Shown here one piece after another: positions 1 through 64,000 of a DNA stretch of 64,000 nt. Source of the stretch: Psilocybe azurescens (taxonomy: Eukaryota; Basidiomycota; Agaricomycetes; Agaricales; Agrocybaceae); contig JAJIRX010000533.1 of assembly GCA_023853785.1 (NCBI GenBank), positions 1 to 64,000 on the forward strand. Direction: 5' to 3'. Both the position numbers and the translations under genes were made by a program. Numbering within the stretch: position 1 is the first letter of the stretch; the number at the start of each line of letters is the position of its first letter. The notes under the pieces were generated by a model. That model made no database searches. It was not told where the DNA came from and worked only from the letters and a program-made list of their open reading frames with translations.

Positions 1-1
1 T

Positions 2-462
2 TGTTAGTTTTGTGATTAAACACTTTGTTTCTAATGTTCTACACTTGATATTTGGACTTGTACAAATGGACACTTAGTTAGAATTCGCTCTTTTCGGTGT
101 TTTTGCACACTGTTCTGTTAATAACTTTTGTAGAGTAAAGTTATTCAAATTCTGATCACTGATCCGGAATCCCTCGTTGAGACGGTTCTGGTGATATATA
201 ATTTGTCACGTAATTATAGGTTTGGTGTTTTGACGCTATTGTGGACACCTATAGTCACGCCTCGCCATTTTAGACACTTAGCCATGTAAAAGACCAGTAT
301 TCCTACTATGTCTGAGGAAACAAAGACACTAGAACAAGATTTGGAGTCTACAGAAGCAATTTACTATTTTCACTTACTTGTCATTGTTGCGCATTTGAGA
401 TTTGACTCTATTGTTACTCATCAGTATAGCTACTGATTTGTGCATTATGTCTATTTCTAACA
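2..462 (+). repeat. 5' LTR of Copia-A
   Basis: The 461-bp repeat matches 4979-5446 over its whole length. Termini are TGTTAG and CTAACA. Against the 3' LTR there are seven small indels and no base substitution. Confidence 0.95.
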
Positions 463-476
463 GGTTATGGGCCCGG
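463..476 (+). promoter_or_regulatory. Primer-binding site, initiator-tRNA-Met half-molecule type
   Basis: The sequence directly after the 5' LTR is GGTTATGGGCCCGG. This is complementary to the anticodon-stem region of eukaryotic initiator tRNA-Met and closely resembles the Drosophila copia site. It therefore implies priming by a cleaved tRNA half rather than by the tRNA 3' end. The match is seen by eye; the host tRNA is not in the window. Confidence 0.75.
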
Positions 477-574
477 GCTTTAAACTTGGCAAAACATTGA
501 TTAAGTCTATTGCTGTCTGATACTAGACTAGTTGGATCCTTGAAACAACACTTGACATTTGAACTTGTTGCAAA

Positions 575-1370
575 ATGTCTTCAGACAACAACACAGTTGC
601 TAAAGTTAAACCATTGTCAAATTCAAACTATCCTGAATGGGCTGGGGAGATGAAGGCATGGTTAATGCGAAATGGACTATGGAGATTGGTATCTGGCAAA
701 GAAGCAAAGCCAGTTGCTAGTGGGGATAAATTCATCAATGAAGAGGTAGTGGCAAAGTGGGAGATGAAGGCAGAGAGGCAGCAGGTGAAATCTACCTGCT
801 TGTGGAGAATGATCAAAGGGTGCACTTTAGAGGGCATGATGAAGATCCAGTCAAGATGTGGGCATTGCTTGAAGCTGCTCACCTGAACAAGAAGCCAGGA
901 GCACGATTCAATGCGTATGACCTGTTCTCTATCAGGAAGCAGGACGACGAATCCCTAGTAACTTTGGGAACCCGAATTGAAAAGGCCATGCAAACTATTC
1001 AGAACTTGCGTCCAGCCGACTTTAAGATTGAGACACTTGATGAAGAGCTTCAGTGCATGGCACTCATACTGCCTTACCTGAGTGACTACAGACATCTTGC
1101 GGTTTCTCTGTTGTTGATGGAAAAGCTGGACAAGTCGGTCATCATGCAGGCGTTCCGCAGCGAAGAGTTGAATCGTCAACGTCAAACAACAGAGTCATTG
1201 AACCAAGTGAAAGCAGGTGGCAGTGGGGGCAAGAAACCATGGGAAGCGAAAACCTGGGCCAAAGGATCGGTGCAATTACTGCAAAGAATTGGGTCATTGG
1301 GTTTTCAACTGTCCAGAGCTGGCAGAAAAGAAAGCAAAGAATGAGAGTGCCAAAAGGCAGAAGAAGAGAA
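575..1370 (+). pseudogene. gag: Copia-A gag (capsid/nucleocapsid), frameshifted
   Basis: The start at 575 (MSSDNNTVAKVKPLSNSNYP) opens a UBN2/DUF4219-like copia Gag, in which the N-terminus reads as L..NY..W...M. The frame changes near 780 and continues as a helical Gag region (KMWALLEAAH...RFNAYDLFSIRKQ). A second change exposes a CCHC zinc knuckle at 1271-1312 (CNYCKELGHWVFNC, spacing CX2CX4HX4C), which packages RNA. A third change near 1360 joins it to the protease frame at 1381. Gag forms the virus-like particle in the cytoplasm. Copia elements normally encode Gag-Pol as one ORF, so these breaks are either mutations or sequence errors. Confidence 0.8.
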
Positions 1371-1380
1371 AGCAGCGGCA

Positions 1381-2226
1381 GTGACAGAATTTGCTGGAAA
1401 GGCAAGTGCTGTTGCTGAACACGAGGTCAATTCTACATCTTCTAACGTATTTCATTGGAACACAGACACAGGCGCCACTTCTAATATGACACCGCATAGA
1501 AACTGGATACGCAATTATACCCCATATAGAGTGCCTATTAGACTAGCGGACCATAGAGTTATATATTCAGAGGGCATTGGTAGTGTTCTGTTCAGACCGT
1601 TAGTTAGAGGAAAACAATATAGAGATGTAGAATTCACTAGAGTACTTCACGTTCCTGCACTTCGTAATAATCTTCTTGCTGTTTTATATTTGACAAAGTA
1701 CAAAGGCATTGATGTACATATTTCTCATGACAAAATGGACTTTTCTTCACAAAAGAAACTCTTGTTTACTGCTACCATTGATACAGACAATATTGGATAT
1801 TTAGATGGCTCTACAGTAGATGTTATGGAAAATGTACATTTGGCTTCGACGCTGCCTCTCGACTTGTCTTTATGGCATAAACGGTTAGGACACCACAACT
1901 ATGATGGGATTAAGTTCATGATAAAGAAAGATCTAGTTGATGGTTTAGTACTGGACTCAAGAGCTTTACCAGATCCTATATGTGAACCATGTCTGGCAGG
2001 AAAGATGCATGCAAATCCATTCCCATCATCAGATAATCGTGCTACAGAGGTCTTGGAATTGATCCACACAGATGTGCATGATGTTGGTATCTTGTCACAT
2101 TCTGGCTATCGTTATTGGGTTTCATTTATTGATGATGCCGAACGCTTTAAAGTGCTTATCCCTATGAAGCGCAAAGCGACACATTCACTTGCTTTAAGAT
2201 GTTCAAAGCTTATGCTGAGAACTTGA
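1381..2226 (+). pseudogene. pol: Copia-A protease, GAG-pre-integrase and N-terminal integrase
   Basis: The protease signature is WNTDTGATSNM with the catalytic Asp of DTG at about 1465. Next comes the GAG-pre-integrase zinc domain (LWHKRLGHHNYDG...CEPCLAGKMH, an HHCC finger) at about 1865-2010. The first Asp of the integrase core lies in ELIHTDVHD at about 2060. The frame ends near 2226. Adding one T in the TTT run near 2192 would continue it directly into the next segment. Protease matures Gag-Pol, and integrase inserts the cDNA. Confidence 0.85.
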
Positions 2227-4094
2227 CTGGCAAAAAGATCAAACGACTTCGGGAGGATAAAGGTGGTGAATACATGTCAAAAGAATTCCAAGAGTACCTG
2301 GATGCATGTGGAATTGTGAGAGAGCATACCTGCAGAAACAGACCACAGCAAAATGGGGTTGCTGAACGTGCAAATAGAACATTTGCTGAAAGGATTGTTG
2401 CATTGCTTGAAGAGTCTGGTCTGTCCAAGAAATTTTGGGCTGAGTGTTTGGCTGCACTTGTGCATGTCTTGAATCGTTGTCCTACATCTGCTGTTATTGG
2501 GAGAACTCCTTATGAAGGTTGGCATCGCAAGAAACCTGATGTCAGTCATTTACGTGTTTGGGGATGTGTTGCATATGTTCACATTCAAAAGGACAAAAGG
2601 AAGAAATTGGGTTCACACATGGAAAAGTGCATCTTTATTGGATATCCAGATGGTTACAAGGGTTGGAAGTTTTACAATCCGGAAACTAAGAAAGTCATTA
2701 TCTGTGAAAGAGCAGACTTTGATGAACGCTACACATATGGTGGAGAATTGATGACATCCAATCAGCATGATGCAATTGAACCCGAACCAATTCCTATCCC
2801 AGAGTCAGAAAATGAACAAGAAGTACTACCACCTGTCTTGCCTGAGGTAGACGAGATTGCACCTCCCACTGGACCTAACCCAGCACCTAAAGTTGACAAA
2901 GGGAAACAGAAAGCGATTGAGCCCACAATTGAAGAGGAGGAGAAGGAAGAGATTGAATTGCCAGGACATACCAAACGTAATGCCAGGATTATTGAAAGTG
3001 ATCCAGAGGAAGAGCCACGGAAGCGTATAAAGCTTCAACCTCATAAACATGTCAAGCCTGTTGCTGCAGTTCGACGTTCCAAACGTCTTGCAACAGGTAA
3101 TAACAAGTCAGTACCAGAACCTGAACCAGTGCCAGAACCAGAACCAGAACCAGAACCAGAGGTCAACCCAGAGGGTTTAACGTCAAGGTATCCGAGACGT
3201 AACCGTAGACCTCCTGGTGAATGGTGGGCAGTCAGAACACCTAAATCTCTTGTTCCTGATTCTGACGATGAGGATGACTCTGAGGATGATGATGAAGAAA
3301 TGGCTAATCCTGTTAGTGTGTCTGCTGATCCACAAACTTATTCAGAAGCCATGAACTCAGAACAGGCAGATCAGTGGCAAGCTGCAATGTTGGAAGAATA
3401 TAACTGGCACTTGGAAAATGGAACTTGGGAAATTGTGGAACTACCTGAAGGGCAGAAGGCAATTGGGTCTAAATGGGTGTATAAGACAAAATATAACGCA
3501 GATGGGTCAATTGAGCGATTTAAAGCACGTGTGGTCGGTAAAGGTTTTAACCAACGACCTGGCCAGGACTACTTTGAAACTTTTGCATCTACTATGCAGC
3601 ATGCTACTGTGCGCGTTGTGATGGCTTTGGCTGCTATTGAAGATATGGAACTCCGTTCTGTGGATATATCGTATGCATTCACAAACAGTGACATTGACGT
3701 TGAGATCTATATGCAGCAGCCACTAGGATTTTTGCAAGGTGGAAAAAGCACAGTCTGTAGGCTTAACAAGTCCATTTATGGGTTAAAGCAGTCATCACGT
3801 CTATGGAGTGAAACACTTGGAAAGGTCTTGCTTGAACTTGGGTTTCAGAAGACTTATAGTGATGCATCACTCTATATATATGATAGAGATAATATCAAAA
3901 TCATTGTGCCCATATTTGTGGATGACATCACTTTGGCTTCAAAGTCTCAGGTGGCTCTTGACAACTTTGTTATTGAACTTGGAAAGCATTTCAAACTAAG
4001 GGACCTGGGTGCAACCAAATTTTGTTGGGGGTTGAGATTACAAGAAAAAGGGAAGAGCACAAGCTATATTTGTCACAGCGCCAATATATTGTGA
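2199..4094 (+). pseudogene. pol: Copia-A integrase core and reverse transcriptase
   Basis: This holds the remaining integrase DDE residues (REDKGGEY and VAERANRT), an acidic PE-repeat linker at about 2780-3320 with (EP)n tracts, and then the RVT_2 reverse transcriptase. The RT begins near WQAAMLEEYN and includes KWVYKTKYNADG, RFKARVVGKGFNQ and the active-site box IFVDDITL, where copia elements usually have YVDD. At the 3' end the frame leaves the conserved path at the T4 run near 4020. One extra T would restore LLGVEI. The product copies RNA to cDNA in the particle. Confidence 0.88.
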
Positions 4095-4099
4095 ACAAA

Positions 4100-4936
4100 T
4101 TGGAGGAGTTTGGAATGGCTGATTGCAAACCCGTTGGTACCCTATGCTACCAGGATTGAAGTTAATGTCAGAGCAGAGTCCTTCGAGTTCTGAAGAAAAG
4201 AGAGATGGATGACATCCCATATATTTCTGCCGTTGGATCTCTTATGTATTTGGCTACCATGACCCGGCCTGACATTGCTTATACAGTCAGTGTGTTGGCA
4301 AGATTCAATCACAACCCTGGCATGGAACACTGGAAAGCTGTTAAGCACTTGTTTAGGTACTTGCAGGGCACAAAGGAGATGAGGTTGGAATATGGACCAG
4401 ACCCCTCACTTGGAGATGAACTGTTTGCCACATATAGTGATGCAGACCATGGAGGGGATAAGGATAGTGGAAAGTCGACAGGTGGTTATTTGGTGAAGAT
4501 TGGGTCAGGAGTGGTTTCATGGAGGAGCAAGCTGCAACCTGTTGTGACAAGGTCAACAACAGAGGCAGAGTTTATAGCTGCTGGAGCAGCTGGCATGGAA
4601 ATCCGGTGGATTCAAAAGTTGTTGAAGGAGTTGGGGTACACACCATCTGCACCAGCCAAGTTGTATATGGACAATCAGTCATCTATGTCTGTTGCAAAGA
4701 ATCCTGAACATCATGGAAGGATGAAACACTTGGACTTATGTTTTTACTGGTTGCGAGATCAGGTGGCAATGAAGAGAATGCAACCCTTATATTTGGCGGA
4801 CCGAGGATATGCCAGCCGACTTGTTAACAAAAGCTCTACCCAAGCCACAGGTTCAGAAGTTGCGAGAATTAATGGGATTAGTGATGGGGAAGGAAGAATG
4901 AGGAGATGTATCATCAGGGGGTTGTTTTGGATGTGA
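4100..4936 (+). pseudogene. pol: Copia-A RNase H domain
   Basis: The open frame starts at 4205 (MDDIPYISAVGSLMYLATMT), but homology begins upstream (VNKLEEFGMADCKP) in another frame, with a C3 run at 4140 where C4 is needed. RNase HI acidic residues are in YSDADHGG, TEAEF and MDNQS. Near 4798 a further 1-bp change takes the frame off the usual ending TEDMPADLLTKAL, which is present in the neighbouring frame and stops near 4900. RNase H degrades the RNA template and leaves the polypurine primer. Confidence 0.85.
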
Positions 4937-4978
4937 TTCAACATCTTATGGATTATGGAAGTGTTTTATCAGGGGTTG

Positions 4979-5446
4979 TGTTAGTTTTTGTGATTAAACA
5001 CTTTGTTTCTAATGTTCTACACTTGATATTTGGACTTGTACAAATGGACACTTAGTTAGAATTCGCTCTTTTCGGTGTTTTTGCACACTGTTCTGTTAAT
5101 AACTTTTGTAGAGTAAAGTTATTCAAATTCTGATCACTGATCCGGAATCCCCTCGTTGAGACGGTTCTGGTGATATATAATTTGTCACGTAATTATAGGT
5201 TTGGTGTTTTGACGCAATATTGTGGACACCTATAGTCACGCCTCGCCATTTTTAGACACTTAGCCATGTAAAGACCAGTATTCCTACTATGTCTGAGGAA
5301 ACAAAGACACTAGAACAAGATTTGGAGTCTACAGAAGCAATTTACTATTTTCACTCATACTTGTCATTGTTGCGCATTTGAGATTTGACTCTATTGTTAC
5401 TCATCAGTATAGCTACTGATTTGTGCATTATTGTCTATTTCTAACA
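4979..5446 (+). repeat. 3' LTR of Copia-A
   Basis: The 468-bp repeat is the partner of 2-462. It begins just after ATCAGGGGTTG, a weak polypurine tract. It ends CTAACA at 5446, followed by tcaat. Confidence 0.95.
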
Positions 5447-5690
5447 TCAATACTACATGCTCCAAAAAGAAATTTGTTGATTTCTCCCTTCTCCATGTAG
5501 TTGATTTTTGTCCATTTGAATAAATTCTATGTTTTCTCAAAGAAAAGATGGATTCACAGTTCAAATTTTTGCGAGGAATTAGATTTAATTATCCTCTATC
5601 AATTCTCCAGAATTCATGTTAATTGAATATCTATTCATTTTTCTATTCCCAATTTACGTGTGCGACATCACTTTTGTACACCACGAGTAT
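5447..5690. other. Spacer between the two copia elements
   Basis: AT-rich sequence without a recognisable gene. The ORF that starts at 5623 has no copia homology before about 5690, so this spacer may be the breakpoint where Copia-B was truncated. Confidence 0.5.
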
Positions 5691-6546
5691 ACAGGATCAT
5701 CATTCCAAAGTCATTTCCATTTCACAAACTGCCTACATTAATCAACTACTCAAGAAATTTGGTCTGGAGGATGTAAACCCAGTCACTACTCCCATGGACC
5801 CAAATGTGAAGCTCGACAATACAGACTTACCTCAAGAAAAATTGGACAAGCAGGGGGAGCAGCTAGAACAAGCCAGTGCTAGCTATGCAACACTTATAGG
5901 ATCGCTTATGTATTTAGCAATTGGAACCCGGCCAGACATCGCATTTTCTGTCCAGAAACTTGCACAGTTCACCAAGAACCCTCAGAAACAGCATTGGACA
6001 GCTGTTAAACGAATATTTCGCTACCTTAAAGGTACTCGAGACTACAAACTCACCTATGGTCATGAAACCGAGGAAATCAACCAAGAATTAAATATTTACT
6101 GTGATGCAGATTGGGCTTCAGATAGAGACAGGAAATCTATCAGTGGATACATTATCAAACTAGCTGGAGGCGCTGTTGCTTGGAGTGCAAAGAAACAGAG
6201 CACAGTGGCTCTTTCAACTGCAGAAGCAGAGTACACTGCTGCTACTCACTGCGCAAAACAGGTACTCTGGCACAGAACATTATTCACGGAATTAGGAATT
6301 GATATTCCTACTACCTCAACTATATTCTCAGACAACCAAGCAGCTGTCTCAATCGCTCACCACCCGGAATTTTATTCCAAAACCAAACACATTGACATCT
6401 CCCTCCACTTTCTTCGTGATCTTGTCCAGAATGGCACCCTCAATTTAGTTTATATTAACACCAGAGAAAATATAGCAGATCTATTCACCAAGGGACTACC
6501 TAGGACATTACACCAGGACCTCACATTCGAAATTGGAGTATTTTAG
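5623..6546 (+). pseudogene. Copia-B: C-terminal RT/RNase H remnant of a second copia family
   Basis: Copia homology runs from about 5690 (VISISQTAYINQLLKKFGLE) to the stop at 6546 with no frame break. It includes the RT-connection motif GSLMYLAIGTRPDIAFSV and the RNase H residues of CDADWASD, TAEAEY and SDNQAAV. The ending NIADLFTKGLP is canonical for copia Pol. The first 20 or so codons look like junk read-through, so the start at 5623 is not a real protein start. Gag, protease, integrase and most of RT are missing. The clean frame contrasts with the heavily shifted Copia-A beside it. Confidence 0.85.
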
Positions 6547-6567
6547 AGATGCCCGAGCAAGGGGGAG

Positions 6568-6767
6568 TGTTGGGAATGTGCTCGGACATTCCACAGTCCA
6601 TCCTGTAGATATTATTTTATCTTATTAATTGTCTTACTAATAATCTCTCGGCCTCGGCTATGCCATACATAGAAATAATTAGACGCTGGTAGAGTATTCT
6701 AGTTACAGTAGATACATGTATATAAGTAGCTGCGAAGTTTGTACAATAAAATTAAGAATTCCAAACA
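6568..6767 (+). repeat. 3' LTR of Copia-B (about 200 bp)
   Basis: It follows the purine tract AAGGGGGAG. It starts TGTTGGGAAT and ends ATTCCAAACA, a near-perfect inverted pair. A TATA-like TATATAAG lies near 6719 and a polyadenylation-type AATAAA at 6745-6750, both suitably placed. A 7-bp-arm inverted repeat (GGAATGT/ACATTCC) sits near its left edge. No 5' copy is present, so the boundary rests on termini and position. Confidence 0.75.
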
Positions 6768-6816
6768 TAAATTGTCAATAAATAGCAATAATAATAATAA
6801 ATACCATGATCAGGGC

Positions 6817-8067
6817 CTACAGTGGAAGAGGCATCATCTCGATGTACATGGCCTGCAGCAATAGTGGTGCACACAACCAAACCATCAGCAGCAGTGAGAG
6901 GGCCACTGCTGTGGTCGGAGATTCCCATAGAATAATCAACAGCAGCCACAGTGGTGGAAGGTGCACTGGACTGATGTGGTGGTAGGCCTGAAGGCTTGGA
7001 AAGGAACTCACTATCAGCAGCAGCAGTGGGAAGCACACTGCGCTGACTATGAGGCTTGCCTTTGGGTGGGCCATATTGAACACCAGGTTTGATGGGTGCA
7101 GAAGGGGTGCATCATCATCATCATCGTCAGTAGTGGTACCCTGAGAAGGGGCAGGGGAGGCACTGTCCTCACTGCTGCTGCTGTCCTCGTTCTCCATGGT
7201 CTTCTTGGCCTTGGTCCCTGTGATCTCCGGCTCCTGCACTACCCGTGCACAGCTGTTGGACACAGTGGGAGGGGGAGGGAGAATGGAGGAGGTGGGAGAA
7301 CAAGGAGGGCACTCAGGAGGGGCTACCGAGGTGGCAGCCCCATCGAGCTTCCGCGCAACACTAAAAAAATAAACAAAAAATTAATATATCTGAATGAAAA
7401 AGGGAGGGGGCATGCTTACGGTTTGAGGTGGGTGGGGGCCCTTTGCAGCCTCTGTGGCGTCCTCCTGATGTCGCTGTGTCGATGTTTTGCGGCTGTGGGA
7501 TGAATTGGTTAGCACCGGAAATGCAAGCAAAATGCAAGCACACGACGTTTTCGAGGGTGCCTTGCCTCTTCTGGCACCCTTCCCCATTCCCTTTCCTCTC
7601 GCTGCTGCCCCTTTTGCACCCTTCCTACCCCCTTTCGCAATCGCGAATTGCCTCTTCATGGTCATGGGCGGCGGCGTCATCCCTCTGGTTGTCCTCTGTG
7701 CGGTCTGCAGCGTCGTTGTTGTCCTCACCCTCGTCGGCCTCCCGCTCTCCTTCCCCAGCTGCGGTTTTCGTCCATTTGGTGGCCGACTCGTCAACGTTTG
7801 ACTGGTTCCACTTGCGGGAAACATGCGGCTTGGGAGGGGAAAGAGGGGGAGCCGCAATAGTGGCGGTGTGTGATTTGAGGCGCAGCTCGCGCTCGCTGGG
7901 TGGCGGTGGGGCGTTTCATAGAGAGAGGAAGGAGGGGAGAGGGAGAGGATCAACGTTTGGGTGGTGGGGAAGGAGGGGAGGGGAGAGTGGATGGGGGAAA
8001 GGGAAGCAAGACTCAAACTGACAAAGTGGTGATGTAACATGGAAACCGTGATGCCGGCTGTTTCCAA
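6817..8067 (-). pseudogene. E0 charged N-terminal coding region (companion-like gene), broken
   Basis: Two minus-strand pieces look coding. 7381-8067 holds a basic G/K/R-rich segment (GGRKGAKGAAARGKGMGKG). 6817-7263 holds an acidic Ser/Asp segment (MENEDSSSSEDSASPAPSQG, then a run of Asp), and a neighbouring frame continues with Ser/Thr-rich sequence. A polypyrimidine, intron-like stretch separates them near 7340-7380. Composition and position match the N-termini of the companion genes in E1 and E4. I recognise no domain. The overlapping plus-strand ORFs are probably shadows of this GC-rich region. Confidence 0.4.
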
Positions 8068-8451
8068 GATGCCGAAATCATGCGTGTTTGATGGACAGAT
8101 TTTCGGACCGTTTAAGGGTCCAAAAATATGTCCGGCTGATCAGTATCCCATCAAACGGTTACCAATCAATCAAAATTGTACATAAATTAATTAATTGATT
8201 CTAATCTACATCATAATGATCGTAACAGTGAGCACCATGCAGATGCCAGTCCATTTTCGGTTCTGTTCTCGGTTCTGTTCTGGGGTAATCTGTTTAATTC
8301 CGCTGCAGAATCCGCCATTCCGCCGGAATTGATAATAAATAATATGGCAGGGCCCTGTGCCATATTTCTGCCCTCATTCCCAGCCGGAATGGCGGATTCG
8401 CAGCGGACTCCGGTGGACTCCGGCTGGAATATGTGGGGACACAAAAGCCCT
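8068..8451. repeat. E0 right subterminal region with inverted repeats
   Basis: It is non-coding. A pair of arms around TCCGCCATTCCG (about 8309) and CGGAATGGCGGA (about 8387) are reverse complements. Between them is a near-palindrome around ATATGGCAGGGCCCTG. GGACTCCGG repeats run up to the element end. These are typical of DNA-transposon ends that bind transposase. Confidence 0.5.
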
Positions 8452-10320
8452 CCCATAACCATAGGAAAAGAGCCACAGGAACATCTGAGGGTAGGCTTGT
8501 GGATTATCGTACATTGATTGAGGAGTACTGTTGTGACCTATTCCAAGAAACCTGCCCTCATTTTCTATATGTCGAAGAGCACAGGCCTTTAGTGCTTGTA
8601 TCGTCATGTTCCCGTAGTCAGCACCACTTAAACCGTGAACATTAAAAGGGCATGGTCCCTCTGAAGACCCTTCTTCCTGTTCAGCATCATGCACACTCAT
8701 TATTGCAGCTATATAATTAGAATCATCATCCTTTCTTCAAAAATCAACAGTAACAGGGACACCTACAAGAGGATATGACTCTATATTTTCCTTCAATATT
8801 TCTAGATCAGTGTGATCGCAATGGTTTAATTTGAGCCATTCCAGTGCCTCCACAACCTTGTTACGACGAACGAGCATTGGAGAGCGATTGAAGTCGTCTT
8901 CAGTTGGCTGTGACAGTCCAGTAAATACAAAAGCCAGTACTTCATTCATCTCAGTTCTCAAAGGAGGCAGTTTGTGATATACCTTAACAGTAGGATTGGA
9001 ATACATTATTACATTAGCTGTCATCTTAGCTCTGCCTGATGACACCCTGACAAGACAGCGGTTATGCCGAATTCGCAATACCATCATACACTCAGCAAAT
9101 GACATACCTTGTAGCTGCGGAGGAACATTGCCCAACCAAAGACTATTAGCGAGTGCATATTTCGGCACATGATCACGATGTATGGCACTCGCACAAGATG
9201 TGCAAATAGATGAACAAGTATTGTCTAACACAGGGCCAGGTATATCTTGGATCGGCTCGTGTGCATATTTTCTCTCTACTCGTGTAGCACCATTGACCAC
9301 GAGAATGTCTAAAGGATGATTGAATTCTGATTGATTCAGTAAATCTGTACATGGCCAAAGAAGACCACATACCATACAACTGCCTTCTTCCAAGACAGAG
9401 GGCGATGAATCCGAGCAAAATCCATTTATGATATTCTCGACAAGCTCTTTATCTGGCGGTGGAGGAGGAAAAACAGGCAACATGGTTATATCATTGAACT
9501 GAGTGTCACAATCTAATTGAGTATGGTTATTGACAGCATTGCAGACAGTGGGTTCCATGATAATGTCATCAACATTACTTCTCGATAGTCTCTTCTGCTG
9601 TCTATTGTATATGCACTTGAGCTCTAATGAGTCAGCATCAACAGGTCTGCTTTCAGTTCGTTCAAAGACGCAAACATGATCTGTGCAGACACCGCACAAA
9701 TGATTGCCTATAGATTCATTTAACTGCGATCTGGACATTCTAGATGTCTGCTGTAGTATTCCATGCATTTTGGATATCAACACAATATCTGAGACAGACA
9801 GCCACATAGTAGCTTCAAGTAAAGAAAACCTTCCCAACACAAAACAACGACTGCCAGTAACTTTTTCATTGAGAACACTGGACAGTTGCTCAGTGTTTGT
9901 CAGATACTTAACAAATCTGTATTGAGAATTGTCATTGAATGATATGCAGGCATCATGTACAACCACACGATCCTTCAGTAAATCTGGAGAAACAAAATGG
10001 ATAGGCCTCTTAATGTCATTGGATGGACATTGTGACGTGGATCGACTGACCTTTGCATTGCCGCGGTTACCAGCAGCTTCAAATGCACATACATGGCACA
10101 TACATGTAGAGCATGTATGTTCTCTGATGGCATCCAATATATGATTGCGAGTGGTCTTTGTTGTGAGTCGAGATATGCCATGAATCTTTGCAATAGATAG
10201 TAGCTCTGCAACATTCAGCCACTGAGAGCATTCATAAAGGGTGAACCTGGCAAGAACCACACTGTTATCATCAAACGTGGACTGTAAGAGATTGTCTGTG
10301 AGCAGATATCTGACAAATCA
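8452..10320 (-). pseudogene. Helitron Rep/helicase N-terminal region with DUF6570, truncated
   Basis: The long open frame 8737-10260 carries Cys-rich segments (CSTCMCHVCAFE and CGVCTDHVCVFE, two similar modules). It then has a DUF6570-like region at about 8760-9200 with PKYALANSLWLGNVPPQL, NRCLVRVSSGRAKM and RRNKVVEALEWLKLNHCD. These are hallmarks of the N-terminus of basidiomycete Helitron helicases. The next frame, 8455-8700, continues the family with EEGPCPFNVHG-like and YPQMFLWLFSYGYG sequence and is then cut by the end of E0 at 8451. The Rep catalytic and helicase parts are absent. Rolling-circle transposition would have been its role. Confidence 0.75.
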
Positions 10321-10916
10321 ATAGGTGGCAGTAGAATCAAAAGTAGCACACCCATCCAGTCTTATTACATGCAGCCCTAGCATGTCTGAAGATACGATGC
10401 GGGACACCCCCACCTTGTAATACATCATAATTGAACGTATGACGATCAATAGCGGTGCCAGATAGAGTGTAATCTGGATTGAAAGCGCTGAATTTATTTG
10501 GGTGAACATCTGACTGCATGTCAATACCAGGAACATGCAAATATGAGACATGGGGACCTGCAGAGAGTTGTACAGCACATATAAACCAGAAAAATAATTG
10601 TACATAAAACATGTTTCGCGCTGCCATTGGACTGTTCATGTTACCGCTGGTAGGTAGGGACATACACAACCGATGAAAGTGTTTAGAACATGGTATGATA
10701 TGGCAAAATAGCATCAAAGATACCAACATACCAAATCTTGTAATATGTGTCATAGATGTGCACCATCTATGATCATGGTCTACAATGTTATTGGAAAGTA
10801 GAGGATGCAAAGTACATGTCTCATGACACTCTGGTTTAATACATAGTAGCCAATAAACACAAATAACCTGATGGGAAATAGCAACATGAAAGCTTTCAAG
10901 CATGCACATGGGTAAT
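10321..10916 (-). other. Upstream part of the Helitron-like region, coding status unclear
   Basis: Minus-strand segments such as GPHVSYLHVPGIDMQSDVHP and GVPHRIFRHARAACNKTG look exon-like but have no recognised domain. The stretch is contiguous with 17337 onward once Gypsy-1 is removed. Confidence 0.3.
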
Positions 10917-11391
10917 TGTTACAACTTCAAGCTTATATTCACGTGCGTGGATAAAGCCGACAGTCAAGTAGTCAAGAACAGCAAGTTCCAAGCGGTGTCA
11001 AGTAAGAGGAGGTTAGATTCTCAAGAACTAGCTAAAGAATACAATGGATCTTTCCTAGTATAAATACTATGAACTGTACAGCAAGTTGAAACGAGTTTGA
11101 ATGTTCATCAGCAGATGTATATAAGAATAGAGGAAACAGATCAATTGTTCATCGAAAGATGTATCATAAAAGATGGAAGTGAAAGGAAACAGATCAAACG
11201 TTCATCAAAAGATGTATCATAAAAGATGGAAGTGAAAGTCCATCAGAGATATGATGGAGTTTCATAGAATGATAGAAAACAAAGTTCATCAGAGCAGATG
11301 ATGCTGTATCAATGATGTGAAGGATGACAAAGAAAAGGAAAAGAAAAGAAAAGAAAAGAGAAAGGGAAAAGAAAAAAGACTTGTCGTAACA
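10917..11391 (-). repeat. 3' LTR of Gypsy-1
   Basis: The termini on the plus strand are TGTTAC and GTAACA. 474 of 475 bases equal the other LTR. The purine-rich GAAAAGAAAAG tract near 11330-11380 forms part of U3. Confidence 0.95.
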
Positions 11392-12090
11392 TTACCCCCG
11401 TACTACACTCCTTATGCCTCAGAAGGAGTGAAGTCTATTACTTGTATGAGTTCATTAGTTTCTGTATGGTTCGCCTGTGGTGTTTGCGATTCCGGGCGTT
11501 GTCGGTGAAGAGGTCTAGGGCTTCAAATGTTGAAAGTGTTTGAGTGTAACGAGGCACGGCAGGTCGTTTACCTCGTAGATGTGAGTTGGCAGGGGTAGAA
11601 GAGGAAGAAGCAGCAGGGGTATTGATGAAAGACATGTTGCGTTGCTTTGGTAGTTGGAGGTATGGTTTAGAGGTAGAACGACTTGGCCTTTTTAACTACT
11701 TTGGCAATCAGTGGAAGGCGTCGATGGAGTTCTCGTTCGACCAGATTTAACTTGAGGCGTAGAGATCTGGCTTGGTAATGGGCAGATTTAGCAGCAGCTG
11801 GGCGGTAGTTTTGTTTTGCTGTCTCCTTCTGATCAATCGTTTCTTTGTATGCGGTGAGAATTTCTTTCGCAGCGTCTCAAGCTCTTCCACAGTCTGATCG
11901 GCCAAAGGGGTATCAAAGATTGGGGTTTCGAGTTGGTTTGTTTCGGAGTTTCGAGTGAAAGAAGAGGCGATCTACGTCGGAGGAGGCGAGGCATCAGGAT
12001 GGTCAGGATGATCAAAGTTTGTGTAGTTGGTGGTCTTTTTACAGCTTGTGACGTGTTCGGTAAGTCTGTAAGATTTCGTTACCGGTTTCT
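11392..12090 (-). other. Gypsy-1 3' region beyond the chromodomain
   Basis: Contains the end of pol in shifted frames (basic and Ser/Asn-rich tail after the chromodomain) and a purine tract (minus strand ACGGGGGTAA) next to the 3' LTR. No separate gene is recognised. Confidence 0.4.
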
Positions 12091-12495
12091 TCAAAGACCG
12101 GCCGGTTCCCATGTTGCTTCGGTGATCGGATAGTCCTTCCATTTGACGTAGTATTGGTATCCTCTTCCTCTTTTTCGATGTTTGAGAATTGTCTCTATTT
12201 CCCAATGTTCTTCTTCGTTTAATATCTCTGGTGGCGGTCGAATGAAATTGGGTCCATGTGTTTCAGTCTCGTGGTATGGATTAAGAAGTGTTGCATGGAA
12301 TACATCGTGAATGAGCCATCCTTTGGGGAGTTCCAGTCGATAAGTTAGGGGTCCTAAGACTTCTTTGATCTTGAAGGGTCCTTCTCGTTTTGGTGCCATT
12401 TTCTTGTGATAATTCGTCTGTAAATTTGTCGCTTCTAACCAAACTCTTTGTCCTTGGATGAACGGTGTGAAGTTCGAGTTTTTCCTTTCAGCCAT
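12091..12495 (-). pseudogene. pol: Gypsy-1 integrase C-terminus with chromodomain
   Basis: The frame begins with MAERKNSNFTPFIQGQRVWL, the GPY/F-like C-terminal integrase module (KREGPFKIKEVLGPLTYRLE). It ends with a chromodomain at about 12120-12250 on the minus strand: EEEHWEIETILKHRKR, YYVKWKDYP and ATWEPAGL. The aromatic residues W, Y and W, which can cage methyl-lysine, are present. In chromoviruses this domain steers integration to heterochromatin. Although its open frame is short, it is the natural continuation of the integrase segment upstream. Confidence 0.88.
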
Positions 12496-12589
12496 CCTTG
12501 TCCGGGCTAGTTCGTGGGCTGCTAGGGCTTCTTCTCGATCCTTTTGAAGATACTTCAGTCTTTCTTCTACTGAAGGAAACTTGGTGTGT

Positions 12590-13430
12590 TCAAATGCAGT
12601 GGGAATTCGCGATGGGGGAGTATCCGAGAATTAATTCGAATGGTGTTCTCTGTCTGTCCGCATGTCTTCGGTTATTGTGAGTGAATTCGAGGGTCCCAAG
12701 TCGTTCGTGCCAGTCTTCTGGGTGAGACGAGCAGTATATGGATAGATAGGCTTCGATCTCTTGGTTATATCGTTCTGTTGTTCCGTCTGTTTGAGGGTGA
12801 TAAGCAGTTGAAAATTTTGATTTTACTCCAAGGAGTTTCATTAGCTCTTTGAATGATTCAGCGGCAAATCTGGGGTCTCGATCTGATGTGAGGCTGTCTG
12901 GTAGTCCAAACCTTTTGTAGAGATTGTCCAGTAAGAGTTTGCCAGTCTTTTCGGCATCCAGTCCTTTCATTCAGCATGGAATAAGGATAAGTCCTTTTGT
13001 GTTCCCGTGATCGGTGATGCTTAGAATCGCATCAAATTCAACTTCTCCTTGCTTGTCCAGGATTGGTGGAAGGTCTGTAAGGAAGTCCATAGCACTGTCT
13101 GCAAAGGGTCGGGCTGACTTTGGTCCAGGTATTGGTATGAATGATGGGTTAGAGGGATGTCGATTTATTTTGAACTGTTGGCAGGCGGCACATCCTTTTA
13201 CCGTATTGCTTGACAAATGATCGTAATCCTGGCCACCAGTAGTGTTGTTTTACCGAATTGAATGTTTCTAATTCTCCAGGGTGTCCAGCTGAGATAGGGT
13301 CGTGATATGATTTGACTATGTCTTTCCGTAGGGTTTGATCTTTTGGAATGTAGGCTCGTCCTTGGTAGTATAAGATAGTTTTGCCGTTCACGTTCTCTGT
13401 TTTCCATTCTCTGAGGTCGTGGTCGTGCAT
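12590..13430 (-). pseudogene. pol: Gypsy-1 integrase zinc finger and catalytic core
   Basis: Three overlapping frames together give one integrase. The HHCC finger (ISAGHPGELETF, YWWPGLRSFVKQYG, CAACQQFK) lies at about 13150-13330. The first catalytic Asp is in FADSAMDFL near 13100. The second is in TSDRDPRFA near 12880 and the Glu in TTERYNQE near 12780. Frames break near 13200 and 12970. Integrase joins the cDNA ends to host DNA and makes the 5-bp duplication that is seen here. Confidence 0.85.
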
Positions 13431-13527
13431 TTGGTGGTCCTCCTTCTAATAGGGTTTTCATTGCTTCTGCTGCGTTGTGGTCCAGTTCATTCACATTGGC
13501 AATTCTTTCCTGTAACTCGGGCGTCGA

Positions 13528-14497
13528 TTAAGTCGATGAAAAGCTTTTCTGGAAGTAAGGTGATATTTTCATTGTCATGGTCTTCTTCTGGGGTGAAATC
13601 GGGGGCGTCTTGAAAGGGTATCGGATTGAATCATTTTGTTTCCAGGTAGATGTACCAACTTCAGATTGAATTCTGAGACATACAGAGACCAGCGCGCCCT
13701 GTCGCCGGTTTAGATTTTGGGCTGATCTGAAATATGTCAAATTCTTGTGATCTGAATATACCGTAGTCGTGTGTTCTGATCCTTGGATGTAGTGTCTCCA
13801 TTCCTGTAATGATCTGATTATTCCCAGTAATTCCCTGTCGTAGATTTCGTAGTTTCTTTCGGTTGGAGAGAACGTTCTTGATATAAATGCGCATGGGTGT
13901 CTTTCGCCATTTCCGTCCAGTTGAGTAAGGACTGCTCCGGAGGCATATTTTGAAGCGTCAGATTCAATTTGAAATGGTTTGGCAGGGTCGGGCATCAAGA
14001 GTACCGGTTCTTCCGTGAATCGTTTCTTCAGTTCATCAAAGGCAGCTTGAGTTGTGTCATTCCATAGAAATCCTTTGTCTTTCTTCAGGAGTTCATTTAG
14101 AGGTTGAGCTACTTCAGAGAATTTCCGGATGAATTTTCGGTAGAAGTTCCCAAAGCCCAGGAACGATCGGACTTGTTTGAGAGTAGTAGGTGCTGGCCAG
14201 TCTTGAATTCCTTTGAGTTTTGTTGGATCCATAGAGATTTTTCCTGCTTCAACAATCATTCCAAGATATTCCACTTTTCCTTGAGCAAAAGAGCATTTTT
14301 CCGGTTTGAGATAGAGATCGTTTTCGGAGTCGTTGTAGAACCATTTTGGTGTATTTTTCCAATTCCCCTTGATCTTTTGCAAAGATTAGAATGTCGTCCA
14401 TATAGATGATTACGAAGTATTGTGATATCATGTCTTCAAAGATTGAGTCCATCATGGATTGGAAGGTTGCTGGGGAATTGCACATGCCAAAGAACAT
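13528..14497 (-). pseudogene. pol: Gypsy-1 reverse transcriptase C-terminal half and RNase H
   Basis: 14249-14497 contains the RT active site [10 protein letters not shown]. The next frame (from 14382) contains [19 protein letters not shown], the thumb and connection, and [16 protein letters not shown]. RNase H follows with [17 protein letters not shown] and [20 protein letters not shown]. Frames change near 14340 and again near 13690, after the conserved NLNRRQ. The order and motifs are those of Metaviridae Pol. Confidence 0.88.
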
Positions 14498-14584
14498 TAC
14501 AGTTGGTTCGAAAAGTCCTCGGTTGGTTTTGAATGCTGCTTTCCATTGATCACCTTCTTTTATCCTGATGTTGTTGTAGCCCCA

Positions 14585-15600
14585 TCAGATATCTAGTTTG
14601 GTGAAGAATTTTGCGCCTTTCAATTTGTCCATAAGTTCCGTAATCCGTGGTAGTGGGTAAGCGTTCTTGATCGTCCAGTCGTTCAGATACCTGTAGTCTT
14701 GACAAGGTCTAAGCTTTCCATCTTTCTTTGATACAAAGAAGAAGGGAGATGCCATAGGTGATTCTGAGGGTCGAATGTATCCTTTGTCCAATTGTTCCTT
14801 TGTCCAGGTGTCCAGTTCTGTTTGTTCTGCCGGTGTGATAATGTATGCCTTGAATTTCTTTGGTATGAATCCTTCTTTTAACTCAATTTTATGGTCCCAT
14901 GGTCTTGGTTCCGGGAATCGGTCTGCCGCTTGTTTATCGAAAAGGTCCATATATGATTGATATTCTGGGGGAACGATTTCATGGAGAGGTCTTGTCGGTT
15001 TCTCTGGTTCATATTGTTGGGCCAGCATCTGTGAGGTCGTGATTTTGGTGTTAAGCCAAGTTTCTTTTATTTCGTCTTCGTTTGCATCCCCGATATATCG
15101 GATGACTAACGATTCGAATTCCTCCAATGGGTGGGTAGTCTCGATTGTTGGTGTTCGTTCGTCCGTTTCTTCTTCAATGGTGGTCTGATTTATCATAGGC
15201 CCTTGACGTGGTTTCCAAGTTATCTGTCCGTTCTGCCAGTTGATTCCTGGATTCTTTTCCTGTAGCCAAGGGAATCCTAAAATAATTTTCTGTTTTCCTA
15301 GCCCAGAGACCAGTAATTGTTCCCGATGGTTCCGGTTTCCAACCTTTAGGTCCAGGTCTACAAATGACGAGATGGTTCCTTTCTTGTTCGGGGTTCCGTC
15401 TCACGTTATAAACCCGGATCGGTTTTTCCAAGGGTTGGGTTCTGAGTCCAAGTTTTTGTGCATAGTTCTGGTCAATGAATTTCCCTCCTGCTCCTGAGTC
15501 TAAGAGTGCAGAGGTTTGACGATTTGTGAGCCATTCTGTTTCTTGGTGGGGAATGAAACTGGTAAAAGCATAGTTTTATTCTCGATTGTTGCCGTAAGTA
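14585..15600 (-). pseudogene. pol: Gypsy-1 protease and reverse transcriptase N-terminal half
   Basis: An aspartic protease DSG motif (LLDSGAGGKFIDQ) lies near 15490 in a frame that shifts downstream. The RT frame 14585-15196 has the typical entry [34 protein letters not shown] and [18 protein letters not shown]. It stops at TGA (14585-14587, plus strand tca), where the family has Arg (KLDI-R-WGYNN). The codon is explained by a single CGA to TGA change. After the stop the frame continues intact to NNIRI and the YMDD box. Confidence 0.88.
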
Positions 15601-15651
15601 CAGATTGTATCTTCAGATAAGGAGAGACAGACATCGTCCTGTTTCTCCACT

Positions 15652-16590
15652 TTAAAAATCCTTTTCTTCTTTCTCTTCAAATCCTGTTTTAACCATGAGG
15701 TCTGCAAGTTCATCTTTTTCGTCCTTGTTCAGGCTCCTGATATGGGCATGGAGTTCCTTTGGGGTCCACTTCTTGCTGGGTTGTCCTTGGGTTCTGTTCT
15801 GGTTTGTTGGTCCTTTCTGTGGGCAATCTCTGGATAGATGTCCTCGTTGTTTGCACCTGAAACAGGCGCCTTTCCTGATTAATTCAGCTTGTTCTTCGGC
15901 TGTCATGGCGCTTACGTCCATCCTGTTTGGGTCGTAGTTCCTGTTGTTCCTTGGGAAATTGTTCCAGCGTGGCATCCTCCTGCGTTCTTCTGGTTCTTCT
16001 CTAAAGACCTTGGCCAGTCTGTAGTTGGTGTCAAATGTTGTTGCTTTTTTGTACCAGCCTTGGATTGTTCTTGGAAGGTCTTCGGAGTACAGGATCCTGT
16101 CGGCAAGTTGAGGCGTGATGCATTTTTGGAATAATCCTATGAGATGGGCATGGTCTGATTCCGTTTCTGTTCCTAGGTTGGCTTGTCCTACCAACAACTT
16201 GAATTTGTTGATGATGTCTTCCACCCTTTCGTTGGGTTTTTGCCTAAGTCGTTTTATGTCGTTCATGGCTGATCTGGTTTCATCCACTGGAGTGAATGCG
16301 TCATGGAATTTTTCGAGAAATGTTCCGAGGGTGTCCCATTCGAGGGTTTGGTTGGGACTAGTTCCTTTCGTCCTCGAGGTCAAGTACTGTTCCTTCCATA
16401 GTTTTGCTCCTCCTTCCATGCAAAATGATAAAATGAAGGCAATTTTCTTCTTGTCTGTGTTGTAGACGTCATCGTTTATGTCCATGTAGAGGTAGCAGTC
16501 TTGCATGAAAGACCTGGATTTTGTCCTGTCTCCATCAAATACGGTGGGTTTGTTGATCGAGATTTCTTTCTTTCCGTTTGTTTCAACCAT
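15652..16590 (-). CDS. gag: Gypsy-1 Gag polyprotein
   Basis: This 312-residue frame is uninterrupted. Residues 1-200 or so match the Retrotrans_gag helical domain (FDGDRTKSRSFMQDCYLYM, FLEKFHDAFTP, RVEDIINKFKLLVGQ). A CCHC zinc knuckle follows near residue 250 (CFRCKQRGHLSRDC). The ATG at 16590 gives MVETNGKKEIS; the same frame stays open further upstream, so the true start could be earlier. Gag builds the particle and binds the element RNA. It aligns by eye with the Gypsy-2 Gag (VDTPKTRELSLNKP...) but is clearly a different subfamily. Confidence 0.9.
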   Translation of the reverse strand: MVETNGKKEISINKPTVFDGDRTKSRSFMQDCYLYMDINDDVYNTDKKKIAFILSFCMEGGAKLWKEQYLTSRTKGTSPNQTLEWDTLGTFLEKFHDAFTPVDETRSAMNDIKRLRQKPNERVEDIINKFKLLVGQANLGTETESDHAHLIGLFQKCITPQLADRILYSEDLPRTIQGWYKKATTFDTNYRLAKVFREEPEERRRMPRWNNFPRNNRNYDPNRMDVSAMTAEEQAELIRKGACFRCKQRGHLSRDCPQKGPTNQNRTQGQPSKKWTPKELHAHIRSLNKDEKDELADLMVKTGFEEKEEKDF

Positions 16591-16844
16591 GTCTGTGTCT
16601 TGTTGTTCTTCTTGGTCTATCGCCAGAGTTGATAATAAGCCGTATAGCGAGTTCGATAGGTCTTCGTTGCCTAGGTTGATATCTTCAGAGCTTTGTCTGG
16701 ACGGGTTCGGTGTCTGCCAATTTCGTGTCGGGGTTCCTTCTTCTGAGCTGTCAGTAGCGGGAATTCCGGCTTTTCGGTGGTGCTGTGTTTCGTTTCGGGT
16801 TTCAGAGGTCTCGTCTGCTGGGGAGCAGGCGAGATTCGTAGATG

Positions 16845-16855
16845 AGCTAGTTCTT
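16845..16855 (-). promoter_or_regulatory. Gypsy-1 self-priming-type primer-binding site
   Basis: Just inside the 5' LTR, on the element strand, is AAGAACTAGCT. It is exactly complementary over 11 nt to AGCTAGTTCTT within the same LTR (plus-strand positions 16963-16973), which starts about 33 nt after a TATA-like box (16999-17006). This matches the Tf1/sushi self-priming arrangement and not a tRNA 3'-end primer. Confidence 0.7.
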
Positions 16856-16856
16856 T

Positions 16857-17331
16857 TGTTACAACTTCAAGCTTATATTCACGTGCGTGGATAAAGCCGA
16901 CAGTCAAGTAGTCAAGAACAGCAAGTTCCAAGCGGTGTCAAGTAAGAGGAGGTTAGATTCTCAAGAACTAGCTAAAGAATACAATGGATCCTTCCTAGTA
17001 TAAATACTATGAACTGTACAGCAAGTTGAAACGAGTTTGAATGTTCATCAGCAGATGTATATAAGAATAGAGGAAACAGATCAATTGTTCATCGAAAGAT
17101 GTATCATAAAAGATGGAAGTGAAAGGAAACAGATCAAACGTTCATCAAAAGATGTATCATAAAAGATGGAAGTGAAAGTCCATCAGAGATATGATGGAGT
17201 TTCATAGAATGATAGAAAACAAAGTTCATCAGAGCAGATGATGCTGTATCAATGATGTGAAGGATGACAAAGAAAAGGAAAAGAAAAGAAAAGAAAAGAG
17301 AAAGGGAAAAGAAAAAAGACTTGTCGTAACA
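16857..17331 (-). repeat. 5' LTR of Gypsy-1
   Basis: 475 bp, one mismatch to the 3' LTR. On the element strand it holds a TATA-like TATTTATA followed by the putative transcript start near AGCTAGTTCTT. Target duplication GTAAT follows at 17332. Confidence 0.95.
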
Positions 17332-18277
17332 GTAATGAGCAAAAATGTCTAATTGGGCATTATATGGCGCAGATCTTTTGATAGGCATATGCAATGAGTA
17401 CAGCTGAACAGCATGCAAACCAATGGCGCATGCTTTGAAACTATATCCACAGGTACAATGAAAAACACATATAAATGGAGAGTATAAGGCAGGTTCCTGC
17501 AGACATGGAACGATGCAATTCAATGGCGTCTGACTGCTCAATACGAAATCAATAGCTGACATGGAAGAGTTGACCGACGATAGCATGGCAGTAACCATAT
17601 GCGAGTGCACTGGCACTTTCTGTAGATAAAAAGCGTAAGTGCCATCATGCACGGTGCTTATTACAGTAACAACTGCAGATGCAGTAAGAAGTACTACATG
17701 ATACAAAGACAGTAAGCTGAATCGCCGGAATAAAAAAAAGAGAAGTAGAAATGACAAACACACATAGAGCCAAAGCAACAGCAGCGAAAAGCAGGGAAGA
17801 ACAATAGCAGAGGTGCATGTAGGTACCTCGTATGTCAAATGTTAGACAGATATAAAGAGCTGAGATCATATGAACAACACACACCACTTAGTCTTATATA
17901 CTCAGGTTTTGGTGTAGAAATCAAGGAGACGGAACCAGTAAGCATAAAATGTCAGACAATAAAGATCAACATCTGGGCATAGGATGTGGAAATGACAACG
18001 AGTGATACCAGCTAAGTGCATTGATCAATATTGAGTGGAGCTGAATTCAATCATTTAAAAAAAAAAAATAGGAACAAAAAAAAAAAAAAAAACAATTGAA
18101 ATAAATTGTAAATGACTGAAGAGAAAAGCAGAGCAATACATAAATAGCCAAGGCAATCAAACTATGGTAAGGACGATGCGAAGATACGGAGAAATGAAGA
18201 GGAAAAAAAATCTAGGAGGGTCTGTGTATAATCTAATCTATGGTCTATGGAAGTCTACAAAAAGTGCACAATGTTAT
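17332..18277 (-). other. Exon-like fragment and AT-rich spacer
   Basis: On the minus strand 17340-17640 is exon-like (VPVHSHMVTAMLSSVNSSMS, then FHCTCGYSFKACAIGLHAVQ, a SWIM-like CxC...H arrangement). A plausible 3' splice site (TTTATCTACAG) precedes it. It would have continued into 10916 before Gypsy-1 inserted. 17900-18277 is AT-rich with poly-A runs and shows no gene. The SWIM reading is tentative. Confidence 0.3.
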
Positions 18278-21200
18278 CTAAGCATATTCCTCCTCTTTGA
18301 CATCAGAAAAATTGTCGGCATATTCAGTGGCAAATAGAATGGCAAAGATAATATTCGTGGACAGATAGAACACCTTATCTTTCTCATATTGAGTCATGGT
18401 GTAAGTAACCACTACAAAGGAGTTTGGAGGAATTTCACCATGCCACAGCAGCAGAGTCTCGGCTATGCAGTCAAGGTCGTTTTTAAAGTTAAACAGATAA
18501 TCACAAGAATCATAAACAGGAACTATGCATGGTACAGATCAGAGTTCAACATGTAAATTTGTAGATATAAGCGGAAAGTCTTACTGGTGTCATTAGTGTC
18601 CAACAGGGACTTGAAACCCGTATTAGCCTTGATAATCCTGGTGCTAGCCATCCATTTAGTTTCAGGTTGGTCAGACAATATACCAGGATACCTAGGCTGC
18701 TTAATGGGAGAAACAGAGTCAGCGATCGGCTGTATGCAATACTATTAACGAGAAAGCACTGTAAAGGCTATCAAGGACAAGAGGAGCACTTACCCTTTGA
18801 TCCCATAGTTCCAAAAGATAAAACACCATCACAAATCTGAGCAACCATCACTTTGTGACCAAAAACCATACAAGCAAAACCCGCAAAATGCTCCCACTCC
18901 TGGTGGTGGTAGTGACCAGTAAGGTATTTGTTACGAAGGGCATGTAGAGATGGTTCCAGAATACAAGAATCGCGAGAAAGAAGGGGACTCAAGCAGACAG
19001 CGGTAACATTATCGCACTGAAGGATGGCACGTTTATGATCATTTGAGGTGTACAAAATGTTGACATCAAGAGGAGATACTCGAGAAGGGTTGATAAAATT
19101 CTTGTGTTGCTGGAAAGTGACAGCACGATAAGCATTACTGCGAAAAGGAGCAAAAAAAAAAAAAAACATCAACATAAGACATTTGTACAAAAATGGAAGA
19201 CTTACTCATAGTCCAGGTTTGGGCATTGATCAGCCCAATGTTCAAAGTTGACTAAAGACATTGGAGCACTAACAGCAGCTGTGTTCCATGTTCGCAAAAT
19301 ACCATGTCTGAAACACCTCAAAATGAATACAACAGATACAATAAAGAAAGACAGCAGGAAAATAGGTACCGAAGATTAGGCAAGCCCTCATAAGATAGGC
19401 ATCACTACTATCCAGCACCTTATGTAATCGTATTACTAAGTGCCAAGAGCGCCAAATCTGCAAGTCAGAATTTTGAAAAAAGTTATAAGGTCAGAATTTC
19501 ATGCAGGAAGTTACTACAAAGGGGCTGGCATATCAATTTGAGCCTGTTGTACATGTGTGAGCATGATGGGAGGTAATGTGCGATGTCCGTGGTATCTTTT
19601 GTTGACCCCGCAGTAGATTGAACCCTTACATCAAGGCAAAGCCACACTCCTCTGTGGTGTGCTAACCTGCCTGGAGTGTCACATGATGCTTATATAAGCG
19701 GCCAATTTTTCAGTGGTCAGAAATCTGAAAACCTTGCAATTGAGTGGGAATGTGTTTGGAAGACATTGGGGACTTCAAAGAAAATTCAAAATCTGTAAGC
19801 CCTACTACTTGACAAGGGAAAGTATTTTATAGATATGAAACCTGAGAGTGATACCAATGCATCCTAACTACACTTCCCTGGTCTCCAAATGCAGAATATA
19901 TGTGTTGTGGAAACAGAGAAGGGAGAGCAAAATGGTCAGTTTTTGCTTACATAAACAGGTGTTGAATAGTAGTGACACCTATCTTATGTGTTGTTTAAAG
20001 GTTGTCCTGCAATTCCTTGATCTTGGTGACCTCACATTTATTAGGTAAGGTGCTAGAATGACAAGAGCAAGCCATTACAAAAGGGCAAAGTAAAGACGAT
20101 GAGATATAAAAGTCACTCATGTAACTTTAAATTTCATTGTATCTTCGAGAAACTTGGTGCTGCTGCCCAACATATTGGTAGTGGGACGAGAGGGCACAAC
20201 ATCCTTGAAGGCTCTGCGAATAGGTGTTGGCATAACAGGAGGCTCGAGTGCAGATGCGACAGGTGCAGAAGCGCTCAAGTTGCCAACCACAGAATCGGCA
20301 TCAGTGCACAGCATATTGATGGTGCCATTGCTGTGGAATAGAAGTTAGCGATGTAATACATATAATACATTCAGGAACAAGAACATATTAATCGACACAC
20401 GTAAAATCAGAGGTCATATCGGCAGGCAAATCCATAACCATTGCTTCATCATCCGAACCTGCGATGTCAGCTGTCGAAGATGACTGACCTGTGGAGAGCG
20501 TTGATGTTCTCTATCAACAAACTCACGATGACTTCGCCTTAATGGCCTCCCTGATAACACACAACAGAGTTAAAGACAGACATCAGACACATTAGATGAG
20601 CAAGATATACAACAGGGGAACAACTTCATCTCGATGGATGAGATCACCGTCAGGAAGTATGACATGTTTGACCTTCCCTTTGCCTTTCTTCTCCCTGCGA
20701 GTAAGCAATAAATAACATGTTAGATAATCAAATGAAATCACGAAGTTTTGATGACCACGGGCGATGCTAAGAAGGGGTTGTCGCTATCATCTTCGACCTC
20801 AAGGAGCTGAGAGGAAACTTCCAACTTAAGCGGTGACACAGAGAGACTAGAAAAAGTAAGAATGAGCAGTGAGGATAAAATATAAGAGACACCTACTCTA
20901 GGGCAACATCATTTTTAGCTTTACTTTTCTTCGAAGAGATGGGAACGGATCTAGATTGAACAGTTCATTTAGTAATCAAATGCAGGGCGAAATAGACATG
21001 TCAATGACATACACATTGTGGTCCTCATTGTCATACAACTTGTCAGGAGAAGGCTCTTTTTAACAACGATTTCAGGCATCTGGACATCAGCTTTAGCAGC
21101 ACAACCATTACAGACGGTACACACAACCTCAGATTTGGCATTCAATCAACCGGAGGACTTGTGATTGGAAGTTTTACCCCTTTTAATGTAAACATGAATG

Positions 21201-21930
21201 TTGTATGTCACAAATGAAGTAGGAATACTCACCCCAGACTCGCTGCTTTGACAACCTCAACACTGGAGTCATCAACGATGATCGTGTTTGCCATATCTTG
21301 TTTGAAATGAGCATCAGCACTAAAACATAAGAAAAAAGAAAATAATCAACTGAATAAATATTGGGGAAAAAAAAAAAAAACAATTACGCATGATTGACGA
21401 CCTTGATGATCTCAACGTCGGATGAGTCATCTTCATTGTCAGCAGCAGGAGCTGTGTTGGCAACCATATTGTTAGTAGTTTTTGATGTCCCCATACGACT
21501 CTTCTTAGGAGGGGGAGATTTGATATGGCAAGTCATTGTCAGAAGAAACTACGGCAGCATCTTCCAGGACATGTTTCTTGTTAATTCCACTCACAGAGCG
21601 TAGTCTGCATAGTCAATACATTGGCCTTCAGTGCAGAGGCAGGTGCAGGATCAACATCAGCTCGAACAGCCTTCTTGGGGGTTGCAGCAACGCTCTGAAT
21701 GAGTTCTTCATTGTCAGATGCAGAGAGCAAGCTGTCTTCATTGTCCACAATATCGTCGACACCAGTCTGCACTTTATCAACAACTTTTACAATTTTAGAG
21801 GTGGAATTCCCTGCAAATGCACAAGAACCGACAGCACTGCTCAATTGACATAAGTGAGACATTGATGACAATCAGAGCAAGTCTAAACAGTGACTTACGG
21901 AGAACCAACAACAGAGGACTCATGCGTCAT
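18278..21930 (-). CDS. Intron-rich conserved hypothetical gene with a disordered nuclear-type N-terminus
   Basis: I do not know a name for this gene. Reading the minus strand with GT..AG introns gives a coherent protein. Its stop is TAG at 18278-18280 after SDVKEEEYA. Exons upstream include DSCDYLFNFKNDLDCIAETL (about 18400-18510), SPIKQPRYPGILSDQPETKW (about 18590-18740), YHHQEWEHFAGFACMVFGHK (about 18800-19130), RHGILRTWNTAAVSAPMSLV (about 19205-19310) and WRSWHLVIRLHKVLDSSDAY (about 19370-19460). 19490-20050 shows no clear exon. Exons at 20110-21870 are Ser/Asp-rich with basic stretches (ISPPPKKSRMG, EDDSSDVEIIKVV), suggesting a nuclear protein. The likely start is near 21871 or 21930. Exact exon borders are not resolved, and its structure resembles unnamed basidiomycete families often found near transposons. 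Confidence 0.45.
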
Positions 21931-23053
21931 GTGAACAGCGACACAGCAAACCTTTGAAATGGAAGTAGAGTTAGGATTGATTGAAACCATGGTGCACGAT
22001 ATATAAAAAGACAAAGAGAAGCTAAGAATCCAGCAAGACAGAGAAAGTTCAATGCAAGGAATGCTTTGAGGTCTGACTTAATGCAACATTGACAGAGGTT
22101 TATATATGTTTTCCAAGGCCATGCAAACCGTTGAAAAAACGAGACAAGTTCAACAACCAAGCCAGATAGGATAGACACAAGCTGACGGACAACACAAAGA
22201 ACAATATCTGTCAGAGTCCATGGAGTACACACAGAACACTGTCCCTGATATCAGCTGAAAAAAAAAAAAAAAAAAAAAAACGTATATGAGCCTCTAAAAC
22301 ACAAAAGCATATTAAGCAGATAGTTACAGATCCGGATTCAAAGTTAACAGAGCAATTGACAGTAAATTGGAAGCTAGGATATCCTAAGCGGCTAAAACAA
22401 AGGAGCTAAAAAAAAGGTGAAACACACCATAAAGGCGACAAAGCAACAAACTGTGAAGCACTGCAGATATTGATGCATGGAAACTGCAACAGAAAAACCG
22501 AGGAGCACCCAAAGCATTAAAATTTCTGATGTGAAAATGGTGACTGTCAAAGCAGGTTCGTCAGTACACGAAATACGGCATCATAAAATATATGGACTAC
22601 AATATCACCTTAAACCATCAATCAAAAACATACAAGGAGATAAAAGTGGATACAAGGAGAGAAAACAACACAGTAAAAGATGTGAAGACTGTACCAAATA
22701 TAAAGGAAACTGTTTATTCAAATCACGAATATATGAGCAGAGTGGCCATGAAAAAGAAAAAGAACATGCACAAGAGCACAATATGAAGTCACATGCTGCA
22801 TACTGACAATGTCAAAGCAAAAGGCAACATGAACTGAGTGAAAACAAACTAGTCTTAAAGGAGAGAACAGAATGAAAACAAAAATAATGGAGCAGAGAAA
22901 CATACGAGCATTCTGATGTGATCAAAGAAAGGAGCACAAAAGTCCGAAACCAACGTCGGACAGTTGAAGAGATGAAAGGGAAGTAAACAGAAAAGAAAAA
23001 GGCAAAAAATGGGACAGGAAGGAGACAAAAAAAAAAAGGGATAGCTCCGATCA
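21931..23053. other. Intergenic region between two divergent genes
   Basis: About 1.1 kb of AT-rich sequence with a poly-A run (22258-22280). No ORF with recognisable domains. It may hold the promoters of the leftward gene and the rightward gene at 23232. Confidence 0.4.
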
Positions 23054-23231
23054 ATGTATCGACTCATTGCATGCCCGAGGACATGTCAAAGCCAACAAAC
23101 TAACATACATCTCTTTTTTAAAAAAATTAATAATGAGTTTATAAGTTCAGTCAACCATAAAAGTGAAGAGCGCCATCTGGGAACACCACAAAGACCATCC
23201 AAGGATACGAATACCCTCACTCTTCCAAATG

Positions 23232-23992
23232 GATCCCAGCTATGACGCAACAGAAGCCAAAGCCTTGGTGGAAAAGGCATACACAGACACACAATCAACA
23301 GTGAGTGAGTCGAAAACACTCAAGAACTTCAGCATATGTGTGCCGTCGTATGATAGCTACATGAAAGACATGCTGACGAATACAAAAAATTAAAATTAAA
23401 ATTAAAACTGCAGAAAGATAGATACCAACTGGTCTTCGTCGAACAGCCACGTTCATGGCAAATAGTCTGCAAAGAAGGCAATGGTACAAACGAAGAAGAA
23501 ACCTTTTATGTGCACAGTATCATATGCCACAGCAAATTGCCGCCTATACATACGTTGTGAGTACCCATCCAACATAGAAGAGAGAAGGAGACCCAACAAA
23601 TATGTAGGTCGCCCAACACCGTCAAAAACAAAGCTAGATATATTCAACAAGGGGTGCGAATTACAGGACTGAGCACACCGTCCTTTGAACGAGACATGGT
23701 TAATATTAAAGAAGTACACTCCATGATGACCACTTACCTAGAAGGAGAAAACATCAAACTCTTGCCATGGCAGGCCGATGTATACGAGGGGCACCACACA
23801 ATAGACTCCAGTGCACGCTATTTTACATTGCAACGGTTTGTACCTATGGAGGCCGGCCAACCATTCGAAATGGGCATGGATCCATTGGGGATACTGTCAA
23901 GAATGCGAGGAAATGACCTCATACACAGCATGGACAACAAAGTAGATTGTCTGCATGAAGAGAAAGAAAAGAACGGAAAGCCAAGTAAGTAA
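23232..23992 (+). CDS. Hypothetical protein, unnamed basidiomycete-type family
   Basis: The ATG at 23232 starts DPSYDATEAKALVEKAYTDT. Coherent sequence runs on through several frames: FVEQPRSWQIVCKEGNGTNE, YVHSIICHSKLPPIH, RRRPNKYVGRPTPSK, and then from 23696 MVNIKEVHSMMTTYLEGENI and ARYFTLQRFVPMEAG..MDPLGILSRM. The frame changes may be introns or indels. The last part (FTLQRF-P-GMDP-G) looks like a conserved globular domain found in many uncharacterised Agaricomycete proteins, but I cannot name it. It lies divergent to the intron-rich gene at 18278-21930. Confidence 0.4.
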
Positions 23993-25984
23993 GGCACCCA
24001 AATCTACAAGCATAATACTCACAGTAACAACATACATTGACCCGCATCAAACCCAAAAACTTTGCAATAGGCAATGTTGTTTGTATTACCATATTGTTTG
24101 TGGCATTCATGAACAGGGATAAAAGTGTGGCGATGAATATGATACTGAAGGCGCTAACCTTTGTCGATCCAACGGTAAGCCATCAATAAGATCAATGAAG
24201 CAGTTGATCTAACGCAGGACAGAGTCAGATCAAAAACAATGAGAAAGTAATGAACAACTCACTTGTCAAAATACCGAAATGGACTGTCATCAAGCGTGGG
24301 AGAGTGTATGACAAAGAGAAGATGACAAGCCGTGGCCTTGAAGACATGACGATCATAGAGGACAACAACTGAAGGCACGAGAAAAGCGGTGAGAGGAAGG
24401 AAATTTCCCAGAAGGAGCAATGACTTACCTAGATATTCATGTGCCCTAGAAAAATGCCATGTCATAATCTTAGACCAGTATAGAACATAGAACAAAAACA
24501 CTGACTGTAATACACACAGTACATAGTAACTTTGTAGCCCTCAAGATAATGGGTATTTTATTATAATCTGGGATGCAATATCCTTCTGTGCAATGGTGTC
24601 GTTGATGTGATAAGTGCATGCAGAATGTGTATTAGACATCAAGTTTGACTCACACCAGTGATGTGCTGATATCTGCCAATTTAGTCAAGCCCCAAGTCAA
24701 AGTCGCGCTGAAGACGTCCTCAATGTCATTGAAGAAGTCATGTTCGGTAAAGGTGGAAGGCAGTGTCCATGAAGAAGCATTCAACCAAGTAGAGGTCGAG
24801 ATCGAGATAGCATCCAGAGAAGATGTTGTCAAAGTCGGCGCTTGGATGGGTATTTGAACACTTTGCGGGTACTGAGAGCAGAGCTGTCGGCTGTCAAGGG
24901 CGCAGCAGTGTCGGAGGCTTTGCGTATGTGGGCGATGTCTTTGACGTACATCCTAGCAACATGTATGTATAGGTGTGAGTAAAACAGAGGTGGGAGGCAG
25001 AAGAGCAACATATGTTCCCACCTTCAAAGAGGCATTCACTTTCAACACACGCATATCAATAAAAATCCCATTGTAAAAAGGAACAACAATTACTACAAAC
25101 AGAGCAGACATTTATTCATTTTACATGAGACACTTTTGGCAAACGAACACTGGTCAATCAACAATAGACTACAGCTCATGCTAACTAAACACAACACGAT
25201 CATAGAAAAGACTAAATAAGTAATACACTATGAATGGGAATACATCCTGACAACAAAAAATATGAGAATGATCAAACACAAAAGAGATCGAGAGGTCAAC
25301 ATGGTGGTGGAAAGGAAAGAAGGAAGGGAGGCTACGTGCTCCCACAGTGAATGATAGGGCACCATTCGGCAAAAAGAATTTGGGAGACACCAATGACAAA
25401 GCAAAGTCATGTTATATTATTGCGATCAAAGTGCTGGATGACAAATGCAACAGACTTTTCTCCATGTTCAACATCATGTTATTGATTTATATTGAATGTA
25501 ACAAAACAGGAAATACCAACTTTACAATAGAAAAATCATGTTCACGTCATGTTATTGAAAACAAAACGGGAAATATATTCGCACAAAGATAGAATATTGA
25601 CATTGCACCCTCGCTGGGTCCCTGTGTAAAAGAACGAGTCTTTACTTATGTAAAGGCCTCGTAATTTAATTGGAAGTAAGACATTGTTACTACATAGTTC
25701 TACTAAGCTGAAGTTGTCTATTGCATGATCTATGTAACCTATATAACACTCATGTGAAAATACTGTACATTGGTAGCATGCACTATGAACTATGTGGTAT
25801 TGGTAGTATTGGCTGGAGTTTACATAGAGCTACGGGGCTATGTTGGAGCTTCTGGCACTACTGCAGAAGCCAATTCCTACCAGTGCTACATAGCCTCAGT
25901 GACACTCTACTGGGCAAATTTCTTTTTCCTGATGATCACCACAGTGTTTCTAAACAGTCTCGCAGATATGGAGTTATACCTTTG
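23993..25984. other. AT-rich stretch without a supported gene
   Basis: Only short, unconvincing frames on both strands. One minus-strand piece at 24850-24960 (KDIAHIRKASDTAAPLTADS) is exon-like but isolated. Nothing else recognised. Confidence 0.4.
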
Positions 25985-26183
25985 ACTCCCTGATGGTGCT
26001 GATAAGACCTTCCCAGCTGGAACTGTCAAAAAGCCTGGGGACAGCCCCATCATTGGTCTACTCCACAAGGGCATGTATGGCCTCAAGCAGGGCGCTTACC
26101 TATGGCATAAACACATGAACAAGGTGTTCTTATCCATTGGATTCGTGCATATAGTCTCAGATCCTTGCATGTACTGCTACCTC
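25985..26183 (+). pseudogene. Copia reverse-transcriptase scrap
   Basis: A short frame reads KTFPAGTVKKPGDSPIIGLL, then HKGMYGLKQGAYLWHKHMNK and SIGFVHIVSDPCMYCYLQ. It contains the copia RT signature (L-x-KGMYGLKQ-A--W) just before the YVDD box, which is missing because the end of E1 begins there. It belongs to neither Copia-A nor Copia-B by sequence. Confidence 0.75.
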
Positions 26184-26760
26184 CAGTACTTTACTGTCCC
26201 CCATTGATTCCAGGTGGAATCCATCTTTGTTCCAGAATGTAGATGGATTCCAATGGATTCCATTTGGAATCCAACTGGTCCTGTTCAAGTCCAGCCAACA
26301 TACATGGATTCCAGCTACATTCCAGTTCAGTTATATATTGATTCCAGGTTGATTCCAATTAGTTAACTTCAACTGGAATGGATTAAAGTAACAAGAAAAT
26401 GGAATCCAATTGGATTCTAGTTGGATTCCAGATAGAGTAGAACTTTATTAAAATTGACACTAGTCCTTGGATACAGATTCCACTTGGATTCCAACTATTC
26501 CAACCCTATTCCACATAAGTTGAACTTGATAAAATTAAATATAAAAGAACTGTTGGAATGGATTCCAACTATATTCCAGTCATTCCATGTACATTCCATG
26601 AAAGTTGGACTTGATAAAATTATATGTAAATGAGTGTTGGAATGGAATCCAACTATATTCCAGCTATTCCACCTTCATTCCAAAAGGTTGAACTTGTTAA
26701 AAATTAAATTAAACTACTATTTATATAGGTTCCACCTTTATTCCAGCCATTCCAATGAAA
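26184..26760. repeat. E1 left terminal and subterminal repeats
   Basis: Dozens of TTGGATTCCA, GGAATCCAA and ATTCCA words in both orientations over about 570 bp. The first 75 bp form the terminal inverted repeat with 33038-33112. Confidence 0.8.
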
Positions 26761-26892
26761 CTCTATAGCTGATTATGCTTAGTACAAAAATATAAATTAG
26801 ACTTACCTAATAAAGGTTAGTATAAATCAATGCAAATAATATATAAATATTTTATTTGTACACTAATATACACTTCTGTATATTTTCACTTA

Positions 26893-29318
26893 TCAATCAT
26901 CATTTCCATCTACATTCCAGTGCCTAATGGGTTCTTCTTGTTCATCATCATCATCATTTTCTTCTTCTTCTTCCTCTCTTTTTTTTGTCAAGTTTTTCTT
27001 GTTGTTTTTTGCTTTTTCTTTTGTCTTTTGTATAATATGTTGGGTATGATAAAACAACATTGAATGCAAAAACCAGTTAAAGTTTCCAGATTTCATACAT
27101 TTAAGAATTGATTCAAAGCCACCAAGCCAAGAGTTTAATTGTTCACATGCTTGTGTATTATAAGCTCGCTTATAATATATTCGCCCATGTTTATCAATGT
27201 CTACTATGACAAGATTTGGGGCTGAACCATTCAAGGAGCAGGATTACAATATTTGCGACACAAATAATCAGTTTTTCGATGGTTGATATAATGATAAGAA
27301 TCCACAATAAATTGACTGGTTTTTTCCATATTGCCCAACTTCCATTGCTAATACAAGTTCGAAGAACTTTGCAAGCTTTATCAATGCAAATATAAGCTGG
27401 TCGAGATGCTTCAGTTGGATACACTTTTGATAACCAGTTTAAGATTTTTGTTGGAGATTCAGATTTGTCAAACTTTGTCCATGCAATTACAACACCACAT
27501 GGTGCACACATTGTTTCTACACAATAAAATCGACCGGGACTAAAGTAATGCAATCGTGGAACCTCAACATCATCATCATCATCATCATCATCATGTGGTT
27601 GCTGAACTCTTTCAACAGATGGTTGCCAAGGTGCATTTTCATTTGGTCTTTGTAGCATTCTTCGAACACCTGCCAAACCTGCTTGGCTATGGTTTAACTT
27701 GTATTTTTCCATTCACGTTGATGAGTGGTACAAGCTTCTGTATCTCTTACTTTTTCATTCTGGCAGCCATATACTGCGGCAGCGAGCACCATAAGCATAT
27801 TGGTGGACTGCACAAAATACTCCACCTCTTGCATTTGTCAAATCAGCAATACAGTTTTCATAAGCACAATGCTAAGCAAAAATTAATGTTATTCAACTTA
27901 TTAGAGCACTATAAAGTTCACTTACAGTAGGTCCCATAACAATACCATCTAAAAAAACCATTTTAATTGGTGCATAATTTGAAGTATCATTTGAATTGGC
28001 TTCATTGTTTCTGTTTCTTATTGCTTGATGAGCTTCAGCTGTATCATTTGCTGATTGTATAGCATTTTCACCTGTTAAAACAGGAACCTGTTCATGTTCA
28101 TCCATACCAACAACAGCTGCTGGATCCTCATTTGCAAGAGGAACAGTATCAGCTACATGTTTGTACTTTTGGGTGCATTCTGAACATGAGTGTTGCATAC
28201 CTGCATTGAGTATTCCTTCATTTCCAACAGCTTTAAAGGCTGCAGTTGTAACATCTTCAATATCAAGGCCATCAGACAATTCTAGGTTTATATTTGATCC
28301 ACTTGCAACTGTTTGAATTGATTCCTGAATAAATGCATGCCATACCAATCGCCTTGTCATTGATATATTGGAATTGAGATCAGAAATACAATCATTATAA
28401 AACTGTGTATAAGCTGCTGCAGGAAGCATGAAAATTGTACATTCCATTTAATACAGCCTTAGAAAAGCTGCGGTCCACCCATATTGATTGGCCAATTTTA
28501 AGAAAATGTGCTGAATTTAAATAGCATTGTTTCCACTCTTGATCATCTTTAAAGTGTTCATGGTCTGCATAGTAACTTGTTTCACATTTTGGACACTTTC
28601 CAGCAAGTACAGGAGTCTCTTCATAGATTGTATTGTCTTTTATCAATGTGACTAGAGGAACATCCCGTGGTTTACTTGTTTGAAGTAAAGCTCGCTTTTG
28701 ACAATTGACATCCATACATACAGCAGTAATTGGGCAAATTACATGGATAGCTTGGATAGACTCATAAGAAATAGGCAATAGCTTTTGTTTAGACTTTCTT
28801 GTCTTTGAATATGGAGTAAACCCCAATAGCTTTGCAAACTCATCAAGCTTGTTGGATATTTCAAGTACTTGCTGATTTTGTTGAGATGGAAAATCTCTTT
28901 CCTTGAACAAAGTTTTGGTACTATCTTTGAATCTTTGTAGCACTGCTCTAGATAAAGATTTCATCCATCCAGTTGCTATAACTCTTCTTTCATCTGAAAA
29001 AACAGGATTTTGCTGCCGAGCATGAAGAGTAAGTAATTCTGGATTTTCAGTCAATGTAAACAGTAGAGTGAGTACTGTAGCAAGTGATATATTTGGACCA
29101 AATGTTTGGCCAATAAATTCACTGAAAATATTGAAATTTATATCTGGAAATTGTGCAGATTGTGGAATAGCAACTGCACCAGGGATAAAAGTGCTCCACA
29201 TTAAAATCCAGAAAATAAAGTGAAATTGGCCAAAACAATAAAGTGGCAAAATAAGCAACCAGATCAACAATGAGGCACAGAATAGTCCAAGTTTATAAGT
29301 TTCATATACAAGATTCAT
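26893..29318 (-). pseudogene. E1 KDZ transposase with CxC5 and CxC6 cysteine clusters
   Basis: Start at 29318 (MNLVYETYKLGLFCASLLIW, hydrophobic). CxC5: VICPITAVCMDVNCQKRALL, then AGKCPKCETSYYADHEHF. CxC6: CSECTQKY..MVFLDGIVMGPT, then after an intron HCAYENCIADLTNARGGVFC and an H-x-x-W segment. The transposase domain follows: ETMCAPCGVVIAWTKFD, PAYICIDKACKVLRT, FIVDSYHY, ACEQLNSWLGGFESIL, NFNWFLHSMLFYHTQ. Candidate acidic residues are in TKFD/CID and CEQLN. The acidic tail ends at 26893. Breaks near 27233 (TT for TTT), 27320 (A6 for A7), 27708 (A5 for A6) and about 27770 look like single-base indels. A conserved fragment of the same domain is at 53000-53489. Confidence 0.85.
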
Positions 29319-29405
29319 AGGTAAGAAGATTGAGTCATAACTAAAAGTACAAGAGTTATTCAGAGTGGTCAGTTTGAGTACAAAAAAAAAAAATAAACAA
29401 AATAA

Positions 29406-31670
29406 CTACTTTGTTTTCTTGTGACTTTGCTTTGAGACAGCCTTTGCTTTTCCTTTGCCCTTTTTCTGCGATTCTTCCTCTACTACTAAATGACCTTCAT
29501 TTTCCAACCACTCTTGAAGATCTGATAAATAATATTGAGCCTTTTTACACCCCAGACTTTAACATCATCTACTTCATCATCATCATCGTCAGAATTGTCA
29601 TTGTCGCTATTGTCCTTTGTATCAATATTGTGTTTTAGCCATTTGACCATCTCAGGATAGTTTGCAATCTTTTCAAAAGCAGCCTTGTAGCCTTTATGGA
29701 ATGTTGACTTTCCAAAATAGAGGCTGACAATAGGGGTGTGCTTGGCAGTGAGGTCTTTTGGCCAAGTGCTATTAGCAATTTTGCTTTCAAGAAGTGCAAG
29801 AGCTCTAAGATAGTCCATATACTTTGCATAGGCTATACGGAGACCAGGCTTTTTGATGCGAACCATCAAACCTGGTTCAACTTTCAAAAGCTCTGCAAGT
29901 CGTGCATCTTCACTAGAGTTGCGTGAAGTCGAAGCAACAGGAACAGATACACTAGACTGAGTATCGTGGCGAGAACTAGTTGACACAGAACGATGACCAG
30001 ACTTAAGAGCAGATAAAGATGGCAAGACAGGAGTCAGATAGAGGTCACTGTCTTCAAAGCTTGTCTTAATATCGCAATAATGAGTCAGAACTATATCTAT
30101 TATTATTATTAGCTTGAACTTACCGCCAAAACATGGGTAACATGGTTATTGTTGTCGTCCTTCTGCCAAGTAAAGGCATCATCAAGTTCACTTAAAACCT
30201 TATAACAGCCTTGAGCAGACCAATCTCCGTCATCCAAGAGAAAGTAATGGTACTTGGGAACTAAATAAACGTAAGAGGATTTTATTTGCAATCAGAGTTT
30301 CACTTACAACGTGTAGGAGACAAATGCTCGGTGACCTTTTTAACCAATGATGATACACCAGTAATTTTGTCAATGTTCGGCACAGTAACAGCATTTGTAG
30401 CCTTGGTAGTAACAATGTCGATATCGGCTGAGTTCTTGGCGGATACATAGAAGAAGATCTTGCCCCAATGACTGGTATGTCAGGATGTGTATCCATGTCA
30501 TTCCATACATCCTTTGCATCAGCAATGTTGAATGTATTGCCTTGTGCATGTCCCCGCAAGATCCCACCTTTCTCACGTGAAGCCCCTTGAGCCTTGATTG
30601 GGGTCTCAGGACTGTTGTTTGCACTTTGCATAATAACATCTAATTAAATTTAATTGTATGTAAATATAATATAACAATAATAATAAATAATAATTTAAAA
30701 TACCATCATCATGAGATGAGGTCTTCCCTTGATGACCTCTAGAGGGGTGTATGTGGGGCCTGAGTAAGGGTAGGAGACCCATGCCGGCCATGAGGATCAT
30801 GAGAAACAGTGGGCTCCCTGTTTCCCTGATGTTGTGGGGCTGCAGTTGCATGAGATGATAATAAGTTAGTCATGGTATCCTCAGACATACCTGATTTACC
30901 TATTTCCTTGTTCAGGGGGGGAGCAGTTACATTCACAGCAGTGGTAGCAGCAGCAGCAGGGGCCTTGGCTTTCATACCAGCCTTGGAGGTACTGGCACTG
31001 GCCTTGGTGCCATTGCCAGTGGTTGTGTTAGCATTGGCATTGGCATTGGCGTCCCTGTCGTCGGCCTTCGCATCATTGTTGTTGTCGGCCCTCACTCGGT
31101 ACGCCTTCGCCTTGCCCTTTGTGGTGGTTCCCGTGGCGTTTTGTTGTTGTCAGCGGGTGTTGTTGGCGCTCTTGCCTGTGTCGCTGGCGTCTTCGCCCGT
31201 CCTTGCTTTGTTGCCGTCCTCGCCTTTGTTGCTGTTGTTGCTGTTGTTGCTGTTGTTGCCGTTGTCACCTCGCCGTTGTGGTCCTTGTCCCTGGCGTTGT
31301 CACCCCTGGCTGCTGGCGTTCTCGTCGTTGTTGCTCTCGCTGTCCTTGTTGTCCTCGCTGTCCTTGTTGTCCTTGCCCTTGTTGCGTCCTTGTCCTTGCC
31401 GTCCTTGTTGCCCCGTGTCCTTGCCGTCCTTGTTGTCCTTGCCGTCCTTGTTGTCCTTGCCGTCCTTGTTGTCCTTGCCGTCCTTGTTGTCCTTGCCGTC
31501 CTTGTTGTCCTTGCCGTCCTTGTTGTCCTTGCTGTCCTTGTTGTCCTTGCTGTCCTTGTTGTCCTTGCCGTCCTTGTTGTCCTCGCCGTCCTTGTCCGGG
31601 TTGGGATGGTCGTTGTCGTCTTGGTCGTTGTCGTCGGCTTTGTCTGCCATGCTGTCCGCATCTTCTTCTC
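29406..31670 (-). pseudogene. E1 companion gene: charged repetitive N-terminus plus conserved C-terminal domain
   Basis: Stop near 29406, only about 88 bp upstream of the transposase start, on the same strand. The C-terminal domain (29486-30025) reads LYFGKSTFHKGYKAAFEKIA and YPEMVKWLKHN and resembles 49138-49812 in E4 (FIGKSQW...F, FPKMSKWLNGD). G4 for G5 near 29553 shifts the last part, which should end DLQEWLENEG and then Lys-rich. Middle exons (30120-30630) include HYFLLDDGDWSAQGCYKVLS. The N-terminal part (31300-31650) is a KDNKDG repeat. No known domain is recognised. It may be a DNA-binding or accessory transposition factor; that is inference from constant linkage. Confidence 0.6.
31340..31605. 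repeat. Coding minisatellite in E1 companion gene
   Basis: About 15 tandem copies of an approximately 18-bp unit close to TTGTCCTTGCCGTCC-TTG on the plus strand, encoding KDNKDG on the minus strand. Units vary by single bases. Confidence 0.85.
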
Positions 31671-31799
31671 ATCGTCGGCGACCAACAGTGGACGGAGGGG
31701 GGCGCCCTCGGTAGCTGGGGCTGGAGTGGTAAGGCAAGGGGGTGGTGCTACGGACATGCGGTCCGCCCTCAAGCTTTTGTACAGTCCTGTAAATATAAA

Positions 31800-32660
31800 A
31801 TTAGAAATAGAATATAAAAAGAAGAAAGAAAGAAAGAAAAGAAAAAAGAAAAACGGAATAAAAAGAAAAGAAAAGAAAAAAGAAAAGAAAAAAGGAAAAA
31901 AGAAAAAAAAAAAGGGGGGAGGGTATGTACTTGACTGCTTTGTGGGCACGCCTTTCGCGTTGGCGGCTGCGTCCTCAGCTGCCTTTCGCGGCGCTGGTTT
32001 TCCTATAGAGCAGCGTGAGCGGGGTGAGCGTGAGCGGGGTGAGCGTGAGCGGGAGAAAGCGTACCTGGGGGCCTTCCCCCCCTTTTCGTACCCTTTCCCC
32101 TCCCTGCGTGGCCTCCCTGTGGCTGCTTCTCCTCCTCCTCCTCCTCCTCCTCCTCCTCCTCCTCTTCTCCTGGGTCCGCCTGTTGTCGTTTGCGCTTAGC
32201 TGGCTGCTGTGCGGTGGCTGCGGTGTTCGATTCCTTCCGCTTACGTCATTCCCCAGCTGTGGAAACAGGGGGGGACACACGGCAGTGCCCGGATCTTGTT
32301 GTCAATGCAGTAGAGCGGGTACCGGTGGGCATTGAGAGGGAGGGTCGGTGTTGTTGACAGAGGCAGTGACGGTGGTTATGGACGGCGGCGGGGAGCAGAG
32401 AGGTGGTGGTGGTGGAAGGAAAGGGGTGTGATGTGGCATCCAAACGGCGTGCGAATGGTCACGCTAGGCTCGTGCTGAGAGAAGCCGAGTACAATTGGTA
32501 TGTATAACGCTGAATGTTGTCGTATAGAAATGTCTATGTGGTTCAAGTGGTTGATCGCATTGAATTCGGGGCGTACTTGGATGCTTGGGTTCAATTCTCG
32601 ATTATGCGCTTTTTTTTCTATTATAAATAAAATAATATAAAATCCAATAAAAATAATTTG
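31800..32660 (-). other. E1 5' gene region: purine tract, GAG repeat, basic exon
   Basis: 31800-31920 is an A/G-rich tract that gives false long ORFs. 32120-32170 is (CTC)n, which on the minus strand can encode a Glu run between basic segments (RKRQQADPG, GGHAGRGKGTKRGG). This is probably the first exon or exons of the companion gene. Start not resolved. Confidence 0.4.
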
Positions 32661-33112
32661 ATTGAATTCCAGTTGGATTCTGCATTATTCCGTGAGAATA
32701 GACCTATATTAGGCTATGTTTCATGGTATATATGACTATTCCAAGTGGATTCCAGCCAAATTGGCTTCTATATATGGTGTTCCAATTGGATTCCAGCTAC
32801 ATTGGCTGCTAAATGTTGGATTCCAACTGGATTCCAACTGGATTCCATCTAACTTGGCTGCTAAATGTTGGGTTCCAATTGGATTCCAACTGGATTACCT
32901 CAGTTCCATTGGACTGTAAATGGAATATTCCACTTGGAATGGGTAATTTGATGGATTCCAGTTAGATTCTGATTGGAATCCATTGTGGCTCCTCCATATA
33001 AAATAGCACCAATATATGGTATGGAATTCCACATTGGAATCCATTGGAATCCATCTACATTCCAGAACGAAGATGGATTCCACCTGGAATAGGTGGGGGA
33101 CAGTAAAGACCT
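32660..33112. repeat. E1 right terminal and subterminal repeats
   Basis: TTGGATTCCA and GGAATCCA words in high density, ending GGGGGACAGTAAAGACCT. Inverted partner of 26184-26760. Confidence 0.8.
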
Positions 33113-33254
33113 CTGTCCATGGGTATATACCCTAATATGTCGAGATCTGCATAATGGAGTTATACAAATCATGTTAAGAGGGCAGATTATCTGCACTGGT
33201 TCAATACACTTTTGAGAAACATTTTCCAATTTTTGATAGAAAGCACCTTGTTTA
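33113..33254 (-). pseudogene. E4 KDZ gene fragment: CxC5 cysteine cluster
   Basis: The minus strand reads AFYQKLENVSQKCIEPVQII, then CPLNMICITPLCRSRH, the CxC5 pattern seen in E1 as CPITAVCMDVNCQKR. It is cut on the left by the end of E1 and on the right by element A. Confidence 0.8.
33246..33254. repeat. 9-bp target duplication of element A, left copy
   Basis: CCTTGTTTA, repeated exactly at 35630-35638 on the other side of A. The interrupted gene continues across it (LGLTPYKQG joined to AFYQK). Confidence 0.9.
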
Positions 33255-33689
33255 GTGTACTTTACAGTGCCCCCATTTTCCGTTGGACTCCAACGGACTT
33301 TCACCGGACCCAGCCAATTCCAATGGACAGTCCATTGGACGTCCAATGGATTCCGTTGGACTTGACAAAATTCCGGTACCAGTCCGGTCAGAGTCCGGCC
33401 AAATTCGGTCAAAGTCCGGTCAAGTCACTTCAAGACAGAAAACAGGTGGACTGGCCGGACTGTCCAGTCCGTTGGACTTCCGTTGGACTTCCAGTGGACT
33501 TCCACCGGACTCTCAGCACTTAATTAGACCAGATCCAAGAGTGCTCTGTCCAGTGGAGTCCAGTGGATGTCCAGTGGATGTCCAGTGGACTGTCACTGGT
33601 TTAATTGCAGACTTGGGAGGGGAGTTAGGGACAGTAGCAGTGTTCTTGGAAGCTTTGGGAGCCATATTAAGGAAGCTAGGTCACTAGGA

Positions 33690-33905
33690 TAATACTTCAA
33701 TCTTATCTTTAATTCATGTAACAATGTAATATAATATATTGAAAACTATATACTACATTATTATCTGACTTTGTGAATTTCACTAAGTCCAACTTTAAAT
33801 TCACATGGAATGGAATCCAATTGGATTCCAACTGGAATACTTTAATCTTAGCTTAAATTTATGTGACAATGTAATATAATATATTAAAAACTATATACTA
33901 CATGA
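33690..33905. repeat. Direct repeat of about 70 bp inside element A
   Basis: ATACTTCAATCTTATCTTTA... at about 33691-33762 recurs as ATACTTTAATCTTAGCTTAA... at about 33837-33905. The same pair is present in element B (58470-58690). Confidence 0.75.
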
Positions 33906-33999
33906 TTATATACAGGTAAAAAAAAGAAAAACATAATAAAAAAAAACAAAAAAAGAAAAACAGAAAGAAAAGAACGGAAAAAGGGGGCGGAGGGTACAT

Positions 34000-35060
34000 T
34001 GGTGGTGTCGTCGTCCGTGTTATCAACGTTGTCGTCGGCCGTACCCATCGTTGTATGCGTCGGTGTCACCGTCAGGTGTTGTCGTCGACTGTACCCGCCA
34101 TGGTACACGTCGGTATCGTCCGATGCGTGTCGTGGTACAGCGTCGCTGCCGTCGTTGCGTGTCGTGGTCGTCTCCCTGTCGTCCTCGCTGTCGCCCGTGG
34201 TGGTACGTGTCGTTGCGGTCCGTACCCGTTGTGGTACGTGTCGGTGTCGTCGTCCGCTGTGCCTCTCCTGGCACCCGTCGGTCCCTTCATTCGCGGGTCG
34301 TTCGCGGTCTGTACCTGTCGCGGTACGTGTCAGTGTCGTTGTCGTGTCGGTGTCGTCCTCGCCCTTGCTGCCGCGGTCCTCGTCCTCGCCCTGGCCGTTT
34401 CTCGCCCGTCGCCGTCAGCGGCCCTCGTTCTTGCCGTCCTCGTCCTCGCCCCTGGCCGTCCTCGCCCGTCGCCGTCAGCGGTCCTCGTCCTCGTCCTGGC
34501 CGTCCTCGCCGTCGCGGTCCTCGTCCTCGCCGTCGCGGTCCTCGTCCTCGCCCTGGCCGTCCTCGCCGTCACCGTCAGCGGCCCTCGTTCTCGCCGTCCT
34601 CGTCTTTCGCCCCTCGCCCTGGCCGTCCTCGCCGTCAGCGGTCGCAGTCCTCGTTCTCGCGGTCGTCCTCGTCCTCGTCCTGGCCGTCCTGGCCGTCGCT
34701 GTTGCGGTCCTCGTTCTCGCCCTCGCCCTGGCCATCCTCGCCGTCGCCGTCAGCGGCCCTCGTTCTCGCAGTCCTCGCCCTCGCCGTCCTCGTCCTAGCC
34801 CTCACCCCTCGCCCCTCGCCGTCTCTCGCCCTCGCCCTCGCCGTCCTCACCCTCGTCCTCGCGGTCCTCGTCGTGGTCCTCGTCCAGCGTCCTCGTTGTC
34901 GCTGTCGCAGTCGTCCTCGTCGGTGTGGCCGTCAGCGGTCGTTTCTCGTCCTCTGTCGCGTCGGGTTGGCTTTCGCCTGGCTCCGACCGACGAGGCGGTG
35001 GTGGTGGTGGAAGGAAAAAGAGTGGGTGTCGGAATCAACAACGGACCGACGTGGCATCAA
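34000..35060 (-). pseudogene. Element A charged repetitive coding region
   Basis: GC-rich, with many copies of GTCCTCGTCCTCGCC-like units on the plus strand at 34350-34910. On the minus strand these read GEDEDRDGEDGQDEDE or ART-type repeats depending on frame. The position equals the KDNKDG repeat in E1 and the acidic repeat in E4, so it is likely the N-terminal part of a companion gene whose conserved domain has been deleted. Long plus-strand frames here (Ser/Pro/Arg-rich) are most likely shadows. Confidence 0.4.
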
Positions 35061-35638
35061 CATGTCACGCGCACGTTGTTGTTACATTGAGTCATGTGAC
35101 TTCGAATGCGTCACATCGGACCGCTCACCCTGCCGGACTGAACAAAATACAGAATTCTGTTGATAAGGACCACATACACTCAGAAAAATATATCAGTCTA
35201 TTGACTCTACACTCTCTACTGTGTTCTATGTGTGATAACTCTTTAATTGATCTAAGTTTTATTTTTCTATTAATATTTTCTTTTTATTAATACTAATATG
35301 AACAACCCTCTGCTTGCTGTCCGTTGGACTTCCATTGGACTTCCATTGGACTTCCATTGGACTTCTGTTGGTCATGTCCGGTGGGATTCCGATGGACTTC
35401 CGTTGGTCCTGTCTGGTCATTTCCATTGGACTTTGACTGCTGGTTTGGCATTATTCCAGTGGACAGTCCGTTGGACTTGTAGTCCATCGGACATTCACCG
35501 GAATCTCACCGGAATCTCACCGGAAAATTTCAGCTGTCCTAGACCAGAAAAATTGTCATTCTGAATATAGAAAGTCCGACGGAGTCCGACCGGAGTCCGA
35601 CCAAAAAATGGGGGGCCGTGTAAAGACCTCCTTGTTTA

Positions 35639-35741
35639 TAGGGTGTAAGACCAAGAACTTCAGAAAAATTATCAAGCTTTACAGCTAATACAGTTTCCCA
35701 GGCATCAGACATAAATTGGTTTTGTTGAAAAACCATAGAAA
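35639..35741 (-). pseudogene. E4 KDZ gene fragment between A and E3
   Basis: The minus strand reads VFQQNQFMSDAWETVLAVKL and DNFSEVLGLTPYKQGG. E1 has the corresponding LDEFAKLLGFTPY just before its CxC5 cluster. Confidence 0.75.
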
Positions 35742-35990
35742 CACATAGGGCAGCTACATTGTAGCGAGTGACTCGTACCATAGAACGTACACAATGTATA
35801 CGTGTCACTCGGTGCCATAGAATTCTATAGAATACACCTATAGGAAGTAGGACGATCTAACATACAATGTAGCGACTCACTTGGTGCCGTAGAATTCTAC
35901 GTGTATAGGCAATCTGACCTGATATCGGCTGAGGTCACCGATATTGTGAACACGGCCCCGAATATATCGGCTGCAGCCAGCAACAGCGTC
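35742..35990 (+). repeat. E3 left terminal inverted repeat, 249 bp
   Basis: Base-for-base reverse complement of 48462-48710. Contains three related subrepeats of the form ACTC..GGTGCCRTAGAA or ACTCGTACCATAGAA and one TCGGGGCCGT word. Confidence 0.97.
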
Positions 35991-36213
35991 GACTCGGTGC
36001 CGTATTAATCGGCCACATGACATGTCGTGTTCAGCTCAAGATTACATTTGGCTGATGTGTAATAAGATTTACGGTAATATATAGACAATCCAATGTGAGA
36101 AATGATAGTTATGCATCTTCAGCTGAGCATGCAGGTAAGTCATCTCGGCTTCGGCCAATGTTTAAATGAAATTTAATGAATCAATACAGACAAAAAAAGT
36201 ACTATCAAATTAT
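35991..36213. other. E3 left internal non-coding segment
   Basis: AT-rich, no gene. Probably the 3' untranslated region of the gene ending near 36214. Confidence 0.5.
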
Positions 36214-38235
36214 TTATAAAACGAACTCCTCAGTATCATCAGTATCTGCATCCCGTTGTTCATTGTTAGAATCTCTGTCAGCTTCCTCGGCTGGCAGCCA
36301 GGTATCGTCAACAAAATCAAAAAAGTCGGGGTAAAGGGACGAGGAAGTGTAATACGAGATGGAGTAACAGAGTCAACAGCCATATGTACCTGAGCTGCAC
36401 GCTTTGAAGAATCAGCTTGAGAGAGGCTCCGGTCAGATGGAGGTGCAGAAGCAGAATAAGAAGATTGGTCTTCGTCGGAAGAATACCATACCGCAGTAAG
36501 TTCGGCAGGGCCAACTGGAGGGGTAATAGGATTGGGAAGAATGGATGAATATTGTTGTTCAGCCACCGGGCCCGAGCTATTATCGGCACCGCTGTCCGAT
36601 GAGTTCGACCAAACAGCCGCTGCGTCTGTTGCACCAACTGATGCCGAAATATTTAGATTTTCATCAGATAAAACATGACGAACTGCCTCTATAGACGTGA
36701 CCGAGTTGGGATCGGCGCCATCAGAGGCAAGATCTTCATCACAAGATATGGCCCAGGCACCTTCAAGGTCGTTAGGGCGAGTATGAAAATTGTGTTGGGG
36801 GAAGGGGAGGACACTTCCGGAGATGAGTCCCGTAGCCAGAGTTCGGCCACTTAAGCGCCGCTATGGAAAGGGTGGATTTGTTGATGCTTCGTCGGTAGAT
36901 AAAGCATCGGCAGGAATAAAATTGTCATCTTCATCTTCATCAGAGAGGGAATTCCACGCTGCAGCTGCTTCTGCAGCTGTAGAGACAAAACCGAGAGTTG
37001 GGCCCGATTGATCATCAATGCCGATCGCTGGGTGGTGAGTGATCGGCCCGAAAATGAATTGTCAATGGTTACAGAACCCAAATGAGCCAATTGACGGTCA
37101 CGCTGAGAGTTTCTGCTGTCCTCCATGTTGTATTGCGAACGGTGGGCAACGGAGCGGTAATATCAGGGACAGAATGAATGGCAACGTGGTCGGTAGATTC
37201 GGCCCCGACGCATGATGGAACCAAGGCCGCATTCATAGCTGTACTCGGTGACCGACGACCGATTGGCAAATTGTCCAGGGCTTCAGCATAGACTGCTGCA
37301 TTGGGTCGTCTGTGTGAACCTGATGCCGATCGCTTGGCTGCTTCATCGGCCGGCATTGTATTGCTCATTTCTGCTTGAGCGGTAGTCGAAAGGGCTTTCA
37401 GTTCATTTCTGAGTTTTTGGATAAGATCTAGATTATTTTGACATTGGCCACACTGTTCGACCAATCCCGCCCGGTTGGTCAGACGGGACCGATGCGGCAG
37501 GCGGCGTAGTCGGGACCGATGCGGCAGGCGGTGTAGTCGGGACCGATGCGGCAGGCGGTGTAGTCGGGACCGACGCGGCAGCCGGCATAGTCGGGACCGA
37601 TGCAGCAGGCGGCGTAGTCGGGACCGATGCAGCAGGCGGTGTAGTTGGTACTGAGTCGGTCTGTCGGTCGGGTAATATGTCGGCCACAATTTCGCGCAAG
37701 CCACTTGCATGGGTTTTCAAGGCTTCTTTAATTAGCAGGCCATTCAGCGTATACTTGATGTCCACCTCGTCGTCACTGTTCCACCAATCGTTCAAGTAAT
37801 TGTCCACCAACCGAACCGGACTTTCCTTATCTACACCAGCATTCAACAACTGACAAAAATTATCAGATAACTTCAGTGGAAATTGTCCAACTCTGAGGCC
37901 CAGAGTGGACGCTGACAATGACTGAAGAATAATGGGGATGGTGATGGGCAGACCGAGGGCAGAGGCCTGGCCCACAAAAAATAAAATCACTTCCTAAACA
38001 GGGATCGAATAAGCTATATTGTCCATTAGAAACAGCTGTTACAGACCACTTCAGTGAATAAAAAGTGTTGTTTCCACGCTTGTTGTTCTTCTGTTGACAC
38101 AGCAATAGCAAGAAGTGCGGCCCGAAATCGGGACTCGGCATAGTACACTAGTGCCTGTATATCGATATCCGATGAATGTTGGACCCCGGCCAGTGTGGTG
38201 AGAGGGTTGAAGACTGAGATTTCTTTGTTAAACAT
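36214..38235 (-). CDS. E3 gene 1: acidic Ser/Pro-rich hypothetical protein with a 9-residue repeat
   Basis: The start at 38235 (MFNKEISVFNPLTTLAGVQH) is only about 67 bp from the transposase stop region. The next coherent piece, up to 37960, reads GQFPLKLSDNFCQLLNAG and DWWNSDDEVDIKYTLNGLLI. Then come six copies of SVPTTPPAA, a coil-like QNNLDLIQKLRNELKAL, Ser-rich sequence and an acidic end (DDTWLPAEEADRDSNNEQRD, then EEFVL) with TAA near 36214. Frame changes are introns or indels. I recognise no family. An accessory role in transposition is inference from its position inside the element. Confidence 0.5.
37475..37655. repeat. 27-bp coding minisatellite in E3 gene 1
   Basis: Six copies of a 27-bp unit around GTCGGGACCGATGCGGCAGG, encoding SVPTTPPAA on the minus strand. 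Confidence 0.9.
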
Positions 38236-38301
38236 GATGGATTGTATCTAAAGAGTTATCTATATAGATAATCAATTTGATCGTAACATTGATTTACATA
38301 A

Positions 38302-41300
38302 TCAGACGATCGGAGATACGTAATGATGTGTACTATTTTTGAATGCAGCATCGGCCGCCAACGCATACTTGTTCCACAAAGTACTTTGCCGATGAGCATA
38401 AGCTTTCGGGCCCGCATTCACACCCTCCATGTTAGTTGCGTTGGCCCACTCTTCACGGCGATGAATGAAATACCTGACCGTCCATTGCATTTCATAAACA
38501 ACCAGAATAACTTCTTCATGCCATCTATTCTTGTGAGCTCGTGCGCTGAGCCAATGAATCCTGTTAACTACATGATTGATATTAAAAGCATTTTAATATT
38601 TGATATAGAGCGAGCACGTACATTCTTGGTGAAATTGCGGTGAGTCAGGCCCGATTGGCCGAGTAATGTCCGCATCGGCGCCGAGCCCAAACAAATACTG
38701 GCGGCCGGTCCTCCAAATCCATGACAACTCCATCGTAGTCGATCCCCTCAAATTAGGTTTCCAAATGATGGTGCTGGCCTTCAAATCATTATGGGTAAGT
38801 TCGCGGGAAAATAGCAAGAAATTCTGCATCGCGGTCGAGGGGCAACGGTCGGGACCGACAGGTTGAGTAAATGCGAGCGTGCAAAACTTTCTCATAACTG
38901 AGTAATTTTACTCTTTTCTGTCCGTTTGATCGAATGTTGGTGCGGTTCCCTTTTCCAATCACATATCTATACAAAAATGAGATGTCGGCCACAACGTCCC
39001 GAATGCGTGTGATTTGATTACGAGCTTGTTGTTTTCTTAACTCCAATTCCAAAGGAGCATATTCCTCAGGTACATTAAAATTGGAAGGCAGCGGAAGCAT
39101 CTGGCGTTCAACAAACATAATAGTTGGCGTATGCTGGCCGTGAACGAATTCGGGGTTGTCATTCGCATTCGGCTGAACGGCCGGTCCGCTCTGGACCTGA
39201 GGATCGTCCTACGGCAATGTCGTCGAATTCGGCCTCATTGCTGCACTGGATATGTTGCATCCTACCCATGATATCTGGCACTCCAGAAATCTGCTGTTGC
39301 AATTTAAGTTCCGCAATCATTGAAGTCAGGACTTCACGAAGTTGGTTCACTGCTTGTTGGTCTTGATCACGCGGTAATGAGCCAAGCCGTCGTACTTTGT
39401 TCTGTATATCAATTCTACACAAATTTAAAGAAATTATAGCAAGGTGTAGACGAAAAATTGCTTACTGCTTTTCTTCGATTGTCATGGCTAACCGAAGCCA
39501 GGTCTGAACTGCATTTTCGGTGCCGTCATCGGTGCCGACTATGTCGGCCCCTGTGTTGGTCATGGGATCGGGCACTCGGGCACCATAAATATCCATTCGT
39601 TGAATGTCGGCCAGCCGCATTGCTTCAACACTTTGTATTTCATCCTCCCATTCATTCAGTGTCGCCCTCGCAATATCTCCTGATATTTCAAGAAAGTAAG
39701 CATCTGCGCGGCCGACCATGACAATTGCATCCATGTATTTAGTAGACAGAACTTTTGTCATTCCTAGCATTTTTTATAATTTGAATCCGTTGCGTGATCA
39801 TCAAGCACTTCTTCAGCGGTGGGCCAGACTTGCTGTACGGACTGAGGTAGAGATTGCATTGAGGCTCGACCAGAGTGATTCAAGAATTTGTCCGGCCACT
39901 ATGGCTGCTCCAGGAATGAATGTTGATGCGAAACGAAAGAAACAAACGTCTTTGTGGCCATGAATATGAAAAAGATCGATAGCTTTATCAATAATAAGAC
40001 CGGCTGGAAGCAAATGGCCGATTCTATCAAAAAGATGAACAATCCATGCGCAGACAATATCGTAGATCACGAGTAGGCCTTGTTCAGGTGCAACATGTGT
40101 TGATTTTATTGCCTGCAGTAGTGCAAAATCAATATTTTTTGCTGTTCACCTCGGAACAAGTCGGCCAAGGAATTCGGGCGCAAAGCAGCCATGCCGAGCA
40201 CATGCGAAAGCAACTTTCCCTGTTCTATCACATGCCTTTGTTGCAAGTAATGCATTCGTAATTGCTTTGAACGTGTTTTCACAAGGTGCTTTCTGAACAT
40301 ATGCCAAAATCAGACACGGCCCCAACATCGGCCCCCGAACAGCACATACCGTTACTCGTTCGATCGCTGACGCTAAAAATTGTTGATAATTATCCGGCGT
40401 TTGGCGCCATCCCAGCTCCATTTATTAACCAGATATCATCGTTACACTTCTGCCGGACATGGTCGGCTTTGAAATTTCCATCGGTCACAACAATACGTTT
40501 GTATACGGTTCTAGGTGCGTGATAGATTAACTTTAGACTTACATAATGTGTGTAATATACTAACCGATTAGGATCTTCTTTCCAATTGGTGGGCAGGTTT
40601 ATACCAGGTTGAGGGCATGTCGGGCAATATAAAGATAATGTTCCGTCTGGTGGGGTTTTCGGATCTTCGGTTTTGTGGCCATACCCGGCCCATCTCAATT
40701 TTTGAGCCACCTCCAAAGTCGAGACATGCGGCGGAATTCGTGGTAAACATTGACAATTTCAGTCCGGCCGATCGGGCGTCGTCATTCTGCGAATCAGTTG
40801 ATAAAATTGGTATGCAGATGCCTTCAATTCCAAGTTACATAGACGAAAATGGTCCATGAGTTGAACAGAAAATAATGTTCGTATCTTGGTAAAGCTGGCT
40901 GGGAGCAGCCGACAAGCAACTAAGTCCATCGGGACCGATTGTTCGCCTCGGCAATAGCATGTGACCATGGCCATGTGATGAATGCCGTTGGTGTGTAAAA
41001 TTCGCACGTATGTGTTGTTTAAACCATCGGCGACTGGTGCACTTGGTTGAGTTGATTTTGTGTCGTTTTCATTCTGATAGCTGACATCCTCATTTCCTGA
41101 AACTTCATCGGCTCGGCCATTACCTTGGGCATCTGGTTCCAAATAGTGACCAAAACCCTCTACATCGGCCTCTGGATCATCTCCGTCGTCATCTTCTGCT
41201 GCTTGTTCATTGACTATGCTGTCACCCTCCATATCCTGGCTTCCACAGCACTCACTTAAGAAATGCAGTGGATGCGCACTGTTCTTTGTGTTGGGCTCGT

Positions 41301-42119
41301 ACATAGTACTTGGGTCGTCATAGGCCGATGGCGGCGGGGCCGACATGTCGGCCGATTCAGATATGTTGGTCGGCCGCAGAGTGGCTGAACCCTGCGCTAT
41401 GTCTAATGCCTCCTGTTCTCGTTGATCCGAATGTTCCTGAAGGGATTCCAAATAAGTAATTTGGAACTGAAGTGAGTTGCATGTGGCCTGCCCAGAACGA
41501 TGAGGGACAAAGATATAACAGCCGACTTCCCATAACTCGGCTCGGCGGAAATGTGTTTGTGCCCAACATTCAATTCTATGAAAAGGGGCAACCTGGTGGG
41601 AATGTCGCATGCATTTGCGGCAGATTGGCTCTCCTAATGTGCAATCAATGCATCTCCATATAGCCCAGGAATCTGTCGAACAGGATTGGCAATGCTGTTT
41701 ATTGGATGGCCACGTCTCTCGAATAAGTGTTGCTTGAAGCAGGTCGTCTACTCGGTCGACCCATTCTGTCATATATTCTTGCTGTGTCTGTCAAGATTTG
41801 TTGGAGCATTGTATTGACATATGTGACCACCCATTACCTTGCTTTTCTTTTTGCGTGGTATTTCAAAAGGTTCCGAGAATACTCCACTGTCGTCATAAAT
41901 ATTTTGGTTGGCCATATGTTCTCTGTTATTAGTTGGGTCATTTGACATGCCATCTTCTGGAACAGTGTTGATGAGTGGAACTAAAACTCGTCGTTGGGTT
42001 CTGGGACCACTGAAGACATTGGAGCGGTGTGTAACTCCTTGAGTGGCCTCGACACTTCCTTGAACCAGATGTTTCGACTTCCTTTGCCTTTTGTGGGCAG
42101 GCCCACTTGAAGAGTTCAT
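38302..42119 (-). CDS. E3 KDZ transposase with CxC2 cysteine cluster
   Basis: The start at 42119 (MNSSSGPAHKRQRKSKH) gives a basic N-terminus. CxC2 near 41450-41720: CQSCSTDSWAIWRCIDC, ICRKCMRHSHQVAPFHRIE and then HTNGIHHMAMVTCYCRG. Transposase core: CPTCPQPGINLP, first Asp in VVTDGNFKADH, the CARHG segment, second Asp in VIYDIVCAW, FHIHGHKDVCFFRFAS, and Glu in GQILESLWSSLN. The C-terminal part has a helical LPSNFNVPEEYAPLELELRK region, ELSWIW and EMQWTVRYFIHRREEW, ending at 38302. Introns are clear, for example 40511-40564 and GTATGT..TTCAG near 40300. Breaks at T5 (about 40701) and T6 (about 40138) are one base short in homopolymers. Cut-and-paste DDE enzyme. A functional copy may exist if those indels are errors. 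Confidence 0.88.
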
Positions 42120-42307
42120 GGTTGAAAGGAGAGTGTGCGAAACACATGGACGCTTCGGTCCAAACTAAGAAACATGAGGTTTGCACGAGGCTTATTGTCA
42201 CTGCTCCGAGTCTGGCAAATTCTGCTTGATTCCTAATCATCCCCACTTCACTGTGTCATCTGTGCTTATCTATTCTCTGATTTTGAAAGATAACTTCTTA
42301 CTACAAC
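42120..42307. promoter_or_regulatory. Divergent promoter region between E3 transposase and partner gene
   Basis: Only 188 bp separate the two opposite ATGs (42119 minus, 42308 plus), so the two genes probably share control elements. No sharp TATA box was identified. Confidence 0.5.
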
Positions 42308-44635
42308 ATGGCAGCACCAATCGTATTACAGTCCAAGAAACGCAAGCCAAAGATGTTCAGTGCGGATGAACTCGAACATATCTTGCCTTTCAAAGTGACA
42401 TTTGTGAAAGCTAGGACAGTCAAAGAACGTCTCTCGATCTTAACCAATCACATATTGGTGGCAATATTCAATTATTGGGCAAGTCAGGGTAAACGAGCAA
42501 AGGATGACACTGAGAGTCGACGTTGGACACAAGTAGGGCCATATAAACAAATTCATGGAGTGTGTGCTTATAGTAGCGCAGGAAATCATTACCTGGTGCT
42601 CAAACAATTGGCGGGCAGAACGAGGCATTGCACGCAAATCCAACCACTTTCGTCCTAAACGACCTGATATCCTGTGGCATAATCATCAGCCGAAGATTTG
42701 GGCAGAAATAGCCAGTATTATGGGAATCAATAACGCTTCGGCCAACACAATTGGTTGGTTTGGCCACAGGACAATGGCTATGAAAAATGTTTGGACCAGC
42801 ATGACTGACGACGAACGCAAGGCCATTGATGAGGAAGTAGAATCATGCGGAATGCAAGGTTATGATGAACACACACAGGCAAGGTTAGTGATTTAGCACC
42901 ACTTCTACGTCTGAGCTAAATAAATATATCTAAGTTTGGCAAAAAATACCATGTCAGGAGAATTGATCAATCGATGAGAGACCATTATAAAGAGATGGGC
43001 ATGACAAGCATTATTTTTGTCTGCTTCCCAATGGCTGATGGTAAGATGGCTGTGGACGGGTAGTGTTTTCTCATCGGTCGAGCATAGGTCGGCCCCGATG
43101 ATATTATATATCGGCCACAACATTTTTATGTCGGGGCTGTTATTTTATGTATCGGCCTCAACGTTGATATTTCGGGGCCGATAGTATTGTTCGGCTGGCA
43201 CCTAGTTGCTATTTATCGCACAAAACTGATCGCAAATGGTAGATATGAGCAAATTCGCGCACTTGATGGGTGTGCCTGCCCCTTCGTTCATGAGTATATA
43301 TCAGGCCGACGTCGACCGAATGAAACAAAATGTATTGGATTATATGACCGGCTTACAGAATCTCAAGAAAAACCCTCACCTAGCATTCACTGTGAACCGA
43401 GCAACGGAGAAGAAGCCCATATTTACTTTCGGAAAAACTTCTGATGGCTTTCCAATCTTGCCAGTGCCATTGCAAGACAATAATTGGACAAAGGCGGACT
43501 GGGAAGAGGCATTCAGCTTGTATATTAATTATCATTACCGTCAGTACTTTCAACTACCTTGTCGGGTCAGACATATCTTACAGAAGGTGCAGAACTCGGA
43601 ACAGGTGGCCTTACCGATAAAGTACCATACACTGATATATCAAATGCTCAGGCCACCTTCATTGATGCGAAATATTTGCCACCCAATATGAAGTTCACGA
43701 ACCCCAGGAACCTTCATAAAGAGGACATACAAGCCTTTTTCACACATTTGGTGAACAGACAACAACTATATCAACCGAAAGATACATTTCGATTCAAATC
43801 TATTAAGCGCAAAAATGGACTGGGGGCAACAAAATATCCCGATGAAGCAGAGGCCGATCTCGGTCGACGTAAAAGAAAAAACAAAGGTACAAATAAAAGA
43901 ACAAATCATGTCCAAATAATCGAGGAAGGAAGTCAACATATCGATCAACCTATTATCATTAACGAGACAGCACTTGTTGAACATACACACCCGACACCGA
44001 ATGTAATATCGGGGCCGACGGGCAATGAAGCCCACCCGATATCTATCAATCATGAAGGTACCATTCAATCTATCATCACTCCAACGATAATTTCTTTAAT
44101 ATCAGCCTCGATAGATTGTGAACCACGACCATTATCTTCCAGTTTCGTCCAGCAAAAACACGGAGAAATTCAAATCAATTCGCAAATTTTCAGTGCTGCG
44201 AGCATGCCAAGCCACATATATGTTACGTAGGATATAATGGAATCCATTGTTCCTGCTGGTGTTAAACACCCATTTCCTGCTAACGGTCCGGCAGATGGTA
44301 TGCCAGTTTTCCCAGTCGAGTCAACTCAATATGCAGAGTATGTAAAGCAAAGAAGATATGAAAATGCGATTTCAGATCCTCCAAACACCAATCCACCACC
44401 AATGCATACCATTGATCCCCAGCTGCTGGCTCCAATCATGCCAACTCCGCGTGCATCACCGATCCCGGGGCCGACCGCTGGGCTGACAGATGCAAATGCA
44501 GTACCATTGCATTCTCCAATTTCGATAACCAAATCGAAAAAACTTAAAGAACGAAGGAAACAAGGTGTTGATGATGTCGCATCATCGTCAACTTCGCTAT
44601 CAACAATACCTACAGTTCGACCGAAGTTTGCGTAA
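42308..44635 (+). CDS. E3 gene 3: partner protein divergent to the transposase, unnamed family
   Basis: ATG at 42308 (MAAPIVLQSKKRKPKMFSAD; basic start). Coding pieces in order: KDDTESRRWTQ, ITWCSNNWRAERGIARKSNH, RPDILWHNHQPKIWAEIASI, WFGHRTMAMKNVWTSMTDDE (to 42890), YHVRRIDQSMRDHYKEMGMT (42930-43060), then after an intron MVDMSKFAHLMGVPAPSFMS and FTFGKTSDGFPILPVPLQDN (43236-43540), IDAKYLPPNMKFTNPRNLHK and RFKSIKRKNGLGA (to about 43830), a Lys/Arg-rich NLS-like RRKRKNKGTNKRTN, and a Ser/Thr/Pro tail. 44237-44632 (MESIVPAGVKHPFP) may be the last exon or a separate small frame. The family is common in Agaricomycete genomes but has no name I can give. Linkage to KDZ suggests an accessory factor. 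Confidence 0.6.
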
Positions 44636-44764
44636 CAAATAGTCGGCCCCGAACTACGTATCTTCAAAATTGTGAATACTTTGCGTCACAAATGAAATAT
44701 ATACTTTGCATCACAAATGAAATATATACATGTGTCTGGTGAAAGGTATATAAATTTAACAAAA

Positions 44765-47485
44765 CTACTCCTGGCGATGTCTCTTCCTTTTCCCCCCTTC
44801 AGCCGAAATATCATCGAGATGACGTTTGCTAGGTGTGGGACTACGAGACACTGATTGTGATCGGCCGGGCGATGCAAGACGTGGGCGACCTACGTGGCGT
44901 GAGTGGTTCGTGGTCTGTCGCAGACGGGGGAGCAAGAAGTGATGTCGAAGTTTGAAATGGATTAGATGTTGCCGAATGTAGAACAGCGGAGCCGATATGG
45001 ACTGGCCCCGATATCGGTGACGTATCATTGACCGATGTCGGCTTGAATTCCTGAGATAAGCGGGACCCCAATGGTCGCGAACTGCTGAGGAAAGACATGT
45101 CGTCGCATCCGATGTACCTTGAGGAGTGGCTGCAACAATAACCGTTGTGCCGTATGCAGCTTGCTCCTGTGAATTATTTGGTGTTGGGGGAATTAATTGT
45201 ACTGTCGGAATAACACATTTACGAACCGATGAGCCAGCTGGAATATCTTGCATGGCACCATCATTGTCCACCTGAATATCGTCGATCGCATCGGGGTAAT
45301 TTGTGGAGCAATTATGATTCGGAGCCGATAATACAGTGTCGGCCGCACATGTAATGGTGACAGGGGACGTGCACTCGGCACTGTGGGACTGTATTAATGT
45401 AGTGGCCGATGCAATGGCGGCCACAGACGTCGGGCCCGAAAGCATTGTGGTGGCTTTGCTTTCGAGGTTCGGGGCCGGTAAGGATATGGTGGCCGATTCA
45501 TTGTCGGCCGTAGACGATGTCGGGCCCGAAATAGCGACGGGGATGTGCATCGAACATTTTCGGCTGGTGCTGATGTGGTGGCCAATATGTGGTCGGCCGC
45601 AGATGCTGTCGTAGACATTTGCATGCTGGGTGGAATGTATGGAATAGTCGGGGCCGATGTTAATAAGCCCGCAGACGCCACGACCTCTGATCTATTGTCG
45701 GGAGCCGTCACAGCTGACATAGTTTCCGCCCCGCCAGTCGTGAATCGCCACGTTGCTCACAGAACCGTGAGTTTCTACTGCTACAGACGCTGAACCATCA
45801 GTTATATTTTCTTCAAACATAAATAATGTCGGCTCCGGTGCACGTCAGCTTCGATGCATCGTAGATGGCGTTTGGACGTAACTGTTGAAGAATCCCAGCA
45901 ATGTCAGCATATCGTTCTTCTAAGCGTTTGAAATTTTCAAGAATATCATCCATCTTCCCTTCCAACCGAAGTCACACGGTGACCGAGACCAGCGTTCGGT
46001 CCGTGGGCTGATGCTTGCTCCAACTGATGGCATGACTCGTTACAGTCGTATGCCATAGATAGAGCCGTTGATGCGTCGGCTGCTACAGTGAGAAGGGTCG
46101 ATTCCACGGGCGTCGACAGCGGGCACATAATTCTTCATCTGCGTCGTCGGCCTGTATTTCTAACGAGCATGAGACAGTTAACATAATGTAATGAATAGCA
46201 GATATGAAATATAATACCACGAGATTTTCCTTTTCCAATGCTGAGAGGCGTGGAACACGAGCTTCATCTGAAGTAGCCGATTCGATACGTCGGGGCCGAC
46301 TCGATGTGATTGCCCGGCGTACGGCTCGGCCGCTGACGATTCGGCCACTTGCTGTTTCGGAACCGGTGGTTGGTTTGATGTATGTATATCGTCATCACTT
46401 TCGTAGTCTTCTTCAGGCTCAGTCGATGGTTCATCGCTGGATTCAACGATTGGCTTTGATTTCAGTTTTATTTTCGTAGTCGCCGATTTTGTTCTTTCAT
46501 GCTGAAGGTATCCTCCAGGTCCGAGACTGCACTTCACTTTGAATTTACTACACCGCCAGCATGCGCCAGCGCCCGTTAGCCCGATCGTAGCACTCTGCGT
46601 CGGCCTTACGGCAGCGGTCACACGCTGCATTGTTCAACCTTCCGGCTACAGGCACAGGGGCGGCCCTTCGTGTCGTCGTTCGGTTCAGATTGATCAATGT
46701 GGGCTGGTGGACGAGGTGCGTTGCTATCTGCACTCGATTCGCGTCTCCGATGTTCCTTCTGGTGTGCGCCGATGTTCCGGTCTCGCTTATGCGACTTGAC
46801 GGCCCCGATTTCGGCGATACGTGTCGTCCCCGCGTCCGTGGCTCTCTCATCTTTGTAGACAATCCTTTTGGAAGCACATATAAATTTTCTGTGCTGACCT
46901 GCTGGGCGCGCTCCCCGACCACAATGACTTCTTCAGCCGACTTTGATCGGTATCGTGAACGGCCGATGTCGAATACGCTTTGTGTTCTCAGCTCCTGTTG
47001 GTTGCTGTTCGATAGCGAGTGGGTTGCTAATCTGTGCTGGCTTCAATGATGCCTCGATGTTTTTCTTCGCGCTGCTTTGTACTTCTGTAATGACGGGCGG
47101 TGAAAATATCGGCCCTGATACCACATTGTCGAATGTCGCCCAAATTTTGTCGATGTTTCATGAGAAATTCAGCAGTGCGACCTCCCTGCTTGACTTCTTT
47201 CCAAGCTTTCAAAAAACCCCAGAAGAACATGGGGGTGTTGAATGCCGGCTTAAGATGAGCAACCTCGGGACCGGTCAAGGCGTGCAAAGCAAATATCTGA
47301 TTCTGAATTCGCTCATCGTCAGATAATACAGATATTGATATTTTGTTACTCACCAACTGCGCCTTAAGTGCCTTAATTTCTTTTGCTATATCGCCATCGG
47401 TCAGTGCGCCTCGGATACGATTATCGACGTTGCGAAGCGCGTTCAAAAATTCGGCTGCAGAAGGTATATTCATAGAGATTGACAT
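44765..47485 (-). CDS. E3 gene 4: cysteine-cluster nuclear protein
   Basis: Start at 47485 (MSISMNIPSAAEFLNALRNV). The N-terminal 110 residues look globular (NTPMFFWGFLKAWKEVKQGG). The middle has two Cys groups in adjoining frames, AACDRCRKADAECYDR and then ACWRCSKFKVKCS, resembling the C..C......C + C..C...K.KC arrangement of basidiomycete zinc-cluster proteins. An acidic DEPSTEPEEDYESDDD segment follows. The end (44765-45550) is Ser/Pro/Arg-rich with PSKRHLDDISAEGGKRKRHR as a nuclear signal. Breaks between frames may be introns or indels. DNA binding is inferred from the Cys pattern and the basic tail. Confidence 0.5.
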
Positions 47486-48461
47486 GGTATTTAAGTTTGG
47501 ATGTGAAATTGTGTTTAGGATATGGATGCTCGGGAGCGACTCGGCAGATGAAGTTCGTAGATGATAGCAAAGAATTCCAATTTTGCGGTGCTAGCGAAAT
47601 CAACCATCATGTGATACAAATTGTCACACGTGACGATTAAATTTAGTTACAACCTTATCCAATTCAATCTTTTGGAACATATCATATTGATATCGCTAAC
47701 TGCATCGACAACACATGAATAATCTGACTGAATATATCTTTTATGTCCAATGTTGCAAGGCCGGCTTCACTTGAGCCAACAATCAATACAATTCCAAGAC
47801 CCGCTCATCGGCCCCGGCCATATTTTTAATCGCCACACATACAACTAAGCGGGCCCGATTATCAAGAAATATATGTTCCTGAATTCCAGGTAGCGATCAC
47901 ACAAAAAGAAATCCACATTACACACCGCCGGGCAGAGCTCCATTTTGACAAAAACATGTTGGGGTACGTGCTATTTCAGTAAAGTTCGGTCGTTAGTTGC
48001 ACATGCTATGGCCAATGACACCTGAACATCGGCCACGTCGGCCAGCTATTTCGGGGCCGAGACTACGACTATCGGCCATGTGTATTGGGGCCGGTGATGG
48101 CTGTAGTCGCATTGGGCCGCCGTTTTCGGGGCCGTTTGACACTTGGTTACACACATCGGGCCGATGTAGCTTACCGCTTCGTTTAGCGTCAGCTGCGCTC
48201 TTCCACTCAAACGATGCACCCTTTCAGACCTCCCACGTCTATTGTCTTCGCTAATAGCTTATTAAAGTATTTGGCTTACTTATTCTGCAGTCAAGCAATA
48301 GTAGGTCTGAGAATTCTCGGGGCCGAGCTGATGCATTACCTGCAATATGCGTGTCTTCATATTCAGGTACTGCAATCGTCAACTTAGTTTGCCTGCATTG
48401 TATTATAATAGCGAACTAACATATTGCCGAATAGGATCATTACTAAACATCGGGCCAACTG
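47486..48461. other. E3 right internal non-coding region with TCGGGGCCGA words
   Basis: No gene seen. Two exact TCGGGGCCGA words (48051, 48317) and several one-off variants. Probably upstream control sequence of gene 4 and subterminal binding region. Confidence 0.55.
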
Positions 48462-48710
48462 GACGCTGTTGCTGGCTGCAGCCGATATATTCGGGGCCGT
48501 GTTCACAATATCGGTGACCTCAGCCGATATCAGGTCAGATTGCCTATACACGTAGAATTCTACGGCACCAAGTGAGTCGCTACATTGTATGTTAGATCGT
48601 CCTACTTCCTATAGGTGTATTCTATAGAATTCTATGGCACCGAGTGACACGTATACATTGTGTACGTTCTATGGTACGAGTCACTCGCTACAATGTAGCT
48701 GCCCTATGTG
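48462..48710 (-). repeat. E3 right terminal inverted repeat, 249 bp
   Basis: Identical in inverse orientation to 35742-35990. Followed by target duplication ATAGAAA at 48711-48717. Confidence 0.97.
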
Positions 48711-49041
48711 ATAGAAAGACCAGTATCAAGTCGATTTTTTAATGCACGACTCAAAGTCTTCATCCAACTTGTAGCAATTATGCACTTTTCATCCTGTAAA
48801 CTTGGATGCTTTTGGCGAGCATGTAAATTAAGCAAGTCTGGATTTTCTACTAGAGAAAAAAGACTAGCAGCACAGTTTCCAAAGAAATATCTGGATTAAA
48901 TGTTGTTGACACAAAATTGCTAAAAGCCAAAAATGTAATATTAGGAAATGGTGTTGTTGGTCCTGATGCTGATACACCAGGAAGATATGCAAGACAGATA
49001 AGCAGCCAGAATAGAGGAAGTAGAGGTGATATAGCCATCAA
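48711..49041 (-). pseudogene. E4 KDZ gene, N-terminal part
   Basis: Start at 49041 with a hydrophobic N-terminus (MMAISPLLPLFWLLICLAYL). FLAFSNFVSTTFNPDISLET, NPDLLNLHARQKHPSLQDEK and TSWMKTLSRALKNRL match the E1 protein (NIFSEFIGQTFGPNISLATV, NPELLTLHARQQNPVFSDER, TGWMKSLSRAVLQR). It is cut by E3 at 48711 and resumes at 35741. The frame changes once near 48855. Confidence 0.85.
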
Positions 49042-49137
49042 GTAGATTGTTATAAAAGATCTGAAAAATCACAGTATACAAACAGTTAGATTTTAAAACA
49101 TTTAAAAGTACATTGCATATATTTATATTCTTCCTAC

Positions 49138-51320
49138 TTACTGCTCAGATTGCTTCTTCTTCTTCTTCTTCTTTGACTTCTCCTGCTCAGATGTATCCTT
49201 TGATGAACTTGCTCTGACCTTTTCCTCAACAGCAACAACTTTTTCCTTCTTTAGCATCTTTCCATCATTATCCATCCATTCCTGTAAATTTTTCAAAGTA
49301 TACCTTGCATCATCACCCCAGAGCTCTACTGCTGTCATGCTATCAGAATCCCCATTAAGCCACTTGCTCATCTTGGGAAAATACTGAGCAGCCCTTTTAA
49401 AAGTTGGACGCCACATGTTACTCCATTGACTCTTCCCAATGAAAAGCTCGATGACTTGCTTCTCAGTTGGTGGTCTGTCAGGCCACTTTGAGATTTTAGC
49501 CATCTGGTCAAGAGCAGCACTAACAGCACAATAGCGACAATACTGGCCAGGAAGGTCTTTGGGTGGATGCTGACGTGTCAGATCCATTGAAACCTTGAGA
49601 ACAGAAGCAAGGGTGGACTCATAAGGAGTGAATGGTTTACAAGAAATAGTTTCTTCAGCAGCAGTGGTGTTGATGTTACTGGTTTCAACCTCACCAGATG
49701 TTGATATAGATAGTGAAGGAGAGCGAGTGTGGACCAGAACACTGTGTGGCATGACAGAACGAGAGATAGGTGGAAGAGATGCAGCCTGAAGAGATCGAGC
49801 ATGTGATGGCACAATAGAAGAAAAAGAAATCGAAGGCTCAAAAGAGCTCTATAGCATTGAATTAGTAATATTTAGCATGCTGAGCTTGTTATATAATACT
49901 CACACAAAGAATATGAAGAGTTTGTTTACCATTATGAACTTTGAATGAAATTTCATCATTGGATTCCACTGCATTATTGTAGAAACCCTTCATGTCCCAA
50001 AGTTCATCTATAGCATCCCAGATAAGAATATGATTTTCTAAATATAGTCAGATAGAAATTTAAATTAGTATGTATTATGAAAAACTGACTGGTGATTGGT
50101 TCAAAAGACTAGCAACATTTTGCAAAACTGGCTCTAAGTTTTTGTTGACAGTAACAGGAACCCGCATGCTAGGCCTCATTTTTGTTGCCTGAAGCTGAGA
50201 AGGATCCAAAACAGATGAATACAAAAGAACAAAGCCCTTTACTTTGTTGAAAATAGGTGAAAAATGAAGATCTTCATCATCAACTGGATTATAAGTCAAT
50301 CCAACTGCTCGGCCTCAAAAATGCCACCTGTAGCCCGAGAAGAACCTTCAGGACGAGGTGGGCTTTCCATAGTGGCATCTGTTTATAATTAAATAATTAA
50401 TTAAAATAAGTATAAATATAAACACCAACCTTCATCAGAAAGCTTGTTTTCAGATGTTTTCTGCTCCTCTGAACTGATAGCAACTGGAGCAGAAATATCT
50501 GGAGCAGGCAAAGACATTGCAGTGGTTGAGACGAGAGGAGTAGGAGCATCACTGATGCTTGGGGCAGCAGCAGACAGAGTTGTAGCTTCAGCATTGATAG
50601 CTGCAGTTCCAGTACCACCAGTTGAAGAAATAGCAGTCAGAAGAGACTCAATTGTAGAGACTGGTGCTGAACGCCGAGGAGGTGCAACTGAATCATCTCC
50701 TTCTGCCAGAACTTTTAAAGTGCTTAAAATATTTTAATATATATATATAAACAAAGAACAAAAACAAACTCACTGAGTCTGTTTCCTAATCCGCTTAGCT
50801 TCCTCAGCTTCAACAGCTGCATTTTTCTCTGCAGTTGTCCTACGCTGTTTTGATCTGAAAATAAAGTTAGAAATAAATTAAAATATAGTCAATAACTTCT
50901 TACTTCTTGACCTCTTTCTTCAAAGTTGCTTTCCTCCCTCTTCTCCCCCTTTCCTCAACTTATCAACCACCATCTCCTCCAGATCTGGTAACCCTGCTCC
51001 ATCCCCCCCCTCCTCCCCCTCCTCCTCCTCCTCCCCCTCCTCCTTCTCCCCTTCCTCCCTGTCCTCCTTCTCCCCTTTCTCCCCTTCCTCCCCTCCTCCT
51101 TCTCCCCTTCCTCCCCTTCCTCCCCCTCCTCCCCCCCCTCCTCTCCCTCTCCTCCTTCCTTCTCCTTCTCTAGATCTGTCTTGGCTGCCCTGTTTGAACC
51201 AGACCTTAATCTCTTCTTAGCAGTCTGAGCAGCACTAGACCCTTGCCTCTTCCTGCTATTAGAAGCAACAGCAGAACCAGCAGGTGTAGCTTTGGTGGTA
51301 GACCTAGTAGTAGCAGGCAT
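49138..51320 (-). CDS. E4 companion gene
   Basis: The start at 51320 (MPATTRSTTKATPAGSAVAS) is followed by basic SRKRQGSSAAQTAKKRLRS and a Glu/Gly/Lys repeat (EGGEEGEEGEEGEKEEG). Further exons: KQRRTTAEKNAAVEAEEAKR (about 50770-50860), Ser/Thr/Ala-rich 50400-50720, YNPVDDEDLHFSPIFNKVKG (50100-50290), HILIWDAIDELWDMKGFYNN (about 49930-50040), and the last exon 49138-49812 with FIGKSQWSNMWRPTFKRAA, YFPKMSKWLNGD, LKNLQEWMDNDG and a Lys-rich tail. The stop lies 97 bp before the KDZ gene start, mirroring E1. One base is missing in the A3 run near 50929. No named domain. A nuclear accessory protein is my inference. Confidence 0.6.
50995..51175. repeat. Polypyrimidine coding microsatellite in E4 companion gene
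   Basis: Tandem CCTCCTTCTCCCCTTCCTCC-type units on the plus strand, encoding EGE/RKGR-type repeats on the minus strand. Confidence 0.8.
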
Positions 51321-51596
51321 AGTGCAGGTGGTGAGCTAGCAGTACAGTGATGATGGCAGTTACAGAACAAGAGGCAATCTGCGCTTCAAGCAGAGAGTAA
51401 TCTTAATATGGTAACTCATATAAATACTCCAAAATAAATCCAAGTTCACTACGAAAATTCAAGCCCAGTGAATACATGAAATATATATATATATGCTAAC
51501 TAAGGCTATATACATTGTAAAAAGTTAGCTATATAACTACATAGAGAACATCATGCAAGAGGGGACAGAGACAAGGACAGGCAATGACAGAGGGGT

Positions 51597-51918
51597 GGGT
51601 AGCATGGCGGCCACAGAGGGGTGCAGCAAGGTGGCACGATGTGGGGCCACGCGAGCTGGCAACGGCGGATGCAGCAGGTAGTGTGGCAGCCACCGAGGGG
51701 TACAGCAGGGTGGCACGATGGGGGCCACACGAGCTGGCAACGGCAGAGGCAGTGGGTAGCGTGGCGGCCACAGAGGGGTGCAGCGGGGCAGCACGATGGG
51801 GGGCCACACGAGCTGGCAATGTCAAGGGGGCGAGTGACGTGGCAGCCAGAGGGGTGCAGCGGGGCAGCACAATGTGGGGGCCACACGAGCTGGCAACGGC
51901 GGAGGCCGCAGTACGACG
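51597..51918. repeat. Tandem repeat, about four 78-80 bp units
   Basis: Units start at about 51597, 51677, 51755 and 51832. Each contains GGGGTGCAGC(R)GGG, GGCACGATG and CACACGAGCTGGCAA. GC-rich, within the 5' region of E4. Frames through it on both strands are likely artefacts. Confidence 0.85.
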
Positions 51919-52619
51919 TGGCAGCTACAGTGGCCCCATGTTGGGATACCCAACAGCAGGGCCACCGTCGACGGCGACGAGGACGCTGTGCATGCCCTCA
52001 TCAGTGCCATGTGCCGTCGACACGGGGTCTGCGCCTGCGTGGTTCGTTAGCAAAAGAAGGGGATAGGCGGGACGGTATGTACTCACCTCCTTCCCCAGTT
52101 CCTCCCAGGCCCCCTTCCCTCCCATTTTGAGCAGCGGCAAAGCGGCGGCTACCCGATCCGCCTCGCAGACAGTGATGACGAGGCCGTCACGAGACGAGAA
52201 GGGTGGCAGCAGGTGAGGGACGGCAGCGGCGGTGAAGAGGGCAAGGCGACGGAGAGAGAAAGGGAAGGGGGAGATGGTGGTGGTTGGAAAGAAAGAAGCA
52301 GTTGACAGCACACACATCCATTTGATGGTGATCGTGCTGATCGGCCGATGCCAGGCATGCATGCGCATCACATGCGCCTGTGAAATTCTTACCCCGCAGA
52401 CTGAACAAAATGCAAAATTTCATTTACAGGGAGGCGTTGCTCTCTGGTATATTTAAATGTAGTCTCAGTTAATTGTTATTATACAGTGTCAGTTTTTATG
52501 TTATTTTTTGCAATTGATATTAATATTAATAACTAATGATTATACTTCGGATATTATGTTAATTATTGCATCCAGTGGACTGTGCTAATAAACATATTAT
52601 TTGTTGTTATTCAGTGAAT
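51919..52619 (-). other. E4 5' region, no supported gene
   Basis: Short GC-rich frames on both strands (for example 51925-52371 minus) without recognised domains. By position it may hold the first exon of the companion gene. 52440-52619 is AT-rich. Confidence 0.35.
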
Positions 52620-52817
52620 ATTTAAGCCCCAGTCCAGTGGACTCCAGTGGACTCCAGTGGACTTGACTGGACTCTCAATCCACTGGACTGAGACTGGACT
52701 GAAAATTTGGCAGGAGTCCAGTGTGAGTCCAGTGGACTCCAGTGGACTGCAGTCCAGTTCCAGTCCAGTGGAGTCCACTGGAGTCCATATGGATTGTGTG
52801 GGGGAAAGGAAAGACCT
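52620..52817. repeat. E4 right subterminal repeats and end
   Basis: AGTGGACTCC and GGACTGGA words, at least ten copies in both orientations, ending GGGGGAAAGGAAAGACCT. Confidence 0.75.
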
Positions 52818-53892
52818 CGTGGAGGCTCCACATGGAGTCCAGCCGGAATTGACCCATCCTCCATGTGGACCAATGTGGAGGATGTGGAACTCCATCTGGA
52901 CTCCATGTGGAACTTCATTTGGAGTTCATGCGGTGTCCATATGGAGTTCCACATCCTCTACATGGATTCTATTTGGATTTAACCTCAACTGAATAATCTT
53001 GGCCATCCTATATTTGTATTAATAAAGGTTGACAAGTCCTTTGAACAAGTATTGTAAAAAACTTGGGAATCTTGGCAAAAAACTAGTCAATTTATTGTTG
53101 ATTCATATCATTATATCAACTATCAAACAAGTGATTATCTATGCCATAAATGGTGTAATCCAGCTCCATTAAATGGTTCTGCTCCTAATCTTGTGGTTCT
53201 AGCAAAGACTAAAGATGGAACAGAATATTTTCAACAAGCATTTAATATACAAGCATGTGAACAATTAAATTCATTGTTAGGTGGCTTTGATTCAATTCTA
53301 AAACACATGAAATCTGGGAATTTTGATTGGTTTTTACATTCAATGCTGTTCTATCACACTCAAAATGTCATTCAAAAGCAGAAACGAAGAGAAAAGCCTC
53401 ATCAAATTGATGATACTGAAGATAATGAAGAAGAAAAGAATGAAAACTATATTAAAAGACACTGGGATATAGAAGATGATGAGGCATAAGAGTGTAGAAA
53501 AAGAAGTGTATTCTAGTGTACCACTATAAATTATTTGATTCAATTTGAAGACTTTAAGAGCTTTATATAGACTTCTTACAGATAATCTATTTATAAGCTT
53601 GTGAGTCTACTACTCACTTAGATAATGAATTTAAAATAAATATACAAAAGCTCCATCTAGATTCTATCTAGACCTTGACTATACTAATAAAAAATAAAGA
53701 ATATTAAGACCTATATGGAGTCTATACAGAGTCCATGTGGAGTCCATGCAGAGTCTATATGGAGTCCAGGTGGACTCCATCTGGCCTCAAGTGGACTCCA
53801 AGTGGACTCCACTTATCAAAGATGACTTTTGAACATTTACATATGTTCCAGGTGGACTCCATATGGAGTATATGGGTGGAGGTAAAGTACAT
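52818..53892 (+). mobile_element. E5: 3' fragment of another KDZ element
   Basis: Starts with TCCACATGGAGTCC-type repeats (52825-52985), then the C-terminal part of a KDZ transposase on the plus strand, then GGAGTCTA/TGGACTCC repeats (53700-53880) and an end GGTAAAGTACAT like the GTAAAGTAC end of B. The 5' part is deleted. Confidence 0.6.
53000..53489 (+). pseudogene. E5 KDZ transposase C-terminal domain
   Basis: Reads FVLIKVDKSFEQV, SQFIVDSYHYINYQ, CHKWCNPAPLNGSAPNL, ACEQLNSLLGGFDSILKH and NFDWFLHSMLFYHTQN, ending in an acidic tail (DIEDDEA) at 53489. It is collinear with the E1 transposase end and intact through the region where E1 has two frame breaks. It therefore serves as an internal control for those breaks. 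The upstream cysteine clusters are missing. Confidence 0.85.
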
Positions 53893-54200
53893 GCTTCACC
53901 GTGTAACTATAGGGCTGTTGGTGTTCAGCGGTTGGCATGATAAGCAGGCAGCAGTGTGAATGACACTAATAGCACTCAGAGCCATTGACAATAACAAGAG
54001 CGGGGGGAAGGGAGGTAGGCAGTGGAGGTGGTAGTGAACAAAGAACAGAAGTTGAACTTTACGATTAATACCATGAACATTCAACGTGTCAGGTGATCTG
54101 TGGGAAAACAGAAGTGGAGCTAAATAAAGACCCCTTTATACTGCTCCAACGTCTCCCTCTGTCTACCGGTGGGGTAGGGTGCCCCACAATTCCTAATATA
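53893..54200. other. Spacer
   Basis: No gene recognised between the end of E5 and the DUF5077-like remnant. Confidence 0.4.
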
Positions 54201-54399
54201 TTCAAAAAAAAGCCACCACTGCCATGTCACAGCTGCACTGACTGCTGGTACCACTGCCTCCTGTTCGCGAATTGTGATCACAGCGAGCCCACTGTCTAAT
54301 CTCATTCTCTGTCATCCCAAGAATCAAGTACACATACATTAAGCAAATATAACTTGTATGCCATATTTTTCCGCATCCTGCCCCACTGGAACAGTCACT

Positions 54400-54940
54400 T
54401 TGTTGTAGAAATACTCGCTGTTGGCAGGCACGGTGTACGTCATGTGCACTGATGGGCCGCAGCATGACCAATAGTAATTCAGCGGGGTCGTTGGCAAAGT
54501 TGATTGCAGAGGCCATGGTCATGCTCAAGCTGGACACATAGCCAAAGTATGCTCCATCCTTGGTGACTCCCTGCAGGTCGACCTTCACATATCCAAGGGC
54601 TGCCACATTGATGGTGCCGACAGGATAGGTCTTGGGAGTCGTCCCAGCAAGTTGGACAGTGAATGCGGTCCCATTGACGGTGACTTTGATGGTGCTGTTG
54701 TTGCTGCCTGCAAGGTAGGCGTTCAGCCCGATTGTGACTGAACCTGTGGAGGCCATGCAGAAGTATGCACTGGTGATGGTGCTCGCACTGTTCCAGTTGG
54801 CCAGGCCATTGTCGTTGATGACCTCGCTAGCTCCTGCAGAAGCAGTTGTGATGAAGGCATTGCCTGCAAAGCTACAGTTTTTGTTGACATGGTAGTAGAA
54901 GTGCTGCTGATGCTTGTAACTTGACTCATTAACAACAACT
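54400..54940 (-). pseudogene. DUF5077/DUF3472-like protein fragment
   Basis: The minus strand reads YYHVNKNCSFAGNAFITTAS, NDNGLANWNSASTITSAYF, STGSVTIGLNAYLAGSNNST, VNGTAFTVQLAGTT, PVGTINVAALGYVKVDLQGV and then TKDGAYFGYVSSL. This is the beta-rich carbohydrate-binding-like domain DUF5077 that precedes DUF3472 in secreted fungal proteins. Shortly after FANDPAE the frame shifts (YYWSC and VHMTYTVPANSEYFYN are in neighbouring frames, about 54380-54470). No signal peptide or full DUF3472 is seen. A host-like gene remnant rather than a transposon gene; the family assignment is from memory of motifs. Confidence 0.55.
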
Positions 54941-54954
54941 ACCAGGCATACTTA

Positions 54955-55620
54955 TAGCAAAGGAGAGAGACAGAGAAAGGGTATTCTGCGACCATACTGC
55001 TTCTCCATGCGATCATTGAGTTCCCCAATGACACTGAATACTTCCATTCTGTCAGCCACAATGGCATTTCTAGCGAATTTATTCGGAACTGTCTTCTCTA
55101 TCTTTGACACTATATTTGAATCCATGTCCTTGTAGCTGCGAGAGCAAATTCAACCATAGTTTTTCCCAAAAAAAAAAACATAACATGAAACAGCATGAAG
55201 CTCATCAACAAACTAATCATCTTTAAAGACGGTGCAGTGTAGGGCATGTAACCATTTGCACTGTTTGTGCGCTGGTAATGTCCTCATTTCATATTTTTCA
55301 CGGTTTGAGGATCAGGCCATGATCACTGCAGTGCTCTAATGCTGACTGACTTCACTTCTAACATTTGCCAAATCATTCCTCTCTTCAACCCTGGATCCTA
55401 CAATGAAAGCTATGCCATTTGACTGGCCTGCAAGATGCAAACAAGTTTTGAGTATGTCCCATGGATCGGTAGATGACTTTGTCCGGGGCCCCGGGTTAAA
55501 GTTTCGGCCGCCTTTGAGTCGAAGCTTCAAGCATCATGCAATGTGATAACTTCAGTGCATGTTCTGCCACTGGCATCAAATGCCCACAAAAGACCAAAAG
55601 AAACAGAATTATCTTATGTG
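54955..55620 (-). pseudogene. Unidentified exon-like fragments
   Basis: Minus-strand pieces SNIVSKIEKTVPNKFARNAI and MEVFSVIGELNDRMEKQYGR (54960-55130), and SHLPIHGTYSKLVC-type sequence near 55390-55560 in mixed frames. No family recognised. Confidence 0.3.
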
Positions 55621-56000
55621 TAAATAGTGTTATCAATACAAAACATATAGCAAATTTTTTTGGGGGCAGCATCATGTCAGTCGATTGAAGGGGCAAAAGA
55701 GCTCATACACCAAGCAAGAGCAGCTCTCTGCTGGCAACCTCCAGCCTTTCCAACTTCTTTTGGAGGTCTGCTCTTTTGTCAGCGACTTGAGGACTCTCCT
55801 GCACCAGCTCCTTGCAGATCTGATGGCCATCCTGCCCATTGATCCCAAGGCTGGTGTACAGCACCACGAGAACATCCTGCTTGATACCAAACAAGGTCAA
55901 GGTCAATAGTGAGAGGTACATTGTCCGTAAACTGCTTGTATGCAACTAAGAAGATGAGTTAGTTAGTAAGTTAAATGATAGATATCACACCATACCTTGA

Positions 56001-56453
56001 AAATATGTTACGATCTCAAGTTAGAATCACGCAGTATGCATAATCTAACCACCAATCGTTTACAAGAACAGGTTCGAGTTCAAGTTGAGCAGGTAAAGCA
56101 GGTTGGATTCTCAAAAACTAGCTAAAGAATACAGTAGATGCTTCCTCGTATAAATACTATGAACTGTACAGCTAGTTGAAACGAGATCAAATGTTCATCA
56201 ACAGATGTATATAAGAATAAGAGAAACAGATTGAGTTGAAACAAGTTTGAATGTTCATCAGCAGATGTATATAAGAATAAGAGAAACAGATCAATTGTTC
56301 ATCAAAAGATGTATCATAAAAGAAGGAAGTGAAAGTAAAGTTCATCAGAGCGTACAATGATGTATCAATGATGTGAAAGATGACAAAGAAAAGGAAAAGA
56401 AAAGAAAAGAAAAGAGAAAAGAAAAAGAAAAAAGGACTTGTTGTAACAAAATA
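56001..56453. repeat. Target duplication AAATA flanking the solo LTR
   Basis: AAATA at 56001-56005 and 56449-56453 brackets the LTR at 56006-56448. It proves insertion into the dynamin exon. Confidence 0.9.
56006..56448 (-). mobile_element. Solo LTR of the Gypsy-2 family
   Basis: 443 bp, TGTTAC..GTAACA, inverted and clearly similar to the Gypsy-2 LTR at 60307-60751 (shared GTATAAATACTATGAACTGT box and the AACTAGCTAAAG start region). No internal sequence is present, so it arose by LTR-LTR recombination. Confidence 0.93.
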
Positions 56454-56977
56454 TGCCCTGATGTCTGCCATGATATTTAACACAGGTTCCATAGGATTGG
56501 GTGGAAGTAGTTTGGCTAAGTCATGGGCTTGTACTCCGCCAAAGCCAGCTTTGGCCAAACCAGCTAAAGCTTTGGCAATACCTGTTGGTTGTGCAATAGG
56601 AAGGTTCTTTGATGCGGAACTGAATGTTGTCAGAGGAACTTTATACTCATGAATGGCATTCACGACATCCAGCTCCTCGTATTTTTGCGCACACTCTTAT
56701 AGTGGGAGAGAAACTTAGCACGAGATAATGGGTGTTCAACGAAAAGGGAGATCTTCAAGCTTCATAAGCCAGATGATGTGCTTTTCTATGCATTTGAGAC
56801 ACTTTTTCAGATGTTGCTGCATGATGGTCCTACAGAGCAGTCAAAATGTGAGTCTCAAAATTGGCTATGAAGGCTGATAATTATTATTTAACACTTGCCT
56901 GACATGCTGTTCAAGGTATCCCTGTCCAAATTTGCTGAAATGTTTCTTGATAAGACCTTTGATATGCTTGGAGATGG

Positions 56978-59101
56978 AGGTCTTTACACGGCCCCCTATT
57001 TTTTGGTCGGACTCCATTGAACTCGGGCATTGGAGAATGCCGAACACAAGCAGGATAAACCAACTGAGCCACAAAGGCTTATGGAAAATTATAAAATTAG
57101 TTAAATACATAGTGATGCGGCTGAAATTCTCGGCACTGCTCGGCACAGGACAAACAACAACATGCACGTGACATATTGATGCCATGTCAGTCTGTTGTTG
57201 ATTCCGACCCCAACCCTTTTCCTTCCACCACCACCACTGCCTTGTCAGTCGGAGCCAGGCAAGAGCCAACCCAACGCGACAGAGGACAAAAATGACTGTG
57301 ACAGCCACACCGGCGAGGGACGAGGACGGGGATGACTGCGACAGTGACAACAAGGATGCGGACGAGGATGCGGATGAGGACCACGACAAGGACCGCGAGG
57401 GCAAGGGCAAGGGCAAGGGCAAGGACCACAAGGGACTGCAAGGACAACGGCTAGGACCACAACCACAACCACAACAGTGAGGACCAAGACACCAGCGTGG
57501 ACCAGGACAAGGGCAAGGACGGCAGCAAGAGCAAGGACAGCAGTGAGGGCAAGGACAACAGCAAGGGCAAGGACAACAGCAAGGGCAAGTACGGTGGCGA
57601 GGGATGAGGACGGCCGGCAAGGACGAGGATGACGGCGAGGGCAAGTACAGCAGCGGGGACGAGGACGATGGCGAGGGCAAGTACAGCAGCGAGGACAAGT
57701 ACAGCGGCGAGGACAAGGATGGCGGCGAGGACATGGACGGCGGCGGGGACAAGGACAACAGCGAGGGCGAATACGGCAGCAAGGACAAGTATCGGCAGCA
57801 AGGACAAGTACGGCAGCAAGGACAAGTACGGCAGCAAGGACAAGTACAGCAGCAAGGACAAGTACAGCGGCAAGGACGAGGGCGTGGACGGCAAGGAGCG
57901 AGGACATGGACGGCAAGGACGAGGATGTGGACGCCGAGGGCGTGGATGTGGACAGCAAGGACGAGGACAACCCGCAATGACAGCACCGACGGATACCACC
58001 ATGGTGACAACAACACACGACAACAACACTGACACGACAATGACACCGACACGATGACAACACCGACACAGACCGCGACAACCTGTGACAAAGGGACCGA
58101 CAGGTGCCAGGAGAGGCACAGCGGACGATGACACTGACACGTACTACAACGGGTACGGACTGCGATGACACGTACCACCACAGTGACAGCAAGGACGACA
58201 GGGAGACAACCATGACATGCGACGATGGCAGCGGCGCATACCACGACATGTACGGATGACACCAACACGTACCACGGCGGGTACGGTCAACAACAACACC
58301 TGACGGCGACACCGACACATACAACAATGGGTACGGCTGACCACGACGTTGATAACATGGACAACGGCACCACCAATGTACCCTCCGCCCCCTTTTTCTG
58401 TTCTTTCTTTCTGTTTTTTCTTTTTTTGTTTCTTTTTTATTATGTTTTTATTTTATTTTTACCTGTATATAATCATGTAGTATATAGTTTTTAATATATT
58501 ATATTACATTGTCACATAAATTTAAGCTAAGATTAAAGTATTCCAGTTGGAATCCAATTGGATTCCATTCCATGTGAATTTAAAGTTGGACTTAGTGAAA
58601 TTCACAAAGTCAGATAATAATGTAGTATATAGTTTTCAATATATTATATTACATTGTTACATGAATTAAAGATAAGATTGAAGTATTATCCTAGTGACCT
58701 AGCTTCCTTAATATGGCTCCCAAAGCTTCCAAGAACATTGCTACTGTCCCTAACTCCCCTCCCAAGTCTGCAATTAAACCAGTGACAGTCCACTGGACAT
58801 CCACTGGACATCCACTGGACTCCACTGGACAGAGCACTCTTGGATCTGGTCTAATTAAGTGCTGAGAGTCCAGTGGAAGTCCAGTGGAAGTCCAATGGAA
58901 GTCCAACGGACTGGACAGTCTGGCCAGTCCACCTGTTTTCTGTCTTGAAGTGACTTGACCGGACTTTGACCAGAATTTGGCCGGACTCTGACTGGACTGG
59001 TACCAGAATTTTTTCAAGTCCAACGGAATCCATTGGAATTCGCTGGGTCCGGTGAAAGTCCATTGGAGTCCAACAGAAAATGGGGGCACTGTAAAGTACA
59101 C
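56978..59101. mobile_element. Element B: inverted copy of element A
   Basis: Ends AGGTCTTTACACGGCCCC and GGGGCACTGTAAAGTACAC are the reverse complements of the ends of A. The inside matches A in inverse order: TIR-proximal GGACTCC repeats, charged GC-rich block (57230-58370), the about 70-bp direct-repeat pair, and GGAATCCAATTGGATTCC near 58550. It is 2,124 bp against 2,375 bp; at least part of the difference lies in the repetitive block. The flanks are unrelated (dynamin left, Helitron right) and give no 9-bp duplication. Confidence 0.85.
57300..57960 (+). repeat. Charged coding minisatellite in element B
   Basis: Repeats of AGGACAAGTACGGCAGCA and GACGAGGACG-type units on the plus strand (gene sense), giving DEDGDD, GKGKGKD and SKDKYG peptides. 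Corresponds to 34000-34910 in A with a different repeat composition. Confidence 0.7.
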
Positions 59102-60306
59102 CCAAAGTGTGGTGTTTTACACTGGATGGCAGAGCATATTTCACATTCATCTGATCGCTTTCCCACATTTGGAATGTGCTGTTTTAGTGGGAAAATTGTT
59201 CTTCCAAAGCTGGATTATCCTCCTGCAGAATTAAATGCATTGCTTAGGAATAACATGCCCCAATCCAAAAACTTCCTGAATCATATCTGGCAGTATAATA
59301 ATGCTTTAGCCATAACCTCATTGGGAGTCACTGTTGATCATGCAATTAACAATAGGCCTGGACCTTATGTATTCAAAGTCCAAGGAAGGTTAACACATCG
59401 AGCTGGATCTCTTCTTCCTCAGATTGGTGTTACACCTTTATATGCTCAGCTATATATTTTTGATCCTGCTGAAGCTCTCAATTTCTGCATGCAGCATCCT
59501 GCAAACTCTGGGCTGGATAGAACCACTATGAGCATTCTTCAGGATATGCTATATCGTTTCCATTCAGGTGCACGGCTATACAAGCAAGCATTTGAAATAA
59601 CATGTAACATGCCTATAGACCAGCAATGCACAATTGCTCTTTGCTATGAACGTGAAACTGATTGCAGATGCTATAATGAACCATCAGCTGCATCCAATGA
59701 AGTGGCTATAATTCTTCCTGGAGATGGTGATGAAGTATATCCCAATGGCAGAGATATTGTCCTGAGACAAAGAGCTGGAGAAAGGCTGGAAACAATCAGT
59801 GAACTGCATCCCCTTTATCTTCCATTTCATTATGTTCTTCTTTTTCCAACTGGGCAGTTAGGCTGGCATCCTAACATTCCTTTTAATGAGGCTGCAGAAA
59901 TTGATGATGATCCTCCAGCTGCTGAGCAGGCTCCTAATGAGGATCAGGATGAGGAGGCTATTGAAGCTCCACAACCAAAAAAGCGAAAATACATCTCACA
60001 AACAGAATATTTCTGTTATCATCTTCATCCAAGGGAAGAAACAAATGAATCTCAACATTTGTTTTTGGCACAAAAACTTCTTCAGGAATTCATTGTAGAC
60101 TGTTGGGCAGCTTCAGAACAAAACAGATTACGGTGGGTTAGACAAAATCAGCAGAAATTCAGAAATGATACACATCAAGGTCTTATGGATGCTATTGCAG
60201 CTGATCCTAATGCTGAAGGTGCAAATGTTGGCCAAAGGACTATTTTGCCTTCTTCTTTTGCTGGAAGCACACGAAACATGATTCAGAACTGCCAGGATGC
60301 TCTTGC
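59102..60306 (+). pseudogene. Helitron Rep N-terminal domain (Helitron_like_N), truncated at both ends
   Basis: The open frame reads KCGVLHWMAEH, FGMCCFSGKIVLPKL, LLRNNMPQSKNFLNHIWQYN, ALAITSLGVT, FKVQGRLTHRAGSLLPQIGV and PLYAQLYIFDPAEA. It then reads YPNGRDIVLRQRAGE, LYLPFHYVLLFPTGQLGWHP and, near the end, FLAQKLLQEFIVDCWAASEQ, RTILPSSFAGSTRNMIQNCQ. These are the conserved steps of Helitron Rep proteins before the rolling-circle Tyr motif and helicase. Element B cuts the 5' side and the Gypsy-2 LTR cuts it at QDALAV. The frame is uninterrupted for about 1.2 kb. ATGs upstream in this frame lie inside B, so no native start is present. Confidence 0.85.
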
Positions 60307-60751
60307 TGTTACGACAAGTCTTTTTTCTTTTTTCTTTTTCTCTTTTCGTTTCTTTTCTTTTCCTTTTATTTGTCATCTTTCACATCATTGATACATCATC
60401 GTACGCTCTGATGAACTCTTCTTTCACTTCCATCTTTTATGATACATCTTTTGATGAACGTTCGATCTGTTTCTCTTATTCTTATATACATCTGCTGATG
60501 AACATTCAAACTCGTTTCAACTCGATCTGTTTCTCTTATTTTATATACATCTGTTGATGAACATTCAATCTCGTTTCAACTAGCTGTACAGTTCATAGTA
60601 TTTATACGAGGGAGCATCCACTGTATTCTTTAGCTAGTTCTTGAGAATCTACTCTGCTTTACTTGCTCTACCTGAACTTGAACTTGTTCTTGTACAAACG
60701 ATTGGCGGTTAGATTACGCACACTGCGTGACTCTAACTTGAAATCGTAACA
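60307..60751 (+). repeat. 5' LTR of Gypsy-2
   Basis: 445 bp, TGTTACGACAAG to ATCGTAACA. TATA-like TATTTATA at 60599-60606. The putative transcript start region AGCTAGTTCTT is at 60632-60642. Confidence 0.92.
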
Positions 60752-60752
60752 A

Positions 60753-60763
60753 AAGAACTAGCT
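60753..60763 (+). promoter_or_regulatory. Gypsy-2 self-priming-type primer-binding site
   Basis: AAGAACTAGCT lies one base after the LTR and is exactly complementary over 11 nt to 60632-60642 in the same LTR. The bases on each side do not pair. This is the same arrangement as Gypsy-1. Confidence 0.7.
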
Positions 60764-60995
60764 TCTCACTCTACCATACTGCTTCGTCCACAAGCGGTAT
60801 CGGGAGCTTGAACCAGACACCACGACATCTCGAAGCGGAACCTTCTCCGCGGACTACGACACCGACGACAGTGGTGAACGAACGCCTACATCAGACGTCC
60901 AACTCACTACCCGAACCCCAGGACTATCGTCAGGAGAAGAATACTTCACCGACGCCTCTGAACCCTCTGAAAACTCTGAACCAAACGAAACACAA

Positions 60996-61920
60996 ATGGT
61001 TGACCAAATGGCAGTCGATACCCCGAAGACAAGGGAACTCTCTCTTAACAAACCTCCACGCCCCTTCAACGGCGAACGGTTCAAGAGCAAGAAATTCCTT
61101 CAAGAATGTATCCTCTACATGGGGATCAACAAAGACGTCTACGACACCGAACCAAAGCGAATCGCGTTCATGCTCTCTTTCATGCAAGAAGGGAACGCGG
61201 TCGTCTGGAAACAACAATTCGTCCAGAACAAACTGAACCTCGACACGGGGGACATCGACTTACCAACATACAAAGAATTCATTAACGAATTCCAGAAGGC
61301 CTTCAAGCCGGAAGAAGAAGACATCGATGCATTGGACAAATTAAAAATGCTTCGACAAAAGAACCTGACCGCTGAACAACTAGTAACCAAGTTCAAATTA
61401 CTGGTTGGAGAAGCGGGGATGACCAACGACTCCGACACCGCAAATAAACTCCTGATCGAGATGTTCAAGACGGCGCTAAACCCAGCGCTAGTACAGAAGA
61501 TCATCATGTCCGAAAAGAAGCCCACCAAGATCGAAGAATGGTATGACAAAGCCATGTCTTTCGATAGGAGCTATCGACTTCGCAATGGCAATAAGAGGCC
61601 CGTCTCAATCGAACGCGCGATTCATTCCCAGATCCGCGCCAAAGAAAGACCCCTTTGCAATGGACGTTGACGCCATGACCACCGAAGAACAAACAAGCCT
61701 TATGAAAAAGGGGGCTTGTTTCAGATGCAAACAAACGGGACATCTCGCAGTAGATTGCCCTCTGAAGAAGAAGAACAATCCTTTCATACCCGAAGGAAGC
61801 GCCAAAGAAGAAATGGACAGCAAAAGACCTTCATGCCCATATCCGGGAGTTGAACATGGAGGAGAGAGAAGAACTGGCGAGTTTGGCGATGGGAGACCAG
61901 GAGGAGAATACCAACACTGA
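60996..61920 (+). pseudogene. gag: Gypsy-2 Gag
   Basis: ATG at 60996 (MVDQMAVDTPKTRELSLNKP). The helical Gag region includes FKSKKFLQECILYMGINKDV, FMLSFMQEGNAVVWKQQFV and LTAEQLVTKFKLLVGEAGM. Near 61620 the frame shifts to that of 61543-61920, which carries the zinc knuckle CFRCKQTGHLAVDC. Collinear with Gypsy-1 Gag. The acidic and Thr-rich frame upstream (60808-60995) may be an N-terminal extension. Stop near 61920. Confidence 0.85.
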
Positions 61921-61989
61921 GGATTTTTAAAACGGAGAACCGAATCGACGTCGGTCTCTCCACGATTAGGCATCTATTCTGTATTTATG

Positions 61990-62700
61990 GCTACGCTCGA
62001 GAATAAATCTATGCTTTTACCGATTTCATTCTCTGCCATAAAAAACGGAAAGCCACAAATCGTCGGGAAACCTCGGGTCTAATTGACTCTGGAGCTGGTG
62101 GAAAATTCATCGACCAAAACTACGCTAGGAAACTAGGACTTGAACAGAAGAATCTGAAGAGAAGCCTCACGGTGTACAACGTGGACGGAACTCTCAACAA
62201 GAAAGGAACAATCTCTACCTTTGTAGAACTCAATCTTACTATCGGGAACAGGACGAACAAGGAAATTCTATTTGTCTCAGGACTAGGACGACAAAAATTA
62301 TTTTAGGACTACCTTGGCTTCAGAAACGAAACCCTAACATCGATTGGGAAACTGGAAAAGTTAAATGGAGAGTTTCCAAATCTATCCGCACCACTACTAT
62401 GGAAGAAGAACTGGAAGAAGATGAACCGATCATGGACACCACGGATGCCCCACTCCGAAGATTTCAACGCTTTGGTAATAGATTTTATCGAAGCCAAAGA
62501 CTCCGAAGAACTGGACCAGGCATGGATCAACGCAAAACTACAGCTTCACAAACTCTGGCAATGGAACACGAAAACAGAACACCCGCTAAACCTCTGGAAG
62601 AACTTATTCCCCCGGACCTCCACGACTACCTCGGACTTTTCGACAAAAGGCAGCTGATCGATTTCCCATCTCAAGACCCTGGGATCACAAAATCGAACTG
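61990..62700 (+). pseudogene. pol: Gypsy-2 protease and linker
   Basis: The protease DSG motif is in LIDSGAGGKFIDQNYARKLG near 62080-62150, reached only after a 1-bp shift (the frame before it ends at TAA in GGTCTAATTG). FVELNLTIGNRTNKEILFVS follows and shifts again near 62300. 62399-62701 holds the linker to RT (PAKPLEELIPPDLHDYLGLF and then FDKRQLIDFPSQDPG). Confidence 0.75.
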
Positions 62701-62701
62701 A

Positions 62702-63252
62702 AACCTGAATTCAAACCAAAGCCATGCAAAGTCTACAGCCTCACCCCGGAAGAACAAATCGAACAGGACAAATTTCTTAAAGAAATGCTGGACAAAGGAT
62801 ACATCGTCAGATCAGAATCGGACATCGCATCGCCCTTTTTCTTTGTAGCCAAGAAAGACGGAAAACTACGGCCTTGTCAGGACTATCGATACCTAAACGA
62901 ATGGACAATAAAGAATGCCTACCCTTTGCAACGGATCCCAGATCTATTGGACAAACTCAAAGGAGCAAAATTCTTTACCAAACTCGACGTCAGGCAAGGA
63001 TACAACAATGTCCGCATTCGAAAGGAAGATCAACGGAAAGCCGCCTTCAAAACGAATCGAGGTCTCTTTGAACCCACGGTTATGTTCTTTGGATTATGCA
63101 ATTCCCCGGCCACTTTTCAATCTATGATGGATTCGCTGTTCGAAGGCGAAATATCTGGAGGATTCGTGATTATTTACATGGACGACATCTTAATCTTTGC
63201 AAAAACCAAGAAGATTTGGCAAAATACGAACGTATTGTCCTGCAAAGGCTAA
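62702..63252 (+). pseudogene. pol: Gypsy-2 reverse transcriptase
   Basis: EFKPKPCKVYSLTPEEQIEQ begins the RT; the open frame from 62785 reads [71 protein letters not shown] and the active site [10 protein letters not shown] at about 63165. The Arg codon that is a stop in Gypsy-1 is intact here (DVRQG). The frame shifts after IFAK near 63210. Confidence 0.9.
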
Positions 63253-64000
63253 AAGATAACGACCTGTACCTCAAACCGGAAAAATGCGTCTTCAGACAAC
63301 GAAAAGTCGAATACCTAGGAATGATAATCGAAGAAGGAAAAATCTCCATGGACCAATCGAAACTCAAAGGAATCCGAGACTGGCCCGCACCTACCACAGT
63401 CAAGCAAGTCAGAGGATTCCTGGGATTTGGGAATTTCTACCGAAAATTCATCCGGAAGTTCTCTACGGTGGCGCAACCCCTGAACGATCTCCTAAGAAAG
63501 GACAAGAAATTCGAATGGACAGATGCAGCTCAACGAGCATTTGACGAACTAAAACGACGATTCACGGAAGAACCGGTTCTCTCGATGCCCGACCCGAACA
63601 AACCGTTTCAAATCGAATGTGATGCCTCTAAATATGCATCTGGAGCCGTACTAACTCAACTCGATGGAAACGGGCGACAGACACCCATGTGCCTTTATTT
63701 CGAAAAACCTTCTCCGCTGACGGAAAGGAATTACGAAATCTACGATCGAGAACTCCTGGCAATTGTACGAAGCGTTGCAGGAATGGAGACACTACATTCA
63801 AGGATCTGAACACACGACGATCATTCATTCCGATCACAAGAACCTGACCTACTTCAGAAGCCCAAGAAACCTGAACAGACGGCAAGCTCGATGGTTATTA
63901 TACCTATCCGAATTCGATCTGAAACTAATCCACATGCCCGGGACGAAAATGATTCAATCTGACGCCTTATCAAGAAGGCCAGATTTCATACCAGACGAAG
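63220..64000 (+). pseudogene. pol: Gypsy-2 RT thumb and RNase H, runs out of the window
   Basis: [40 protein letters not shown] and [20 protein letters not shown] are followed by RNase H with [19 protein letters not shown] and [15 protein letters not shown]. After 63800 the frame shifts to [20 protein letters not shown], then [20 protein letters not shown], the start of the linker to integrase. The open frame labelled 63096 starts out of register; homology starts near 63220. Confidence 0.88.

Follow-up and report, generated by a model that had tools for sequence, protein, structure and literature searches.

A stretch of about 13 kb in the genome of Psilocybe azurescens raises the question of whether it is a single mobile element that carries four genes as a unit and, if so, what the three genes beside the transposase gene contribute. 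The window analyzed here is the first 64 kb of contig C454, in a genome of 70.4 Mb and 937 contigs. The original prediction, made from the letters of the window, described a complete and recently moved KDZ transposon with four gene regions, inserted into a gene.

Results

Ends of the element

End-to-end comparison delimited an element of 12,969 bp (window 35742-48710) between terminal inverted repeats (TIRs) of 249 bp with no mismatch, ending exactly where predicted; on extension, the match was 256 nt at 99%. The predicted 7-bp duplication, ATAGAAA, was also found at both sides (Table 1), and the termini are of the form 5'-CA..TG-3' (CACATAGGG...CCCTATGTG). The original prediction had itself considered that the repeats might be an assembly duplication. 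Because related TIRs occur on many other contigs, and other copies are flanked by 7-bp duplications of different sequence, neither this nor chance accounts for them. The ends, the target-site duplication (TSD) and the other copies with their own TSDs thus bear out a delimited, single mobile unit.

Table 1. Features of the element and its insertion site (window positions)
Feature	Position	Strand	Basis or remark
CxC5/CxC6 repeat, left remainder	35630..35741	-	Comparison with uninterrupted copies; further piece at 33115-33254
TSD, left copy (ATAGAAA)	35735..35741	.	Directly outside left end; single copy at uninterrupted sites
Left TIR, 249 bp, begins CACATAGGGCAGC	35742..35990	+	TIR comparison and genome copies
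Three iterated motifs, left TIR, GTRCCATAGAA type	35775..35894	+	TIR positions 34, 71 and 143
g4, acidic repeat protein	36213..38235	-	Protein comparison
g1, KDZ transposase with CxC2 cluster	38302..42119	-	Approximate spliced model; frames interrupted in window copy
g2, divergently transcribed partner	42308..44635	+	Gene model and homologues
g3, Zn2Cys6 zinc-cluster protein	44765..47485	-	Conserved N-terminal part; coiled-coil-like region (by eye)
Right TIR, 249 bp	48462..48710	-	TIR comparison and genome copies
Three iterated motifs, right TIR, mirror of left	48558..48677	-	Motif table and perfect TIR
TSD, right copy (ATAGAAA)	48711..48717	.	Directly outside right end
CxC5/CxC6 repeat, right remainder	48718..50400	-	Extent is the reach of fetched copies

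The four genes

All four predicted gene regions are present, with exon limits that are approximate. The prediction of a KDZ transposon with a CxC2 transposase was confirmed with a hand-joined model of g1, in which the KDZ domain (PF18758) scored 95.7 bits (4.2e-27; cut-off 26.6) and the CxC2 cluster (PF18803) 62.8 bits (3.9e-17; cut-off 27). A six-frame search without a model gave 97.9 bits for the KDZ domain at C454:39813-40295, and CxC2 was detected on one open frame at 6.9e-18. The protein holds the segments VTDGNFKADH, IYDIVCAW and ILESLW, which we take to contain the D, D and E catalytic residues, respectively.

The partner g2 may hold HMG-like and GTF2I-like domains, as predicted for a homologue from a weak structural match of its low-confidence structure. 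In g3, the cluster spacing CX2CX6CX9CX2CX6C is present in one frame in five of the six relatives spanning the region, C863 being the one where it was not found, and Pfam Zn_clus exceeded its cut-off of 21 bits in one of the two relatives tested (25.2 bits in C154, 14.5 bits in C194); the window copy has the two cluster halves in separate frames. By eye, g4 has a conserved N-terminal part, PTTPPAASV repeats and then acidic motifs of the type A.VW.SSDED, and there was no convincing Pfam match. Relatives in protein databases (three for g2, two for g3 and two for g4) came from Psilocybe cyanescens, Gymnopilus dilepis and Amanita muscaria. PDB sequence searches with g2, g3 and g4 returned nothing useful.

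Other copies in the genome

A TIR search found at least 40 related places, all of the best 40 of 114 candidates having matched when scored. A search with the outer 23 bp that allowed at most two mismatches gave 111 ends (60 forward and 51 reverse; about 100 places were listed individually), and the reversed pattern, used as a control, gave none. Among 16 two-ended intervals examined, 11 (3/6 and 8/10 in two sets) have an exact 7-bp TSD, all of different sequence, and C136b has one with a single mismatch; no 7-bp TSD was found at C781, C202, C792 and C278 (4/16). The length of the TIR depends on the subfamily: it is 131-132 bp in C33, C92, C529 and C447, 249 bp in the window copy and at least 297 bp in C323 and C136b, from which 300 bp per end was fetched. 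The outer 91 bp are common to the subfamilies at 81-89% identity.

We rejected TIR identity as an insertion clock: in cut-and-paste movement neither end is made as a copy of the other, and copies with TSDs still in place have TIR identities anywhere from about 88% to 100%.

Two family derivatives, C440:104427-114987 (10.6 kb) and C202:35369-37516 (2.1 kb), lie at the same genomic site on two contigs with flanks of 91-92% identity, which suggests that a segmental duplication, or the presence of two haplotypes, was followed by internal deletion. At C792:357649-371760, two family ends, whose TIRs agree at 97% over the 400 bp compared, enclose 14.1 kb, in which none of g1-g4 was found and around which there is no 7-bp TSD; the unit is large and either non-autonomous or composite. 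Remains of a second, diverged family element (g2 and g3 fragments and one TIR) lie outside the window at C454:75115-90093, about 26-41 kb downstream of the element.

The gene set and its selection

The genome was searched with the four gene models (the best 42 of 336 candidates were scored for g1, 70 of 170 for g2, 77 of 77 for g3 and 75 of 154 for g4), and the matches were grouped by hand into 55 loci. All four genes are present at 15 of the 55, in all 15 in the order g4- g1- g2+ g3-, so that the extra genes, as the original prediction needed, do recur. Nine of the 15 lie between paired family ends (C454, C154, C440, C33, C92, C529, C447, C323 and C136b), eight of these with an exact 7-bp TSD; extra DNA is contained in C447 (21.8 kb), C323 (16.7 kb) and C136b (15.6 kb). 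The 40 partial loci have two or three genes (21 loci) or one (19 loci), several of them ending at contig ends, and as grouped they showed no break in the order. Four single-g4 loci are distant matches (29-34% identity). Exceptions to the shared gene content are C792, C202, with only a g3 fragment between its family ends, and C781 (2705-13039), with only g4 by protein search and the 3' part of g1 by DNA. Between subfamilies, g2 is only about 65% identical. The characteristic set g1-g4 travels together.

Parts of all four genes are under purifying selection. Against relatives of about 80% DNA identity, dN/dS in the true frame was 0.18-0.24 for g1 (four relatives), 0.22-0.39 for g2 (three), 0.20-0.21 for the N-terminus and 0.24-0.27 for the C-terminus of g3 (three each), and 0.23-0.25 for the N-terminus and 0.39-0.46 for the acidic part of g4 (four each), whereas the values for shifted frames, used as controls, were mostly close to 1 or higher (0.57-2.99). 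The middle of g3 (46625-47027) is little constrained, with values, taken without a frame control, of 0.61-0.92 against C154, C440, C19 and C863, and evolution is faster in g4 and towards the C-terminus of g2. Between close copies, the frame-specific constraint is largely gone (C154-C440, window-C932, window-C339 and the g3 C-terminus of window-C194); it persists in g1 of window-C194 (0.21). Our reading is that active lineages stay functional while individual copies decay.

A motif array in the TIRs

Motifs of the GTGCCATAGAA type are present at all three places of the TIR in 20 of the 23 ends tabulated, the two identical window TIRs being entered once. Their positions are exactly 34, 71 and 143 in 16 ends, one or two motifs, the second or third, are shifted by 1-5 bp in four (C440 right, C307 25077, C339 and C335), and three ends have two of the three motifs (C549 38678, C16 and C152). 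Taken within the TIR by itself, the motifs resemble one another modestly (best 36-mer match 24, against a maximum of 22 in 60 single-base shuffles); the stronger support for an array is that their positions are conserved across ends. The arrangement looks like an array of candidate binding sites. In the outer 30 bp of the TIR, the commonest base reaches 96-99% over 24 ends, an alignment that omits the C932 and C324 ends, whose outermost bases did not align.

The insertion site

The original prediction held that the interrupted gene reads on across the insertion. A frame is indeed open once the flanks are joined; however, the interrupted gene is one copy of a high-copy CxC5/CxC6 repeat and not a unique gene. 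For the joined flanks, a genome search gave at least 33 counterparts without the insertion, at 93-99% (best 40 of 240 candidates scored), and the empty sites sought were thus found: the three that were aligned (L033-L035) are 98.6-98.8% identical to the window flanks and have a single ATAGAAA, the pre-insertion site. L034 codes for CxC5 (1.9e-25) and CxC6 (3.1e-9) in frames adjoining the interrupted one. The copy C154 is likewise inserted in a repeat, a different one, of which at least 40 uninterrupted places were found at 94-98% (best 40 of 132 candidates scored). As for an allelic empty site, the 2.5 kb at 56000-58500 had no second full-length match among the best 40 of 1032 candidates scored, and thus no second haplotype was seen there.

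The CxC5/CxC6 repeat hit by the window element also contains an insertion of another repeat, of 2,375 bp (window 33255-35629), flanked by a 9-bp duplication, CCTTGTTTA (33246-33254 and 35630-35638). A stretch within C792 357649-371760 is similar to the TCCATTGGACT-type repeats of this insertion.

Age and condition of the window copy

The observed/expected CpG ratio of the window copy, 1.03, is the highest of 11 copies, although the lengths compared differ; the ten others have 0.10-0.98, C307 being nearest, and the window flanks 0.61-0.62. The high ratio fits little exposure to methylation-driven decay, and the spread from 0.10 to 1.03 is what methylation of inserted copies, with loss of CpG as they age, would be expected to produce. 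Of the predicted recent movement, it stands that the copy is young relative to the others compared, with the least CpG decay of 11, but the identity of its TIRs does not date a cut-and-paste insertion.

Over about 6,950 bases of approximate exons, 15 frame-breaking indels are private to the window copy; each of the ten other copies, all with fewer bases covered, has 1-9. Some of those counted may fall at exon edges, and the count omits 46548-46624 between the g3 exons, which holds part of the zinc cluster. Per base, the rate is not extreme (2.2 per kb in the window copy, 2.2 in C194, 3.9 in C307, 3.1 in C863, 2.7 in C932 and 1.1 in C154). In the KDZ catalytic region, the window copy carries one indel that none of the five relatives aligned over this region has. 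Another, in g3, is common to the nearest copy, C194, and thus probably real. The element is therefore complete, as predicted, in its ends and gene set but not in its reading frames as assembled. Fifteen such indels probably mean that the window copy as assembled is non-autonomous or else contains errors of assembly. Neither g1 nor g3 is likely to be made from it at full length, and it would have to rely on proteins supplied by other copies.

TET/JBP genes

No TET/JBP gene (PF12851) was found in the element or on contig C454. The genome has 15 TET/JBP places, none of them on the contigs of the 55 tabulated loci, and at least 170 KDZ-domain matches (best 150 of 256 candidates scored). On the contigs C547, C827 and C580, TET places and KDZ matches occur together, and C580 also has a family-like TIR at 26179-26347.

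Discussion

We conclude, with a probability of roughly 0.85, that the window element is a copy of a large cut-and-paste KDZ family with the set g1-g4, whose proteins would have the roles proposed below, and that it was inserted in a CxC5/CxC6 repeat. One might suppose that this copy is intact and that its private indels are errors of sequencing or assembly: it is the youngest by CpG and yet has 15 such indels, many of them single-base insertions, and in the adjacent target repeat, too, four of 1,618 columns hold indels private to the window, as compared with 11 substitutions. We think this rather unlikely, since the 249-bp TIRs agree perfectly, the per-base rate is like that of several other copies, a ratio of 15 indels to 97 private substitutions is not extreme, and the g3 indel common to C194 is probably real. 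It is far harder to believe that the insertion is old and immobile and that gene conversion recently homogenised its TIRs. Although TIR identity in a cut-and-paste element is not set by transposition, and varies from about 88% to 100% among copies with TSDs, the 7-bp duplication is perfect, CpG decay is absent and the host repeat copy is itself 98.6-98.8% identical to three siblings.

In the mechanism that we propose for this family, the g1 transposase, with its D, D and E motifs, would pair both TIRs, excise the element and join it to a 7-bp staggered cut. The three motifs of each TIR would be docking sites for element proteins, most likely the zinc-binding N-terminus of g1 and/or g3; g2 would help as an architectural DNA-binding partner, and g4 would regulate. 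The original prediction put forward g2-g4 as candidate transposition or targeting factors; their predicted anatomy favours DNA binding or regulation. A doubtful extension is an obligate four-protein apparatus, in which g1 would need a Zn2Cys6 reader of the three-motif array, a DNA-bending partner of the HMG/GTF2I type and an acidic regulator. Alternatively, g2, g3 and g4 could be passengers, kept for another benefit to the element or host such as the anti-silencing proposed for TET/JBP in other KDZ elements, and we think this less likely than not. Diverse fungal transposons capture TET/JBP genes, according to the accessible part of one survey (Kojima 2025, PMC12730594), so that non-machinery cargo is normal, and the faster evolution of g4 and of the C-terminal part of g2 would agree with this. 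However, all 15 four-gene loci agree in gene order and orientation, across subfamilies in which g2 is only about 65% identical, and all four genes show selection. Cargo of the TET kind was not found either (0 of the 15 TET/JBP places on contigs of the 55 loci), although on C580 one TET place lies 6.5 kb outside a family-like TIR.

Among known KDZ elements, Kyakuja of Laccaria and other Agaricomycetes has 7-bp duplications and 5'-CA..TG-3' termini in the available portion of its description (Kojima 2025, PMC12730594), and the window family shares both as well as the KDZ transposase. The same portion presents Kyakuja-1_LB and Kyakuja-2_LB of Laccaria as lacking TIRs and carrying a TET/JBP gene (PMC12730594), whereas the window element has 249-bp TIRs, no TET match and three other genes, and six other four-gene elements also have TIRs, of 131 to at least 297 bp. 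By this description of ends and TSD, the window element is a KDZ element that resembles Kyakuja; we do not name it Kyakuja because, although the 7-bp TSD and CA..TG ends match, the Laccaria families are described without TIRs. In form, the nearest published delimited element, to judge from the accessible sections of the report, is Cryptococcus KDZ1 (about 11 kb, 241-bp TIRs and 8-bp duplications; PMC12810828). KDZ1, KDZ2 and KDZ3 are KDZ elements of about 9-11 kb with 139-241-bp TIRs that were caught moving, but they have CxC1 and not CxC2 and duplications of 8 bp (KDZ1) or 4-8 bp, and those sections mention no four-gene set (PMC12810828). In Pleurotus ostreatus, a CxC2 region precedes KDZ, as in the window, and CxC5/CxC6 form a separate high-copy repeat of the kind interrupted here; in contrast, the accessible text mentions no TIR, duplication or accessory-gene set (PMC7641404). 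Zisupton and Dileera have an 8-bp duplication, against 7 bp in the window family. CACTA/En-Spm, MULE and PIF/Harbinger elements with a second protein combine subterminal motif arrays with an element-encoded DNA-binding partner, and their transposases are unrelated to KDZ and their duplications of different lengths. The likeness of the window family to these elements in motif arrays and DNA-binding partner may be one of working principle.

The original prediction called such a KDZ unit rarely delimited. As far as the available portions of the reports go, delimited KDZ elements have already been published (Cryptococcus KDZ1, PMC12810828), as have TIR motifs of Marasmius KDZ elements (PMC8290104); the four-gene set, on the other hand, was not found in the open-licence literature searched. 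As far as that literature shows, what is new is that four genes stay together under selection, one of them for a Zn2Cys6 protein, in an element whose long TIRs bear a motif array. Part of the accessory gene set may reportedly be described in the KDZ paper of Iyer et al. (2014).

KDZ elements are abundant in mushroom genomes, and we found little in the open-licence literature on the machinery of their transposition. If the obligate four-protein apparatus were true, it would be, as far as we know, the first multi-subunit KDZ machinery, and a fungal zinc-cluster regulator would have been captured as a factor that recognizes the termini. With clean ends, uninterrupted sites and a selected four-gene set, this family makes testable which proteins KDZ transposition needs and what reads the termini.
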